The notes beneath the pieces are model-generated. The model was not told the DNA's origin. It did no database searches and worked only from the letters and a program-made list of their open reading frames with translations. A DNA stretch of 64,000 nucleotides from Sphaerolaimus hirsutus (Eukaryota > Nematoda > Chromadorea > Monhysterida > Sphaerolaimidae): positions 24,255,832-24,319,831 of the forward strand of contig OZ038458.1 of the NCBI GenBank assembly GCA_964036195.1, given 5' to 3'. Below are positions 1 to 64,000 of the stretch, in pieces. The position numbers were made by a program, and so were the translations under genes. Numbering within the stretch: position 1 is the first letter of the stretch; each line of letters starts with the position of its first letter.

Positions 1-94
1 CCCCCCCTCGAATAAACCCCCCCTCGAATTATCCCCCCCTCAAATTTTGCTGGCGAAATAATAAACCCCCTGGGGGTATTTCGAGGTAATACGG
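1..94. mobile_element. Right end of a CCGTATTACC-type TA element
   Basis: The window opens inside an array of TCGAATAA-CCCCCC phrases and ends with GAGGTAATACGG followed by TA. This is the right terminus of the TA-flanked family seen complete at 7539-7956. The left part lies outside the window. Confidence 0.7.
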
Positions 95-835
95 TAACTT
101 ATTTAGCTTAACGAATCTTTGACGTTTGACAGATTTTTTTATATCGCTGGACTGGTAATTTACTGTGGCACACACTACTTACTTAACAGCCGAAATTTCC
201 GAAATTAATATATGTTTCAAACGAATTTGAGTTTACCAGAATGAATAATATTCGAGCTGCGTCAACAGAAGTCAATATCATTCCGTATAACTCAAATGTA
301 TCCAAAGCTGATGTATCAGTTTCCGAAATTTATCGTAAATATCTGGAAATTTTACACTAATTGTGCCAATACACATCAGCTTCAAATACATAACGTTATC
401 TAAGCAAATTCTCAAAACACAGGTTTAAACACAGGGTGAAAATGAATTCTGGCACACGCAAGGAGAAAAATGCCTGCTTCGGTTAAGTTTTATAACCAGA
501 CACCAGCGTTGCGGAAACGGTTTTACGTTTAGCTGAAATACCTGGGTATTTCAGGTATTTATACTCATGTTTACATTTTACAAGAGTACCATTTCATTTG
601 GTTAAACTTTACTGGCAAAAAGACTTTGGTACGAACTAGGGAAAATGTGACCGAGTCCAATGATCGGTTTACTGCATAAATACAAATGTAAAAAAGCGAC
701 TAGGTACATATCCTGCATTTTGCACAACTTCTATGCTTTTGTGAAAGCGTAAAAAAGAGTCATATAAAAATGACTCCATTCATGCAGTTACACTATGAAT
801 AGTAAGTATACTGAGTGGACTTGAGCATAGTTGTG
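95..835. other. AT-rich stretch, no gene seen
   Basis: No coding exon or structured RNA is visible. Around 220-350 there is a degraded piece of the repeat family that also occurs at 29285-29400 (inverted arms around CAGAATGAATAAT-like sequence). Confidence 0.4.
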
Positions 836-1341
836 AAAACGTATTTACGTTTACTCGATAAATACGGATACTCGAGTACTGCGTAAATACATTTACGTTT
901 CCTTCAGAAAAAATAAGGGTACGCACTTAGTTGCGTACTTTTTGAAAGCACGCGAGTACAGAAAACGTATTTGAAATGGGATTTTTTACAGGCTTTATCA
1001 ACGCATAAGGAAAAAACAATTAGAGAAAAGCTAAAAATATAGACAAACAATCCAAAAACGCATTAAAATAGGCAAAAATACGTTAACTAGTGAATTTGAT
1101 GGTGAAAACGTCCGAAAATTAGTGATTTTGAGCAAAAATTGGGACAAAATTTCTCAAAAATACCCACTTTTCCGTTTTTCATCGACAAAAGTAATTTACT
1201 CACGTTTACTCATGAGTAAAAGTAAAAAATAAATACTAATAAATACTAAATATAAATGTTTTCTGTACACACCTGTGAGTAAAAAAAATACTTTACGTTT
1301 ACGTTTACCTTCTAAAAAGTTCAGTACTTTTAACAACTCTG
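836..1341. mobile_element. Non-autonomous hAT element, CATAGTTG/CAACTCTG ends
   Basis: The termini are CATAGTTG on the left and CAACTCTG on the right. They are flanked by a perfect 8-bp duplication GACTTGAG (828-835 and 1342-1349). The interior holds ACGTTTAC/GTAAAAGTA phrases and no transposase. Same family as 9344-10285, 28752-29271 and 44194-44981. Eight-base duplications and CAG-like ends are typical of hAT elements. Confidence 0.88.
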
Positions 1342-1988
1342 GACTTGAGTATACATCACATATGCATAAATATTCATATGCTGAACATGATGTTGTTGAC
1401 GATGAATAACATCATGAAATGTTGTTGACGATGAATAACAACATTTCATCGATGAAATCAGAAATCAACACATTTATAAGTGAAAAAATTGTATTTTCCA
1501 AAGCTCAATGGCAAATTCAATTGCGTATAAAAAAATTACATTTACTTTTTACCCTCCACTTAGTATAAAAAAAACGTCAAACTTACAATTTTTACTAGAA
1601 ATGTAGAAAACGCATTTACATTTTCCAAAAAATAAAAGTATTTGAACAACTCTGCCACTCCCAGACACATGTAATAAACTAAAATATATATATATTTATT
1701 GGTATTCTAGGGACCACACGCAATAAAGCTATTTTTACCATGTCCAATGATTTCAAAGGTGACTTCCATCAACAAAATTAATGTGTACAATTTTTATTTA
1801 TCAGTATTCAGTATACACCTCCAGATGTACAGCTAATTACCGCATTTGCTTGAAATGCTTCCAGGGGGTTAATTATTTCGTGATGCAAGATGGGGGCTAA
1901 TTCGAGGGGGCGTCTTTTTTTCATTCGGGAAACGCACGATTTGTATTGGCATTTGATAAAACCATATGTATCTGCTATGTATCGGGAT
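1342..1988. other. AT-rich, fragments of repeats only
   Basis: A local repeat of GTTGTTGACGATGAATAACA occurs at about 1391-1445. Near 1650-1660 a CAACTCTG terminus suggests an old hAT fragment. At 1840-1922 there is a degraded CCGCATTTGCTTGAAAT array of the TA-flanked family. No coding exon was seen. Confidence 0.4.
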
Positions 1989-2292
1989 TAGCATAACAAA
2001 AAAATCGTCAATTTTTAGTAAATATAATTAAATATAATCTCATAAAATCTCTCAAGAAAAAAAAATTATTAAATCTCTCTCAAAAAACCTGGGAAAAATA
2101 TAAATTAATATAAATATCAGAATTTGAGAGATTTTCTGTTATTTTTAAAATCTCAGAAAATCTCTCAAAAAGAAAATATAATTAAATCTCTCTAGAAAAT
2201 CGTGAAAAAATATAAATCTCAGAAAATCTTATTTTTTCTGAGATTTTTTGAGATTTTTTAAATATAAATCTCCCAGAGATTTATCAATGCTA
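1989..2292. mobile_element. hAT-like MITE X, AAATCTCTC phrase array
   Basis: It starts TAGCATAAC and ends AATGCTA. The interior is repeats of AAATCTCTCAAAAA and its complement. The left flank is ATCGGGAT (1981-1988) and the right flank ATCGGTAT (2293-2300), a 7/8 match as expected of an 8-bp target duplication. It abuts element Y, which shares the same flank. Confidence 0.65.
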
Positions 2293-2300
2293 ATCGGTAT

Positions 2301-2575
2301 TAGCGTTCCAAAAATCTCTGGGAGATTTATATTAAAAATTATATTTAATATTAAAAAATCTCTTATTTAATTATATTTTCTCCAGATTTTTTCCAGAGAG
2401 ATTCAATTATGTTTTATTTATGAGAAAAAAAATATAATTAAATCTCTCATTTATATTTATTTATATTTTCTCAGCGTTTTTTCAGAGAGATTTAATTATA
2501 TTTTATTTTTAAGAGATTTTTCTGAGATTATATTTAATTATATTTTTTGAAAATCACCCATTTTTTGGAACGCTA
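2301..2575. mobile_element. hAT-like MITE Y, tandem with X
   Basis: The terminal inverted repeats are TAGCGTTCCAAAAA on the left and its complement on the right. Flanks are ATCGGTAT and ATCGGGAT (7/8). The interior uses the same AAATCTCTC phrase as X. A degraded relative lies at 49670-49840. Confidence 0.7.
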
Positions 2576-2583
2576 ATCGGGAT

Positions 2584-2690
2584 TAGTGATGTGAAAAGCG
2601 CCAGAACTTTGGCGCCAAGCGCCAAAAGCGCGATGGCGCTTTTTCGACTCCCAGCGCCAAGCGCCAATGGCGCCAGGGCAAAACAAAAAT
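2584..2690. repeat. GGCGCC hairpin repeat
   Basis: Starts TAGTGATGTGAAAAGCGCC and carries inverted GGCGCCAAGCGCC units. It lies directly after ATCGGGAT, so it may be a third element in the same target. Relatives lie at 15733-16091, 16465-16686, 21215-21400 and inside the CAGTGGCGTAGC elements. Confidence 0.55.
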
Positions 2691-2906
2691 TCTAAACTTC
2701 TAAAACATTTTCAAATTTTCGAAGTTTTCTGACTTGTTGGATTTTTGTTACACCGCCAGGAAAAAAAACTAAAAAATCGTTATTTTCCTAGAAAAATTAG
2801 AAAATTAGAACATATTTTCGGAAAAAAATCGAAATTCAGTCATTTTTGACACTTAAAAAACTCAAAAAACTTAAATCCCTTCTAAAAAGAGTTTGCCATC
2901 GCTTAC

Positions 2907-3045
2907 GAAAACAAAACAACTCAATTGAACACGAACCGAAGCCATGCTGCAGCTGGCATGGACCAAGGGCGACCAGGCGTGCAGTTCGTAAGTGACATCG
3001 TGCCGCTCTGGTGAATCGCACGTCAATTGTACCGATGGAATTGAC
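2907..3045 (-). CDS. Gene A exon 3
   Basis: The acceptor is TTTATCGCAG and the donor GTAAGC. In the phase set by exon 2 it reads SIPSVQLTCDSPERHDV and on to VQLSCFVF with no stop. A second frame is open here too. Confidence 0.5.
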
Positions 3046-6000
3046 CTGCGATAAAAACTTGAAAAGGTCCTACGCACACTAGTTGACAAGGACATCAAAG
3101 GTCTACTGGTCCCCATCCCAATTCAGAGCTTGCTCACCAGTATTCAGTAACACTGCGCATTGTTTTGTACACATATACCGTATTTCTTCTTATAGAACGG
3201 TATACCTCCAATAGAACGGCACCTCTAATAGAACGGCAGGTAAAAAAAGTTGAAGAAAAAAATAGAACGGCGCTCTTCTATTAGAAGAAATACGGTATTT
3301 ACTACATACCTGCTTTGTATTTGCATTGCACTTACCGCAATATCCGACATGATTAAACTATTTGCATTTGAACCTCGTTCATCGGCTCGTAAGCAAGCTT
3401 TGAATTGGGATGGGAACCAGTTGACATTTCATGTCGCTGTCAACTAGTGTGTGCAGGGCCAATGTAATACAAAAGTGTCATGGTGAATGAAGTGACAGCA
3501 ACTGACATTCCAGTTCAATGAGTTGAGTGATAAGTCTGTACAATTTGGTGACAAAGTGAAAAGTGTCAAGTTGTTTAGTGTGAATGAAAATGTTTATGTG
3601 GGTCTCGGTGGTTTTATATTTATGTACTTTAAATTATAATGCCATGAATATTTTTTTTACCAGAGACATCAAATATGGATAAATAAGGAAAGAACGCCTC
3701 AATCATTGTCAAGAATCGGATTAGTCGTGGCTCGTGGCAGAGTTTGTGGGCCAATCTGAATTCACCAAAAATATGTTTCATCATTTTTGTTAGCCACAGT
3801 CACCAGGTTGTGAAAAAATCCCAATGAATGGAGATATCACCAACGATATCACCTCATTGAGTTTCTGTGTTTTTGTTTCACAGAGAAACACGGAAACTCA
3901 TAAATTTTGAAAAACTCAAAACTCAAATGAGTTGTTTTTGGAGAACACAGAAACACAGAAACACGGAAACACAGAAAAGTTTTTTGAGTTTTTGTGTTTT
4001 TTTCAGCGAAGCGGTTCAATGCACATTAATGCAGGTAAACTAAACAAAATAAGATATGCATGTATAGCATGTAAATATGTACATGGTCCGGCTGAAAAGT
4101 CCCCGGGCAGTGCTCGCCATTCGCGCTAGGGGTAAGCCACAGTCATAAAATTTTGACAGGTTAAGATATCAGGTGTTTTGAGTTTTCACCCAAAATTTCA
4201 CCCCTCTAGCTCCACCCACTGGGGAACTGTGGGGGTTACAATTTCGGTCATTTTGTACTGATGTACAAATGGTGCTCTAGCTCAACGCTGCTTTAAGTTG
4301 TGATCATGAAATTTTGCCTAGTGTAAGCCACCAGTGTTGGCAATGTGCCAGCACTAACCAACATTAGCTATGATAACATAAGCCTAGTCCATATTGTCGT
4401 TACTGTCACTACTCTCTCTAACCAAATTATTATTCTGCCTCAGCTTCTCAAAATAGCCCCCCTTGGAGTCTACTCACTGCTGTTGAACACAGGCAATGTG
4501 TCCACTACACATTAGTAATGAAACATAGGGAAATTTTATCCACATAATTCATTTACTGCACATTACAAAACAACATTAAAATCACTGCATTACAACATGA
4601 TCTTAGATGATCACCAAAAACATCCATCACAGTTCCCACGTTTCGTTCCCCTGATTTGCATATTAATTTTACCTTAAGCAATAATGTGTATGTAAGTGTT
4701 GAATACTATCAGCACATCGCCAACACTGGTGGCTTACACTAGCCAAAGTTTCATCATCACAACTTATAGCATCATTGAGTTAGAGCACCATTTGTACATC
4801 AGTACAAAATGACCGAAATTGAGACCCCCACAGTTCCGCAGTGGGTGGAGCTAGAGGGGTGAAATTTTGGGTGAAAACTCAAAACACCTGATATCTTAAC
4901 CTGTCAAAATTTTGTGACCATAGCTCACCAGTAGCGCGAATGGCGAGCACTGCCCGGGGACTTTTCAGCCCGACCATGTACATAATGTATTTATATTTTA
5001 TAATGGTACAAAAAAGAAATTAAAGATGGCATGCACATCTCATGGTGGATTTGACACTTTAAGTTTCGACATTTTAGTATACCTTATTACCTCGAATTAA
5101 CCCCCCCCCCTCGAAATATCCCCCTCCGGGATGATGTACAACATGCATCCAATGTAGGGTGTCAATAAATTTTTTTTACGGAAAACGGAAAAATGAAATG
5201 CCGGTAAACGGAAAATGGAAAGCGAAATTTTCATGGAAACAGAAAAAATGAAGTGAAATTTGCACGGTAATAGACAAATTTGCAGAAGGAAAACCTGCAT
5301 GCAGGTTTGCCTGTTTGGCTTTGATTGTGGTAGCTGTACATTCTGCCACTATGGATCATGCCAGTAACTTCACTTGTAGTTCAAGCTTAACTGAACCAAC
5401 AAAAAATCATCAAAAGGTAGCAAAAATACACTACAACAACAATAAGAATTTAGCAAAAGTGAACTTTGATGTAACTGAACAGTAAAAAGTATACTCAGCG
5501 GACTGCAAAGTATGTGTCCAAAATTTCTTTGTGTTTTTACAGATTTGGATATAGATAAAAATTATGAATGACAGAAGAACCTGGTAGTTAAAAACACCAT
5601 AGTGGAAAAAGATAAATACAGATTGGAAAAACAAAGGAAAAATGCCAGAAAACTGAAAATCGAGCCAGAAAATGGAAAAATGGCCTGGAAAAATGGAAAC
5701 AGAAAGGTAAAAAATTTATCAGTTGGAAAACGGAAAAATGGGCTGGAAAACTGGAAACGACAAGGTAAAATTTTTTCGGCTGCTGGAAAATGGAAAACGG
5801 AAAGGTAAAAAAATTTTGGCTGCTGGAAAACAGAAAACAGAAAGGTAAAATTTTTTCGGCTGCTGGAAAACGGAAAACAGAAAGGTAAAAAATTTTCCTG
5901 CAGAAAGGCGGAAACGGAAAACGGAAACGGAAATTTGACACCCTAATCCAATGTACATGGTGTATTTATCACTGCTAATTTGCATCGCAGCTACACAGAC

Positions 6001-9000
6001 TGTACTAGGTTGTGTAGCTTTATCTACATGTTTATTTCAAATATATCCTGTTTATATGCATTTGTAACCTGTTTTGGGTACGTAAATGCCTACTATTTTC
6101 TATGATCCTTACAAAACTTTCTGATGAAAAAATGAACCCCCATGGGGGTATTTTGAGGTAATATGGTAGTTGTAGTTCAAATCAATTCCGTAGTCTTCCA
6201 TACAGTGCACATCCATTGAAAAATTTTGGAGTACTGTGTAAATTGTCGTTTCTGGGCATTTTGTTGTGATTTTTGTGATGTTGATGTCCTCATTGTGGAC
6301 GTTTTTATGGACTTTTTTGACACTTGAATGAATACACAAATGTTATACTCCGGTTACTTTACACCCTGCACGCGTGGTTCCCGCTGGAAGTGTGCCAACG
6401 ATGGTTAACGTAACGAGTTTCATAAAAAGATGACAAAATTGATTGTTGTTATAATGTGATTCATTAACATATTCACGTCGATGAATTTTTTTCATAATTT
6501 TACGGAAATCGCATGATTTAATAATCATTGGCACGCTTCCAACACGAGACATAAATCAGTGCGAGGGCAGAGTATCACGTACGCCGAGTATACGTGGGGT
6601 TAAAACACATGCAAAACCAATATTTTATAAGAAAAACACTGTTTCCAGATCGAAATGCTGTAAATAAGAATTTTGGGGGGGAAACTCAGAAAACTTTAGA
6701 AAAAAAACTAAAAAAACTCGAGTTTTTACAAAAAAACACAGAAATAAAAACAGAGTTACTCAACTTTTTTGAGAAAAAACTCAAAACACAGGTATTCATT
6801 TTTGAAAAACTCAAAACACAGTAAGTGGTTTTTTTTGGAGAACTTACCCATCGTTGGCTATCACTCACTCTCAGTAGTCAAAGTAATGAAACATAAAATC
6901 TCTGAATATAATTGCATGGTCAATAAGGATCCCTGAAACATATATATGATGGGTTCAAATTGGGATCTGCACATTTAATGGTCATGCCAGAACTGTTCAA
7001 AGGTATCTTTCAGGTGTAACTGTTCAAAGGTATCTTTCAGGTGTGTATCTATCCAAAAGATTTCCAGTGTATCCAAAACATTTTCCCAAAAAAATAGAAA
7101 TATCATGCCAAATCCCAAACCAGATTTGTACACACCCACCATCCAGATGCCATAAACATAGCAAAATCCACCAAACGGTATCCAAAAACGACGGGCGCAC
7201 CTGAGCGACGTGGCGGCAGTGGTGTCGCTGGGACTGGCGTCCATGTCCATCGTGCCGCCGGCCCAGTCGCGCCCCACTAGCCGCTGCGTGCGTGGTTTGC
7301 TTGGCGTTGGCAAAATGTATCGAAAATAAAATGTGACTAGATCTGGGTGTGTGGAAAGAAGATACTGTATTTCCTCGCAATACCCCCAGGGGGTTTATTT
7401 TTTCAGAGGGGGGTATTTCGAGGGGGGCTTATTCGAGGGGGGGGGGGTTATTATTTCGTCAGAAATTTTCATGAAATTCATAGTAAACAGTAGGTACGCT
7501 TTTTCATACCCAAAACTGGTAATAAACATGGGTAAATACCGTATTACCTCGAAATACCCCCATGGGGGTTTATTATTTCGCCAGCAAAATTAGAGGGGGG
7601 GGTTAATTCGAGGGGGGGTTTATTCGGGGGGGAGTATTATTTCGTCGGAAATTTTCGTTAGGATCGTAGTAAATAGTGGGCATTTGCATACCCAAAACAG
7701 GTGTCCAAACAGGATATATTTGGACATAAAAACGTAGATAGCTACACAAACTAGTCTATGTGTAGCTGCAATGCAAATTAACAGTAATATACATCATGTA
7801 CATTGCATACATGACGTATTTATTATGTACATGATGTACGTCATTCCGAAGGGGGGGGTATTTCGAGGGGGGTTTATTATTTCCCCAGCCCATTTTGAGG
7901 GGGGGTTAATTCGAGGGGGGGTTAATTCAATGGGGGGATAATTCGAGGTAATACGGTAGAATATATCGGGACATATCGGGTACTTAGACGTACATCTGTA
8001 CACATATTAACGTATATGTGTATCTGCGATGCAAATTGGCATCAATAAATACATCATGTATATTGCATACATGATGTATATCATTCCGGACGGGGGTATT
8101 TCGAGGGCGTTAACATCACGTTTCCCCCCATGGACTTCTTCCCCCCGTGGTGTGTTCCATTAGCGTTATGTCCGTGCGGACATAACGCTAATGCAACACG
8201 ACAAAACGCTAATGCAACACGACAAAAGGTTGTGGTGTTCGAGGGGGTGGTTTATTTTTTCCTCAGCTCGAAAACACCTGGGGGTATTTCGAGGGGGGGG
8301 TTCATTCAAGGGGGGGGGGGGGTAATTCGAGGAAATACGGTATACCGTATATAATTATACTAAATGAGATAGTTTTTTCATTTTTTCTCGATATGGACAT
8401 ATAATTTAACATCTATGAAAGCTCTTGGTGGAAAATCGAAAATGTAAATTTACAAAATATTCAGTTCCGGGGAAATTTATACTCGGCCGACGTACCGCAA
8501 AGTATGCATCCAAAATTATTTCTTCAAAATTACTTACAGAAATCAAGTCCAACAGACACCTCAAAAAAGTATCTTTTGTGGAGTACCCCCCTTCTTAACC
8601 AACCTTCCCTGCAGCGCCGGGGTGACAGCTCCCAATTCCTGAATCTGGACAAGTGAATTGCCTGTGCATACTGACCCTGATCGTGTCGCACCTGTGAAGC
8701 GATGGCAAAACTTCTGGAAAAGGTGTTTGAATTTTAACGGTTGTGCTTTTTTTAAATGACTTGACGAATTTTTTTTGAATATACTCGGCGGACAGGACAT
8801 CACACTCAGTATGGAAACCTACCATAATCTATTTGAAAAATGAACCAAAATTATACTGTTTTTATATAATGGCGCCACACAAGCTAGAGAAAAGGTACAA
8901 AATGTTGCCGCCCTCGCCGGGACTCGAACCCGGGACCTTTCACAGAACGTGTGAATGCTCTCACCGACTGAGGTACAAGGAGGTCACATTTTGCACCGCT

Positions 9001-10687
9001 CTAACTCTAGTTTTCATGGTTATAATTTGAAAACTCGACCGAAATCTTGTCGATCTCCTTTAACAGTAGTTCATGGACTGTAAAGTTTCTGTACACTATT
9101 TTCTATTTAATTGAATGCTGAGTCTAAGTGAATTGGGGGATGGTGGAAGTGTCAACCGGTGTTCGCGTCGCCATTCAGTTTTTGAATGAGTTTTCAGATT
9201 GGAACCATGAAAACTAGCTTGTGGCCACAATATTTCGCCTTACTATGGAATAATTAATTACGAAATTTATGACATTTTATTCATTAAATTATGGTAGGAT
9301 TCTGCGCAAAGTACCTAAGCGCTCCACTTTGCATATACTCCGGCAGAGTTGTACAAATACTGGTATTTTTAGAAAACGTAAACGTAAACGTAAATACCTT
9401 TTCCAAATCAAAAGTATAAATACTAAAATGTAAGGTATTTTTAAAATACCAAGGAATACGTAAAAAAAGCGTAAACGTAAAAATGTTATATGTGTCGTAT
9501 TTGCCACTGCTTTGGAAAATACCATTATTTTTACCGCTGATTTTTACCGTCAATCGCTGATTTCCGTGATATCTTCATGTTTTTAGCACTACATGCTCAC
9601 CATAATCAACAACATGAGTGAGACAACTATTATTATTTTTAATTATCAACTAATTATTTTAGCAAATTTCACAAGCCCATGGCTAAATGGTCACTCTAGA
9701 GCCACCTATGTAAGGGGAACAGACAGTAATTTCAGTGCATTGAAACTTTTAAAACTGTTTTTAGTCTATTTTGGAAAAACACTCCATCAAATATACTGTG
9801 AAATCTGCCACACCTATCTGAAGAGGGTACCTGGAATTGTGTTGGATTTTGAGTCATAAATATGATATTTCTTTCACTATTTTGTTCATAATTTGTTGTC
9901 AGTTTTTACACAATACAGTGACCTATATTCTCTGTGCATTGACTATTGTCGGTAGACAAATGATGACTATGTGTTTATAAAATGTTTATAAAATGTTAAA
10001 AGTTTATAAAATGTTTGAGTTATTGTTTGTCGATGATGCTCGAAGTGCTCAATGATCAAAATCTGTAGAGAATTCATGGAAATACGCAGTTCCGTCTGGG
10101 GGCGCGGCCACTAAGAAACTACTAAATATCAGAATTTTTACGTTTTCCCTAGTACCCGGGTATTTTGGTCAGGAAAACGTAACAAAACGTAATGGTATTT
10201 TTGAAAAACGTAAACGTAAACGTAAATATAAATACCCGAATAACCGGGTATTTCGGGTAAACGTAAATACGTTTTTCCAACTCTGTACTCCGGTTACGTT
10301 ACACCTTGCACGCGTGGTTCCCACTGGAAGTGTGCCAACCATGGTTTACGCATGCGAGTTTCATAAAAAAATGACAAAATTGATTGTTGTTACAATGTTA
10401 TTCATAAACATATTCACATCGATGAATTTTTTTCATCTTTTTACGGAAATCGCATGATTTAATAATCATTGGCACGCTTCCAACACGATACTAAATCATT
10501 GCGAGCGCAGAGTATCATGTACGCCCAGTATACCTACTTATTTTTTTTATTATACTCACCTGGCCCTAGGCTGGTGCTTGCCCGATTTTGTGGACCCTTT
10601 GCGAGCATTTGGAAAGTCATCATAATATTCATCTCTATCTCTATCTCTGGGCGATTTGCGACAGGTTTGCGGCGTGCCGTTAGACAT
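2907..10687 (-). CDS. Gene A, unrecognised host gene (exons 1-3)
   Basis: Three minus-strand exons join in phase: 10687-10560, 7299-7201 and 3045-2907. Donors are GTGAGT, GTGCGC and GTAAGC. Acceptors are CCAAG and ATCGCAG. The splice phases 2, 2 and 0 agree throughout. The visible part, about 120 residues, starts at an ATG at 10687. It begins with a basic/acidic stretch (SPRDRDRDEYYDDFP near residues 13-27), then a Lys/Arg-rich linker, MDMDASPSDTT, and a more ordered stretch containing SPERHDVTYELHAWSP. I do not recognise the family. The introns (3.3 and 4.2 kb) are packed with transposons. Further 3' exons must lie beyond position 1. The frame choice in exon 3 rests on phase, because another frame is also open. 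Confidence 0.5.
3069..3460. mobile_element. CACACTAGTTGACA MITE with a nested element
   Basis: Inverted ends: CGCACACTAGTTGACA on the left and TGTCAACTAGTGTGTGC on the right. A TA-flanked CCGTATTT element (3178-3295) is inserted inside. Close relatives are at 33638-33800 and 47262-47450; the related CACTAGTTTTCAC version is at 13105-13360 and 61733-61932. Confidence 0.65.
3178..3295. mobile_element. CCGTATTTCTTCT element, AATAGAACGGCA phrase
   Basis: Complete 118-bp element. The ends CCGTATTTCTTCT and AGAAGAAATACGG are inverted repeats flanked by TA. The interior is repeats of CTCCAATAGAACGGCA. Confidence 0.75.
3461..4075. other. No gene; ACACAGAAACACGG array
   Basis: At 3855-4005 a low-complexity array of GAGTTTTTGTGTTTTT and AACACAGAAACACGGAA faces its own complement. 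Similar arrays occur at 6685-6845 and 26440-26590, so this is probably another phrase-array MITE. No coding exon is visible. Confidence 0.45.
4076..4984. mobile_element. Long-TIR element, ~270-bp arms
   Basis: The arms 4076-4345 and 4712-4984 are near-identical inverted copies starting TATGTACATGGTC. The ~365-bp spacer has no long reading frame. The arm ends are themselves palindromic (TGTACA), so the target duplication cannot be fixed. Confidence 0.75.
5092..6166. mobile_element. CCTTATTACC TA element split by a hAT element
   Basis: Left end CCTTATTACCTCG, right end GAGGTAATATGG then TA. The interior around 5955-6110 matches the interior of the 7539-7956 copy (TACATGATGTA-type and GTGTAGCT segments). 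It is broken at 5155-5945 by a hAT element with a clean 8-bp duplication. Confidence 0.75.
5155..5945. mobile_element. hAT-like element, TTTCCG arrays, BEL/Pao remnant
   Basis: Ends TAGGGTGTCAA and TTGACACCCTA are perfect inverted repeats, flanked by a perfect 8-bp duplication ATCCAATG (5147-5154 and 5946-5953). Both sub-ends are arrays of ACGGAAAACGGAAA. The unique core (about 5290-5420) matches, in inverted orientation, the start of the BEL/Pao fragment inside the larger copy at 21426-23398. It therefore looks like an internal-deletion derivative. Confidence 0.88.
6344..6592. mobile_element. TATACTCCGG MITE, copy 1
   Basis: About 249 bp. Left end TATACTCCGGTTAC, right end GCCGAGTATA. The sub-ends are inverted: TGGTTCCCGCTGGAAG and CTTCCAACACGAG. 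Other copies: 10286-10532, 46979-47226, 47452-47701 and 47979-48229. Confidence 0.75.
6593..7200. other. No gene; low complexity and a short tandem repeat
   Basis: An AAAACTCAAAACACAG array lies at 6685-6835. At about 6990-7042 a 27-bp unit (ACTGTTCAAAGGTATC plus TTTCAGGTGTA) is repeated directly twice. The rest is AT-rich. Confidence 0.45.
7201..7299 (-). CDS. Gene A exon 2
   Basis: GC-rich island in AT-rich DNA. Reads KPRTQRLVGRDWAGG then MDMDASPSDTTAATSL. The acceptor CGCCAAG gives the phase needed by exon 1. The donor is CTCAG followed by GTGCGC. Confidence 0.55.
7539..7956. mobile_element. CCGTATTACCTCG TA element, complete
   Basis: 418 bp. Ends CCGTATTACCTCGAAATACC and GAGGTAATACGG, flanked by TA. 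GGGGGTATTTCGAGG arrays sit at both ends. The core contains an inverted TACATGATGTACATTGCATAC motif. A partial relative lies just upstream (7370-7538). Confidence 0.8.
7957..8340. mobile_element. Diverged copy of the same TA element
   Basis: The core matches 7539-7956 (CATCATGTATATTGCATAC). The right end is GAGGAAATACGG at 8340 followed by TATACCG. The left terminus is not recognisable. At 8163-8225 an ATTAGCGTT/AACGCTAATGCAACACG repeat is inserted. Confidence 0.55.
8785..9335. mobile_element. TACTCGGCGGACA element interrupted by a tRNA-like insert
   Basis: The left part (CGGCGGACAGGACATCACACTCAG to GAACCAAAATTATA) and right part (TTAATTACGAAATTTATGAC to GCATATACTCC) match the uninterrupted copy at 47786-47978. 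The ~370 bp between them, about 8860-9230, are extra and contain the tRNA-like segment. Confidence 0.6.
8910..8982 (-). tRNA. tRNA-like sequence or tRNA pseudogene (GTT anticodon position)
   Basis: On the minus strand: D-arm-like CCTCAGTCGGTGAGAGC, an anticodon stem TTCAC/GTGAA around loop ACGTTCT, then GGGTTCGAGTCCCGG, a full B box and T arm. The acceptor pairs 6 of 7 counting wobbles, with a mismatch at the first pair. Position 33 would be C instead of T and position 10-25 does not pair, so a functional tRNA is unlikely. The anticodon position reads GTT (Asn). It lies between inverted GGTACAAAATG/CATTTTGCACC sequences, which suggests a tRNA-derived mobile repeat. Confidence 0.5.
9344..10285. 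mobile_element. Non-autonomous hAT element, CGTAAA hexamer arrays
   Basis: Ends CAGAGTTG and CAACTCTG, flanked by a perfect 8-bp duplication TACTCCGG (9336-9343 and 10286-10293). Sub-terminal arrays read AAACGTAAACGTAAACG. It is inserted inside a TATACTCCGG MITE, whose remainder runs to 10532. No transposase reading frame is seen. Confidence 0.9.
10286..10532. mobile_element. TATACTCCGG MITE, copy 2 (split)
   Basis: Same family as 6344-6592; ends CGCCCAGTATA. Its first bases (TATACTCCGG) lie at 9334-9343, on the other side of the inserted hAT element. Confidence 0.7.
10560..10687 (-). CDS. Gene A exon 1 (candidate start exon)
   Basis: ATG at 10687-10685. The frame is open to a strong donor reading CCAG then GTGAGTATAA. 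The composition (RDRDRDEYYDD, KSGKHQPRA) looks coding, and GC is above the surroundings. Ends in phase 2. Confidence 0.5.
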
Positions 10688-10739
10688 TTTTGCCGCATTA
10701 AAATCCGGGATTTGTAGGATTTAGGGGAATTAGACTTTG

Positions 10740-11415
10740 GGATGTTTGTGTGGCTGAGCACCGGTTTTCATATTTTGCTTTTTAATGAGATTGTAGGGTA
10801 TCTGGGGCTGGAGAGTGGGCTGAAAAGTAAATGATTTTTATTTTTATTTTTAGGGTGATTGACCAATTTATTTTATAAAATATTTTAAAGAGATTTCAAA
10901 TTATATTCACTTGACAAATTTGATGACATTTTACATGAACTTGTTGTATATTGTAGGGTTTACTGTGGTGTAGCGATTGAATTTGTAGTGTTCCTCTGTG
11001 GTACATAAATACTTTTTACCACACAGCTAATTATATTTAATCACACATTGAACTGAACAAATTTCACAAATCACAACGACATTTTACAGGGTGCGGTGAA
11101 CTTGAAACCACCGAGGAAAGTTATTTCTCCAGTTGTAAAATTTCGACAAAAGGAACATTCCCCTGATCAAGTAAATAATACCAATAACATCAACTAATCA
11201 AGTTCATAATCCACCAACGAAATGTTTAACTGACATTTTACAACGAAATCATTAATTGAAAATACCTACCTAATTGAAAATATCCATAACCTGACCACAA
11301 CAATGTTTTCAGACAGCAGAATTAATTAAATTGAACATGTGGCCTTTGGATCAGGTGACGATTCCACAAGTTAAAAGTGGTCAACACGTGGTTAAGTCCA
11401 CTTTTCAGAATATTA
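10740..11415. other. No gene or clear repeat seen
   Basis: AT-rich sequence upstream of the gene A start exon. It could hold the promoter or 5' UTR of gene A, but nothing specific can be read. Confidence 0.3.
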
Positions 11416-11831
11416 GACCCCGTTTACATGGATTTTTTGTGACGACTCGACAAAAATAAAACGTTCAATAAGTTGAGTAAAAATGTTCCATATTTATGAG
11501 AAAAAGTGTTCAATTATATATCTTACCTAGGCGAATATGCATGTCAAATTGCACAATCGTGCTTGTAGCTCATGAGTTAAAGGCGTTTGAAAACTTTTGC
11601 AGTTGTCGGACAGTTGTCGGACTGTCTCCGACAGCCAGCGACAATAGCAAACTTTTTTCGAACATTATAAATCTTGAGCTACAAGCACGAGTCTGCAATT
11701 TGGCCTGCATATTCGCTTAGGTAGAAGGTATACTTGACCACTTTTTCTAATGAATATGGAACCTTTTTACTCAACTTATTGAACGTTTTGTTGTTGTCGA
11801 GTCGTCACAAAAAATCCGTGTAAACGGGGTC
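11416..11831. mobile_element. GTTTACAYGGATTTTTTGTGACGAC element (PIF/Harbinger-like)
   Basis: Ends GACCCCGTTTACATGGATT and AATCCGTGTAAACGGGGTC, with TA directly outside each end. The inner part is also palindromic (TGCTTGTAGCTCA facing TGAGCTACAAGCA). Related to 34672-35090 and 36388-45633, which have clear TTA flanks. Confidence 0.7.
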
Positions 11832-11937
11832 TAATCGTATTTAATTTATGAAACAGTCAAACGAAACGCGCACGTTACCCTTGGTGAGCGCCACTTCAGA
11901 CACTTTTCAAAATATTGGCACGGGGCCAAAAAATATA

Positions 11938-12739
11938 CCGTATTTCTTCTAATATAAGGGCGAGTGACCGGTAGAAAGACGTCTCCAATAGAAGGTACAC
12001 TTTTTGGCTTTAGTCGGGCCACGAAATAAATACCGAGAAGAATGATCTCCAACAGAAGGGTCAAAAACTGCTGGAATTTTGCCAAATCCATAAAAAATGA
12101 AAAAGTCGGCAGACTCTGTTAGGTATTTAGGTACATGCTTTGTTCTGTCGATACGGTTTTATTTTAAGATCAAATTTAGAATGAACTCTATGACTTTTCA
12201 TTCTATGAATGTTATACTTTGAAACACCATGGCAGATAATGGAGAAAATATGGCTGTAAAATGGCGTAAAAATAGCAGGGTGTCTCCAATAGAAGGGTGG
12301 GTGACAAAAAATTCCATTACCGTATTTCTCCGTTTATAACACCCAGGTGTTATACAAAATTGGAGCTATTTTCAGCGATTTTTTTAAAAACTTGTAAAAC
12401 ACCCGGGTGTTAGGTCAAGGGGGTGTTCTACATGGTAACTTCATAAACATAGTAACTAACGTTAAAATGGTAAAAATTGCACTTAAAAACACTGTATTTA
12501 TGACGTTTTACATTGAGATGGTAACAATAGCTTTTATTTAACATTATATCTATGACTTTGTGTAAAAAGTGATGGAAAAGGGAGAGAAAAATGGCACATT
12601 CATTTGAATTTGTCCAATTCGAGCTTATTTTTTTCGAAACCTAGCATAGCACCCCCCGGGGTGCTATAAAACTGTGTAACACCCCGGGTGTTATGCACGG
12701 GGGGTCCTATAAACGGAGAAATACGGTAGAGAAATACGG
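11938..12739. mobile_element. CCGTATTTCTTCT element hosting a nested relative
   Basis: Left end CCGTATTTCTTCTAATATAAG after TA; right end AGAGAAATACGG. The arrays read GTCTCCAATAGAAGGGT. Another member (12320-12726) is inserted near the right end. Confidence 0.6.
12320..12726. mobile_element. CCGTATTTCTCCG TA element, ACACCCGGGTGT phrase
   Basis: 407 bp. Ends CCGTATTTCTCCGTTTATA and TATAAACGGAGAAATACGG, flanked by TA. The arrays are GTTATAACACCCGGGTGTTA-like. A distinct phrase type with the same outer terminus as the other CCGTATT elements. Confidence 0.8.
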
Positions 12740-13104
12740 AAATCGATTAATAACTAATTCACTTTAAAGAACTCACAAAAAGACTTAATGCTTATCACTT
12801 TACTTATCACATCACTTTTCTTGTTTATGGTTTACTTGCGAAATCTCCCCTGGCCCTGATGGCATTTTGATGAAAAAATGATAAGATGAAAAGTTCATGA
12901 ATCAATTTTGTGATGAATAATAACAAAGCGCGCAAATGTTATTCTGCCAGTACTCAATTTTCCGGTTGAGATGACAGAAATTCCATTAGAAGGCGAACAA
13001 AAAAATGTGAACCGTCTTTGAACGTGACAGCTAATTGGAATTTTTTTTCGAATCGTACATATTTTTTCGAAATACGCTTGTCTACAGAATTGAAACGATT
13101 CAAT
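12740..13104. other. No gene or named repeat seen
   Basis: AT-rich sequence without coding potential that I can support. Confidence 0.3.
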
Positions 13105-13360
13105 GGCCTTACAAACACTAGTTTTCACTGTGACTTCTGTGAAAACTGAAATGGCGAAATGGCGACATTCAGCCTACGCTTATAGTCTGCTATGTGTTTT
13201 AGTTTTAAAATTTTAAAAATTTTAACTTTCACTAATTACACACATTAAAATTAACTTTCACATTAAAATTAAATTTATTCATTCACCACTGTTGAATAAT
13301 CTGCATTTGAAAAAATTCAGTTTTCCCACCACGTCACGGTGAAAACTAGTGTGTGAAGGC
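13105..13360. mobile_element. CACTAGTTTTCAC MITE
   Basis: Ends ACAAACACTAGTTTTCAC and GTGAAAACTAGTGTGTG are inverted. Same family as 61733-61932 in gene E. Confidence 0.6.
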
Positions 13361-13570
13361 ACAATTACTCTCTATTCAAATTGCAACTATCATTCAAACG
13401 TGTCACTCTCGGAATTTGATTGATTACATGGAAAGTGTATGTACATATACCACGAATCATAATTGATATATTCGGCGGACCGCAAAGTATACGCCCAAAA
13501 TTACTTATGTCTTGGTCGATAACGCGCGAGCACGATACTTAGGTTACGCACTTATACAAAAAGAAAGATA

Positions 13571-13951
13571 ACGCACCTCGAAATACCCCCCCCCCCCTCG
13601 AAATACCCCCGTCTCGAAATACCCCCCTCAAAACGGACACTATGGAATAATCACCCACCCCCTCGAAATACCCCCCCCCCCTAATTGAGTGTACAGAGAA
13701 CATACATGACAAAACTGCGGTATGTGATTCTGGCAATGCAAAACACACGTTAAAAACAATTAATTGTTACGTTAGAACATTTTTCTATGTCTGTATACGT
13801 TACAGACGACGATTTAGCACTGGAATTTCAAAAAATTTCTGGCAAAATAATAAGCCACCCCTTGAAATACCCCGCCCCCTCGTTTACCCCCCCCCTCAAA
13901 ATTCTCACTCTGAAACAATCACCCCCCGGGGGGTATTTAGAGGAAATACGG
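13571..13951. mobile_element. CCGTATTTCC-type element, left end altered
   Basis: Right end GAGGAAATACGG then TA. The left end reads ACGCACCTCGAAATACC where the duplicate at 18812 has CCGTATTTCCTCG. The core matches 18812-19244. Confidence 0.6.
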
Positions 13952-14331
13952 TATGTTTAAATGAAAAAAGGTGGATTTGCGTACAAGCGACGAATGTTTT
14001 TCCTGGAACGTATTTTCTTATTTTACTGGAACGATTTATTAACGATGACGTCATGATGGAGTGTTTCCTTCAGAAACTGCGTAACGGTCCGCCTAGTGTA
14101 GCGTGTTCTAAATATGTGTAATGACTAACGATGGCACAGCTTATGAAGAAAAGTGTTAAATTATTTTTTTATTAACTGTTTTTAAGTGTTTATCTCAAAT
14201 GAGTCAAATTTTCTTCTGAAAACCTTTTCGAATTTTCAAATTGAGCCTCAACTAGATCCAGAATTTCAAACTTTTACGAATCTTGAGAAAAATCTTGACG
14301 CCTTGAAAGGGCTTCAAGCTGTCGCCACTTA

Positions 14332-14783
14332 AGCCGGAATTAGAGCTCAGCGTCGATTCGACGTGAAATGACGACGTGAAATGATGTCGTGAAACTAATT
14401 ACACGAGTGTGGATCATGCTACGGGTCTACAATTTTCTAAGGATAATAAATGAATCAATACCTTAATCGTGTCCAATACTGAGTGTTATCAGCCACAACT
14501 AGAGCGAATTGCAAGCAATAGTCTGACGTGAAATGTCAAGTTGTTCCCTGACGTAAAATGATGACGTGGAATGATAAAAATTGAATTTTTCAATTCGCTC
14601 TAGTTGTGGCTGATAACACTCAGTATTGGACACGATTAAGGTATTGATTCATATATTATCCTTAGAAAATTGTAGACCCGTAGCATGATCCACACTCGTG
14701 TAATTAATTTCACGACATCATTTCACGTCATCATTTCACGTCATCATTTCACGTCGAATCGATGCTGAGCTCTAATTCCGGCT
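14332..14783. mobile_element. AGCCGGAATTAGAGC palindromic element, TTA flanks
   Basis: The arms (about 185 bp) are near-perfect inverted copies. Ends AGCCGGAATTAGAGCTCAG and its complement, flanked by TTA on both sides. An internal GACGTGAAATGA phrase repeats. No coding capacity. Its duplicate is at 19622-20060. Confidence 0.8.
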
Positions 14784-15206
14784 TTAGGATCGCATAGCCT
14801 CTGGAAAAAGTGTTGTCATTTTCAAGTGTCTTTTTCCAAAACGACTTTTCGAATTTCGAATTTTTATTTGAAAATAGTTATCCAATTTTCAATATTTAGT
14901 TTTCGGATTTTCGAATTCTTTCGATTACTTTTCGTGTTTTTTTTTGCCCCAATTTACCGTATTGCAGTCTATAGTATTGCCGTATAGTACCTTATATTAG
15001 AGGGTACCTTCAATTATTTCCACCATGTTTGGCGACATACCCAGGGGGTTTATTTTTTTCGAGTGCAAATATTGATGGGGGTATTTCGAGCGAGGGGTTT
15101 ATTTTTTCGCCAGGAATTTTCGTAAAGTATCATGTAAAGAATAAGTATTTACATACCCATAACTGGTAATAAACATGACTAAATGGAATATAATATTGAG
15201 GACCTA

Positions 15207-15671
15207 CCGTATTACCTCTAATATAAGGTATACCTTATATTGTTTTCGTCATTTTTTTCGAGCCAAAAGTTACGCCTTATATTAGAGGGTACCTTATATT
15301 AGAGGGTACCTTCAATTATTTTCACCAGATTTTAAAGAAATTTTACCAACAGTGAACAACGATACAATTCATTTTTTCAAATTGGAATGTAGAAATAGGT
15401 GGTACAGTATCACTACAAAATGGCAGAAGTCGACGAAGTGTTATCGCAGTGCCCTTCGGCACCGTTTTCATCATTTTCCACCATGTTTGGCGACCGTTTT
15501 TATGATTTTGCGCGTTTTGGCACGCAGCCAGCTGTGCCTAATATTAGAGGTATGCCTTATATTAGAGGGTACCTTATATTTATTTCGACGTGTTCAAAAT
15601 AGCCAAAAGTTATACCTTATATTAGAGGGTACCTTATATTAGAGGGATGCCTTATATTGGAGGTAATACGG
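15207..15671. mobile_element. CCGTATTACCTCT TA element, TATATTAGAGGGTACC phrase
   Basis: 465 bp. Ends CCGTATTACCTCTAATATAAG and GGAGGTAATACGG, flanked by TA. Arrays of CCTTATATTAGAGGGTA. A fragment of the same type lies at 14985-15010. Confidence 0.8.
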
Positions 15672-15732
15672 TATCATCGTACGGCTGTTTGGCTGAAAAA
15701 ACGGTGTATCCCTTGGGATTTTATTGATGTAG

Positions 15733-16091
15733 TGGTTGATTGAACTTTAATGGCAAAAGTTAAATCGACTACTGCGACGAATTGATTTTTCTACAAACGA
15801 ATTGTAGAAGAAAAGTTTTTTGGCGCTGGCGCTATTGGCGCTTGGCGCCATCACTCTCTGGCGCCATTGGCGCTTGGCGCTGAGGTTCAGAAAAGCGCCA
15901 TGGCGCTTTTCTGGACCTCAGCGCCGAGCGCCAATGGCGCCAGAGGGTAATGGCGCCAAGCGCCAATAGCGCCAGCGCCAAAAATTTTTTCTTCAATTCG
16001 TTTTTAGAGTTATGAATACATAACAGTGACGTACTGCTGATGTCGATATCGTCTACCTATTCAACTTTGGCCATTTAAGCTCAATCAACCA
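15733..16091. repeat. 359-bp near-perfect palindrome with a GGCGCC core
   Basis: Outer arms TGGTTGATTGA and TCAATCAACCA. The inner arms (about 15815-15985) alternate GGCGCTTGGCGCC units symmetrically about AAGCGCCATGGCGCTT. It could extrude as a cruciform or fold as a hairpin. Probably a MITE; the target duplication is unclear. Confidence 0.65.
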
Positions 16092-16464
16092 TGTAAGGGG
16101 GAAGGGAAATTCTGTAAGGGGATTCAGTGATTAGAAAAAATCCATTTTCTTGAAATCAATTATCTTTTGTGTCTTAATCACCAATGTTTATCAGTTGAGA
16201 CTTAAAATGGATAAAGGTGGATACACTACCAGTACATTTTTGTGAGAACTAAGGTATTTAAACAAATATGAGGACCTTTGAAAAGAGCACCATTTTACAC
16301 CTTTGATTGAATTCGATGCAAATAAAATTGTCTCCTTATTTTAATCAATCTTTTATAAATAATGTAAAATTGTAAAATAATAAATCACCTCTTACAGCAC
16401 TCTTACATCAATCAAAATTTATTCAGTTGCCCTCAACGTATCATCGCTATTTTTATAATCAAGG

Positions 16465-16686
16465 ATGGCGCTTTTTTGGCGCCATTAATAATGCCGGCGC
16501 CAGGCGCCAATAGCGCCACCAGAAAATGGCGCCAAGCGCCAAAAGCGCCATGACGCTTTCTCAGATCCCGGCGCCAAGCGCCAATGGCGCCAGAGTGTTT
16601 TAGCGCCAAGCGCCAAAAGCGCCATGGCGCTTTTTGCTTTGGCGCTAGCGCCACGCGCCAGCGCCATGGTGCTTTTCCATCACTAG
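16465..16686. repeat. GGCGCC hairpin repeat
   Basis: Dense GGCGCCAAGCGCC units in both orientations, ending TTTTCCATCACTA. Sits directly left of duplication copy B. Confidence 0.6.
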
Positions 16687-16740
16687 TCACGAATCATAAT
16701 TGATATACTCGGCGGACCGCAAAGTATACGCCCAAAATTA

Positions 16741-17865
16741 AACACCTTCCCGGTCACGTCCGGCACCCATTTTTTTATTTTACTTCTTACATCCTATCCC
16801 CAGTTCTAGGGCACCCCAAAGGCTGAAACTTGGGGGAGATATTGGCGCAACCCCCCTCTACTTCGCATGAATTTGGGGGGTCGCGGCGACCCCTCTCAGG
16901 GTGGGTCGCCCTAAGTGCAAAATTTTTTGTGGCTTTTTTGGTGTCCCACAGCAGGTCCGGCACCCGCTGATTTCTGAGCTGTGGGAGGGGTATAAATCTA
17001 AAATTTTGGGGATGTGTTACCAACACCACTCCCCTACTATACACTATTCAATAATGTGAGATTATTGTGAAAAATTTCTCAAAAATTCGCTTATTCTCTA
17101 AAAACACCACTCCCCAATAGATGGATGACAAAAAATTCACTTTTTGGAACTTTTTTATTAGACACTTGAAGAGCTGGTTTAGGATACTGTAAAGGGAATG
17201 GTTTGATGTTTAAAGTTATGTAAAGAACCATACCTCTAAAATGCCTGCATTGCAAAATTTACTTGGGGGGAATTTCAAAGTGTAAATTTTGTAAATTTTT
17301 GTTCCTGCGATGATCTCATTATGATGTCATAAAATTCAACCTAATTAAATTTCGCAATGCAGGCATTTTAGAGGTATGGTTCTTTACATAACTTGAAACA
17401 TTAAACCCTTCCCTTAAAGTATCCTAAACCAGCTCTTCAAGTGTCTAATGAAAAAGTTCCAAAAAGTGACTTTTTTGCCATGTATCTATTGGAGAGTTGT
17501 GTTTTTTTAGAGAATAAGAGAATTTTTTAGAACTTTTTCACATTTATCTCACATTATTGATTAGTGTATAGTAGGGGAGTGGTGTTGGTAACACATCCCA
17601 AAAATTTTAGATTTATACCCCTCCCACAGCTCAGAAATCAGCGGCTGCCGGACCTGCTGTGGGACACCAAAAAAGCCACAAAAAAATTTGCACATTGGGC
17701 GACGCACCCAGAGAGGGTCGCCGCGACCCCCAAAATTCATGCGAAGTAGAGGGGGGTTGCACCGATACCTACCCCAAGTTTCAGCTTCTGGCGCGCCGTA
17801 GAACTGGAGATAGGGTGTCACAAGTAAGATCAAAAATAGGGTGCCGGACGTGACCGGGAAGGTGG
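16741..17865. mobile_element. Foldback element AACACCTTCCCGG, TTA duplication
   Basis: 1125 bp made almost wholly of two ~530-bp inverted arms ending CACCTTCCCGGTCACGTCC. TTA is duplicated (16738-16740 and 17866-17868); copy A has a single TTA at the empty site. Another copy is at 38296-39954. TTA duplications are typical of PIF/Harbinger elements. Confidence 0.85.
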
Positions 17866-17919
17866 TTACTTATGTCTTGGTCGATAACGCGCGAGCACGA
17901 TACTTAGGTTACGCACTTA

Positions 17920-18793
17920 CCGTATTACCTCGAAATACCCCCAGGGAGTTTATTATTTCGCCAGCAAAATTTGAAGGGGGGGATAATTCGAGGGGGGGGG
18001 GTTATTCGAGGGGGGGTCTATTATTTGGCCAGAAATTTCGGAAATTCCCCATACGCAGACGTAGAAAAATCGAACAATCACAAAGATTTACCGTATTTCC
18101 TCGAAATACCCCCCGGGGGTGATTGTTTCATAGTGGTCCGAGAGGGGGGGGGGTTAAACGAGGGGGGGGGGGTATTTCCAGGGGGGGGTTATTGTTTCAC
18201 AAGAAAATTTTTGAAAACCAAGTACGAAATTGTCGTCTGAAACGTACGCAGACGTCGAAAAATGCAACAAAAACCGCCATTTATAAGGTTCTGTAGACTA
18301 ATATTAGTATGTAGATGGTATGTACACTGTTCTAACGTGACACCGACATTGTTTTAACGTGTGTTCTGCAGTACACAGAACACAAACTACAGTTATTGTC
18401 ATGTACGTTCCCTTTACACTCAATTTGGGGGGGGGGTATTTCGAGGGGGGGGGGGTGATTGTTTCATAGTGGTCTCGAGAGGGGGGGGGGTCAAACGAGG
18501 GGGGGGGGGTGTTTCAAGGGGGGGGGGGTATTTCGAGGAAATACGGTATATGTGTTTATAGACATATATTACTGTATATACACAAAAACCCTTCCCTAAC
18601 GTCACTTAATCATCAGTTTAAACGTGTGTTCTGCATAGTACAGATCACAAACTGCGGTATTTGTCATGTACGTTCACGTTACACTCAATTTTAGGGGGGG
18701 TATTTCGAGGGGGGGTTTATTATTTCCTCAGCCGAAATTTAGGGGGGTATTTCAAGGGGTTAATTCAAGGGGGGATAATTCGAGGTAATACGG
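17920..18793. mobile_element. CCGTATTACC TA element, inserted after duplication
   Basis: Ends CCGTATTACCTCG and GAGGTAATACGG, flanked by TA (17918-17919 and 18794-18795). Copy A at about 13554 reads through as CACTTATACAAA, so TA is the duplicated target. A CCGTATTTCC relative (18091-18546) is nested within it. Confidence 0.9.
18091..18546. mobile_element. CCGTATTTCC TA element nested in 17920-18793
   Basis: 456 bp. Ends CCGTATTTCCTCG and GAGGAAATACGG, flanked by TA. GGGGTATTTCGAGG arrays at both ends. Confidence 0.85.
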
Positions 18794-18811
18794 TATACAA
18801 AAAGAAAGATA

Positions 18812-19244
18812 CCGTATTTCCTCGAAATACCCCCGTCGAAATACCCCGGTCTCGAAATACCCCCCTCAAAATGGACACTATGAAATAATTACCCACCCCC
18901 TCGAAATACCCCCCCCCCTAATTGAGTGTACAGAGAACGTACATGACAAAACTGCGGTATGTGATTCTGGCAATGAAAACACACGTTAAAAACAATGAAT
19001 TGTTACGTTAGAACAGTGTTACACATAATATACCTAAGTCAATAGACTCTTATATATAGCAGTTATTGTTGCATTTTTCTACGTCTGCATACTTTACAGA
19101 CGACAATTTAGTACTGGAATTTCAAAAAATTTCTGGCGAAATAATAATCCCCCCTCGAAATACCCCGCCACCTCGTTTACCCCCCCCCTCAAAATTCTCA
19201 CTCTGAAACAATCACCCCCCGGGGGGTATTTCGAGGAAATACGG
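18812..19244. mobile_element. CCGTATTTCC TA element in duplication copy B
   Basis: 433 bp, intact ends, flanked by TA. Counterpart of 13571-13951. Confidence 0.8.
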
Positions 19245-19621
19245 TATGTTTAAATGAAAAAAGGTGGATTTGCATACAAGCGACGAATGTTTTTCCTCGA
19301 ACGTATTTTTTTTACTGAAACGATTTTATTAACGATAAAGTCATGATGGAGTGTTTCCTTCAGAAACTGCGTAACGGTCCGCCTAGTGTAGCGTGTTCTA
19401 AATATGTGTAATGACTAACGATGGCAAAGCTTATGAAGAAAAGTGTTAAATTATTTTTTTATTAACTGTTTTTAAGTGTTTATCTCAAATGAGTCAAATT
19501 TTCTTCTGAAAACCTTTTCGAATTTTCAAATTGAGCCTCAACTAAATCCAGAATTTCAAACTTTTACGAATCTTGAGAAAAATCTTGACGCCTTGAAAGG
19601 GCTTCAAGCTGTCGCCACTTA

Positions 19622-20060
19622 AGCCGGAATTAGAGCTCAGCGTTGATTCGACGTGAAATGACGACCTGAAATTAATTACACGAGTGTGGATCATGCTACG
19701 GGTCTACAATTTTCTAAGGATAATAAATGAATCAATACCTTAATCGTGTCCAATACTGAGTGTTATCAGCCACAACTAGAGCGAATTGCAAGCAATAGTC
19801 TGACGTGAAATGTCAAGTTGTTCCCTGACGTAAAATGATGACGTGGAATGATAAAAATTGAATTTTTCAATTCGCTCTAGTTGTGGCTGATAACACTCAG
19901 TATTGGACACGATTAAGGTATTGATTCATATATTATCCTTAGAAAATTGTAGACCCGTAGCATGATCCACACTCGTGTAATTAATTTCACGACATCATTT
20001 CACGTCATCATTTCACGTCATCATTTCACGTCGAATCGATGCTGAGCTCTAATTCCGGCT
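19622..20060. mobile_element. AGCCGGAATTAGAGC palindromic element, copy B
   Basis: Counterpart of 14332-14783, with TTA flanks and slightly shortened left repeats. Confidence 0.8.
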
Positions 20061-20611
20061 TTAGGATCGCATAGCCTCTGGAAAAAGTGTTGTCATTTTC
20101 AAGTGTCTTTTTCCAAAACGACTTTTCGAATTTCGAATTTTTATTTGAAAATAGTTATCCAATTTTCAATATTTAGTTTTCGGATTTTCGAATTCTTTCG
20201 ATTACTTTTCGTGTTTTTTTTTGCCCCAATTTACCGTATTGCAGTCTCGAATTTTAAATTCTTAGCCATTGTTAGCCGCCACAGTTGTTTTTATCTATTC
20301 TGTTGGCATTATTATTATCTATTGGCAGATATTATATGTGCATTTTATACAAAAAAATAACACGGAAAATTTGAAATTAGATCCAGATTTTTCTGCAAAA
20401 AAAATCGCTTTTATCTGTTTCTTCTGACTAAAAATTCAAAACTAGTATTTAAAAAATTTGTTACTTGTGTTTCCCATCGTTAATAGTGATAAATTCCCTC
20501 GGGGTTTGGTTGATGCAGGCTTACAATTCATCATAAAACTAGTTTGATATGTAGTCATGAAAGTGTCAACTGAATGCTCAACTAGCTATACGAACAATAA
20601 AAAGGTACCTA

Positions 20612-21011
20612 CCGCAAATCCTCGAATAAGACCCCCCTCGAATAACTCCCCCCTTCAATAACTCCCCCCTGTTGGCGGGGTGAGGAAAAAATAACTCCCC
20701 CTTGAATAACTCCCCATCCTGAATAACTCCCCACGTGTATGAAAGAATACAATACAAAATACATAAGAATATTAGCCAACGGCAGCGACAGCAGATAAAT
20801 ACATGATGTGTATGCAGTGTATAAATACACATCTTTTTGTTGTTGTGTACAGTTAAATACCTGAATAACATGAGTTGACAGACTGCAATGATTTGAGTCC
20901 AAGTTTTCTGAGGAAACAATAACCCCCCCCCCCCTCGAATAAGTCCCCTCTCAAAAACATCTGACGAAAAAAAAACTCCCCTGGGCCTGGGGTCTAATTC
21001 GAGGATTTAGG
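20612..21011. mobile_element. CCGCAAATCC element, TCGAATAACTCCCC phrase
   Basis: Left end CCGCAAATCCTCGAATAAG after TA; right end GAGGATTTAGG is degraded. Arrays of CTTGAATAACTCCCC. Related copies: 25038-25442, 45066-45196 and 51812-52080. Confidence 0.65.
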
Positions 21012-21214
21012 ACTTAAAAAAATTTACTGGCCTCTTTACACTCAACTTGAAAAATTTTATTCAAACTTTTTTGTAATAATGCTAAGCTAGACTGTTGATC
21101 TTAACAATACCTGTCAAAAACTTCCGCGGGATTAGACTATAACTTAATCCCGAAATTGATTAAATTGCTCAATGTATACCTATGTCCTATGTGTATACCT
21201 TTCCAAGGTCAGTG

Positions 21215-21425
21215 CTGTAAATGCGCCATTTTTTGGCGCTTGGTATAATTTTGCTGTGGCGCTATTGGCGCGTGGCGCCATGACCATAAAAAGCGCCATG
21301 ACGCCTTTGACCACTGGCGCCATTTACGCCTCGCGCCCACTGTTTGGAAAGTGCCATGGTGCCAAAGTTATGGCGCTTTTTACACCACTACCCCAGGCGC
21401 AGGTGTCTTACGGAATGCTTTTCCC
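21215..21425. repeat. GGCGCC repeat cluster
   Basis: Interleaved GGCGCTTGG and GCGCCATGACG units in both orientations, immediately left of the hAT element at 21426. Confidence 0.5.
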
Positions 21426-23398
21426 TAGGGTGTCAAATTTCCGTTTCCGTTTTCCGTTTCCGCCTTTCCGCAGGAAAATTTTTTACCTTTCCGTTTTCCG
21501 TTTTCCGGCAGCCGAAAAATTTTTACCTTTCCGTTTTCCGTTTTCCGGCAGCCGAATAATTTTTACCTTTCCGTTTTCCGTTTTCCGGCAGCTGAAAATT
21601 TTTTACCTTTCCGTTTCCGTTTTTCCGGCCCATTTTTCCGTTTTCCGGCTGAAAAATTTTTACCTTTCCGTTTCCGTTTTACCAGGCCATTTTTCCATTT
21701 TCTGGCTCGATTTTCAGTTTTCTGGCATGTTTCCATTGTTTTTCCAATCTGTATTTATCTTTAATTGGCTCATCCCATTGTGTTGTTTTTGTCTCTTGGA
21801 GCAGCATTGACAACTGGGATTTCAGGGTCAGTGAAACAGGTGCTGTGAACCCAATTGGGTCATATGCTGATGCCAATAATTGATTCAAGTTATGTCTGGT
21901 TGGTGTTGTGATGCTGTCAATTTGCAATTTTGGTGTTGATATTGCCAGCATGTCTGTTCGGTTATTTTATTTCATGCCCATTACTGTGACAATTTTATTC
22001 GCCTTTGGACTCCTGTTGTTTTCTGCTATTTCATTCATGACTGATCTGGAGTTTGACAGCCATTCCCTCATGTTCAGAGAACATTGGTTAAATAAAGCTT
22101 TGACTTTGTAATATAGTTCTAAAGCTTCAACTTCATTTGTGACACTCATGATGAAGTTATCGATGTAAATGTTGTTTATTTTCATTGCCAACTGGTTTCA
22201 TTCCCCTTCATTTTCTTCAAATTCATTCATGTTGTTTATTGTCACATTGAAATGGTATTTCATGACTGCTCCCAAAATTGCTGGGCTGCAGACAAGTCCA
22301 AACAGTACGCGTTTAAAACAAAGTACTATTAAGTTATTTTCAGTTACTGGTTTTGAGGCATCTTTCAGCCAGAAAAATTGTGTGTAGTCTCTAGCTTGGT
22401 CATGCAATCCTATTTGCAAAAATGCCTTTTCAATATCAGCAATTAATGATAGATTGCCTGCCCTGAACCTCAGGAGCAGGCCCAGTGCTAATGGTGTTGT
22501 AATTGGTCCTCTAAAAAGGCACTTGTTGAAACTGGGCTTACCTGCCGACCCATCGTACATGATTCTGCATGATGTCGATTTGCCCGGCGTGATTACTGGC
22601 TGGTGTGGCAGGTAATGAATCCCCTTGTTGTCTGTTTTGTCATCACAGATCTCAATTATTCCCTTTTCTAGTTGGTCGTCCAAAACTTTCCGGTATTGTT
22701 CGAATAAGTTTGGATCTTTGTTGAATCTTCTTATCAGTGATTTAAACCGCGCCAAGGCTTCTGCTTTTCCCGTGGGCAGGTCACTGATACTCTCTTTATA
22801 CAGCCAGTCAATATAGTATTGTTTGTTGTTGTCATTGAATTTTATGCTATTTATTATCATCTCCTCTGCAATGTTGTCATCAATTGCATAGGGGTCATCA
22901 GTGATTCCCACTGCTTCTAGGCTGTTAAATTGTTGTAGTGTTTCCTTTCCTATGGCCACTATGGCTACTTTTTGATGATTTTTTGTTGGTTCAGTTAAAC
23001 TTGAACTACAAGTGAAGTTACAGGCATGATCCATAGTTGCAGAATGTACAGCTACCACAATCAAAGCCAAACAGGCAAACCTGCATGCAGGTTTTCCTTC
23101 TGCAAATTTGTCTATTACCGTGCTAATTTCACTTTATTTTTTTCCGTTTCCGTGAAAATTTTGCTTTCCGTTTTCCGTTTTCCGGCATTTCATTTTTCCG
23201 TTTTCCGTTTTCCGGCCGACAATTTTTTTTTACCTTTCCGTTTTCCGTTTTCCGCTGAGTGAAATTTTTTTACCTTTCCGTTTTCCGTTTTCTGGCAGAA
23301 ATTTTTTTTTTACCTTTCCGTTTTCCGTTTTCCGTAAAGTGAAAAATTTTTACCTTTCCGTTTTCCGTTTTCCGTGAAAAAAATTTTTTGACACCCTA
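21426..23398. mobile_element. hAT-like element carrying a BEL/Pao pol segment
   Basis: Ends TAGGGTGTCAA and TTGACACCCTA. Flanks CTTTTCCC and CTTTCCCC agree at 7 of 8 positions. The arms are TTTCCGTTTTCCG arrays (21436-21740 and 23140-23390). The 1.3-kb core is a minus-strand BEL/Pao polyprotein fragment. No hAT transposase is present. The smaller relative at 5155-5945 keeps only the edge of the same core, so the capture predates the split of the two copies. Confidence 0.8.
21757..23070 (-). pseudogene. BEL/Pao retrotransposon pol fragment (reverse transcriptase region)
   Basis: One continuous minus-strand frame of about 438 codons, broken by a TGA at 22198-22200 and a TAA at 21967-21969. The first 290 codons show Pao-type RT features: VITPGKSTSCRIMYDGSAG, ADIEKAFLQIGL, VLFGLVCSPAILG. 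After the first stop comes YIDNF, in the place of the catalytic YxDD box. After the second stop comes LLASAYDPIGFTAPVSL, the connection region typical of BEL/Pao. There is no protease start, integrase or LTR. It lies wholly between the TTTCCG arrays of a hAT-like element and is not expected to be functional. Confidence 0.85.
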
Positions 23399-25037
23399 CT
23401 TTCCCCAACGCTGAATCGTAGATATAGAAAAGCAATTAATACAGCTTAAACTCACTCACCCATGACCACAGAAGAGATGGCATTTCACTTAGATTTTATT
23501 TTATGAGAATAGACTTCAAGGGGGCTAATTATTTCGCAAGTAAAATTTGAGGGTGTAAATTCAAGGGGGAAATTTTATTTGATCTTTAAACTTTCATGAT
23601 AAATTTTTTGTATACATACAAATATTCAATCATGGCATTTAATGTAAACCAACATGAAATGTGCACATTTTAAGATTTGAAATAGCTGCACAAACCAGGT
23701 GATGTATAGACTGTGGCCTAGTACACATCTAAACCCAATACACATATAAACCCGCCACCCATCTAATTCTACCCATCATGCATCTAGGCCCATTACACAT
23801 CTAAAAAGCCCATAATGCGTAATGGGTTTATTTGTGTGATGGGTCTCGATGTGTAATGGGTAGGGGATTTGAAGATAGCAAGTAGGTTCTCTAGGTAGCT
23901 CATTGCTAAGTAGCTCAATAGCAGCTCAGCAGTTAAGTAGCTCAGCTGGCTAAATATAGGGATTTCACCTGTATTCCCACCCATCAGCACATGATTTAAC
24001 TATATTAATCTGGTGTAGGTGTAGAACGGGAATAGGACACGAGGTTCTGCTCAAAGCACTCATCTCATACTCTCATGTCATCAATTGACTTTTCCAGCAA
24101 TTTGACTGACATGGCCTGAGGAATAACAGAAGATTTGACCCAGTTGAATAATTCTACCTGTTTGATGAGTGGTCAAAAATAATTCTACCTATTTGATGGG
24201 TGAGCAAAAATACTTCACCCACTTTAATACCCCCCCCCCCCCCCAATGATGGAAGAATGATAATATACATATCTTTAAAAACAATTGATGAATTTCAATC
24301 AAACAAATGAGCTGTGTCTGGTTTGATTCATCATATGCAAATACAGCACATACAGTGTGCTAAGATGCAATGGAATGTGTTGTGCACTACTACCAATGGA
24401 GACGGGACACACATGTAGTGTGAAAGATACACTCCTGGAAAAATGTCTTTATCCCTTTGATTTTTTTGGTTCAATGGTGAACCAAACATAAAATATGGGT
24501 CACGGAGGGGTGAAACTCGTACATAGGGAGGGTAATTATGTCAACCACCCACACTAGAAGTATGCCCCCCCCCCCTAGTGCGTATATAGGTAGTCAATAT
24601 ATCATTAACCCTGAGAGCAGTGCCTTCTGCGATTTTTTCTTGCTTTTTTACATTTTGCTTAATGCGCGCAGTCGTGAGCTGGCACGGTGCCAACATTTCG
24701 TTTTGTTGATAAATTCAAAAATATGAACCATGCCGGGTCGATATTTGTCTGCCAACCGACGGCAGAGGATTTTGAACATGATGCGAAATCAATGTGAGTG
24801 CAGAGTATCAAGTCCACTGCGTATACCATTTTTAATACAAATAGGCAAAGTGATAAAGATTTGAGCAGTGCATCGTGTTTTTACATCGCATCGCAGTCTT
24901 TTTCATTGTTTCACCATGTTTTCTTCTTTGTTTTAATGTTTTAATATAAGGGAGAAAGACTTTTTTCCAACGGAAAGTTGACTTTGGATCGCTGCCAAAC
25001 GAGCAGCAAAGCACCCAGAAACCTAAAAATTGACATA
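23399..25037. other. No gene; short CCCATTACACATCTA repeats
   Basis: At 23710-24230 there are repeats of ACACATCTAAACCCA and CTACCCATTTGATGGGT in both orientations, probably an old phrase-array MITE. A remnant of the TATACTCCGG MITE (GCAGAGTATCAAGTC) is at about 24800. No exon was supported. Confidence 0.4.
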
Positions 25038-25442
25038 CCGTATATGCTCGAATAAGACCCCCCCCCTTGAATAACTCCCCCCTCAAAAACATTGACGAAA
25101 TATTAGCTCCCCCCCCCTTGAATAACTCCCCACCCTTGATTAACTCCCCCCTCTGTGATGAGTAAAGAGGATACTGGAACAAGTGAAAAAAAAAACGAAA
25201 TGCAAATGCAGTGCAGTGTGCTGTGAGACAAAAAATACAAAGGATTTTAGCATACGGCAGCGAAAGCAGATGCACAGTGTGTATTACGCAGTGTATACAC
25301 ACCTATCTACATGCAAGTTTTCCTGAAAGTTATGAGGAAAAAATAACTCCCTCCCTTGAATAACTCCCCAACCTTGAATAACTCCCCCCCTCAAAAACTC
25401 TGAAAAAATAACTCCCCGGGGGACTTATTCGAGGATATACGG
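25038..25442. mobile_element. CCGTATATGC TA element, TTGAATAACTCCCC phrase
   Basis: 405 bp. Ends CCGTATATGCTCGAATAAG and GAGGATATACGG, flanked by TA. Core resembles 20612-21011. Confidence 0.75.
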
Positions 25443-27465
25443 TATGTGGCATAAAGGCACCTTACTCTACAAGAATTCATCCCATGTACATCCCGACACA
25501 GGTCACACGTTAGCAGGGGAGACATTGAATTTTTTTGTTCCCTATCAGGAGGATAAAGACATTTTTCCGGGAGTGTACATGCTTGAAAATTTTGATAAAA
25601 AAGTAATCCCCTCACTTGAAGCCACCTCTGAAAAGTTCCCCTTCAAAAAGTTCTGATGAAAAAAGATTCCCCATACGAAATATTTGAGTGAGTGTGGTAT
25701 ATCATTTTCAAGACAACATAAATATTTCGCGAAAGATTCTCGGCTCACTGAATTTCCATAATGGTTCAGAACAACACCGCTTTTCATCGTTATGAACAAC
25801 CGATACACACGTGGCAACCAGGAGCCACTCCTACCTTGACTTGGTAAAATGTATAATTTTATTTTACTCTTATTTCATTTTATTCTTGGAATTTTCAATA
25901 TTTTCAGCATTAAATTTCAATAAACATTGTCAAAATGGATCAAGTGTTTAGAAAAATGTTTTTTTTTACCCAGTGCTGAACTTTCTCACGATTTTCTACA
26001 CGGCCATACAGTTTGAATTTGAATTTGCTGCATGCAGCGAGTGGTGACTATCTGCATGAATGTTTTTTGTTGATGAATGCTAATTTTGAGCCCACATTTT
26101 GATGCTGCTACAATTGAATGTGCATAAAAATCGTGCATTGAGGTGCAATGTGGCAGGAACCGTCACTGCTATGACATCTCAGTTTGCAGCGGTGACACAC
26201 AAAAAACCGGGTAGTGACAATCACTGCGTCACTGCCACATTTTTCGTTGGTGGTGTAAACAGTAAATTAAAATGCCATATGCGCAGTAAAAAATCTATTT
26301 AATATTTACATGACTGTTTACATTTTTCAGCACATCTTACATTTACATATTTCAGCAAATCTTACAAGGTCCATGAATGTGTATAAACAAATTTTTGGTG
26401 AGAAAACTACTGTTTTTGCTTTGAAGCACTGCAGTAAAAACTCATCAGTTTTTGAGTAAAAACTTGCACTTTATGAAGAAAAAAATTCACCAAAAACACA
26501 GTAATAAAAGCAGAATTACTCAATTTTTTTGGCAAAAAATCATAACACAGTATTCATTTTTGAATAACTAAAACAAAGGGTTTAAAAAAATAAAAATTTA
26601 CCCATCACCATCTGGAAGTGGAACTTTGGTAGGTAGGGCTTGGAAGGGGGTTCAATATATAGTATTTTTCATGGGGTAGAAGGAAGAAAAGGGATACAAA
26701 GCACTAAAAGTAGGTGAAAAATAATCAAAATAGGTATCTAAGAACATATAGTACTAAAAATAGCAGAATATATGCAGTAGACACATGATTTTGGAGGTGA
26801 AAAATCTATTACAAGTTATGAAAATAAACAATTTTAAGAAGAAAAAAATGTGTAGTGTTTCTCAAAAATCACTCCACCAGATAGCTAGATAGATGGCCAA
26901 TTTGGGTGGGGGGTGTTCAGGGAATAGTAGCATAAATAAAGCCTCTGTAATAGGTAGATAGATAGCTGAGATGAGAAAACTCAGGGGAAAAAGAAATACC
27001 TTCGTGGTTCATCCTCCCCCTCCATTGGAGACTCCGGAGTGGTGGAAAAATCATCATGTCACCTTGATAGACCCCACTGCCAAGTAGCACCAATGGCGCC
27101 AGAGCAAAATGGTGCAAAGCAACAATGATCTGCCAATTCAATTTAAACAAATATCAATTGCAATTGTTAGGTTATTTTTCAGTTGACACACAAAGAATGA
27201 CCTGAAATTGTCACTTGAGAATGTCACAAGGTGACATCAAAATTTCTGCCTGTGACGCCCAAATTTCTGCTTGTGACACTCACAATGTCACAAGCACGTA
27301 CGCTGACTATGCCCCCCCCCTCCACAGTCATACCTGGCCGCAATCACCCCTCTAGCATGTGCAAAGGGCATATCACATGCTCGAGAAGGAATTGATTGAC
27401 TGCATAACGCTTCACTGCGTGTGACAGAATGCCCCACTCGGGCAAATGATCTCAGCAGGGAACCC
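25443..27465. other. No gene; decayed repeats
   Basis: 26440-26590 is an AAAACTCAAAACACAG-like array. About 26600-26925 is a copy of the TAGATAGCT repeat (see 38846-39380). 27095-27120 has one GGCGCC unit. Nothing here reads as a convincing exon. Confidence 0.4.
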
Positions 27466-27671
27466 CCCTGGGGCTGGATTCAATTAGGGCGCAGTTATAA
27501 CCATTGCAAACGCTCGAGAGAGAGAAAAAGGTTTGTTTCTGAAACTAATTTTCGAGTTTTTTCAAAGTCTATTTTCGCGTAGGGCGCCTGTCGTGTGAGT
27601 AAGCGCGTAAAATTGTGCGCTCACTCGCGTGTCGGGCGCCCTACATCTCTAATTGAATCTGACCCCTGCGC
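27466..27671. mobile_element. Short CTGGGGCTGGATTCAATTAG TIR element
   Basis: Ends CTGGGGCTGGATTCAATTAG and CTAATTGAATCTGACCCCTG. The inner arms GTAGGGCGCC and GGGCGCCCTAC are also inverted. Its terminus resembles that of the large interval 34438-46034. Confidence 0.6.
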
Positions 27672-28751
27672 GGTTTGGAATTAAATTGGCTTCCGTGTGC
27701 GTCTAGTGGTGCTGATGGCACCGGGATTTCCTAGGATTTCATGTGGATTCAGAAAGAGGGAGTGATTCAGCCAAGATAAGTAAATTTACCGTACTGACAC
27801 GGTAAATGTGAAATTTTATCCCAATTTACCGTAACGGGGGCCGGGCCTTTTGACTTCAAAGCTCCCGAGATTGCTCAAACGTATCTTTACATATTATATC
27901 GTTAGAACCACTCGGTCATTCACATCAGCCTCAAACCATAATCTCAAATGGCGCCAGCGCCATGGCTCCATGGCGCCATTCCATCACCAGCCGTGTGCAA
28001 AAAATGAACGGACAGTGAACCAAATCCCAGCTGGAGCTTTAAATAATGTGATTGGCACTTGTTAATCAGCCACCCAGCACTAAGTATAGCTGCTTTTGAG
28101 TGCTGTTATAGGTATATTTACCTATATTTATGTTTGAGTGTGTGGACTGCAAAACGTGCACTCAGATCTCCCGTGTCCAAATTTGAAAGTAAATAAAATG
28201 TGAAAAAATTTTGAGATTTTTAATTGTCTTCGATGTGCGATATTTGCACACAGATTTTGTCACCGGGCCGTAAATATTCATAAAATTTATTTAAAATTAA
28301 CATTATGGTGGAGTTACAGAATAACCACAAATAAAAGGTGAAACGTAAAACGTCACCGAAAAAAAATTCTTTTTCCCCATGTTTTCGAGTTGTTTAACAA
28401 AAATTCTTGTTCAAAGTTCAATTTTTCTCAAAAATCTATTATATGAGAGGTGTTTTTTTCAAATTTGAATGAAAAGCGTTAGAAGGAAAATAGTCCGCCG
28501 ACAAATCAATTTCACGTTGACGCATTTGTCGATAATGGTCATTGCAAGATTCATTTCCCCGCCGGTCACGCTGATAAAATACAAAAATGATAACGTTTTT
28601 CCCAATACAATGTAAAGGCCAGAACAAATGAATAATAATAAAAAAACACTATGGAATAGTGTAGCTGGGAAAATTCATAGCTAACAGCTATTCACAACGA
28701 CGCTGCACACACTACTGATGGATTAGTAATCGTTTACTAATGGATTTGTAA
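27672..28751. other. No gene seen
   Basis: Contains a GGCGCC unit at about 27950-27990 (GGCGCCAGCGCCATGG) and otherwise unremarkable AT-rich DNA. Confidence 0.3.
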
Positions 28752-29271
28752 CATATAGTTGTTACAGTGTATTTTATTTTACTCACAAAATACGTATACT
28801 CTGGTACTGAGTATATATGTTTAAAATTACTCTGAAAAAGTTCTTGTACTCGCTTTTACGTATACCTTTTGAAAGTACTCGAGTACAGAAAACATATTTA
28901 AGATACCTATGCTTTTTTATAGGATTTTTCAAGACAAAAAATGGGAAAAGGAGAGAAAAAGCTAAAAATAGCCTAAATTGGGATATAAGCACCGAAAATA
29001 ACCAAAATAGACAAAAGGCACAGTAACCAGTGAATTTCAAGTGGTAATCGATAAAAACGTTGGAGTATAAGTGACTTTGAGTGAAAATCAGGGTAAAATT
29101 CCCCAAAAATGCCCATTGTTACGGTTTCCTGGTAAAAAGTATTTTACTCATGTTTACTCATGAGTAAAAGTAAAAAAATACTTGACGTTTTCTGTACTCA
29201 GGGGATGAATAAAAAAAATTACTTTGTATTTACGTTTACTTTTGAAAAAGTTTGGTAATTTAACAACTATG
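28752..29271. mobile_element. Non-autonomous hAT element
   Basis: Ends CATATAGTTG and CAACTATG, flanked by a perfect 8-bp duplication ATTTGTAA (28744-28751 and 29272-29279). The interior matches 836-1341 (ACTCATGAGTAAAAGTA). Confidence 0.88.
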
Positions 29272-30983
29272 ATTTGTAAAAATGTAGTAAACTCGAAAAT
29301 CAGCCTTGAACGCCTTGAGTTTACTGGAATGAGTAATTTTTACTCTCCGTCAACTGCAGTTGATGAACACAAATTCCAGTAAACTCAAATGCCATTCAAA
29401 GTTGATTTATGAGTTTACAAAATTTTTTGTTTACTGACAGTGAACTAGTGTGCACAACCGCAGCGCCATTGGTTCAGTATTCCACGCTGTATTTATAAAT
29501 GATATATTTTCGTATTTTGACATTTACCCGCCTACTTTCTGACTTTTCTATTTGCATGTGTTATATTTCTCTAGTGCTAGAAAAGCGACGATGCCAGTGA
29601 AACAGCTGGCGTGAAGACACGCTTCACGAGATTTGAGGTGAAGTGTCTCCCACATACTTCACATAAGTAAACCAAACTTGTAGAGCATCATGTATGCCGA
29701 GTATACATACTTTGCGAAGTTCGTGAAGCGTCTGGACTCTGGGAGGCGCAGTGAAGTGTCTCCACACAGACACTGTGCGATAATTACTTCACTGCGCATT
29801 GAGCAATATTTGTAGCAAATACTTGTATTTTAAAATGCACCTACACCAAGAACATGGAGCCAGGCGTCAAGAGCGCCATAGAAACCTGGCGCCAAGCGCC
29901 AGTAATGGCGCGGGAAGGATGCTAGTTTCATATAGATGGCATGCGGAGTTGTTGAAAATACCAAACTTTTTTCAGAGTGAACTTAAATGCATTCAACATT
30001 TTTTTAATATTTAAACCTTGAACATCTGCAGATAAATAGGTACATATAAATGTCACTGCATCATCAGTGAACATCATCATTATATCAATGCGCGGTCACT
30101 TTATATTCTCCTCATTCATGTCCATGAAATTCGTTTTCTGTACTCAGGTAAAATACTTTCAAAAAGTATGCATAAATGTGAATACAGATACTTAAAAAAA
30201 AAACATAGACATATATATATGCTGTACTCAAGTATATATATTTTTCGAGTACACATAAATACATTTTAACATCTGCGATGGCTTGTTCTACACTGCTTTT
30301 AACACCATTTTATTTTACAGAATACAGCAGACAGAAGCCACTCAAGAAATTAATTTTATGCAAATTTACAATGCAGTTTATAGTCTCGACAAGAACACTC
30401 ACTGTTCTTTATTATGTTTGTATGTTATGAAATCACATCATGAATAGCTAAGTGGAAAAAAGTAAAATTTAAAGTTTCAAATACTTTTCTGTTAAATGCA
30501 ACCCAAAAAGCGTCGTTTTTACCAAATATAAGAATTCTATCCGCAAAAAGGCTAGAATGTGATTTCGAAACAAAATGTTTCACAACACCTGACTACAGCA
30601 AAAAATTTAAGGCTTAATGAAAATGAAACTAATGGAATCGAGAAAATCTGTGGGTGGACCAGAAAGGCAGTTGTTTCCGGCGCAAGGGTAAAATTGTTCC
30701 TTTCAATTTACATTTTTGTCACCCAAATTCAACATATGTATCCAAGAAAATTCTTTGTACGGCAACTTTTGATAATGACGAAAAACTCGTAAAATTCGAA
30801 TACACATGCTAATTGATTGGCAACTAACGGTCAACTGAAAATCCATTTCTAATAGCTTTTTATTTATAAACGTGATGACATGATAAAAACTGTGTTTCTT
30901 CTAATAGAAGAGCGCCATTCTACGTTTTCGTTAGTCTTTTTCTTCAGTTAAATACCAGTCTAAAATGGCTCAGGCCTATAATG
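29272..30983. other. No gene seen; repeat fragments
   Basis: 29285-29460 holds inverted arms of the AAACTC...CTGGAATGAGTAA repeat. 29850-29910 has a GGCGCC fragment. 30140-30260 resembles decayed hAT phrase sequence. 30893-30925 holds a TTCTTCTAATAGAAG fragment. Confidence 0.35.
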
Positions 30984-31102
30984 CACGTAAACCCGGTCCG
31001 CATGTAAATAGCACTGGTCCGCATGTAAGCCAACTCTGCATGTAGATGCATGCTACATGCAGACCAGGCATTGGGCGTATTTACATGCGGACCGGGCAGG
31101 GG
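30984..31102. repeat. Inverted ATGCGGACCGGG phrase array 1
   Basis: CCCGGTCCGCATGTA units on the left face TACATGCGGACCGGG on the right around TGCATGCTACATGCA. Confidence 0.6.
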
Positions 31103-31397
31103 ATTAGCAGCGCAAGGGCTGCGGAGTACACAGCCCTGGCGGGAAGAACAAAGGGAATACAACAAAAGAAAGGGAGCATAACAATCTTTGTTTGCCCGCC
31201 TTGAACACCTTAAACACCTTGAAAAAGCCTATATATCGAACCCCCGCGACCCCCCTCCCATTTTTTTCCAGCTATCTATCTCGGAGGCCGCTCAGCTCTC
31301 TATCCCACCCAATGGAGGGTCAAAATCTAGAATACCCCTGCAATGGAACCTACCCACACACCGACAAGCGTGGCGTCTGTGCGTGCGTGTCACTATG

Positions 31398-31534
31398 TCC
31401 ACATGTAGGCCCGGCCTGGTCCGCAAGCAAGTCCGGTCTGCATGTAGCATGCATTTACATGCGGACCGGGCTTACGTGCGGACTGGGCGGGCCTACATGC
31501 GGATCAGTGCTACATGCGGACCGGGTTTTTACGT
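31398..31534. repeat. ATGCGGACCGGG phrase array 2
   Basis: Seven or so variants of ACATGCGGACCGGGC, with ACGTGCGGACTGGGC and others, in both orientations. Same phrase as 30984-31102, 300 bp upstream. Between them (31190-31350) is a TAGATAGCT-type repeat fragment. Confidence 0.6.
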
Positions 31535-31656
31535 GCAGAGAGGCACGGGCTGTGTCAAAACAAGTGTCAACTATCAAGAATATGCTCCATATAACGTGAT
31601 AAATTTTCTATTGAAAATTCATCAAAACAAATCACGTGACACCCACACACGCGCAG

Positions 31657-31720
31657 ATTTTGTTCGCGCCCAACAGTGAACCTGGAGAAAATCCATGGGC
31701 AGTTGGTCTGCGATATGCAG
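31657..31720 (+). CDS. Gene B exon 1 (start of protease domain)
   Basis: Reads APNSEPGENPWAVGLRYA. PWAVGL matches the conserved PWQVSL position after the activation site. Donor GCAG then GTGTTA, phase 1, which joins in frame to GTDKRAHCAG of the next exon. The left boundary (CGCGCAG) is tentative. Confidence 0.65.
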
Positions 31721-34700
31721 GTGTTAAAAATTATAAGCCCTACTGATTGAGTAATCAAATAAATTTGTCAAATACCGTTCTAAATTTCAAAATTATTTTC
31801 CATTTTAATTGACACATTACACGACATTTGACACTTTACTGTAGACTTTACATTACGCGGGACTGCCCCAGCCACAGGCCGAGGGGTTTCCATTGTGTAG
31901 CAATAAAAAACTATCAAATATAATCATTGATCAATAATGAACCTGAACCATTTCTGCCCCGCTCAAATTTCTGTTTTGTTTTGGTCAAAAATGTACACAA
32001 ACTTAAAAAAAATATCAATGAAAACGATTATTTATATATTTTTTCAACTTTAGGTAGTTTAAATAAATTTCTAGGCACCGATAAAAGAGCGCATTGCGCT
32101 GGCACTCTGGTGTCATTCCCAGACCCTGTAAAATGCCCTGTGAAATCACGCATGTCAAATGTCATGCAAAGTGTTAAAAGTCATTTAAAATGCCCTGTGA
32201 AATGCCAAATTGGTTTGACATTTTCCAGGGCATTTTACATGCCTTCTGACACATTGCACAACATTTACCATTTTCCAGGGCATTTTACACGACTTAAGAC
32301 ACTTTGCATGACATTTGACATTTTCCCGGGCATTTCACATGACTTAAGACACTTTGCGTGACATTTGACATTTCCAGGGCCTTTTACAGGGTCCGGGACT
32401 GCCCCCTGGTGTCGTGGAAACACGTGATCACAGCGGCGCACTGTCTCAAGGAAGCACTGTTGCCGCATTTTAAAAGGGTAGCTGAGTGCCGGAAAAAGTA
32501 CCTACCGTGAGATGGGTTTTTAATTCTACTTGTAAGACAGCGTTGACACTTGAAATTTATTAAAAAATTTAGTGAGAGATTACTTTTGTGACAGTTTTTA
32601 CACATTAAAATTTCTCGTCACAATTATTGAAACGTACTTTTGCGTTTTCCAGGAAATGAGCATTTTGCTCATCTTTTACCCAGAGTAAATGTAAAAACCA
32701 CTTATTTTACGTTTTCTGTACTCAAGGGTGAGTAAAATTAAAATACTTTACTTTACATTTACCTTTACTTTGAAAAAAGTACAACATTTTTAACTCTGCT
32801 ACTGGTAACAACACAAAATTCAAATAGAAATAAAAATATCCAAAGCTTTTTCAGAGAAAAAGATCCATTTACCGGACAAAAACTACACTACAAAAGGATG
32901 ATTACATTGCAAATTGTTTACGGCGGCGTCAATATCGAAACCTTGATCGACACAAATATGGTAGCGACTGTGAAAGTAATACGCTTACACCCAGGCTTTT
33001 TCAAAGTATGTCGCAAAAATAATTGTAACGTGGTTAAATGGGTATACTCCGCGGAACGCACGCTATGCATTTTTTTAAACGAAAAACGAAAAAATGACGT
33101 TATCATTAATTTTAAAAAATGTTAAAAAAATTATTTCAGACACAAGACATACCTACAGTCCCGGCCGATATACATGGAACATAAAAAAAATTATGTCTGT
33201 AAATCGGCCCAAATGCAAGGGAGGCAGTTGATACCTGAGGTGGGGGTGCGCGCAAGGGGTGCCTACATGCACCCCTGGGGGACCCCCCAGCAGTCATCGA
33301 TCCAGCTGTGGCTGTCCGCATAATGTTTCCCTCTCAATTTTCAGCTGATGAATATAGATGGAACGTAAATGCAGCTGCGCGCTGTGTGTTCTACACGCAT
33401 GCTATAAACACACAGCCATGTCCGATCTGTTTATGTGAGATATATAAACAGGAAAAACACACTTTTGCTTGTTTTTTGAAAATTTGAGTGGAATTTAGTG
33501 ACAAAACTGACAATAGTAATCTGAATTGACACCGTTTTTTGGTTTGTTCATTTGATGTCGGTCTTTTTTGTCTGCAAAAGGGATATTTGTCCAGTGGGAA
33601 ACTTGCCCAATAATTTGGACTACCCTCTCACCACGATGGGCCCACACACGCTAGTTGACATTGACACCAAATGTCAACTGGTGCCGATCCCGATTCAAAG
33701 CTTGCTGACGAGTGGACGAACGATGTTCAAACGCAATCTTTGAATTAGGAACGGAACCAGTTGACATTCGGTGTCGATGTCAACTAGCGTGTGTGGGGCC
33801 ATTGCTGTACACGATTGTTTCCCCAACCCAAAGACACACAGTGGTCAAAACCACCAAGAAAAGGTGTTAAATGCAGTTGGCCCTGTCTGTGCCTTTCAAG
33901 CAGCTTTCTTGCCCACAGGGGGCATTCCAGGTGTTGGCATCATGCCAGTACAGGTCTCTTGTGTTTGGTAAGTAAAGGCATGCCACAGGCATTCATCCAA
34001 TGGTGCACAGTGGATGGTTTCACAACCTGTCCAAAATGATAGATGTGTGCTCAGCGACAGCATGCAAAGATGCCTATGGGTGTGCCTTTTGAATGTGCAA
34101 ATTGTGTCGCTGCATGGCATCAGTGAACACATGTGGTCTATGCTTGTTTTCCATGGCGGGGCATATAGATTCCACAAGACCAAAAATACTGATGGCAAAT
34201 GAATGAATGAAAATCAATGTCAGTTCACATTACTTTTGTCAGACTTATTACCAAATTCCACTCAGAAATGTTCTGGATCTCATGTAGCCAAAACAGACAT
34301 GGCTGTGTGTTTTTAGCACGCGTGTAGAACACTCAGCACGCAGCTGTGTTTTTGTTCCATCTATATTCATCAGATGAAATTTTGGGAAATTTTTTTGGCG
34401 GACTCCCACAGCAGCATCGATGGCTGCTGGGGGGTCCCCCCTGGGGCCAGATTTAATTCTCGAGTAATGTGCCCTACCCGAAAGTAATGCACCCGAAATC
34501 GGGCAGCCGGCCTACAAATTGTTTACGGATGCCCTACCCTACACGCCAGTCTCGCGACACGACAAGACGCAATTCAATTGCGTGTCGGGAAACACGTGTC
34601 GGATGTAGGGCATATGTCCAGTTTCAGACGGAATTTATAAATAAAAAATAAAAAAATAAAAAAGAAAGTTAGGTGGCGTTTACACGGATTTGCTGTGATG

Positions 34701-37700
34701 ACAAAAAATGCAATTTTTATAACTGTTCTTGTGGAATCAATGTGAAATATATTACATGTGTGATGCCTCAATTGATTTGATTGTGCCAGCTTCACTGCCT
34801 GGGGCACACATCAAATTCCATAATTTCCCTAATCACGCACACTAGATCACACTTTTTTCATGTTGTCGTAGCTTTGTTGGAGGGTTTGTTCTACGCGGCC
34901 TCGCTAGCGACATTATCTGTTGTGCATTATTGTGTAATCTATAAAAATTAATTATTGTTCCATGTAACGGGGTCGATCAAATAATGATCAAATGAGGCGT
35001 CCGATCTATCTACTTATTGGTTTTCACCCAAAAACATGGTTGACAAAATCACAATTTTTGTCGTCACAAAGAATCCGTGTAAACACCACCTTAGAGAAAT
35101 AAGAAATGAAAGAGAAAAATTAATTAACAAGGAAAACATGAGAATAAGATAGCGACGTTGACATGGTTCCTATTGATTTGTTTGTACAATTGATATCTTT
35201 AGGATTGCAGGGAATGTTACCTTAATTTGATGAATAATACAAAGTGATAAATAACGGTCCAAATAAATGACAGTGAAAACAATGTAATGTTGTGAAAAAA
35301 AATAGATGATTTTGTGCCATTTATTCAGATGGGACATGGTACACAGATGGGACAGATTCCACAGTGGCACACATATTATAAGCGATCTATCTGTAGTGGT
35401 GTGGTTCCTGTTCAACATAAATGTGTAACAGATAGGTTTGTGAACTAGTGTATTTCAGTGCACACACATGCCTGTTGCAAACAGTGTGTGCCTATACCCA
35501 CAACATACTCATTTCACACTGAGCCTGCAGCTGCACCCACTTGGCACCGGGTTCGCTTGTGTGTAACGATGGCAAACGAAATTCAAAAATTTAAAAACGT
35601 TTTCGAATTTGTTAAGAGTTTATGAATTTTTATTTCACCCTTAGAAAAACACTTAAAATCGATTTTTTCCCCTAAAAATGTTCAGAAATTTGTAAAGTGT
35701 TTCAGATTTTTGTTATCAGTATTTCTGTTAAAATTACCTATTTCATATGATGGAAACATCAATTTCATATGGATCATCAATAGCAACAGAACAAAATGTA
35801 CAAGTGAATCTGCAGTTACAGTTTGAAAGCTGTAAAATTCAAAATTCACCAGAAAACTTCAATTAAATTAGTGAGAACAAATTTTAATGTTCAAAAAGTA
35901 TTGAAATTTTTTGAAGAGAATTCAAAAAAAATAAAATTCAAAAACTATTTTCAGAAAAAAAAATCGAAATTCAGAAAGTCAATTTAAAAAAAAACACTTA
36001 ACAATATATACACTTTTACCAACCAGTTTGCCATCATTACTTGTGTGGTGTCTACTATTCAAATGGGGGGCATCCCCATTTGCAAGTGTGTTCTGTCGCC
36101 ACCACCATCATTGCATGGAGGCTCATATTTTAAATATTTTTTATCACTTTGTCATATTTTGAATGTCGATGTAAGGGAATCTTTATAAAATTATTTCATT
36201 CAAGAACCTATGTATTTGTTTGGACTGAAGTTCATCTTCAAGTTCACTTATGTACGATTACTAGACATACTCAGCTCAATCAAAAATACAATCAATTAAC
36301 CAAATCAGTTGAAGATTGTTTGAGTAGAACATCCTGAGTTGTTTTTTATATGATATCCCAATTTCCTAAATATTAATAAAATACTTAGGCCGTGTTTACA
36401 CGGATTTTGTGCGACGACAAAAAAATTGTGTCGTCACGGACATTTTTTGATGAAAATTGAAAAAAAAATTCAGATTTTTATGAGTGTGACGACATTTCGG
36501 CCTCGATAACTCCGACAAGCAAAAATATCGAAATCAGCCTCGATGAAATCCGACAAACGCAGTTTGGCTACGACAAAGGTTACACTGGCTACGACAAATG
36601 TGAATTTTTGAATTTTTTGTTCACACCATTAGGGAGGACTACAAATGCTGCCTAATAAATAAAAAAATGTACCATATTTCTATTTCTTCTAATAGAACAG
36701 CACTGGTAATAGAACAGCAGGTTTTGGCAGTCTCTCATGAAAACAATACCGCGGCATCCTCCAAAAGAATGGCAGGTAGAAATGACGTTGGGCAAGGCCA
36801 AACATAAATATGTGAAAAATAGGTGGTAAGAACATCAATAACTTTCACAACTATGATTCAGGGGTTGTTTTCACATTTGGTGTTGTTTGAATTGATCCTT
36901 TGATATTGAAATATTCCTTGTGTTTGATTAAAAAGACTATGTTCAAATAGAAAATGTGAGAAAAATCAGTGACAAAATAGAACGGCAGCCTCTAATAGAG
37001 CGGCAACAGCACCTCCAATCAGGGGTATCTTATGAGGAGTATCTTGAATTTTGACCCTCTCTCTGAGTGGTTGGATAGATAGCAAATCGCTCCTCTGGAG
37101 GGATAGATAGCTGAAAAATTTTCTGGGGGAGGGGTTGGGGGGGTTGTGGTGGTTTGATATATAGGCTTTTTGGGGCATAAAAGAAGAAAAGGGTGAAAAA
37201 TCACTAAAAGTAGGTGTAAAATGGCTCAAAATGGGTATACAAGAGCATATTATAGCACTAAATATAGCTGAAAATAGGCAAATAGAACCAGAATTATGAT
37301 TTTGGAAGTGAAAATCTTTAAAGAGGTATGAAAAATAGCGATTTTGAGTGAAAACTGGGGTATAGTTTCTCAAAAATCGCTCCGGTTAGGTAGATAGCTG
37401 GCCAATTTGGGGGGGGGGGTTTAACCCCTGATCACACATCCATGAATTTACCCCTCCCTCCCTTGAATAACTCCCCTGTTGAACACATGGGGAATGCATA
37501 GCGAAGTTGTTATTTCCAAAATGGGGGAGTGCAAAGCAAACTTGTTATTTACAAAATGAACAATTTTTTTGGAAACCTTCGGAGACTTTTTTTGGAGCAA
37601 AAGGAACAATTTTTGGAGACTACCACATAGAATAGTGTGAACTCGTTGACAAAATAGCAGCCACCTCTCACTGGTAGAGAAATGCAGTAACAAACCAGTA

Positions 37701-40700
37701 CTGTATTTCTTCTAATAGAATGGCACACCTCCAATAGAATGGCAGAATCTCCAATAGAACAGCAGGTTTTGGCACGTTTTTCTGCTTACAAAAACAATAG
37801 AACGGCATCTCAGATAGAAATTATGTTGGGAGTAGGGTTCAAACGGGATTGACTTTTTGGGATTGGGATTCACTTTTTTAGATTTTGGGATTGGGATTCA
37901 GGTGGGGTTTCTGTGTCAGGATTGTTTTTTTTTAGATTTCGGGATCGGGATCGGGATCGGAAGTGTAATGAGTTGACATAAAACATATATTTTTGACAGA
38001 AATCACCACTTATAATGCTATCCAATGACTCTACAGCCATTCTATGGCTATGTATAGCATCACAAAGTACTGTCATCTTTCTTATTTACCTGTATATGTT
38101 GATTCATGACCATATCTGGGAGTTTTGAAAAAAACGGGTTTTATTTTTTTTTTACCTTGTGTTGAAAAAACCTTTTTCAGCCATCGCCAGTGCACACTTA
38201 TTATGCTTTCTGTGATAATAAATATAAGTACTGTACAGAGCTTAGGAAAAGCTTGAAAGTCAGTTATTTTTAAGTTTGAAAGTAATTAAATTGTTATAAA
38301 CACCTTCCCGGTCACGTCCGGCACCCAATTTTTGGTTTCACTTGTGGCATCCTATCTCCAGTCATAGGCCGCGCCAGAAGCTGAAACTTGGGGGAGATAC
38401 TGGCGCAACCTCCCCTATACTTTGCATGAATTGGGTGGGTCACGGTGACCCCTTTACAGGGTGTCACCATAAGTGCCAAAAATTTATTGGCTTTTCTGGT
38501 GTCCCACACATGTCTGACACCCACTGATTTCTGAGCTGTGGGAGGGGTATAAATCTTAAATTCTGGGGATGTGTTGGCAACACCCCTCCCCTACTCGCAC
38601 TATTCAATAATGTGGGATTAATGTGGAAAAATTTCTAAAATATCCTTTTATTCTCTAAAAAACGCAATCCCCCAATAGATGGATGACAAATAATTATCTT
38701 TTTGGAACTTTTTTATAAGACACTTGAAGAGCTGGTTTACGATACTTTAAAGGGAACAGTTTGATGGTTAAAGTTATGTTAAGAACCATACCTCTAAAAT
38801 GCCTGCATTGCAAAATTTACTTGGGAGAATTTTATGACACCATGTCAGGGGTCTCGAATGGGGGGGGTTGGGGGGGGGGGGGGGGGGGGGTTACCCCCCC
38901 CCAAACCGCCCAGCTATCTATCTATCCCGGAGGCCGCTCAGCTATCTATCTATCCTGGAGGCAAAATTTTGGGCTACTACCCCCTAAACCCCACCCCAAA
39001 TCGCCCAGCTATCTACCTACCTATCTGGAGCGATTTTTCAGAAACTATACCCCAATTTTCACTCAAAATCGCTATTTTTCATACCTATATATAAATTTTC
39101 ACCACCAAAATCACTAGTTCATGCGTCTAACTGCCTATTTTCAGCTATTTTAAGTACTGTATGCTTTTGTATACCCATTTTGAGCTGTTTTACACCTACT
39201 TTTAGAGATTTTTCTCCCTTTTCTTCCTTCTATGCCCTGAAAAAGCCTATATATTGAAACACCACAACCCCCCCCCCCCCAAACCCCCCCCCCAGAAAAT
39301 TTTTCAGCTATCTATCCCTCTGGAGGAGCGATTTGCTATCTATCCAACCACTTGGAGGGTCAAAATTCAAGATACCCCTGCACCATGTTGACATCATTTC
39401 AGGAAAAAAGATTACAAAATTTACACTTTGAAATTCCCCCCCCCCCAAATAAATTTTGCAATGCAGGCGTTTTAGAGGTGTCGTTCTTCACATGACTTGA
39501 ATCATCAAGTATTGCAAACCAGCTCTTCAAGTGTCTAATAAAAAAGTTCCAAAAAGTGAATTATTTTGTCATCCATCTATTATTCGGTTATCATGTTTTT
39601 TAGAGAATAAAAGAATATTTTAGAAATTTTTCACATTAATCCCACATTATTGAATAGTGTATAGTAGGGGAGGGTTGTTGCCAACACATTTTAGATTTAT
39701 ACCCCTCCCACAGCTCAGAAATCAGTGGGTGCCGGACCTGTGCGGGACACCAGAAAAGCCAATAAAATTTTTGCACTCATGGTGATGCACCCTCTAAGGG
39801 TCACCACGACCCCCCCCCCAATTCATGCAAAGTAGAGGGAGGTTGCGTCAATATTTCCCCCAAGTTTCAGCTTCTGGCGCGCCATATAACTGGAGATAAG
39901 ATGTCACAAGTGTCATCAAAAATAGGTTGCCAGACGTGACTTAGAAGGTGTTTATTTGTGGTGTGAATTACATTTCATCGACCATTTGCAATATCTTGTT
40001 TGCAGAAATTGTGTGTTCTTGCTCAGAACAAAATATTGATCATATTGGAAGTGTACATAATGCTTTGGCATAAATGTTCGATGTGAAAACAAGCAATATC
40101 TGGGAGCTTTTGAAAAAAAAACAGGTTTTATTTGAAAATAAAACCCTTTTTTTTGAAAAAATGGGTTTTTTTTAAAACCTTGCATTGAAAAAAAACCTTT
40201 TTCGGCCATCCCTAGTGTAGACCCATAACCACATTTGGATTTATCATCTCTACTGAAATGTAAATGGCAATTTTAACAGGGTTCACAACAGTCCAAATAA
40301 GAAAAAATGATGAATCAAATTGTATCAGGAAAACAATATTTGGTAGACATACTAGTTCATACTTATAACACAGTTGCTTAACGGCATTTTGCAAGAAAAG
40401 CAGCATAAAGTCAGCAGGCGTATCGCCCTACAAACATTTGCATCAATCTCTCCAGTGGAGAGTGCATGACGGCATTAGGTATTGTGATGCAATATTTTAA
40501 CGATTGGAATAGATCAAGTCACGTATGAAAACTTGGCCCTTATCCCAGTTACCAGTTGCGTATTATACAAATGAGAGTGAAAACTGAAAGTTAGCTAAAA
40601 ATCGTTAAAATTTGCTTTGCTTTGCCAATTTCCACCTTCATAATCGCTATTTTTGTTTATATGCATGGTTATATAGCTATTGTGAGCCTATTTTATTCAT

Positions 40701-43700
40701 ATTAATAGCGGATTACAAAATTTTGGCTGGCTGCCAAGTTCTCTTCTGTTGGAACAGAGCCAACGAATGAAAAATAAAATAAAAACGGTAGTTTGAACGG
40801 TAAAACGGTAGTTTGAACAGTCAAATTCTTTTCGAGCAACGTTGAAAATGTAGATTTTTGAGAAACTATACCCCAATTTTCGCTCAAAATTGCTATTTTT
40901 CATACCTCTATATAGATTTTCACCTACAAAATCACTAGTTCATGTGTATAACTGCCTGCGTGACATGTGGAAAATGTTCAACATGTGGGATGGGTTTACA
41001 TGTGGAATGGTGCAGTGCCCCATTCGCCAGCCTCCATATGCAATCCGCCCCCCGTCAAAAATACTGGCTACACCAGTGCCCTGACACTCCCTCTGAAGTA
41101 GCAATTTGCTGTGAATGGAACCCTGAAATCTGGCTACCACTGTTAAGCAGCAATATATTTTACAGCAGATATCTTGATTCTAACGCCTATTTTTATAGTA
41201 TTTAGTATGGATGATCAAAATCAAATCTTGATCCATTGGAAAATTGGCCAAGAAATCTCGATAAATTGATGATCAAAATCAAATCTTCAGGTTTTTCTGA
41301 TCATTTTGAGTGTTCATTGAGGAAAATCGGCCAAGAAATGGTCAAGCTATGGACTTTTACAGTAGTGTGCATCTGGCTTCATGCAGTGATTTATGTGGAT
41401 GGGAGGGAAAAGTTTGAAGTGCAATAACTTTTGATTGGAAAGAGATATTGAACTCATTATGTTGATATACGACTTCTCACAGTCTCAAGTATATGATAGC
41501 ATGTTCAGAAAAATTTACTTTTCGCGTTTAAAAACCGGGTCAAATTGGCATAAGAAATATAGACATCACTACCGCAACCCACAAAATGGAATCTACAGCT
41601 TATGCCGATCATTTTAAGTGTTCAACAGTCTAAATCGGCCCAGAAATGGCCGAGTTACCGAGCTCCCAAGTCAATCGGCCTGATCGGCCATGCAAAATGA
41701 CCATGTTTTTATAGACCACTTATCCCTTATCTCGGGACTGGGGGATTATTCGAGGAAAAATTTTTTTTTTGTCGTAGCCCCGCCCCCAAACCCCAACATA
41801 CTCAAACGGCATCAAAATTGGCCAATGTACAATGGAATGGGACGAGACAAAAGTCTGGAGACCCCCCCCCCCCCCTAAAATGCCACCCTCGATTTTTTCT
41901 ATGGATTGGCGGCCCCAGTTTGTATGAAATTGATCATGCAATTGTTTTTAAGTGCATTTTTTTCATTTTTGGGATTTTTTTGTTCATTTTTTCAATTTTT
42001 TTCTTTTTGTCAGAGTCCTCAAAATTAGCCTCGCTAGCGAGGCCTCTGACATTTTCTCATTTTTTTTGGAAATTTTTCAAAAATGTGACGACAAAATGTC
42101 GTCACGTGCTGTGAAAGTGTTTTTTTTGTGACGACTCAGTGACGACTCATTTTTGTTTACTTGGTCTAATTGCTCTCCCCACCACCCACAATTCAGAGTC
42201 CAAAGAAGTCCAAAATGGCCTGCTCGATTGCTGGAAATGCTGCTCGTGCATCTGAAAACAGAGGCGGATTTCTTCGGGAAGCTGAACGGCCTGCGGTGAT
42301 CCGCACTTTGGTGAATTTCATTGCCAAGGTTGTGAAGCATCATGAAATGCTGATGGGCAATGTCAAGCAAGTACCCCCGGCAGTACCGCGGATCAGCCAG
42401 TATCCCGAAGGCAAGTGCGACGACTGCAGTGGCATGCCAGAATACTTGCTGTTCCATCTGCGAATGTTTGCAGATGTGTACCTGCACATAACCAACACTC
42501 AGCTGCGCCAGATGTGCAAAGTCATGTTGACAACCATCCATACTGCCAAAGCATGCTGTCGGCATTTGATGACGACAATGCAGTTCATTTCAGATGCAGT
42601 TCAGATGCGGTCATTGTTCTTTCCTCGGATGAGACGGTTTGTTGATACTTTTTGTATGCGTTGTATGTGTATATGGATTGAAAAACCATTTGTAATGACC
42701 CAAAATAAAATAAATAAAACATTTTCTTAAAATGGTTGCTTTTTAAAAAAGCACTGGCAATGCAATATGCAAATCACTATTTGCATATAATTCATTATTT
42801 TTGAGCAGGTGCCCACGAGGTCTTCGAGCGACCACAGCCGCACCACCAACCCTGTCGTCAGTTGAAATGTGGGCGCGCGCAAAAATCCTGGCGCGGAAAA
42901 TATTGATGTGCCGGTGGTGGACCCTGGCAACATGCTGTGTGCCATCGCAGCGTTCTAGTCCGGCGCCGTCCGCAGATCATCAGGTAGTTGATGATTTGAG
43001 CGGGCGGGGTGGGGGGGGTGTCGGTGCACAAGTAAACCTGGTGCACAAGTAAACCCGGTGCACAAGTAGCAAAAGTAGTAGAATAGCGCCATGGTGTGGT
43101 TTACTTTGGCACCCTCAAATGGCGCCTTACCATCACAAATGATGTGTAATTTTGTTGTTTTTGTGGGTGGGGGGTCGCAGGGGTGCAATATATGTTTTGT
43201 TTCAAGCTTTAGAAGAAAAAAAGGGGGAAAATCGCTAGATACATATGTAGATAGCTAGAGCATTTGGGGGGTAATCCAACCCCCCTCCAACCCCTATACT
43301 GAACCCCTGCAGTGCCCACGAAGACCCAGTGCTCAATATGGGGGCCCGGCACCTAAGCACTGTGTCTACATTGGCACTGGACACATTGTTACTTGAGCAC
43401 CGGGTTTACTTTAGGGTTCAAACGGGATTTTGATCCTGATCCCGAATCCCAAGAAATTTTGGGATTTTGTGGTCCCGATCCCGAAACCTCAATCCCAATC
43501 CCAAAGTTTGAAAAAGCCAATCCCAATCCCGATCCCGAAACCTCAATCCCAATCCCAATCCTGAAATTTCAAAAACCAATCCCAATCCCGAAAAGTCAAT
43601 CCCGTTTGAACCCTAGTTTACTTGTGCACTGGTCCTGAGCCGAATTGAGCTATCCACCCCCCCCCCCCCACTGCGGACCCATCGACTGTGCCAAGGTTTT

Positions 43701-46700
43701 CTTGAATTTCAACCCTAGGGGGGTTGGTTAGATTACGAATCGCTCCTCCGGAGGGGTAGATAGCTGGAAAATGTTCTTTGGGGGGGGGGAGTCGTGGGGT
43801 TATGTATTTTTGTGAGAAAGTTATATTAAATGATTATCTCTCATTTTGGTGCCCAAATGTTGCCTCTGGGATAGATTGATTGAATGATTGATAGATGGAT
43901 TGATTGATTGATTTATAGCTGGGCAGTTTTGGGGGGTGTAACACCCCCTGAACCCCAACCCCCTGTTCAAGACCCCTGGACTGTGCACCGTATTATCCAA
44001 GATTACGATTGGCACTTGATTTTTAAACTCATTTCTTTCAACAAAAAAATTTATTTTTTAAATCAAGCCATTTAATCAATCAATCAATCAATCAAACTTA
44101 TTTTTTTCAACCCCTATGTTTAGCCAGTATGTAACCTCATGCAATTCAAACATTCAACTGTACAACAAGAACAACAAAAAGATGTGTATACACCAGAGTT
44201 GTTAAAATACCGGTATTTTTGAAAAGCGCAAGCATAAGCATAAATACACTTTCCAAATTTTGAGTATAGATACTGTAAGCGTAAGGTATTTTTAAAATAC
44301 CTAGGAAAGCGTAAAATAAAGCATAAGCGTAAATTTCTTTTAGAAAGTGCTCTTGCGTCAGAAAACACCCTTGCTTTCACTATTAGATGAATTTATACAC
44401 CATTGTTATTCATATTTTCACATTAAATTAGTACACAGTTGCATACTTATTATTATACATTAAGTTTCTGCATGCATTCACAATCAAGTAAATATGCATA
44501 CCAGGTGAATATATACTCACATACAGTGGCGGCAAGGGTAATGCATCCCAGATTCTGTCTGTTTTTGTTCAGTGAACTGTTTCAAAATAAAGCTCTCGGC
44601 GACAGTTTTCGCAATCCATTTTCAGCCCCAAAATTCCTAATCTGAACCTACGATATTGGTAGGCAAGACAATTTTAACGAGACATTTGTATTTCAACAGA
44701 ATTGTGTACATTTGCTGCTGTTTTTAGTGTGATACTGCACACACGCAGTCAGTTTTTTGAAAGGGTTTTCGTTCATATCCTTTTTTGTTGTTTTACACTT
44801 TTTTAAAGCATGAAACTGGACCGAGTGAAACGTTTTTTATGCTTTTAGTACCTGGGTAATTCGGCCGGGAAAGCGTAAAAAAGCGTATGGGTATTTTACG
44901 AAAGCGTAAGCGTAAGCGTAAGTATAAATACCCATTTACCCGGGTTTTTCGGGTAAGCATAAATACGCTTTCGCAACTCTGGTATACACTGCATACAAAT
45001 AATGTATCTGCTATCGCTGCTGTTTGTATGGCAATATTCTTAAGTATTTTTGTATGGTATCATTTTCAGCCAGAGGGGGCGTTATTCAAGAGGGGAAGTT
45101 ATTCAAGGGAGGGGCAATTTTTCCTCACCTCGCCAACAGGGGGGAGTTATTCGAGGGGGGTCTTATTCGAGGGGGGTCTTATTCGAGGATCTGCGGTAGG
45201 TATCTACCTCTGATATATTTTGCTTGCTTATCTGAAACAACATCATCACATCTTACAAATAAAATGAAAATTGTCGTCACAAAAAAACACGTTCACAGCT
45301 CGTGACGAATATCACCCACTTTTATGTGTCACTAAAATAAGTGTGTGACGATCCCGAGGATTAAGTTGCTGTCGTCACACTGTCGCAGCGTGAAAAATCG
45401 AGTTTTTTCAGATTTGTCGGAAAGCTGTCGGAAGGCCTGGCGGAATAAAAAAAATTCAACGGTCCATAACTATTTAATGACTAAGCCAATTCAACTGAAA
45501 TTTCACACACATGTACACCTTAGTATGACATATACTCGACCATTTTTACTCGTGAATATGGAACTTTATTCTGGAGTTATGGAACTTTAAAAAAATAATT
45601 TGTCGTAGCCATGAAATCCGTGTAAACGCCGCCTTACAAAAAATTCATTGTGAGCCACCCTGCATGTGTTGTGGCGATTGGGCGCGTGTGGGCTTGTGCG
45701 TGTAAAATGTCTGAGCAGTGATGATTTAGTCATTTTTAGCGACTAATGCATTTAGTTTTGACGATTTAGTGATTTTTAAACATTATTCACTTTTATTTGT
45801 TACTGCCCACCAGCTTTTTTCTGTTGGGCATAATTTTCTTTTTCTTTTTATTTTGTCGGCCACGCGCCCGACAAAATGTGAGAATAGAATTGGAAATTGG
45901 TTTCTAGGGCGCCTTACGCGCATAACTTGCCTATGCTTTGTACACGGTTTTGTCGGGCGTGTAGGGAGACGCATGTCGGGCGTAGTGCATAACTTTAAAA
46001 TATTTGTAGGGCGAATTAAATCTGGCCCCAGGGGTGCATGTAGGCACCCCCTGCGCGCACCCCCACCTCAGTTATCAACCACCCCCTGGCATTTGGGTCA
46101 AGTTACAGACAGGTGAAACTTTTTTTTTCAAAAGTTCCATCTATATCGGCCGGGACTGTATGCTGGTTATACACTCCGCCTTTTTTATTTTTGTGAAAGT
46201 GCGTGCATAAGTACGGCGCCGGTGCGTTGGCGCGTAAGACATAAGTACGTGCGGATGCATACTCTACTGTCAGCGAAATATAGTTGGAGAATGCAACATT
46301 TAATTGCAGAGTGGCTGTGTGGAACATGACTTGGCAATCCTAGAGCTGTATAATGAAATAGATGGCGGCACCAATGAACTTGTTAAACCGATATGTCTAC
46401 AAAGTTGGTCAAGGTTTTTGGAGCGTTATATCCCAACCCCAATGCACACACAGTTAACGATGAGAAAATTTTTCGCAGTTTAGCAATAGCCAAAATTATG
46501 ATCTCTGGACACTGTAAAAAATTTTTAAGACATCAGAAAAAAACATCACAAATGCACACAGATACGCCGGTGGCGCCACCAGGTGCCAGTCCCAAACCCT
46601 GTAAACTGTTTAGCCAAATGTCAAATGTCATGAGTCATCACAAATTTGTCAATTGAAATGCAAAGTGTCAATTATCATGTAAAATTAATACAATCATTTT

Positions 46701-48330
46701 TTCTGTTTCTGCTTTGCATGACATTTTACATGACATTAGACACTTAACTTCACACTTTACAGGGCTCGGGACTGCCCCAAGAACCGGTTTCTGCAGCTGG
46801 GTGGGGGTTGATAGAAAAGTCCAGGTATTTTTGGCAACTAATTACAATTCCAGGGGCTAATTCTATTTACTTTAGAAGTGGAGATGTAACGAGAAATGTG
46901 GTAAATGTGAGAGATGTAGACTCTTATAAAAGTAAACTCACAAGTGACTTCAATTCTATTTAGATTTATTTATTCTAGTATACTCGGCTTACTTTACACC
47001 TTGCACGCGTGGTTCCAGCTGGAAGTGTGCCAACGATGGTGAACGCGTGCGAGTTGCATAAAAAGATGCAAAATTGATTGTTGTTATAGTGTTATTCATT
47101 AACATATACACATCGATGAATTTTTTTCATCTTTTTACGGAAATCGCATGATTAAATGGTCATTGGCACGTTTCCAACACGAGACATAAATCAGTGCGAG
47201 GGCAGAGTATCATGTAGGCCGAGTATAACTTATAAATCTACTTGTCGGTTAACTTGCCACTTTAAGGTGGTACACACACCGGTGTCAACTGGTTTCCATG
47301 TCAATTCACATTTTAGTTGACAGGTCACGGGGCAAATTTCAAGTGCACATGCGGCAAAGAATAAATAATTGTACGTGCATTTGAACACGGTTCGGCAACA
47401 ATAAAACCAATCGACCCAGTTGACACCCAATGTCATTGTCAACTAGTTGTGTATACTCCAGTGATTTTACACCCTACACGCGTGGTTCCCGTTGGAAGCG
47501 TGTCAACGATTTTTTTACGCATGCGATTTTCATAAAAGGTTGAAAAAAGTCATCTCTGTTATAACGCTATACGTGACCTTATTCACAACAATGAGATTTT
47601 TCATCATTTATACAAAAATTGTCTGCTTTATCATCATTGGCACGCTTCCAACGTGATACATAAATGAGTGCGAGGGCAGAGTGTCATGTCCGTCGAGTAT
47701 ACGCATTAAGTCAACTTGTCACTAGAGACACATTAATTAATCGATCATTCAACACTTAACTCGTCACTTGTCCGCTCGCGGAATTGATATACTCGACGGA
47801 CATCACACTTAGTATGAAAACCTACCATAACCCATCTGAATAATGAACCAAAAATTATATAGTTTTTCAGCATAATATTTAGTTTTTACTTTGAAAAAAT
47901 TAATTACGAAATTTGTCACAAGATTTTATTCATTGAATTATGGTGGGATTCTGCAGATAGTTTGCGGTTTACCGAGCATATACTCCAGTCGCTTTACACC
48001 CTGCACGCATGGTTCCCGCTGGAAGCGTGCCAATGATTTTTTATGCATGCGACTTCCATAAAAAGTTGAAAAAAGTCATCTCTGTTTTAACGCTATATAA
48101 CGTTAACTGATTCACAACAATGATTTTTCATTTTTTATACAAAAATTGCATGCTTTATCATCATTGGCACGCTTCCAATGTGAGACATAAATGAGTGCGA
48201 GGGCAGAGTATCATGTCCGCCGAGTATACCAGATATCATAACTGAAGCATAATGTGACATGTGACAAAAATTTCAGGAGACCATTAATCATGCGCTGGAC
48301 GCTAACAGAAACCAAGGCATGCTCAAATGG
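31657..48330 (+). CDS. Gene B, trypsin-like S1 serine protease (partial, spliced)
   Basis: Exons in order: 31657-31720; 32075-32497 (interrupted at 32115-32405); 32855-33005; 46310 to about 46403; a segment ending at 46582; 46782-46824; and 48277-48330. They carry the chymotrypsin-fold landmarks in the right order: GENPWAVGLRY, CAGTLVSWKHVITAAHC (catalytic His), YGGVN...IRLHPGF, EHDLAILEL (catalytic Asp), ELVKPICL, SAAGWGL, and a later Cys-containing stretch TLTETKACS. Phases agree for the first four exons. No GDSGGP exon was found. A weak candidate (CQATLQMWD...QCAG) lies at about 49975-50030. No signal peptide exon was found. A ~13.3-kb transposon-filled intron separates the His and Asp exons. 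The family peptidase activity is known; activity here cannot be claimed without the Ser exon. Confidence 0.8.
32075..32497 (+). CDS. Gene B exon 2 with catalytic His, split by an insertion
   Basis: GTDKRAHCAGTL, then a 291-bp MITE-like insert, then SWKHVITAAHCLKEALLPHF. Removing the insert between CTG and GTG restores the canonical CxGTLVS...TAAHC box. Acceptor TTTCTAG; donor AAAAA then GTACCT in phase 2, which fits exon 3. Confidence 0.75.
32115..32405. mobile_element. GGACCCTGTAAA MITE inside the catalytic-His exon
   Basis: Inverted ends CAGACCCTGTAAAATG and CTTTTACAGGGTCCGGG. Interior AAATGTCATGCAAAGTG and complements. CTGGTGTC stands on both sides (32107-32114 and 32406-32413). Same family as 46583-46781 and 58374-58542. 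Unlike those, the expected acceptor here ends in TG, not AG. Confidence 0.75.
32855..33005 (+). CDS. Gene B exon 3
   Basis: Acceptor CTTTTTCAG, donor AAA then GTATGT. Reads EKDPFTGQKLHYKR, then LQIVYGGVNIETL, then VKVIRLHPGFFK, the usual strand and V-x-HPxF segment between the His and Asp motifs. Phase 2 in, 0 out. Confidence 0.75.
33345..34373. mobile_element. Inner TIR segment CTGATGAATATAGATGGAAC
   Basis: Arms CTGATGAATATAGATGGAAC with GTTCTACACGC and ACACACAGCCATGTC in the same order on both sides. It contains the small MITE 33638-33800. Several open frames at 33771-34202 overlap on both strands and none is recognisable. Confidence 0.6.
33638..33800. mobile_element. CACACACGCTAGTTGACA MITE
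   Basis: Ends GGCCCACACACGCTAGTTG and CAACTAGCGTGTGTGGGGCC are inverted, with ACTGGTGCCGATCCCG and its counterpart inside. Same family as 3069-3460. Confidence 0.7.
34672..35090. mobile_element. PIF/Harbinger-like MITE, TTA duplication
   Basis: Ends GGTGGCGTTTACACGGATT and AATCCGTGTAAACACCACC, flanked by TTA (34669-34671 and 35091-35093). TGACAAAA/TTTTTGTCGTCA motifs next to the ends. 419 bp, non-coding. Confidence 0.8.
35091..36387. other. No gene seen
   Basis: AT-rich DNA between two Harbinger-like elements. 35580-36010 is AAATTTTTGAATTT-rich. No exon or repeat family assigned. Confidence 0.3.
37020..37430. mobile_element. CAGGGGT element, TAGATAGCT phrase
   Basis: Ends CAGGGGTATC and TTAACCCCTG. 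GATAGATAGC phrases next to each end. Matches 38846-39380 in inverse orientation. Inserted in a CTTCTAATAGAACGGCA array (about 36690-37019). No clean target duplication. Confidence 0.65.
38296..39954. mobile_element. TAAACACCTTCCCGG foldback element, second copy
   Basis: Same arms as 16741-17865 (ACACCTTCCCGGTCACGTCC at the left, GACGTGACTTAGAAGGTGTTTA at the right). Split by the hAT element at 38846-39380. Confidence 0.75.
38846..39380. mobile_element. hAT-like element CAGGGGT, TAGATAGCT phrase
   Basis: Ends CAGGGGTCTC and GATACCCCTG, flanked by a perfect 8-bp duplication CACCATGT (38838-38845 and 39381-39388). The interior contains CAGCTATCTATC phrases and AAAATCGCTATTTTTC. 535 bp, no transposase. 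Confidence 0.88.
39955..42060. other. No gene; fragments
   Basis: 40857-40950 is a fragment of the 38846-39380 family. 41720-41760 has GGGGGATTATTCGAGG of the TA-element type. The remainder is AT-rich with no supported exon. Confidence 0.35.
42170..42730 (+). CDS. Unrecognised 186-residue ORF inside the Harbinger-like interval
   Basis: ATG at 42170; a second ATG sits at 42215 before ACSIAGNAARASENRGGFLR. It is GC-richer than its surroundings and predicted helical, with a CDDCSG pair and several Cys and His later (KACCRHLM). An AATAAA-type signal follows at about 42703, overlapping the 3' end. A 162-codon frame on the other strand is also open, so the strand is not certain. It is not a recognisable DDE transposase or Myb-like protein. 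It could be a passenger gene of the surrounding element. Confidence 0.35.
   Translation: MLSPPPTIQSPKKSKMACSIAGNAARASENRGGFLREAERPAVIRTLVNFIAKVVKHHEMLMGNVKQVPPAVPRISQYPEGKCDDCSGMPEYLLFHLRMFADVYLHITNTQLRQMCKVMLTTIHTAKACCRHLMTTMQFISDAVQMRSLFFPRMRRFVDTFCMRCMCIWIEKPFVMTQNKINKTFS
42955..43411. repeat. GTGCACAAGTAAACC phrase array
   Basis: GGTGCACAAGTAAACCCGG is repeated three times at 43020-43070 and faces GAGCACCGGGTTTACTT at 43395-43411 and TTTACTTGTGCACTGG at 43617-43632. Looks like another phrase-array MITE, containing a TAGATAG fragment and interrupted by the hAT element at 43412. Confidence 0.5.
43412..43615. mobile_element. hAT-like MITE TAGGGTTCAAACGGGATT, CCCAAT phrase
   Basis: 204 bp. 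Perfect inverted ends, flanked by a perfect 8-bp duplication GTTTACTT (43404-43411 and 43616-43623). The interior is only AATCCCAATCCCGATCCCG repeats. A left-end relative is at 37837-37965. Confidence 0.9.
44194..44981. mobile_element. Non-autonomous hAT element, GCGTAA hexamer arrays
   Basis: Ends CAGAGTTG and CAACTCTG, flanked by a perfect 8-bp duplication GTATACAC (44186-44193 and 44982-44989). Same architecture as 9344-10285, but its hexamer is GCGTAA throughout instead of CGTAAA. Confidence 0.9.
45066..45196. mobile_element. CCGCAGATCC-type element, right part
   Basis: GGGGGAGTTATTCGAGG arrays ending GAGGATCTGCGG at 45196. The core (GTATACACTGCATAC) continues on the other side of the hAT insertion at 44194-44981. 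Confidence 0.55.
46310..46403 (+). CDS. Gene B exon with catalytic Asp
   Basis: Acceptor TTAATTGCAG, phase 0 as required by exon 3. Reads SGCVEHDLAILELYNEIDGG then NELVKPICL, with DLAIL the conserved DIALL box. The 3' boundary is uncertain; donors at 46404, 46408 and 46414 are possible. Confidence 0.75.
46583..46781 (+). mobile_element. MITE lying exactly on a predicted intron of gene B
   Basis: Begins GTGCCAGTCCCAAACCCTG directly after CCACCAG and ends GGCTCGGGACTGCCCCAAG directly before AACCGG. Ends are inverted repeats, with AAATGTCATG motifs inside. Removing it joins GTGGCGCCACCAG to AACCGGTTTCTG in the frame that leads into SAAGWGL. The upstream coding segment is not independently confirmed. 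Confidence 0.6.
46782..46824 (+). CDS. Gene B segment with the GWG motif
   Basis: Reads PVSAAGWGLIEKS with donor CCAG then GTATTT, phase 2. GWG is the strongly conserved strand after the Asp box in S1 proteases. Confidence 0.7.
46979..47226. mobile_element. T(A)TACTCGG MITE, copy 3
   Basis: TATACTCGGCTTACTTTACA at the left and GTAGGCCGAGTATA at the right; sub-ends GGTTCCAGCTGGAAG and CGTTTCCAACACGAG. Confidence 0.75.
47262..47450. mobile_element. Diverged TAGTTGACA MITE
   Basis: Ends GGTGGTACACACACCGGTGT and GTCAACTAGTTGTGT. Related to 33638-33800. Confidence 0.5.
47452..47701. mobile_element. TATACTCCAG MITE, copy 4
   Basis: TATACTCCAGTGATTTTACA at the left and CCGTCGAGTATA at the right. 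Confidence 0.75.
47786..47978. mobile_element. TATACTCGACGGACATCAC element
   Basis: Uninterrupted copy of the element split at 8785-9335. Inverted ACCTACCATAA and TTATGGTGGG inside. The right end GCATATACTCC overlaps MITE copy 5. Confidence 0.6.
47979..48229. mobile_element. TATACTCCAG MITE, copy 5
   Basis: TATACTCCAGTCGCTTTACA at the left and GTCCGCCGAGTATA at the right. Third copy within 1.3 kb. Confidence 0.75.
48277..48330 (+). CDS. Gene B later exon (tentative)
   Basis: Acceptor AATTTCAG. In the phase left by the GWG segment it reads RPLIMRWTLTETKACSNG, which fits the L...C stretch after GWG. Donor GG then GTCAGT. A CCGTATTTCC element begins 14 bases downstream. Confidence 0.5.
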
Positions 48331-48344
48331 GTCAGTTCTTTATA

Positions 48345-48591
48345 CCGTATTTCCTCGAAATACCCCCCCCCCCCTCAAAATGGGCACTATGAATTTGTGG
48401 TCCGGGAAATGCATAACAGACGCGCAAAACACTTACTGTGTTACGTTGAAACATCGTTTATACCATCTACATCCTTATATAAGGCTGTAAAAACTTATAA
48501 ATGGTGATTATTGTTGCATTTTTCACGTTTTTCTCTAAAAATCTTCACTCTGAAAAAACAAACCCCCGGGGGGTAATTCGAGGAAATACGG
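48345..48591. mobile_element. CCGTATTTCC TA element
   Basis: 247 bp. Ends CCGTATTTCCTCGAAATACC and GAGGAAATACGG, flanked by TA. Confidence 0.8.
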
Positions 48592-49209
48592 TAATGCTTT
48601 AAATTAGGCATTACAAAAAAACTCAGTTTTAGGATAACGTGTATCCTCGCATTACCCCCACGCTTGAATTACCCCCAGGTCTGGGTGAACTGGGGAAAAA
48701 ATAGATAGGTATTATAGAAATACCGGCCCAACGGAATGGGCGTCATGAAACGTGAGTAGTAAAATACGCAGAGTAAAAACATGATGAATTGTTGGTGCCA
48801 GTTTGCATCGCAGTTATATAATTGATACATTTTAGGATGAAATGTGAACATTTGATCGCCGATTTATATTTATGAATGAATTCGTCATTGACTGCTTCAA
48901 ATACCCAATTTTCACAGAGTACCCCCGGGTATACAGCCTGACACTGGGATAAATAACCCTAGTTGGGACAGTAGATTTTGAAGCTAATTACCGTATTTGC
49001 TTGAATATGAAAATGATGGACTTACAAACACATTAAAATTAAATTAAAAAGTCGACTGGAAATGTCATCCCGAAAATATTGCACTATGTTCGAATAGAGT
49101 CTCACTGTAAGCATCATGTGAAAACAATTCATTGTGAATAGCATTCCAAAAATAGGTGTTTTTCAGAAAATAGTGTTAAATAAAATGTCTGAAAATCTCT
49201 CAAAAATTA
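48592..49209. other. No gene; a degraded TA-element array
   Basis: 48640-48690 reads TCCTCGCATTACCCCCACGC, a diverged end of the same superfamily. The rest is AT-rich. Confidence 0.35.
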
Positions 49210-49645
49210 CCGTATTTGCTTGAATAATCCCCCTGGGGGATTATTATTTCGTAAGACTTTTTTGAGGGGGGATTATTCGAGGGGGGGATTATTCAAGGGG
49301 GGGGGGGAATTATTATTTCATCAAAATTTTCAAGCATGTGTCTATCAATTCATTTTGCAAAATGTGGTTTATTAGCAAGATAATATGACATTTTTGTTCA
49401 AATTGCACACAAAACATTTATCAAATGCCTAAAATTCATATTCAACAGAATCAGTGTCAGCGCACATTCATTGTGCACAATGTGTACACACAATATACAC
49501 ATGTATTTACCCATGTTCTGTTTTTAGTCCATATGTGGGGGGGATTATTCAAGGGGGGGAATTATTTTTTCCTCACGTGTCTAACAGGGGGGGATTATTC
49601 GAGGGGGGGAATTATTCAAGGGGGGAACTATTCAAGCAAATACGG
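49210..49645. mobile_element. CCGTATTTGCTTG element, GGGGGATTATTC phrase
   Basis: 436 bp. Ends CCGTATTTGCTTGAATAATC and TTCAAGCAAATACGG. Arrays of GGGGGGATTATTCAAGG. TA flank on the left, TG on the right. Confidence 0.75.
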
Positions 49646-50171
49646 TGATCAAATCTGTCGGGGGAAAAACGCAGAGAAAATATAAATGAGAGATTTTTTA
49701 TATTTTCTTCTCATAATATAAATATATAAAATCTCTGCAAAAAAACATGAGATAATCAAAATAAATCTAATTTTTTATTATATTTTCTGAGATTTTAAAA
49801 ATATAAATCTCCCACTGAATTTTTGGAGCGCTAATTGTAAATGTATTAAAAGCAAATCGACATTGTAAATTTTTACATAGAAAATAAACTCGGCTACCCA
49901 AAAGTCAAGCCAATCAAATTTGCAATTTTCGATTTGACAAAATCTACTGTCAACTCCTCAAAAAAAATGCCCAGTGCCAAGCCACGCTCCAAATGTGGGA
50001 TGCTTCGAGGAAATTGTTACCACAATGTGCCGGGTGGGTCAACATTTTTCGCCAAAATTTTGTATCTTTGTACCATCATATTTCGTATACTCTGATTTAG
50101 GGATGAAAATTAACGGAGGGGGTATTTTTTTAACAAAAAGCATTTTATACATAGATCAATGGGGGCAGGCC
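49646..50171. other. Repeat remnant plus weak exon candidate
   Basis: 49670-49840 is a remnant of the AAATCTC element Y. At about 49975-50030 one frame reads CQATLQMWD then LLPQCAG between AG and GTGGGT. This resembles the Cys-to-CAG segment before the catalytic Ser of S1 proteases, but its phase does not match 48277-48330. Confidence 0.3.
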
Positions 50172-50477
50172 TGATACGCACATCTGCCCGTTACGCACAT
50201 TTGCCCGTTTTTTCACTTGACACTTTTTCAAGTGATTTTCAGATATGAGTTAAGTGAAAAAAAAGTTGCGCAATGACATTAGTGAACTTTTTTCACTTCA
50301 CACATCTGAAAATTACTTGCAAATGTGTCAAGTGATTTTCAGATATGAGTGAAGTGAAAAAAGTTCACTAATGTCATTGCGCAGCGTTTTTCACTTCACT
50401 CATATCTGAAAATCACCTGGAAAAGTGTCAAGTGAAAAAAACGGGCAAATGTGCGTAACGGGCAGATGTGCGTATCG
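50172..50477. mobile_element. Palindromic GATACGCACATCTGCCCG element
   Basis: Ends GATACGCACATCTGCCCGTT and AACGGGCAGATGTGCGTATC. The interior is GTCAAGTGATTTTCAGATAT and complements. About 306 bp. Confidence 0.75.
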
Positions 50478-51363
50478 GTGCACCCCCAGATCAATGTACC
50501 TCTACCTCGGTGTTTTGGCAGGGCGGGAGAGGGGGGGCGGCCGCCCCTTTCAGGAAACTCACCAAACGTTAAATTTATTTGTAAAAAATGGAGTGCCAGG
50601 CGCCGTATGTATAACGTATTTATGTAAAATACATATTTACATATTGGAGGCTAAACGCCATGGTGCAACGCCTACGAATGGCGCCATTCCGCCACTAAAT
50701 AGCAAAAAAAATCGGGCGTGGGGTAGCCAAAACGACAGGTCTCGTTTGAAAAATCCCCTCGTTAAAAAATGCTGCGCATGCCCATGCCCATGCGTTCAGA
50801 AAACAAAAGTTATCGCGCTTAATACAAAAAAAAAACGGTAAAAAATAGCATTTTACCTGAATTTTTGTTGCAAAACGGTTACCCCCCCCCCCCCCCAAGG
50901 GTGACAGCGGCGCCGGTGTGACCAGAATCGAACGCACCAATGAAACCCATGTGCTATACAAATTGATGGGCGTTGTCATTGGTGGTGGGTTTATTTCACA
51001 AATGTATCTAATAATGAGCTTAGATGTAAAGTGGGCAAGTGACAATCAAAGTGGTAAGTGGCAGGTCAAGTGAGTGATAAAAACTATTCTTGTCACTTGA
51101 AAATTTTTACGCCACTTGTCCACTTGCAGAGTCAACCCCCTTGCTCCGTCTAATTTGACAAAAAGGGTAAGAAAGAAGCGAGGCCCTGTTGGCATGATTA
51201 TTGTCGCATTTTTTTTACCTGCCTGCGTTACAAACAACGATAAAGTGCTCACAGTTAAAGAAAATTCTGGCAAATAAATATACCCCCCACCCGCCGCGAA
51301 TTACCCCAAATGCGCACTGTGACAAATAAGACCCCTGGCTTTTTTCGAGGAAACAAATCAAGT
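50478..51363. other. No gene seen
   Basis: Contains a GGCGCC fragment (50655-50690) and poly-C or poly-G runs. Open frames here are overlapping and unconvincing. Confidence 0.3.
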
Positions 51364-51786
51364 CAGGGACGTATCCAGGATTTTTGAGCGGGGGGGGGGG
51401 CTGCTTGTTTACGGAGGCCGGCGAGGGGGGGGGGCTCAGCCCCCCCCCTAAAATTTTAGCTACATAGTGGCGGAATGGCGCTGGCGCCATTAGTAGGCGC
51501 CACGCCATAGCGCCATTGGCGTTGGCATCAGCGCCATGGAATGCTGTAAATGTATGTAAATATACAATCAAAACAGCAAAAACACAAACATTGAGTGTAT
51601 TTACTTACAACGATTTGCGGCCAAATAGAGCAAATCGAATGATAATACCGTATTTCTGGTGAAGAATGCGCGCTTGCGCGCAAAAATTTTTACGCTGACG
51701 TTGAAAAAGTCGAATTTTCCGGTCACTTTCTGGTCTCGCCCGGGAGGGGGGCTGCACACCCCCCGCCCCCCCTGGATACGGCCCTG
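51364..51786. mobile_element. CAGGGACGTATCCAGG hAT-like element with GGCGCC core
   Basis: Ends CAGGGACGTATCCAGG and CCTGGATACGGCCCTG. Flanks AATCAAGT and CATCAAAT agree at 6 of 8. Near-identical to 62516-62930, which has a perfect duplication. Confidence 0.75.
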
Positions 51787-51811
51787 CATCAAATACAAAA
51801 TAAAAATTATA

Positions 51812-52080
51812 GTCTAAATCCTCGAATAAGTCCCAGAGGGAGTTATTTTTTCGTCAGTTTTTTGCGGGAGAGCTATTCGAGGCGGGATTTTATTCAAGGG
51901 TGTGGGGAGTCGTTTTTCCTCAGAACTTTCAGGAAACATGGACTTTATTCATTGTATGAATTCATTACATCAACTCACGAAATCCAGGTATTTAACAGTT
52001 TAACAACAGTGGGAGTTATTAAATGGCGGGAATTATTCAAACGGGGTCATTCCAGGAAGGAGTTATTCAAGGATTTGCGG
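51812..52080. mobile_element. CCGCAAATCC-type element
   Basis: Left CTAAATCCTCGAATAAGTCC, right AAGGATTTGCGG. Diverged GAGTTATTCAAGG arrays. Confidence 0.6.
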
Positions 52081-52160
52081 TAGTCTACCTAACTTTTTTC
52101 ACTGACCGCGAAAGCCGAACTTCTCGACCAAAGTTTCACTTTCAAGCAATAAAAATTCAG

Positions 52161-52256
52161 GCTTGCCGTGCGACGAAATGGAAAAGAATCCTAGCGGAAA
52201 TCCGGAGAGCGGCCGATTCACAGATATTTTGCATCCGAAAAATGCAGAATGGATAT
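52161..52256 (+). CDS. Candidate exon, unassigned
   Basis: Acceptor AAAAATTCAG and a good donor TAT then GTAAGA enclose 96 bases open in two frames. One reads LPCDEMEKNPSGNPESGRFT then DILHPKNAEW; the other is very basic. GC is higher than the flanks. No family is recognised. It could belong to the protease or to another gene. Confidence 0.35.
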
Positions 52257-53094
52257 GTAAGAGCATAAATTTAAATTGTGATATGGTTGAAACGAACTCG
52301 TCCAAAAAAAATCGATGAATATCACTATATAAACTTAATTAATATTGTTATTGAAGACAAGTTATATTGCATAAATATGTGCAATGTCTCGGTGATACAT
52401 ATACAATTCATTAAAATAAATAGAAGTAAAATTCTGTCACCGTTGATTTTCAATTCTGAATTTATAAATTCTAAATATAATGCTCTACCTCACAAATCGA
52501 TGACTCCAAAAATTTGAATTATTTGTTTAATTTCCAATTCTATCAGGTGATGCATGTAAATACAATGGGTCTAGCTGTCTTTCGTTTAGTTCGAAATGTT
52601 GATATTCAAGTTTAAAATTTTCAGCCCCAGTTCTTAATGGGAGCTGGCGATGACCAGAGTTTTTTTCAACAGTTTTTTCAACGCTGTTTTTTAAACATAG
52701 CATTGCAACAGTCTTACATTAAGAAACTTCGAGCATTTCCCCAAAATTCATGTTGACATGAACAAAAACGCAACCACAAAGAAGTCCGGCAAACAAGTGG
52801 ACTTACAGACTTCTTCTTAGCGAAAAATTTTTTTTTGTGTTTCAAGGTAAGGAAATTATTAGCGGATATTTATCAAATCTATTTATAACAACTTATGAAT
52901 GCATCAAAACGTAGTAAGAAACTAACAACGACCAATTAAAAATCTTGTAGGGAATGCGTGGCAAATGCCAAAAAAAAACTAACACAACAATTTAAAAAAT
53001 TAGACGTACGTAGAGAAAATAGAGAAGTAGAGAAAATTTTTCGAACGAGAAAAACAACAACACAACAAAAAAATCCATCCAAAAAAAACACTCA

Positions 53095-53221
53095 TCATCT
53101 GTCAACAGCATTCTGGCTCTGCTCAAAACTCAAATTTTCCGATGGTCCCACATAATTATCCCTAGGACTCACCGGCATCAAACCGTGCGAACGCAATGTC
53201 GCCTCAGTTCTAGCTAGCGCG
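53095..53221 (-). CDS. YRDC: YRDC exon 5 (C-terminus)
   Basis: Completes PGCAL across the junction, then ARTEATLRSHGLMPVSP and a tail of about 24 residues to TGA. Acceptor TGCCGCAG. Confidence 0.85.
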
Positions 53222-55752
53222 CTGCGGCATTAAATCAATTTTGAAGTTATTACCGTATTTCCTCTAATAGAACAGCATATCTTCAATATAAGGGCATCTC
53301 CAATAAAACGGTAGGTTTTGGCACGTTTTTGCGCTCACGAAAACAGTAGAACGGCATCCAATTAAAAAGCGCACTATAATTAAAAGACACCCTCCAATAG
53401 AACGACAGGAAGAAATTACGTTAGAAGAGTGCCAAAACTGCAAAACCAAAACACCACTGGACATCCATGGCGCCCAGACTGGCGCTTGATTGACGTTGTA
53501 TTTACATTTTATTTAACACTTTACAGGGTGCGTAACTGCGCCCTGGTCAAAACCGAACTAAACAAACACAAAAAGCCGGGGAATGGGGACCGTTCTATTG
53601 CATTTTCTTACACAACTCTTGTAAACAGCTTTGAAAAAACTGACCAGCCGGGTCTGACAATGTGATACCGCCCCTGAACAGATAAATCGACCACGGTGGA
53701 CCCACAGCGAAGCAAATTTTCATCCATTTCTTGATTTTGCTGCCCCGAGCGACCGCCATCAACTACCAAATCTAATTCGTGCCAAATTTCGTGGAAATCC
53801 TGAAAGGCAGATAGACAAAATTATGCAGGGAAAAATTGCTGTGGTTTATGTACAATTTCGCAAGTGAACGCGTTAAGTGTCAAAGACGTTACGGCAGTGT
53901 CTACAGGAAAAATTAGTGACGGCGTATTTTTTATCTAGTTTCATATTTCAAGCAAAAATTGGTTTCCGCACTTTATTTATCATTTTAAAATTTTAGACTT
54001 AGGTGAACACCTCAATCAAAATTACCTGTACTCTCAAACTGCTAATATGTCCCGCGACATTGGCACTAGTCAAAGCCAAAGGTTCGCCCAAATATCGGAC
54101 AATCTCCCTCACAAAGTCGCAATTTGGAATGCGCACGCCCACCAGCGAAGTGCTCGGATTCACGTTTGTTGGCAGAGTGCCAGAACGGTTGAAAACCAGC
54201 GTTACCGGACCGGGAAGCAAACGGTGCAGTAGCGATTCGGCCACGGTCACTTGGGCCCATCTGGAATGGCGGGGGCACGTGTAGAATTTTTTAAAATACT
54301 TTTCAATAGGAATTGTGCAAATCAATACGAACGCCAAATTGACTCGAATTTGAGACGATAACACGGATTTGCACTTGACAAATTTGTATGACACACATTT
54401 TACATTTGAGCCCTTACAGGGGGCAGTCCGAGACGCTGTAAAGTGTATGGATATAAACCAGGGACGTATCCAGGATTTTTGAGCGGGGGGGGGCTGCTTG
54501 TTTACGGGGGCCGGCGAGCGGGGGGGGGGGGGCTCAGCCCCCCCCCTAAATTTTTTCCCCATATAGGGACGAAAAGGCGTTTTGGCGCTAGCGCCATACC
54601 AAGGCGCCACGCCATGGCGCTATTGGCGCTGGCGCCAGCGCCAGGAACCGTTTTATATAGATGTAAATATGCATAAATATGCAGCGAAAGTCACAAAAAT
54701 CAGTGGCGTAGCAAGGATTTTTGAGCGGGGGGGGCGGATTGTATACGGGGCCCGGCGAACGGGGGGGGGCGGCGCCCCCCCCCTAAAATTTGGCCCCTAT
54801 AATCACGGAATGGAGTTATGGCGCTAGCGCCATTCGTAGGCGCCGCGCCATGGCGTGATTGGTGTCGGCGTTGGCGCCAGTGGCTACGATATAAGAAAAA
54901 TTTTATACCAAAATGTATGCAAATTTGTACCGCATTTAGTAATTTGAAGCAGTATTTGCACTAATGCGACATACATAAAATAGAGAGATTGTGAGGGGCG
55001 AAATGTGCGCCTGCGCGCAAAATTTTTGAAAACAACCTACAAAATCAGTATAGGAAAGTCACATTCTCGGCAATTTTTATGTCCGGCCCGGGAAGGGGGG
55101 GGGGCGGCCGCCCCCCCCCCTGGCTACGCCACTGACAAAAATGTGTTCATTTTCAAGAATATTTGTTTACAGGGATGGATCCACTAAAAATACAATGTAT
55201 GGTGAAGAAATTGCGCGCTTGCGCGCAAAATTTTTAAGAAACATCGAAAAATGTATAGGAAAAATTGCATTTTCCGGGACTTTTTAGGTCTCACCCCGGG
55301 AGGGGGGGGGCTGCTATACAGGGCTACTGCTTTCTATACAGGGTTACTGATATTGGCAGCTGGGGTCAATTCGCAACTTTAGAACTAAAAAAAAATTAAA
55401 AAAGATAAGACGTAAAGTGAGGAATAAAAATTAAAAGGGAATTTAGAAGTGAGAAGTGAAAAACGTGAAGAGTTAGAACAATTTAATTTTACTTTTCACC
55501 TACTTTACTTCTCACTTGAAAACAGTTTTATTTTCTACTTCTGAACTAGCGAGACGGCCCCCAAATCTCACCTATAAACCTGGTCTACACTGGCTACGCA
55601 AATGGCCACCGGTTTATCAGCCGGCCGTCTTTTTATGCGATACAGCTGATTAGCGTGTGATAACGTCGCAGCGATGCCGTATATGGTATCAGTGGGTAAT
55701 GCGATGATGCCGCCAGATTTTAGGGAGTGTAGGGCGCAGCGTAGGGCTGATT
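53095..55752 (-). CDS. YRDC: Gene C, YRDC/Sua5 threonylcarbamoyl-AMP synthase
   Basis: Four minus-strand exons: 55752-55572, 54260-54026, 53799-53645 and 53221-53095. Every phase agrees (2, 0, 2, stop). The protein makes threonylcarbamoyl-AMP from threonine, bicarbonate and ATP for the t6A modification of tRNA. Visible landmarks in order: ALPTDTIYG, DKPVAICVASVDQVYRWA, LLPGPVTLVF, STSLVGVRIP, GEPLALTSANVAG, VVDGGRSG, GSTVVDLS, IVRPGCAL, LRSHGLMP. About 231 residues are seen, most of the YrdC domain. No start codon lies in the first visible exon (ACCCCTCAG acceptor), so a 5' exon, perhaps with a mitochondrial targeting sequence, is missing. Introns carry MITEs, including nested hAT elements. 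It is probably head-to-head with gene D. Confidence 0.93.
53253..53421. mobile_element. CCGTATTTCCTCT element in YRDC intron 4
   Basis: Left CCGTATTTCCTCTAATAGAAC after TA; right GAAGAAATTACG. CTCCAATAGAACGRCAG arrays. It lies only 31 bases from the exon 5 acceptor. A GGACCC-type MITE fragment (CTTTACAGGGTGCG) is at 53520. Confidence 0.65.
53645..53799 (-). CDS. YRDC: YRDC exon 4
   Basis: DFHEIWHELDLVVDGG through GSTVVDLSVQGRYHIVRPG. Acceptor CTTTCAG, donor GGCTG then GTCAGT. Confidence 0.92.
54026..54260 (-). CDS. YRDC: YRDC exon 3
   Basis: WAQVTVAESLLHRLLPGPVT through ALTSANVAGHISSLRVQ. Acceptor CCATTCCAG, donor ACAG then GTAATT. Contains the conserved LTSAN motif. Confidence 0.92.
54469..55315. 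mobile_element. CAGGGACGTATCCAGG element hosting a relative, in YRDC intron
   Basis: Left end CAGGGACGTATCCAGG and the GGCGCC core as in 51364-51786. The right end is degraded after CCCGGGAGGGGGGGG. A related element is inserted at 54701-55134. Confidence 0.6.
54701..55134. mobile_element. hAT-like CAGTGGCGTAGC element
   Basis: 434 bp. Ends CAGTGGCGTAGCAAGG and CCTGGCTACGCCACTG, flanked by a perfect 8-bp duplication ACAAAAAT (54693-54700 and 55135-55142). GGCGCC-type core. Confidence 0.9.
55572..55752 (-). CDS. YRDC: YRDC exon 2 (first visible)
   Basis: Starts near ALRCALHSLKSGGIIALPTD and ends at DQVYR with donor TATAG then GTGAGA. Contains the PTDTxYG signature and the KRRPADKPVAI substrate-site strand. 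The frame stays open upstream to about 55840 without an ATG. Confidence 0.88.
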
Positions 55753-56828
55753 CTGAGGGGTGGGTGATTATTTGAGGGAAAAAAGTTTTTGGTTGCAATG
55801 GAATTTTATTGTGGTTTTGTCAAGCAGCATTATGGTTGGCAAGCTATTTATTCAAAGCTATTTAAAAAACACCACCACGAAAATTCTAACAATGCCAATC
55901 AAAATTTTTCCAAAACAATAAACAAAAAACTATATTGGAAAACAGGGACACATCGGCGCAAAAACGCTTCAAAAAGGCCGACCCAAAGAAAATTTGGCAT
56001 GATGCCAAACAACAGAAACAGATGTAAATCCCCACAAAATTTACCAATTGAGGAACGATCGGCAGCCAGCGCGACAAACCGGGGATTTCCAGCCATATTG
56101 TGACCTTCTAAAGCTTATCAAGGGTATTAGACATAGATATCTATTGTGGACATCGATTTTAGATTTGGGGATTACGCAACAAGAATTTCTATTTTGCAAT
56201 ACTGTAGATGTTTTGGATACATGAAAAGGCATTTAAAATGACAAAGTTTCGATGGAAAGTTTCTTCCAAAAAAGGATCCGAATAGAATAAAGTACAGAAA
56301 AACGTACGCGACTCATAATGACACAATGCATATTACCAAACAATCAATTTAATCACCGGACGCAAATAAAAACTACCTATTGGCATTGTGCCAGCGCACA
56401 GTTTAAACCCTGTTCACCATCTGTAACGACGAAAAAAAGAGAAAAAAAATTCAGAAGCAATCCACTGGACCTTCCAAAACGTTCCAAAAATGAATAGGTA
56501 CAGGTTCCGTCCCAGGCGAAGCGACGCCAACAGACGCGCGCGCTGCGCGTGGGACATTTCCCGAGTGGATTGACAGTGACCTAACGTAAATAGATGGGCG
56601 CGCACGATATGGAGCAAATAACACGGCCCCCGCGCCCCAAACTAAATACGTTGCATAATTTTTCGATTTGATCTTGCAATAGTAACCGATAGTGTCTTTT
56701 CTGATTGCATTGTGGGGGGAATTGAATTGGAATGGCTTTGGGATTAAAGCATACAATCACAATCAGAAGTAAACAGCAAATCACATTGGCAGATATACAA
56801 ACGTGATAAACTACATATAAGCAGAAAA
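55753..56828. other. Intergenic region between genes C and D
   Basis: Should hold the missing YRDC 5' exon and the start regions of two divergent genes. No exon could be chosen among several weak open frames. Few transposons here compared with the rest of the window. Confidence 0.4.
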
Positions 56829-57096
56829 ATGTCATGTGACCACCGTTTATTGCTAGTAATGGCTGTCCCGTGCACTCGTAATGGACAGCCGCTATTGGCT
56901 GAAATGCACCCAAGTAAATTTGGCTTTGATGGTGCTCATGATGCCATGAATGTGGGTGCAGTTGGGCAGCCGGGATACGTCGCGCTGGTCGGCACCGCTG
57001 ACAACCAGCTGGTTCGGCGGTACGAGCGCAAAGGCAATGAACAAAGGGCGGGCCGCCACCGGTATCGATGTGTGTCATGCGGAACAGCATCGAAAG
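56829..57096 (+). CDS. Gene D exon 1
   Basis: ATG at 56829, with a second in-frame ATG at 56859. Reads AVPCTRNGQPLLAEM and ends in HRYRCVSCGTASK, the first half of the zinc finger. Donor AAAG then GTCAGT, phase 1. Confidence 0.75.
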
Positions 57097-60000
57097 GTCA
57101 GTTTTTGGTGACAGTGGTTTTCTTTTCGGGTCGGTGAAATAGGTTTATAGTGCTGGTGCACGAGCAAAAATCGTGCCAGATGCAATACAAAGTGGCGCCT
57201 GGGACCGAAATTATCCATTAAATTTGTCATTCATACACTACCCAGTGCTGTTTTTAGTTCATATAACTTTTTGGATGCCAATGTCAAATGTCATGCAGTG
57301 TCAAAGGTCATGTAAAATGCCATGTCAAAACGTCATATTTTATGCAAAACACGTCAAAACGTCAAAACACCCAACCCCCCCCCCCCCACCGCAGCCACAC
57401 AACAGGGGCCGATCTCTTACATCACTATCGACATCGCGACGCGTCAAGTTTTCTGCGCTGGCGGTAATCCACACGATCCGAACAAACACCACAACGACTG
57501 CATTCCACAAACATGGGCAAAGCAGGTGGCCCTCAAAATCCAGCGTACCGTCTCCCAAGAAGTGAGAGTTAACCCGGTTGTTAGCATTCCACAGGTACGT
57601 ATTTTGGGTATTTTGATTTGATTTTGTGATGATTTTCAACGTTGAATTTTGGTTGGGGGATTTAAAGGGTTGATTTAAAAGTATGGTAATTTTCGCTGTA
57701 ACCTATTACCTAGTATTTTTCATATGCATTGCAAACAAAACGCATGCCGCCAGCAGATTATGCCACATTAGGTCACTGTCACTTCAAACGCAGCGCCGCA
57801 CCCCGCCCATCGATGCCTACCATATTCTTTAATCAACCCTTTTTTTGCCCAGCGTTGAATTGCCCTGTGAAATGCCCTGTAATGTGAATGTGAAATGCCC
57901 TGTAAAATCATGTGTAGTAGTGTACATGTGTAAAGTCATGTGTAATGTTGTCGTTGTGTCCCTGTGTAAAGTTGTAAAACCACAAAATTTGTTGCGCAGG
58001 CGCGCCGCAAGGGCCAAAAGTCACTCATAAATGTGGTGCGACAAGATGTCGCTGCACTGCAAAATGGTTTAGGGGTGCGTCAAAATTACAATGCCGCAGC
58101 TGTTGAGCTAGATCAGTTAAATAGACGGAAATCGTGGATATACAGTGCACGCGCGTCGACACTTCCTACAATTCCAAACATGTATGTCTGCAAATTTGTG
58201 AATGTGTTTTGTGAATACCTCTGTAAAAATCGCATGGTATGATAATTTTTCACAGCGCTGCACCGTTGCCAGCTAGATATCGTGGGACACTGTGTGCATT
58301 GGGGGCGCCGCCGGGCGACGACTTTGCTAATGAACGGTTTTTGATATTTGAAGAGGGCATACGCGCCGATCAGGTGCCACTCTCAGACGCTGCAAAATTC
58401 CCGGTATCATGTCAAATGTCACGCAAAGTGTGAAAAGTCATGTAAAATGTAAAACTAGTTTGCCATTTTACATGACTTTTCACACTTTGCGTGACATTTG
58501 ACACGATACCGGGAATTTTGCAGCGTCTGAGAGTGTCCCCAGCTGTCTCCAATTCGTGTGTTTCGAGTGCCATCAGCAATGACCATGATGAGGTCATCCA
58601 ATGTGTGGTTTGGTGATGGAACATTTAAGGTTGCACCAATCGGGTATGAGCAAATCTACACAGTTATGGGCAAGCATGAGAAGGGCGAGTGCCACCCAGC
58701 ATTTTGGGGGTTGTTGCCAAACAAGACACAGGTGTGTAAATGAAGGTGTAAATTTGAAATGGCGTGTCATGCAAAGTGTCAAAAGTCAAAAATTTAAATA
58801 TAAATCTCCCAGACATTTTTCAATGCTAAAATGTTCAAATGTTAATGGAACGATATTTGCAATAATACTCAATCAAAACTGCAGGAAAGCTATGAAGTTT
58901 TGTTCTCTGAAGTTCGCACTGAGCTATTGACACATGGAGACCTGTTCAACCCAATGTTCACGTTCAACCGAACAGTGTTGTTCGATTATGAAATTGCGGC
59001 ACACAATGCTTTTCGCACTGTGTTTATCACTGGGGATCCAATGCAGGACTGGTGGTTTTTGAAGGGCTGTCGCTTTCATCTTGGCCAATGTGTGGGTTCA
59101 ATATATTTTGAACGTTTTTTGACATTTCCAATTGTCAATAAAAATTGACATTTCAAAATGTCTATCTGTAATCACAATACAGATATGGCGCCATACACAA
59201 GAAGTCGGTCTGCAAAAACTTTATGCAGTCGACGATATTGTGCGTACTACAGTGCAGCATCTGCTCGGAATGTCGATGGTGCGCGTGACACGTGTCATTA
59301 CAGTGTGGCAGATTGTTGTGCAACATTACAACAACAATCAGCATGAAGATGCAATGGTCTGCTTTCTTTGAAGTCTTTGGTCTGCTTTTAAAATCCAGAA
59401 ATTTTTTGAAATCCCAGTACCCAATTGTCGTTTGAAACGTACACAAATGTCAAAAAATGCAACTAAAACCAGTATTCGAATGTAGATGTGAAACACGGTA
59501 AATGTCTATACAATAAATAAATACAAATAAATACAATAAATACAGGTTGGCAGACAAATTGAGCGCCTCCTGAGCTACTTTGCGCGCCAGTGGATGCTGA
59601 GTAATCAACCAATTCCGCATGTGCAACGCATGCGCTACCTGAGCATGTGGAACCACTTCAATAGCACAGTTCCTCGCACGACGAACTTTTTGGAAGGGCG
59701 GCACAACGTTTACCGCAGCACACACGGTGATCGCAAGCGCAAATTGGCACATTGCCTGTCTTGGCTACAAGCAGAGGAAGCGGCGGCGAGTCAGGCGATC
59801 GCTTTCTTGGACCACCCTGCAAAACAGGTGCTTTATTAGCATTGAAAGATGGGTGATCAAGAGAAAATATGATTAAAAATGACACGCGCTCAGGCAAAAC
59901 CCCGCGATCCGCGCTACGTCGCACTCGATCTACAGCTTATGCAAGCGGGGCATCTGGTCGAAATGGGTCTCCCCTGGCATAATGCGGTAGCTTTGTTAAT

Positions 60001-60156
60001 CTTATTTAAGTAATATTCAATGCACAAATATGTAGATAATGTTGAAAAAATTACAATACACAGCCACTGGCGGCCTACACGCAAGCGCATCGCGACAGAG
60101 TTTTGGCATATTTGCGGCAAGTGGCACGGCTGTCGGGTGCGGCGGCGCAGCACTAA
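56829..60156 (+). CDS. Gene D, FLYWCH-like/MULE-transposase-domain protein, 10 exons
   Basis: Ten exons with matching phases give 575 codons plus TAA: 56829-57096, 57395-57594, 58000-58181, 58256-58373, 58543-58731, 58885-59091, 59183-59278, 59546-59827, 59894-59986 and 60064-60156. Residues ~65-125 form a FLYWCH-like zinc finger: YRCVSCG then HDPNKHHNDC. From about residue 240 the MULE (Mutator-like) domain shows a DDE set: NVWFGDGTFKVAP, VLFDYEIAAHNA and TTNFLEGRHN, plus the CRFHLGQC finger between them. No inverted repeats bound the gene and it has nine introns, so it may be domesticated, though an intron-rich transposon is not excluded. MULE domains bind and cut DNA in transposons; the role here is inference. 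Confidence 0.85.
57395..57594 (+). CDS. Gene D exon 2
   Basis: TQQGPISYITIDIATRQVFC then GNPHDPNKHHNDCIPQTW: second half of the FLYWCH-like finger. Donor ACAG then GTACGT. Confidence 0.8.
58000..58181 (+). CDS. Gene D exon 3
   Basis: ARRKGQKSLINVVRQDVAAL then ELDQLNRRKSWIYSARAST. Acceptor TTGCGCAG, donor CAT then GTATGT, phase 2. Confidence 0.8.
58256..58373 (+). CDS. Gene D exon 4
   Basis: APLPARYRGTLCALGA then FANERFLIFEEGIRADQ, the usual lead-in to the MULE catalytic domain (ERFLIF). Ends GATCAG at the first base of the MITE intron. Confidence 0.85.
58374..58542 (+). mobile_element. MITE that is exactly one intron of gene D (introner-like)
   Basis: The 169-bp intron begins GTGCCACTCTCAGACGC and ends GCGTCTGAGAGTGTCCCCAG. 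Bases 58378-58449 and 58464-58535 are inverted copies with 71 of 72 positions identical and a 14-base loop. The interior (AAATGTCACGCAAAGTGTG) matches the MITEs at 32115-32405 and 46583-46781. Both flanking exons are in phase 0 and read RADQ then LSPIRVF across it. Element ends and splice sites coincide to the base. Confidence 0.8.
58543..58731 (+). CDS. Gene D exon 5 (first catalytic Asp)
   Basis: LSPIRVFRVPSAMTMM then SNVWFGDGTFKVAPIGYEQI and AFWGLLPNKTQ. GDGTFKVAP is the MULE first-Asp motif. Donor ACAG then GTGTGT. Confidence 0.9.
58885..59091 (+). CDS. Gene D exon 6 (second catalytic Asp)
   Basis: ESYEVLFSEVRTELL, LFDYEIAAHNAFRTVF and GCRFHLGQC. Donor TGT then GTGGGT. Its 153-bp upstream intron contains an AAATCTCCCAGA fragment of element Y type. 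Confidence 0.88.
59183..59278 (+). CDS. Gene D exon 7
   Basis: IWRHTQEVGLQKLYAVDD continues GQC as the expected QCIWRxxQEVGLQ. Donor ATG then GTGCGC is the least certain boundary of the gene. Confidence 0.75.
59546..59827 (+). CDS. Gene D exon 8 (catalytic Glu)
   Basis: VGRQIERLLSYFARQWM, MWNHFNSTVPRTTNFLEG and HNVYRSTHGDRKRKLAHCL. RTTNxLEGRHN is the MULE Glu motif. Donor ACAG then GTGCTT. Confidence 0.9.
59894..59986 (+). CDS. Gene D exon 9
   Basis: AKPRDPRYVALDLQLMQAG then HLVEMGLPWHNA. Acceptor GCGCTCAG, donor GCG then GTAGCT; phase 0 on both sides. Confidence 0.7.
60064..60156 (+). CDS. Gene D exon 10 (C-terminus)
   Basis: PLAAYTQAHRDRVLAYLRQV then ARLSGAAAQH and TAA at 60154-60156. 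Acceptor ACACAG. An Ala/Arg-rich helical tail. Confidence 0.7.
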   Translation, partial: PLAAYTQAHRDRVLAYLRQVARLSGAAAQH

Positions 60157-60769
60157 TTACATTGATTGCTAATTAATTATATTGATAGTTTCTAATTATG
60201 TTGAGTGGCAATAATATGGCCACGGCTGTTGTGAACATTTAAATTCAATTTAATTATTTGTACACATTCTAATTATATTGATCTCTATTATAAATTTGAT
60301 TGCTAAATTATGGCAAAATAATTATTATAATTCATGTATTACTATTTACCTGCCAATTACACTAACGAATGGTGCTAAGTAAATAAATATGTACTATTTA
60401 ATCTGTGGACATGGACCGCAGAATTCATACAAAGTAACAAAGCCGCAAATTAATACATCAATTAGGCAACACACTTACGATCAATTAGTCAAAAACCGCG
60501 CTAATCCTATCGGAAATGCGCTTTGATAAATACATTTCACAAACAAAGCAATAGGCCACACATCTTTAACTACACCAAATAAGGCAACACACTAAAATAA
60601 AAACACCGCGCTAATCCTATCGGAAATGCGCTTTGATACATGCCGCTTCCGACCCCTAAAATGCGTACATCAAAAAGGCGGGGCATAGCCTAATGTTAGT
60701 CCCATGTATCAAAGTGGGCGTGTGCGCTTGGGTTGATCTCTGGGACGGAAACTGGAATTCGCCCCAAAA
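60157..60769. promoter_or_regulatory. Intergenic region with paired direct repeats upstream of gene E
   Basis: ACCGCGCTAATCCTATCGG plus AAATGCGCTTTGATA occurs exactly twice (60495-60528 and 60605-60638), each preceded by GGCAACACACT. CTTTGATACATG at 60631 faces CATGTATCAAAG at 60703. It lies 130-275 bp before the gene E ATG, so it may be promoter sequence or a small repeat. Confidence 0.4.
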
Positions 60770-60950
60770 ATGACCTCTACCAGTTCATCGGACGTAGTAA
60801 TTCTCTCCGAAACTGTAAGCGAAACATCGACCGACGTGCGGCCCTTGTCACAGTCCGGCGAGGACTCGATGCTGTCCGCGTGTGACCACGAATGCACCGT
60901 TTTGGAAGCGTGCCAAAACTGCGGAAATTTGGAAGATTCGAATTGGGAGG
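60770..60950 (+). CDS. Gene E exon 1
   Basis: From ATG to SNWE with donor GGGAGG then GTAGGC, phase 1. A later donor at about 61019 (GTTAG then GTAGGT) keeps the frame open but does not fit the phase of exon 2. Confidence 0.6.
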
Positions 60951-63721
60951 GTAGGCAGATCGATTGGTGCGTTGTCAGTACTACTAGGAAGGATGAGATG
61001 AGCGAGGAAAGTGTTAGGTAGGTTTTGGGGGGTTCTTTTTTAAAGGGTTTGGGGCGTGTGAGGTGTGATTATCGAAATTTGCTGAAATTTGTAAAGTGAA
61101 TTGTGACGAACATAATGGCCACTCACATACCCTGTAAAATTTCAAACGACATGCAAAGTGCCAATAGTGGACAAGTATAAGGAACGTTGACAGTGACAAA
61201 CTTATATTTAAGTAGCGTTAAATATCCTAATAAAATTCCACTTGTAAGTACTGATCACTAACATCAATAACTTTTCCTGTCACTTGTCCACTTGACATAA
61301 AACTTGACACCAGAAAAACTGCGTAACTCCTTCAATCTCTCAAACTCACCATCCGTTGACATTGACAAACTTGTCAGTGACACAGGGACTTTTTCTACTG
61401 GCTGACAACAGAAATCACGAAAACTTACGCCGACCGGCCGAGCGGATTGCCTTTAACAGAGCGAAAACTGAAGAGACCCTCCGGTGTCAATTCCGCGAGT
61501 GGAGAAGTAAAATACCATTTTGGGAGTCAGAAGTGAGAAAAAATGTCAACTGAAAAGTTAAAAGCGAATTAAAATGAAAGGTGAAAAATTAAAAGCTACG
61601 TAAACTTCTAACGTTTCTTATATTTATATACAGCAGATGGGAATTAACTTTTCAGTGACTAATGAAAACATCCCTTCTATGTGACCAGTTCTTTTATGGA
61701 AATGATGTCCCAAAATTATGAACATAAATAATGGCCCTGCCCACACTAGTTTTCACAGGAAATTTCGAAAACTCATAAATTAGCTTTTAATATGTTTGAG
61801 TTTTCCACAATGAGTCATTTTAAATCTCCGTCAACTGTAGTTGACGGCCACCTCATTGTAGAACACTCAAATGCGTTCTAAGCTGATTTGTGAATTTTCG
61901 AAATTTCGTGTGAAAACTAGTGTGCGCAGGCACAATGTAAAATGATTAGTAAAACGTTAAGTGAACTACAGTAAGTAAAAATTTTACTTTCCACATCTAA
62001 AATTACTTAGATTTTAGCTGTTTACTTCTCATTTTACTTAGCTTTTTAACCTATTACTTGTTGTCATTTTAATTCGCTTTTAACTCTAACTTCTCACTTA
62101 TCAAATGGTTTTTTATCATTCTCCACTTGCGGAATTGACCCTCAGATGCGTCTTCCCTGATTTTCAAGGACTACACAAAAAGTGAAACTCCGCCCACTTT
62201 GGTTTATTGGTTGCCCAGCGCCGATGAGGGCGCCCTGCGCGAACATTACGCAATGTTGCAAAGTGAAAGGCCCGAAGTTATTGTCGTATTCCATTTGTTG
62301 CCAGCGGTCAATTCGGTTGAATATGGTTGAGTTTGGTCTTGTTATTTTTCAATTTTGGATTTGTGCCAATTTTTGCGAGTTGCCAGATGACGAAAATGTG
62401 GGAAGTTGAGTTACCGTAATTTCGAGCAAATTATCGGCATTTAAGATCTTGTTCCCGTTTAAACCCTTATCACCGATAATAGACGTTAAGCACTTTGTCT
62501 ATCACTTACCGTCACCAGGGACGTATCCAGGATTTTTGAACGGGGGGGGGCTGCTTGTTTACGGAGGCCGGCGAGGGGGGGGGGGGGCTCAGCCCCCCCC
62601 CCCTAAAATTTTAGCAACATAGTGGCGGAATGGCGCCATTAGTAAGCGCCACGCCATTTCGCCATTGGCGTTGGCGTCAGCGCCATGGAACGCTGTATAT
62701 GTATGTAAATATACATACAAAACAGCAAAAAGCACATCATTTTTAATGATTTGCGGCCACAAGGAGCAAATCTGATGATAATACCTTATATCTGGTGAAG
62801 AATGCGCGCTTGCGCCCAAAAATTTTTACGCTGACGTTGAAAAAGTCGCATTTTCTGGTCACTTTCTGGTCTCGCCCCGGGAGGGGGGGCTGCAGCCCCC
62901 CCGCCCCCCCCCCCCCTGGATACGGCCCTGACCGTCACTATATTCCACTTTTTTCAATTCCTTTGCAGAGTTCATCAAATCGCTCAGTTTCGAGTACGCT
63001 TTCGTACGGCAGGGAATATTGGCTCAAAATGCAAAAAATCGCTTTGCCAGCATCGAGAAACCGATCGAGGAAATTGTGGGGAACATGGCCGATTGGATTA
63101 CGAAGCGATTGTTTGAAGTGGCCTTTGGAACAAAGTAATATTTTATATTTTTGGGATAGCTTTGTTTTTTTTAAATAACTTTGGTTGATATTTTTGCGGG
63201 ATTACTTTGTTTCATTTTTCGGGATTACTTTTTTATTTTGAGGGGATTACTTTGTTTCATTTTGGGAGGATTAATTTGTTTTATTCTTTTGAGATTAGAG
63301 CTCAAAAAGTGATCGAGTTGTCAGGGCACTTATATTTTTCCGGATTCGGGATGGTGACTTTTCAAAGGGCTTTTAAATTTGGACCCCCTCGGGGGTTAAA
63401 ATAGATGGTGCATCTGCGGAGGGATGGTTAGGGGGTTTTTTTTTTTGGGGGGGGGGGGTTTCACGTCATTTTCCGATCTTCGAAATTAAATTTCAAAATC
63501 CCCCCTTATGAAAACTTACCATATATCATCCAGAAAACAACGCGGCGCCACCGTGGACATCACAATCGATACCGCCTCAAAATCTGCGCGCAAGGTGTCG
63601 CCTCTGTGCAATATAATGAATCCCGACAGAAAAGCGGTCAGGCACAGGTTGCCCTATGATAATGATCTGGGCCATATTGTTTTCCAGTCACTTCATGGCG
63701 CCGTGCCAGATTTCGATTCTG
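60770..63721 (+). CDS. Gene E, unrecognised host gene (exons 1-4, continues)
   Basis: Exons 60770-60950, 62146-62325, 62969-63134 and 63534-63721 join with phases 1, 1, 2 and 1. Start ATG at 60770. About 238 residues are visible. The N-terminus is Ser/Thr/Asp/Glu-rich (TSTSSSDVVILSETVSETS). It is followed by a Cys-rich stretch (CDHECTVLEACQNCGN), then a probably folded region with TPPTLVYWLPSADEGAL, RPEVIVVFHLLPAV, EEIVGNMADWITKRLF and YDNDLGHIVFQSLHGAVP. I do not recognise the family. Introns hold an element with a perfect hAT duplication and other MITEs. The 3' end is beyond the window, or at least beyond 63721. Confidence 0.65.
61733..61932. mobile_element. CACTAGTTTTCAC MITE in gene E intron 1
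   Basis: Ends GCCCACACTAGTTTTCAC and GTGAAAACTAGTGTGCGC with long inverted arms (AAATTTCGAAAA, GAGTGTTCTA). Same family as 13105-13360. Confidence 0.7.
62146..62325 (+). CDS. Gene E exon 2
   Basis: ASSLIFKDYTKSETPPTLVY through VVFHLLPAVNSVEY. Acceptor ACCCTCAG, donor TATG then GTTGAG, phase 1 on both sides. Confidence 0.65.
62516..62930. mobile_element. hAT-like CAGGGACGTATCC element in gene E intron 2
   Basis: 415 bp. Ends CAGGGACGTATCCAGG and CCTGGATACGGCCCTG, flanked by a perfect 8-bp duplication ACCGTCAC (62508-62515 and 62931-62938). GGCGCC-type core. Nearly the same as 51364-51786. Confidence 0.92.
62969..63134 (+). CDS. Gene E exon 3
   Basis: FIKSLSFEYAFVRQGILAQN then FASIEKPIEEIVGNMADW and LFEVAFGT. 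Acceptor CCTTTGCAG, donor ACAAA then GTAATA, phase 2. Confidence 0.7.
63534..63721 (+). CDS. Gene E exon 4
   Basis: KQRGATVDITIDTASKSARK then LPYDNDLGHIVFQSLHGAV and PDFDS. Acceptor ATCATCCAG, donor TTCTG then GTTTGT, phase 1. Confidence 0.7.
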
Positions 63722-63782
63722 GTTTGTTTGGCATTGTTTTTTTGGTGATTTATGCCGTGTCTTCTCAATTTTGTCCCCCGCG

Positions 63783-64000
63783 GCGGTTCGATAGGTAGCA
63801 AATCACCCCTCCGGAGGATTAATGAGCTGGAAAATTTTGTTATTGGGGGAGGGTTCACGGGGTTCAATATATAGGCATTCTGAAGGTGTAGAAGGGATAA
63901 AATAGACACAAAGCGCTAAAAAATAGATTAAAAAAGTTATTGATATCATAAAAAACGACTTCGTACTCGAAAATTGGCAAAGGGGAATATTTTGACTGAA
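63783..64000. mobile_element. TAGATAGCT-type repeat, partial
   Basis: CGGTTCGATAGGTAGCAAAT then CACCCCTCCGGAGG and TTCAATATATAGGCATTCTG match the inverse of 38846-39380. Runs to the window edge. A CCCCCTCGGGGGTTAAAATAG fragment at 63383 may be related. Confidence 0.5.

Follow-up and report, generated by a model that had tools for sequence, protein, structure and literature searches.

Results

The window analysed here is the whole 64,000-nucleotide stretch of contig OZ038458.1 from the nematode Sphaerolaimus hirsutus. It carries on the forward strand a MULE-transposase-like gene, gene D (56901-60013), which we modelled by hand with nine exons: 56901-57096 (its start being provisional), 57395-57594, 58000-58181, 58256-58373, 58543-58731, 58885-59091, 59183-59356, 59546-59827 and 59894-60013. 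All eight introns of this model are GT-AG, and a single frame runs through to the stop codon. The joined protein matches the Pfam family MULE (7.2e-06) with 26.8 bits, just below the cut-off of 27.6, and RYYR-CCHC (6.6e-04), likewise below the curated cut-off; three weaker Pfam matches were taken as chance. A search for terminal inverted repeats (TIRs) around gene D, as would be expected of an autonomous partner, gave nothing convincing, the best match between the flanks being a direct and not an inverted repeat.

Intron 4 of gene D (58374-58542) lies in phase 0 and consists of a 166-bp element, copy A (58374-58539, forward strand, GTGCCACTC...GAGTGTCCC), plus three bases. Its 72-nt hairpin arms (58378-58449 and 58464-58535), their single mismatch and the 14-nt loop between them are as an earlier, sequence-only reading had described them. 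That reading had also taken the intron to be inverted repeat throughout; this holds for the arms, but the repeat is not clean up to the splice sites, since the outermost four nucleotides, GTGC at the left end and GGGA at the reverse-complemented right end, match at only two of four positions. When copy A was compared with the window by BLAST, it matched itself in the complementary orientation over 158 bp with 96.2% identity. The earlier reading had called the insertion recent, but the near-identity of the arms may mirror how the hairpin element was made and not the time of its landing.

The central earlier claim, that a MITE-like element is here exactly an intron, stands: excision of 58374-58542 leaves one open frame over all eight hand-placed introns up to the stop at 60011-60013, whereas retention, of a length that is not a multiple of three, brings in a stop codon. 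The donor GT (58374-58375) is carried by the element, so that the 5' splice site does coincide with the element's left end. The corresponding claim for the 3' splice site has to be corrected. The element stops at 58539, and the final CAG (58540-58542) repeats the CAG that precedes the donor as the last exon codon (58371-58373); the AG within it, the proposed 3' splice site, is therefore flank and not element. Nor does the Pfam MULE match bear out the supposition that the domain reads through the junction. The junction follows residue 218 and the Pfam match begins at residue 239; starting 21 residues past intron 4, it does not cross the junction and backs the frame downstream of it.

Across the copy A region there are 18 in-frame GT-AG pairs, one of which removes exactly the element and one CAG; an alternative pair shares the donor, has its AG 9 nt earlier and would add three residues. 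When 24 hairpins, hand-picked from the results of an inverted-repeat search, were placed at random in the window, an intron of gene D was matched in 334 of 200,000 trials, and copy A placed at random inside gene D matched one in 1139 of 200,000, a match being a start within 6 nt and an end within 10 nt, tolerances that were chosen after the real offsets were known.

Copy A is not alone. BLAST and nhmmer identified in the window three complete copies (A, B and C) of one family, together with the right ends of two further copies (D and E); the nhmmer model was built from seven ends, which match it by construction, and E was left out of it. An end pattern derived from copies A and C had six matches with at most three mismatches in the window versus none in 100 shuffles. 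All five lie in genes with the element strand equal to the sense strand of the gene, an orientation that is suggestive only.

Copies B and C share a trypsin-like gene. Copy B (32110-32405, forward strand, 296 bp) lies between codons of a trypsin-like exon, with CTG to its left (32107-32109) and again to its right (32406-32408). Read without it, the exon gives HCAGTL-VSWKHVITAAHC and a Pfam Trypsin match of 8.8e-08, while the version that keeps it up to the first stop matches no Pfam family; it thus sits exactly between codons, and the trypsin spacing over it supports insertion into an exon. Its left end has the GT, its right end has no AG, and none of the ten in-frame pairs removes it exactly as a GT-AG intron. 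Since the exons of B look intact nonetheless, either B is not exactly spliced or the splicing proposed here is wrong. The stretch 32110-32408 could be left unspliced, spliced as GT-TG or spliced inexactly.

Copy C (46583-46778, forward strand, 196 bp) is flanked by CAG (46580-46582) and AAG (46779-46781). Six in-frame GT-AG pairs occur here and one of them is exact: removal of 46583-46781 joins ...TPVAPP to EPVSAAGWG. Combined with the preceding donor CAAA/GTTGGT, which was picked to suit the phase, this junction gives a phase-consistent protein with a Trypsin match of 17.8 bits, below the cut-off of 20.6. In Pfam, the Trypsin match was absent when C was retained, when a phase-consistent join was made from another upstream donor and when C was spliced at its internal acceptor (see below). 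However, a version that breaks the phase reached 20.4 bits, so the Trypsin score cannot decide which upstream donor is used. The candidate introns A, in the MULE-like gene, and C, in the trypsin-like gene, align from donor to acceptor, this being a comparison of two introns only. The introner-like behaviour that the sequence-only reading ascribed to copy A gains support from two other members of its family: C is a second case of an exact GT-AG intron, and B is the third insertion placed exactly in an exon.

The remaining members lie within introns. Right end D (31797-31869, forward strand) is inside an intron of the trypsin gene (about 31720-32074), away from its edge, as can be told from the trypsin coding sequence joining 31719 to 32075 without it; D was for that reason ruled out as a fourth intron end. 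Right end E (54420-54460, reverse strand) is flanked by CTG and lies, in sense, in an intron of a YRDC/Sua5-like gene (53640-55740, reverse strand) of at least three exons, which when joined match Pfam Sua5_yciO_yrdC at 1.3e-38. Weak family-like interiors were found by nhmmer, all on the forward strand, in intron 1 (57260-57344, 2.3e-06), intron 2 (57859-57928, 4.8e-04) and intron 5 (58745-58798, 1.1e-03) of gene D; they could be remnants of decayed introners or insertions that came later. Weaker end-like matches at 61116-61177, 53486-53543 and 26305-26380 were inspected and have no clean pair of ends.

With a slash marking each element boundary, the junctions read CAG/GTGC...TCCC/CAG in A, CTG/GTGT...CCCC/CTG in B and CAG/GTGC...CCCC/AAG in C. 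The right end, as reverse complement, is GGGG in B, C, D and E, followed by AGC in D and by CTG in E. In other words, left ends begin with GTG in three of three cases and right ends with GGG in five of five. TIRs are present in A, B and C, and the 3-bp flanking repeat is exact at A and B and agrees at two of three bases at C. The simplest reading is a 3-bp CWG target duplication around an element with ends that differ at base 2, and it is the left-end base there that makes the donor GT. A (CAG and CAG), B (CTG and CTG) and the right flank of E (CTG) fit CWG, while C (CAG and AAG) and D (AGC) are imperfect; the flank of D would not fit unless one C had been lost. It should be kept in mind that CAG is also the usual end of an exon. 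The CAG before A and C could therefore have been chosen by splicing, which leaves B and E as the only independent support for CWG. The TWA duplication of PIF/Harbinger elements proper is not what the copies have; CAG and CTG are found instead.

The RNA fold of copy A reaches -134.6 kcal/mol (z -21), a value equalled by none of 200 shuffles; that of B is strong as well (z -12.4), and that of C is weaker (z -5.4). Four of the five right ends (A, B, C and E, not D) have retained TTTACAG or TTTTGCAG at a distance of about 19 nt from the terminus, at 58516-58523 in A, 32382-32389 in B, 46755-46762 in C and 54436-54462 (reverse strand) in E. In A, this acceptor-like TTTTGCAG on the forward strand is in the wrong frame, 19 nt upstream of the terminal AG and fully paired; use of the internal AG would shift the frame in both A and C. 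In the predicted folds the internal AG has an unpaired probability of 0.00 in A and C, compared with 0.97 (A) and 0.99 (C) for the A of the terminal AG. The terminal G is unpaired with a probability of 0.97 in C and of 0.13 in A, where it is mostly paired. The donor is predicted to be paired in both copies, with an unpaired probability of 0.01-0.03 in A. These predictions suggest that the fold may act as a filter against every AG but the terminal one. The stem might also draw the two splice sites together, as the sequence-only reading had inferred. The same stem could, however, hinder splicing, because it places a 72-bp duplex between any branch point in the loop and the splice sites, and it could hinder the pairing of U1 or of the branch point.

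Discussion

The arrangement described above is real as a pattern of sequence and most likely reflects an introner. Based on the termini and flanks, we think that the element is probably a MITE, a short non-autonomous DNA transposon, which acts as an introner and belongs near NuwaI among the CWG-targeting PHIS transposons. Insertion at a CWG target would duplicate that target; the left end GTG, which would be GGG changed at one base, would place a donor directly after CAG, and the right copy of CAG would supply the acceptor, so that splicing would restore the codons present before insertion. Landing in CTG, as B appears to have done, would supply no AG; since a CTG insertion gives no AG, only some exon insertions would be exactly spliceable. 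The hairpin, for its part, would conceal the pyrimidine-rich internal AG, an out-of-frame site 19 nt upstream, and would leave the terminal AG open.

One could object that these are ordinary MITE insertions which break genes, that the two host genes, gene D and the trypsin gene, have been inactivated or wrongly assembled and that no splicing takes place at the element ends. Copy B, which lacks an AG and interrupts the trypsin frame, would be at home in such a scenario, and gene D, being transposase-like, need not be functional. On the other hand, gene D is open over nine exons with all eight hand-placed introns of GT-AG type, and both A and C can be removed exactly, which would be rare for unselected insertions. 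We therefore regard this explanation as unlikely.

A different possibility is that an old intron at the gene D junction was later replaced or filled by the MITE, the match of the ends being due to coincidence or to later trimming. The family does land in introns, as is evident from the family-like interiors at 57260-57344, 57859-57928 and 58745-58798 and from D and E, which lie inside introns and not at their edges. However, the element and its flanking CAG account for all of intron 4, the pattern recurs with C in another gene, B sits exactly in an exon, and random placement seldom yields such a match. All this makes a filled older intron improbable.

Finally, MITEs of the hAT, MULE and Merlin types have target duplications of about 8 bp, and an introner from such a class, with the target giving both splice sites, would account for the flanking repeat of B, which can also be read as a perfect 8 bp (CTGGTGTC) and as such would speak against the 3-bp rule, and for the corresponding 8 bp of A, which match at 6 of 8 positions (CAGGTGCC, CAGCTGTC); but C has no visible 8-bp repeat (CAGGTGCC versus AAGAACCG) and all three left ends share GTGYCA even though the right flank varies, so that GTGY is more simply element sequence and this origin seems very improbable.

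If the element is indeed a CWG-targeting introner, several of its features have precedents. According to Gozashti et al. 2022 (PMC9860276), introners are related introns whose similarity extends to the splice boundaries on either side; they have TIRs as well as short duplications, and of their splice sites one is carried while the other is taken from the duplication. Published families there have at least five copies, and introners were found in only two animal groups. Compared with introners in general, the present case consists of only three known full copies in one window. It resembles the introners of Chrysochromulina, which, in the legend to Fig. 2C of the same paper, carry the 5' splice site and co-opt the 3' site from the duplication, as copy A would. 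In the searched text of PMC9860276 the word Harbinger is not used and no PHIS or Harbinger parent is named. The introner elements of Amoebophrya also carry inverted repeats, which give the intron a hairpin shape, and short direct repeats at the boundaries; their splice sites are mostly non-canonical (PMC7789003), whereas those of A and C are GT-AG.

NuwaI, of the PHIS superfamily, is described in section 7 of Han et al. 2015 (PMC4482050) as having CWG duplications confirmed by empty sites and TIRs that usually start with GGG; it was found in 16 animal genomes and is known only from animals. Our copies share with it the CWG target duplication and the GGG right ends. They differ in having GTG at the left end and in being short and nearly all inverted repeat, and intron-making is not among the properties given for NuwaI in the examined passages of PMC4482050. 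No transposase or Myb/SANT gene was found by Pfam among the scanned part of the window's ORFs. The introner transposons of Aureococcus and Micromonas reported by Huff et al. in 2016 are said to be non-autonomous DNA transposons that carry one splice site and co-opt the other from the duplication; their termini and duplication reportedly differ from those of the present element.

Introners and the split of splice sites between element and duplication are thus already known, and what would be new here is the parent and the rule, with CAG insertions yielding introns and CTG insertions not. A literature search that covered few subscription papers listed none that linked introners to CWG-targeting PHIS elements, and no paper joining introner, Harbinger and target site duplication was among the first matches listed; given this coverage, the result is no proof of novelty. 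A wider proposition, which we offer tentatively and as possible rather than probable, is that CWG-targeting PHIS transposons might be pre-adapted intron makers. The duplicated CAG would be both an ideal exon end and an acceptor, and the single-base change of GGG to GTG at one end would let every CAG insertion be removed as a clean intron. The role of the long hairpin would be to mask acceptors inside the element, leaving the terminal AG as the only one in use. An animal lineage would then be gaining introns in this way at present, with the copies at CTG sites as built-in unspliced controls. The origin of new introns is an old open question, and few animal groups are known to have introners (two in PMC9860276). 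If the proposition is true, the published target rule of one transposon group would predict that CAG insertions can become introns and CTG insertions cannot, and the step from transposon to intron would be testable in one genome.

Other features of the window

DNA patterns of the element ends had no matches in viral_contigs and genome_contigs, which means little, as these collections contain few or no animal genomes. The MULE protein of gene D had no relative in viral_contigs, where two stretches matched a peptide and neither was confirmed, and no phage match was found. Rfam and ARAGORN together reported for the window one tRNA-Asn only. In one Pfam scan set, comprising 20 of the 323 ORFs of at least 60 aa, the single match was a weak one to the Follistatin N-terminal family (0.0023, below cut-off). 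An ORF at 22198-23133 (reverse strand) matches the reverse-transcriptase family RVT_1 at 4.1e-04, below cut-off, and presumably resembles BEL/Pao. Further long inverted-repeat elements lie at 4076-4984, 16733-17874, 14328-14787 and 19618-20064; the last two have termini and flanks in common and so may sit in a larger duplicated stretch. Another MITE family is visible in TACCGTATTTCC-like ends that recur as inverted copies at 18086, 25033, 48343 and nearby.
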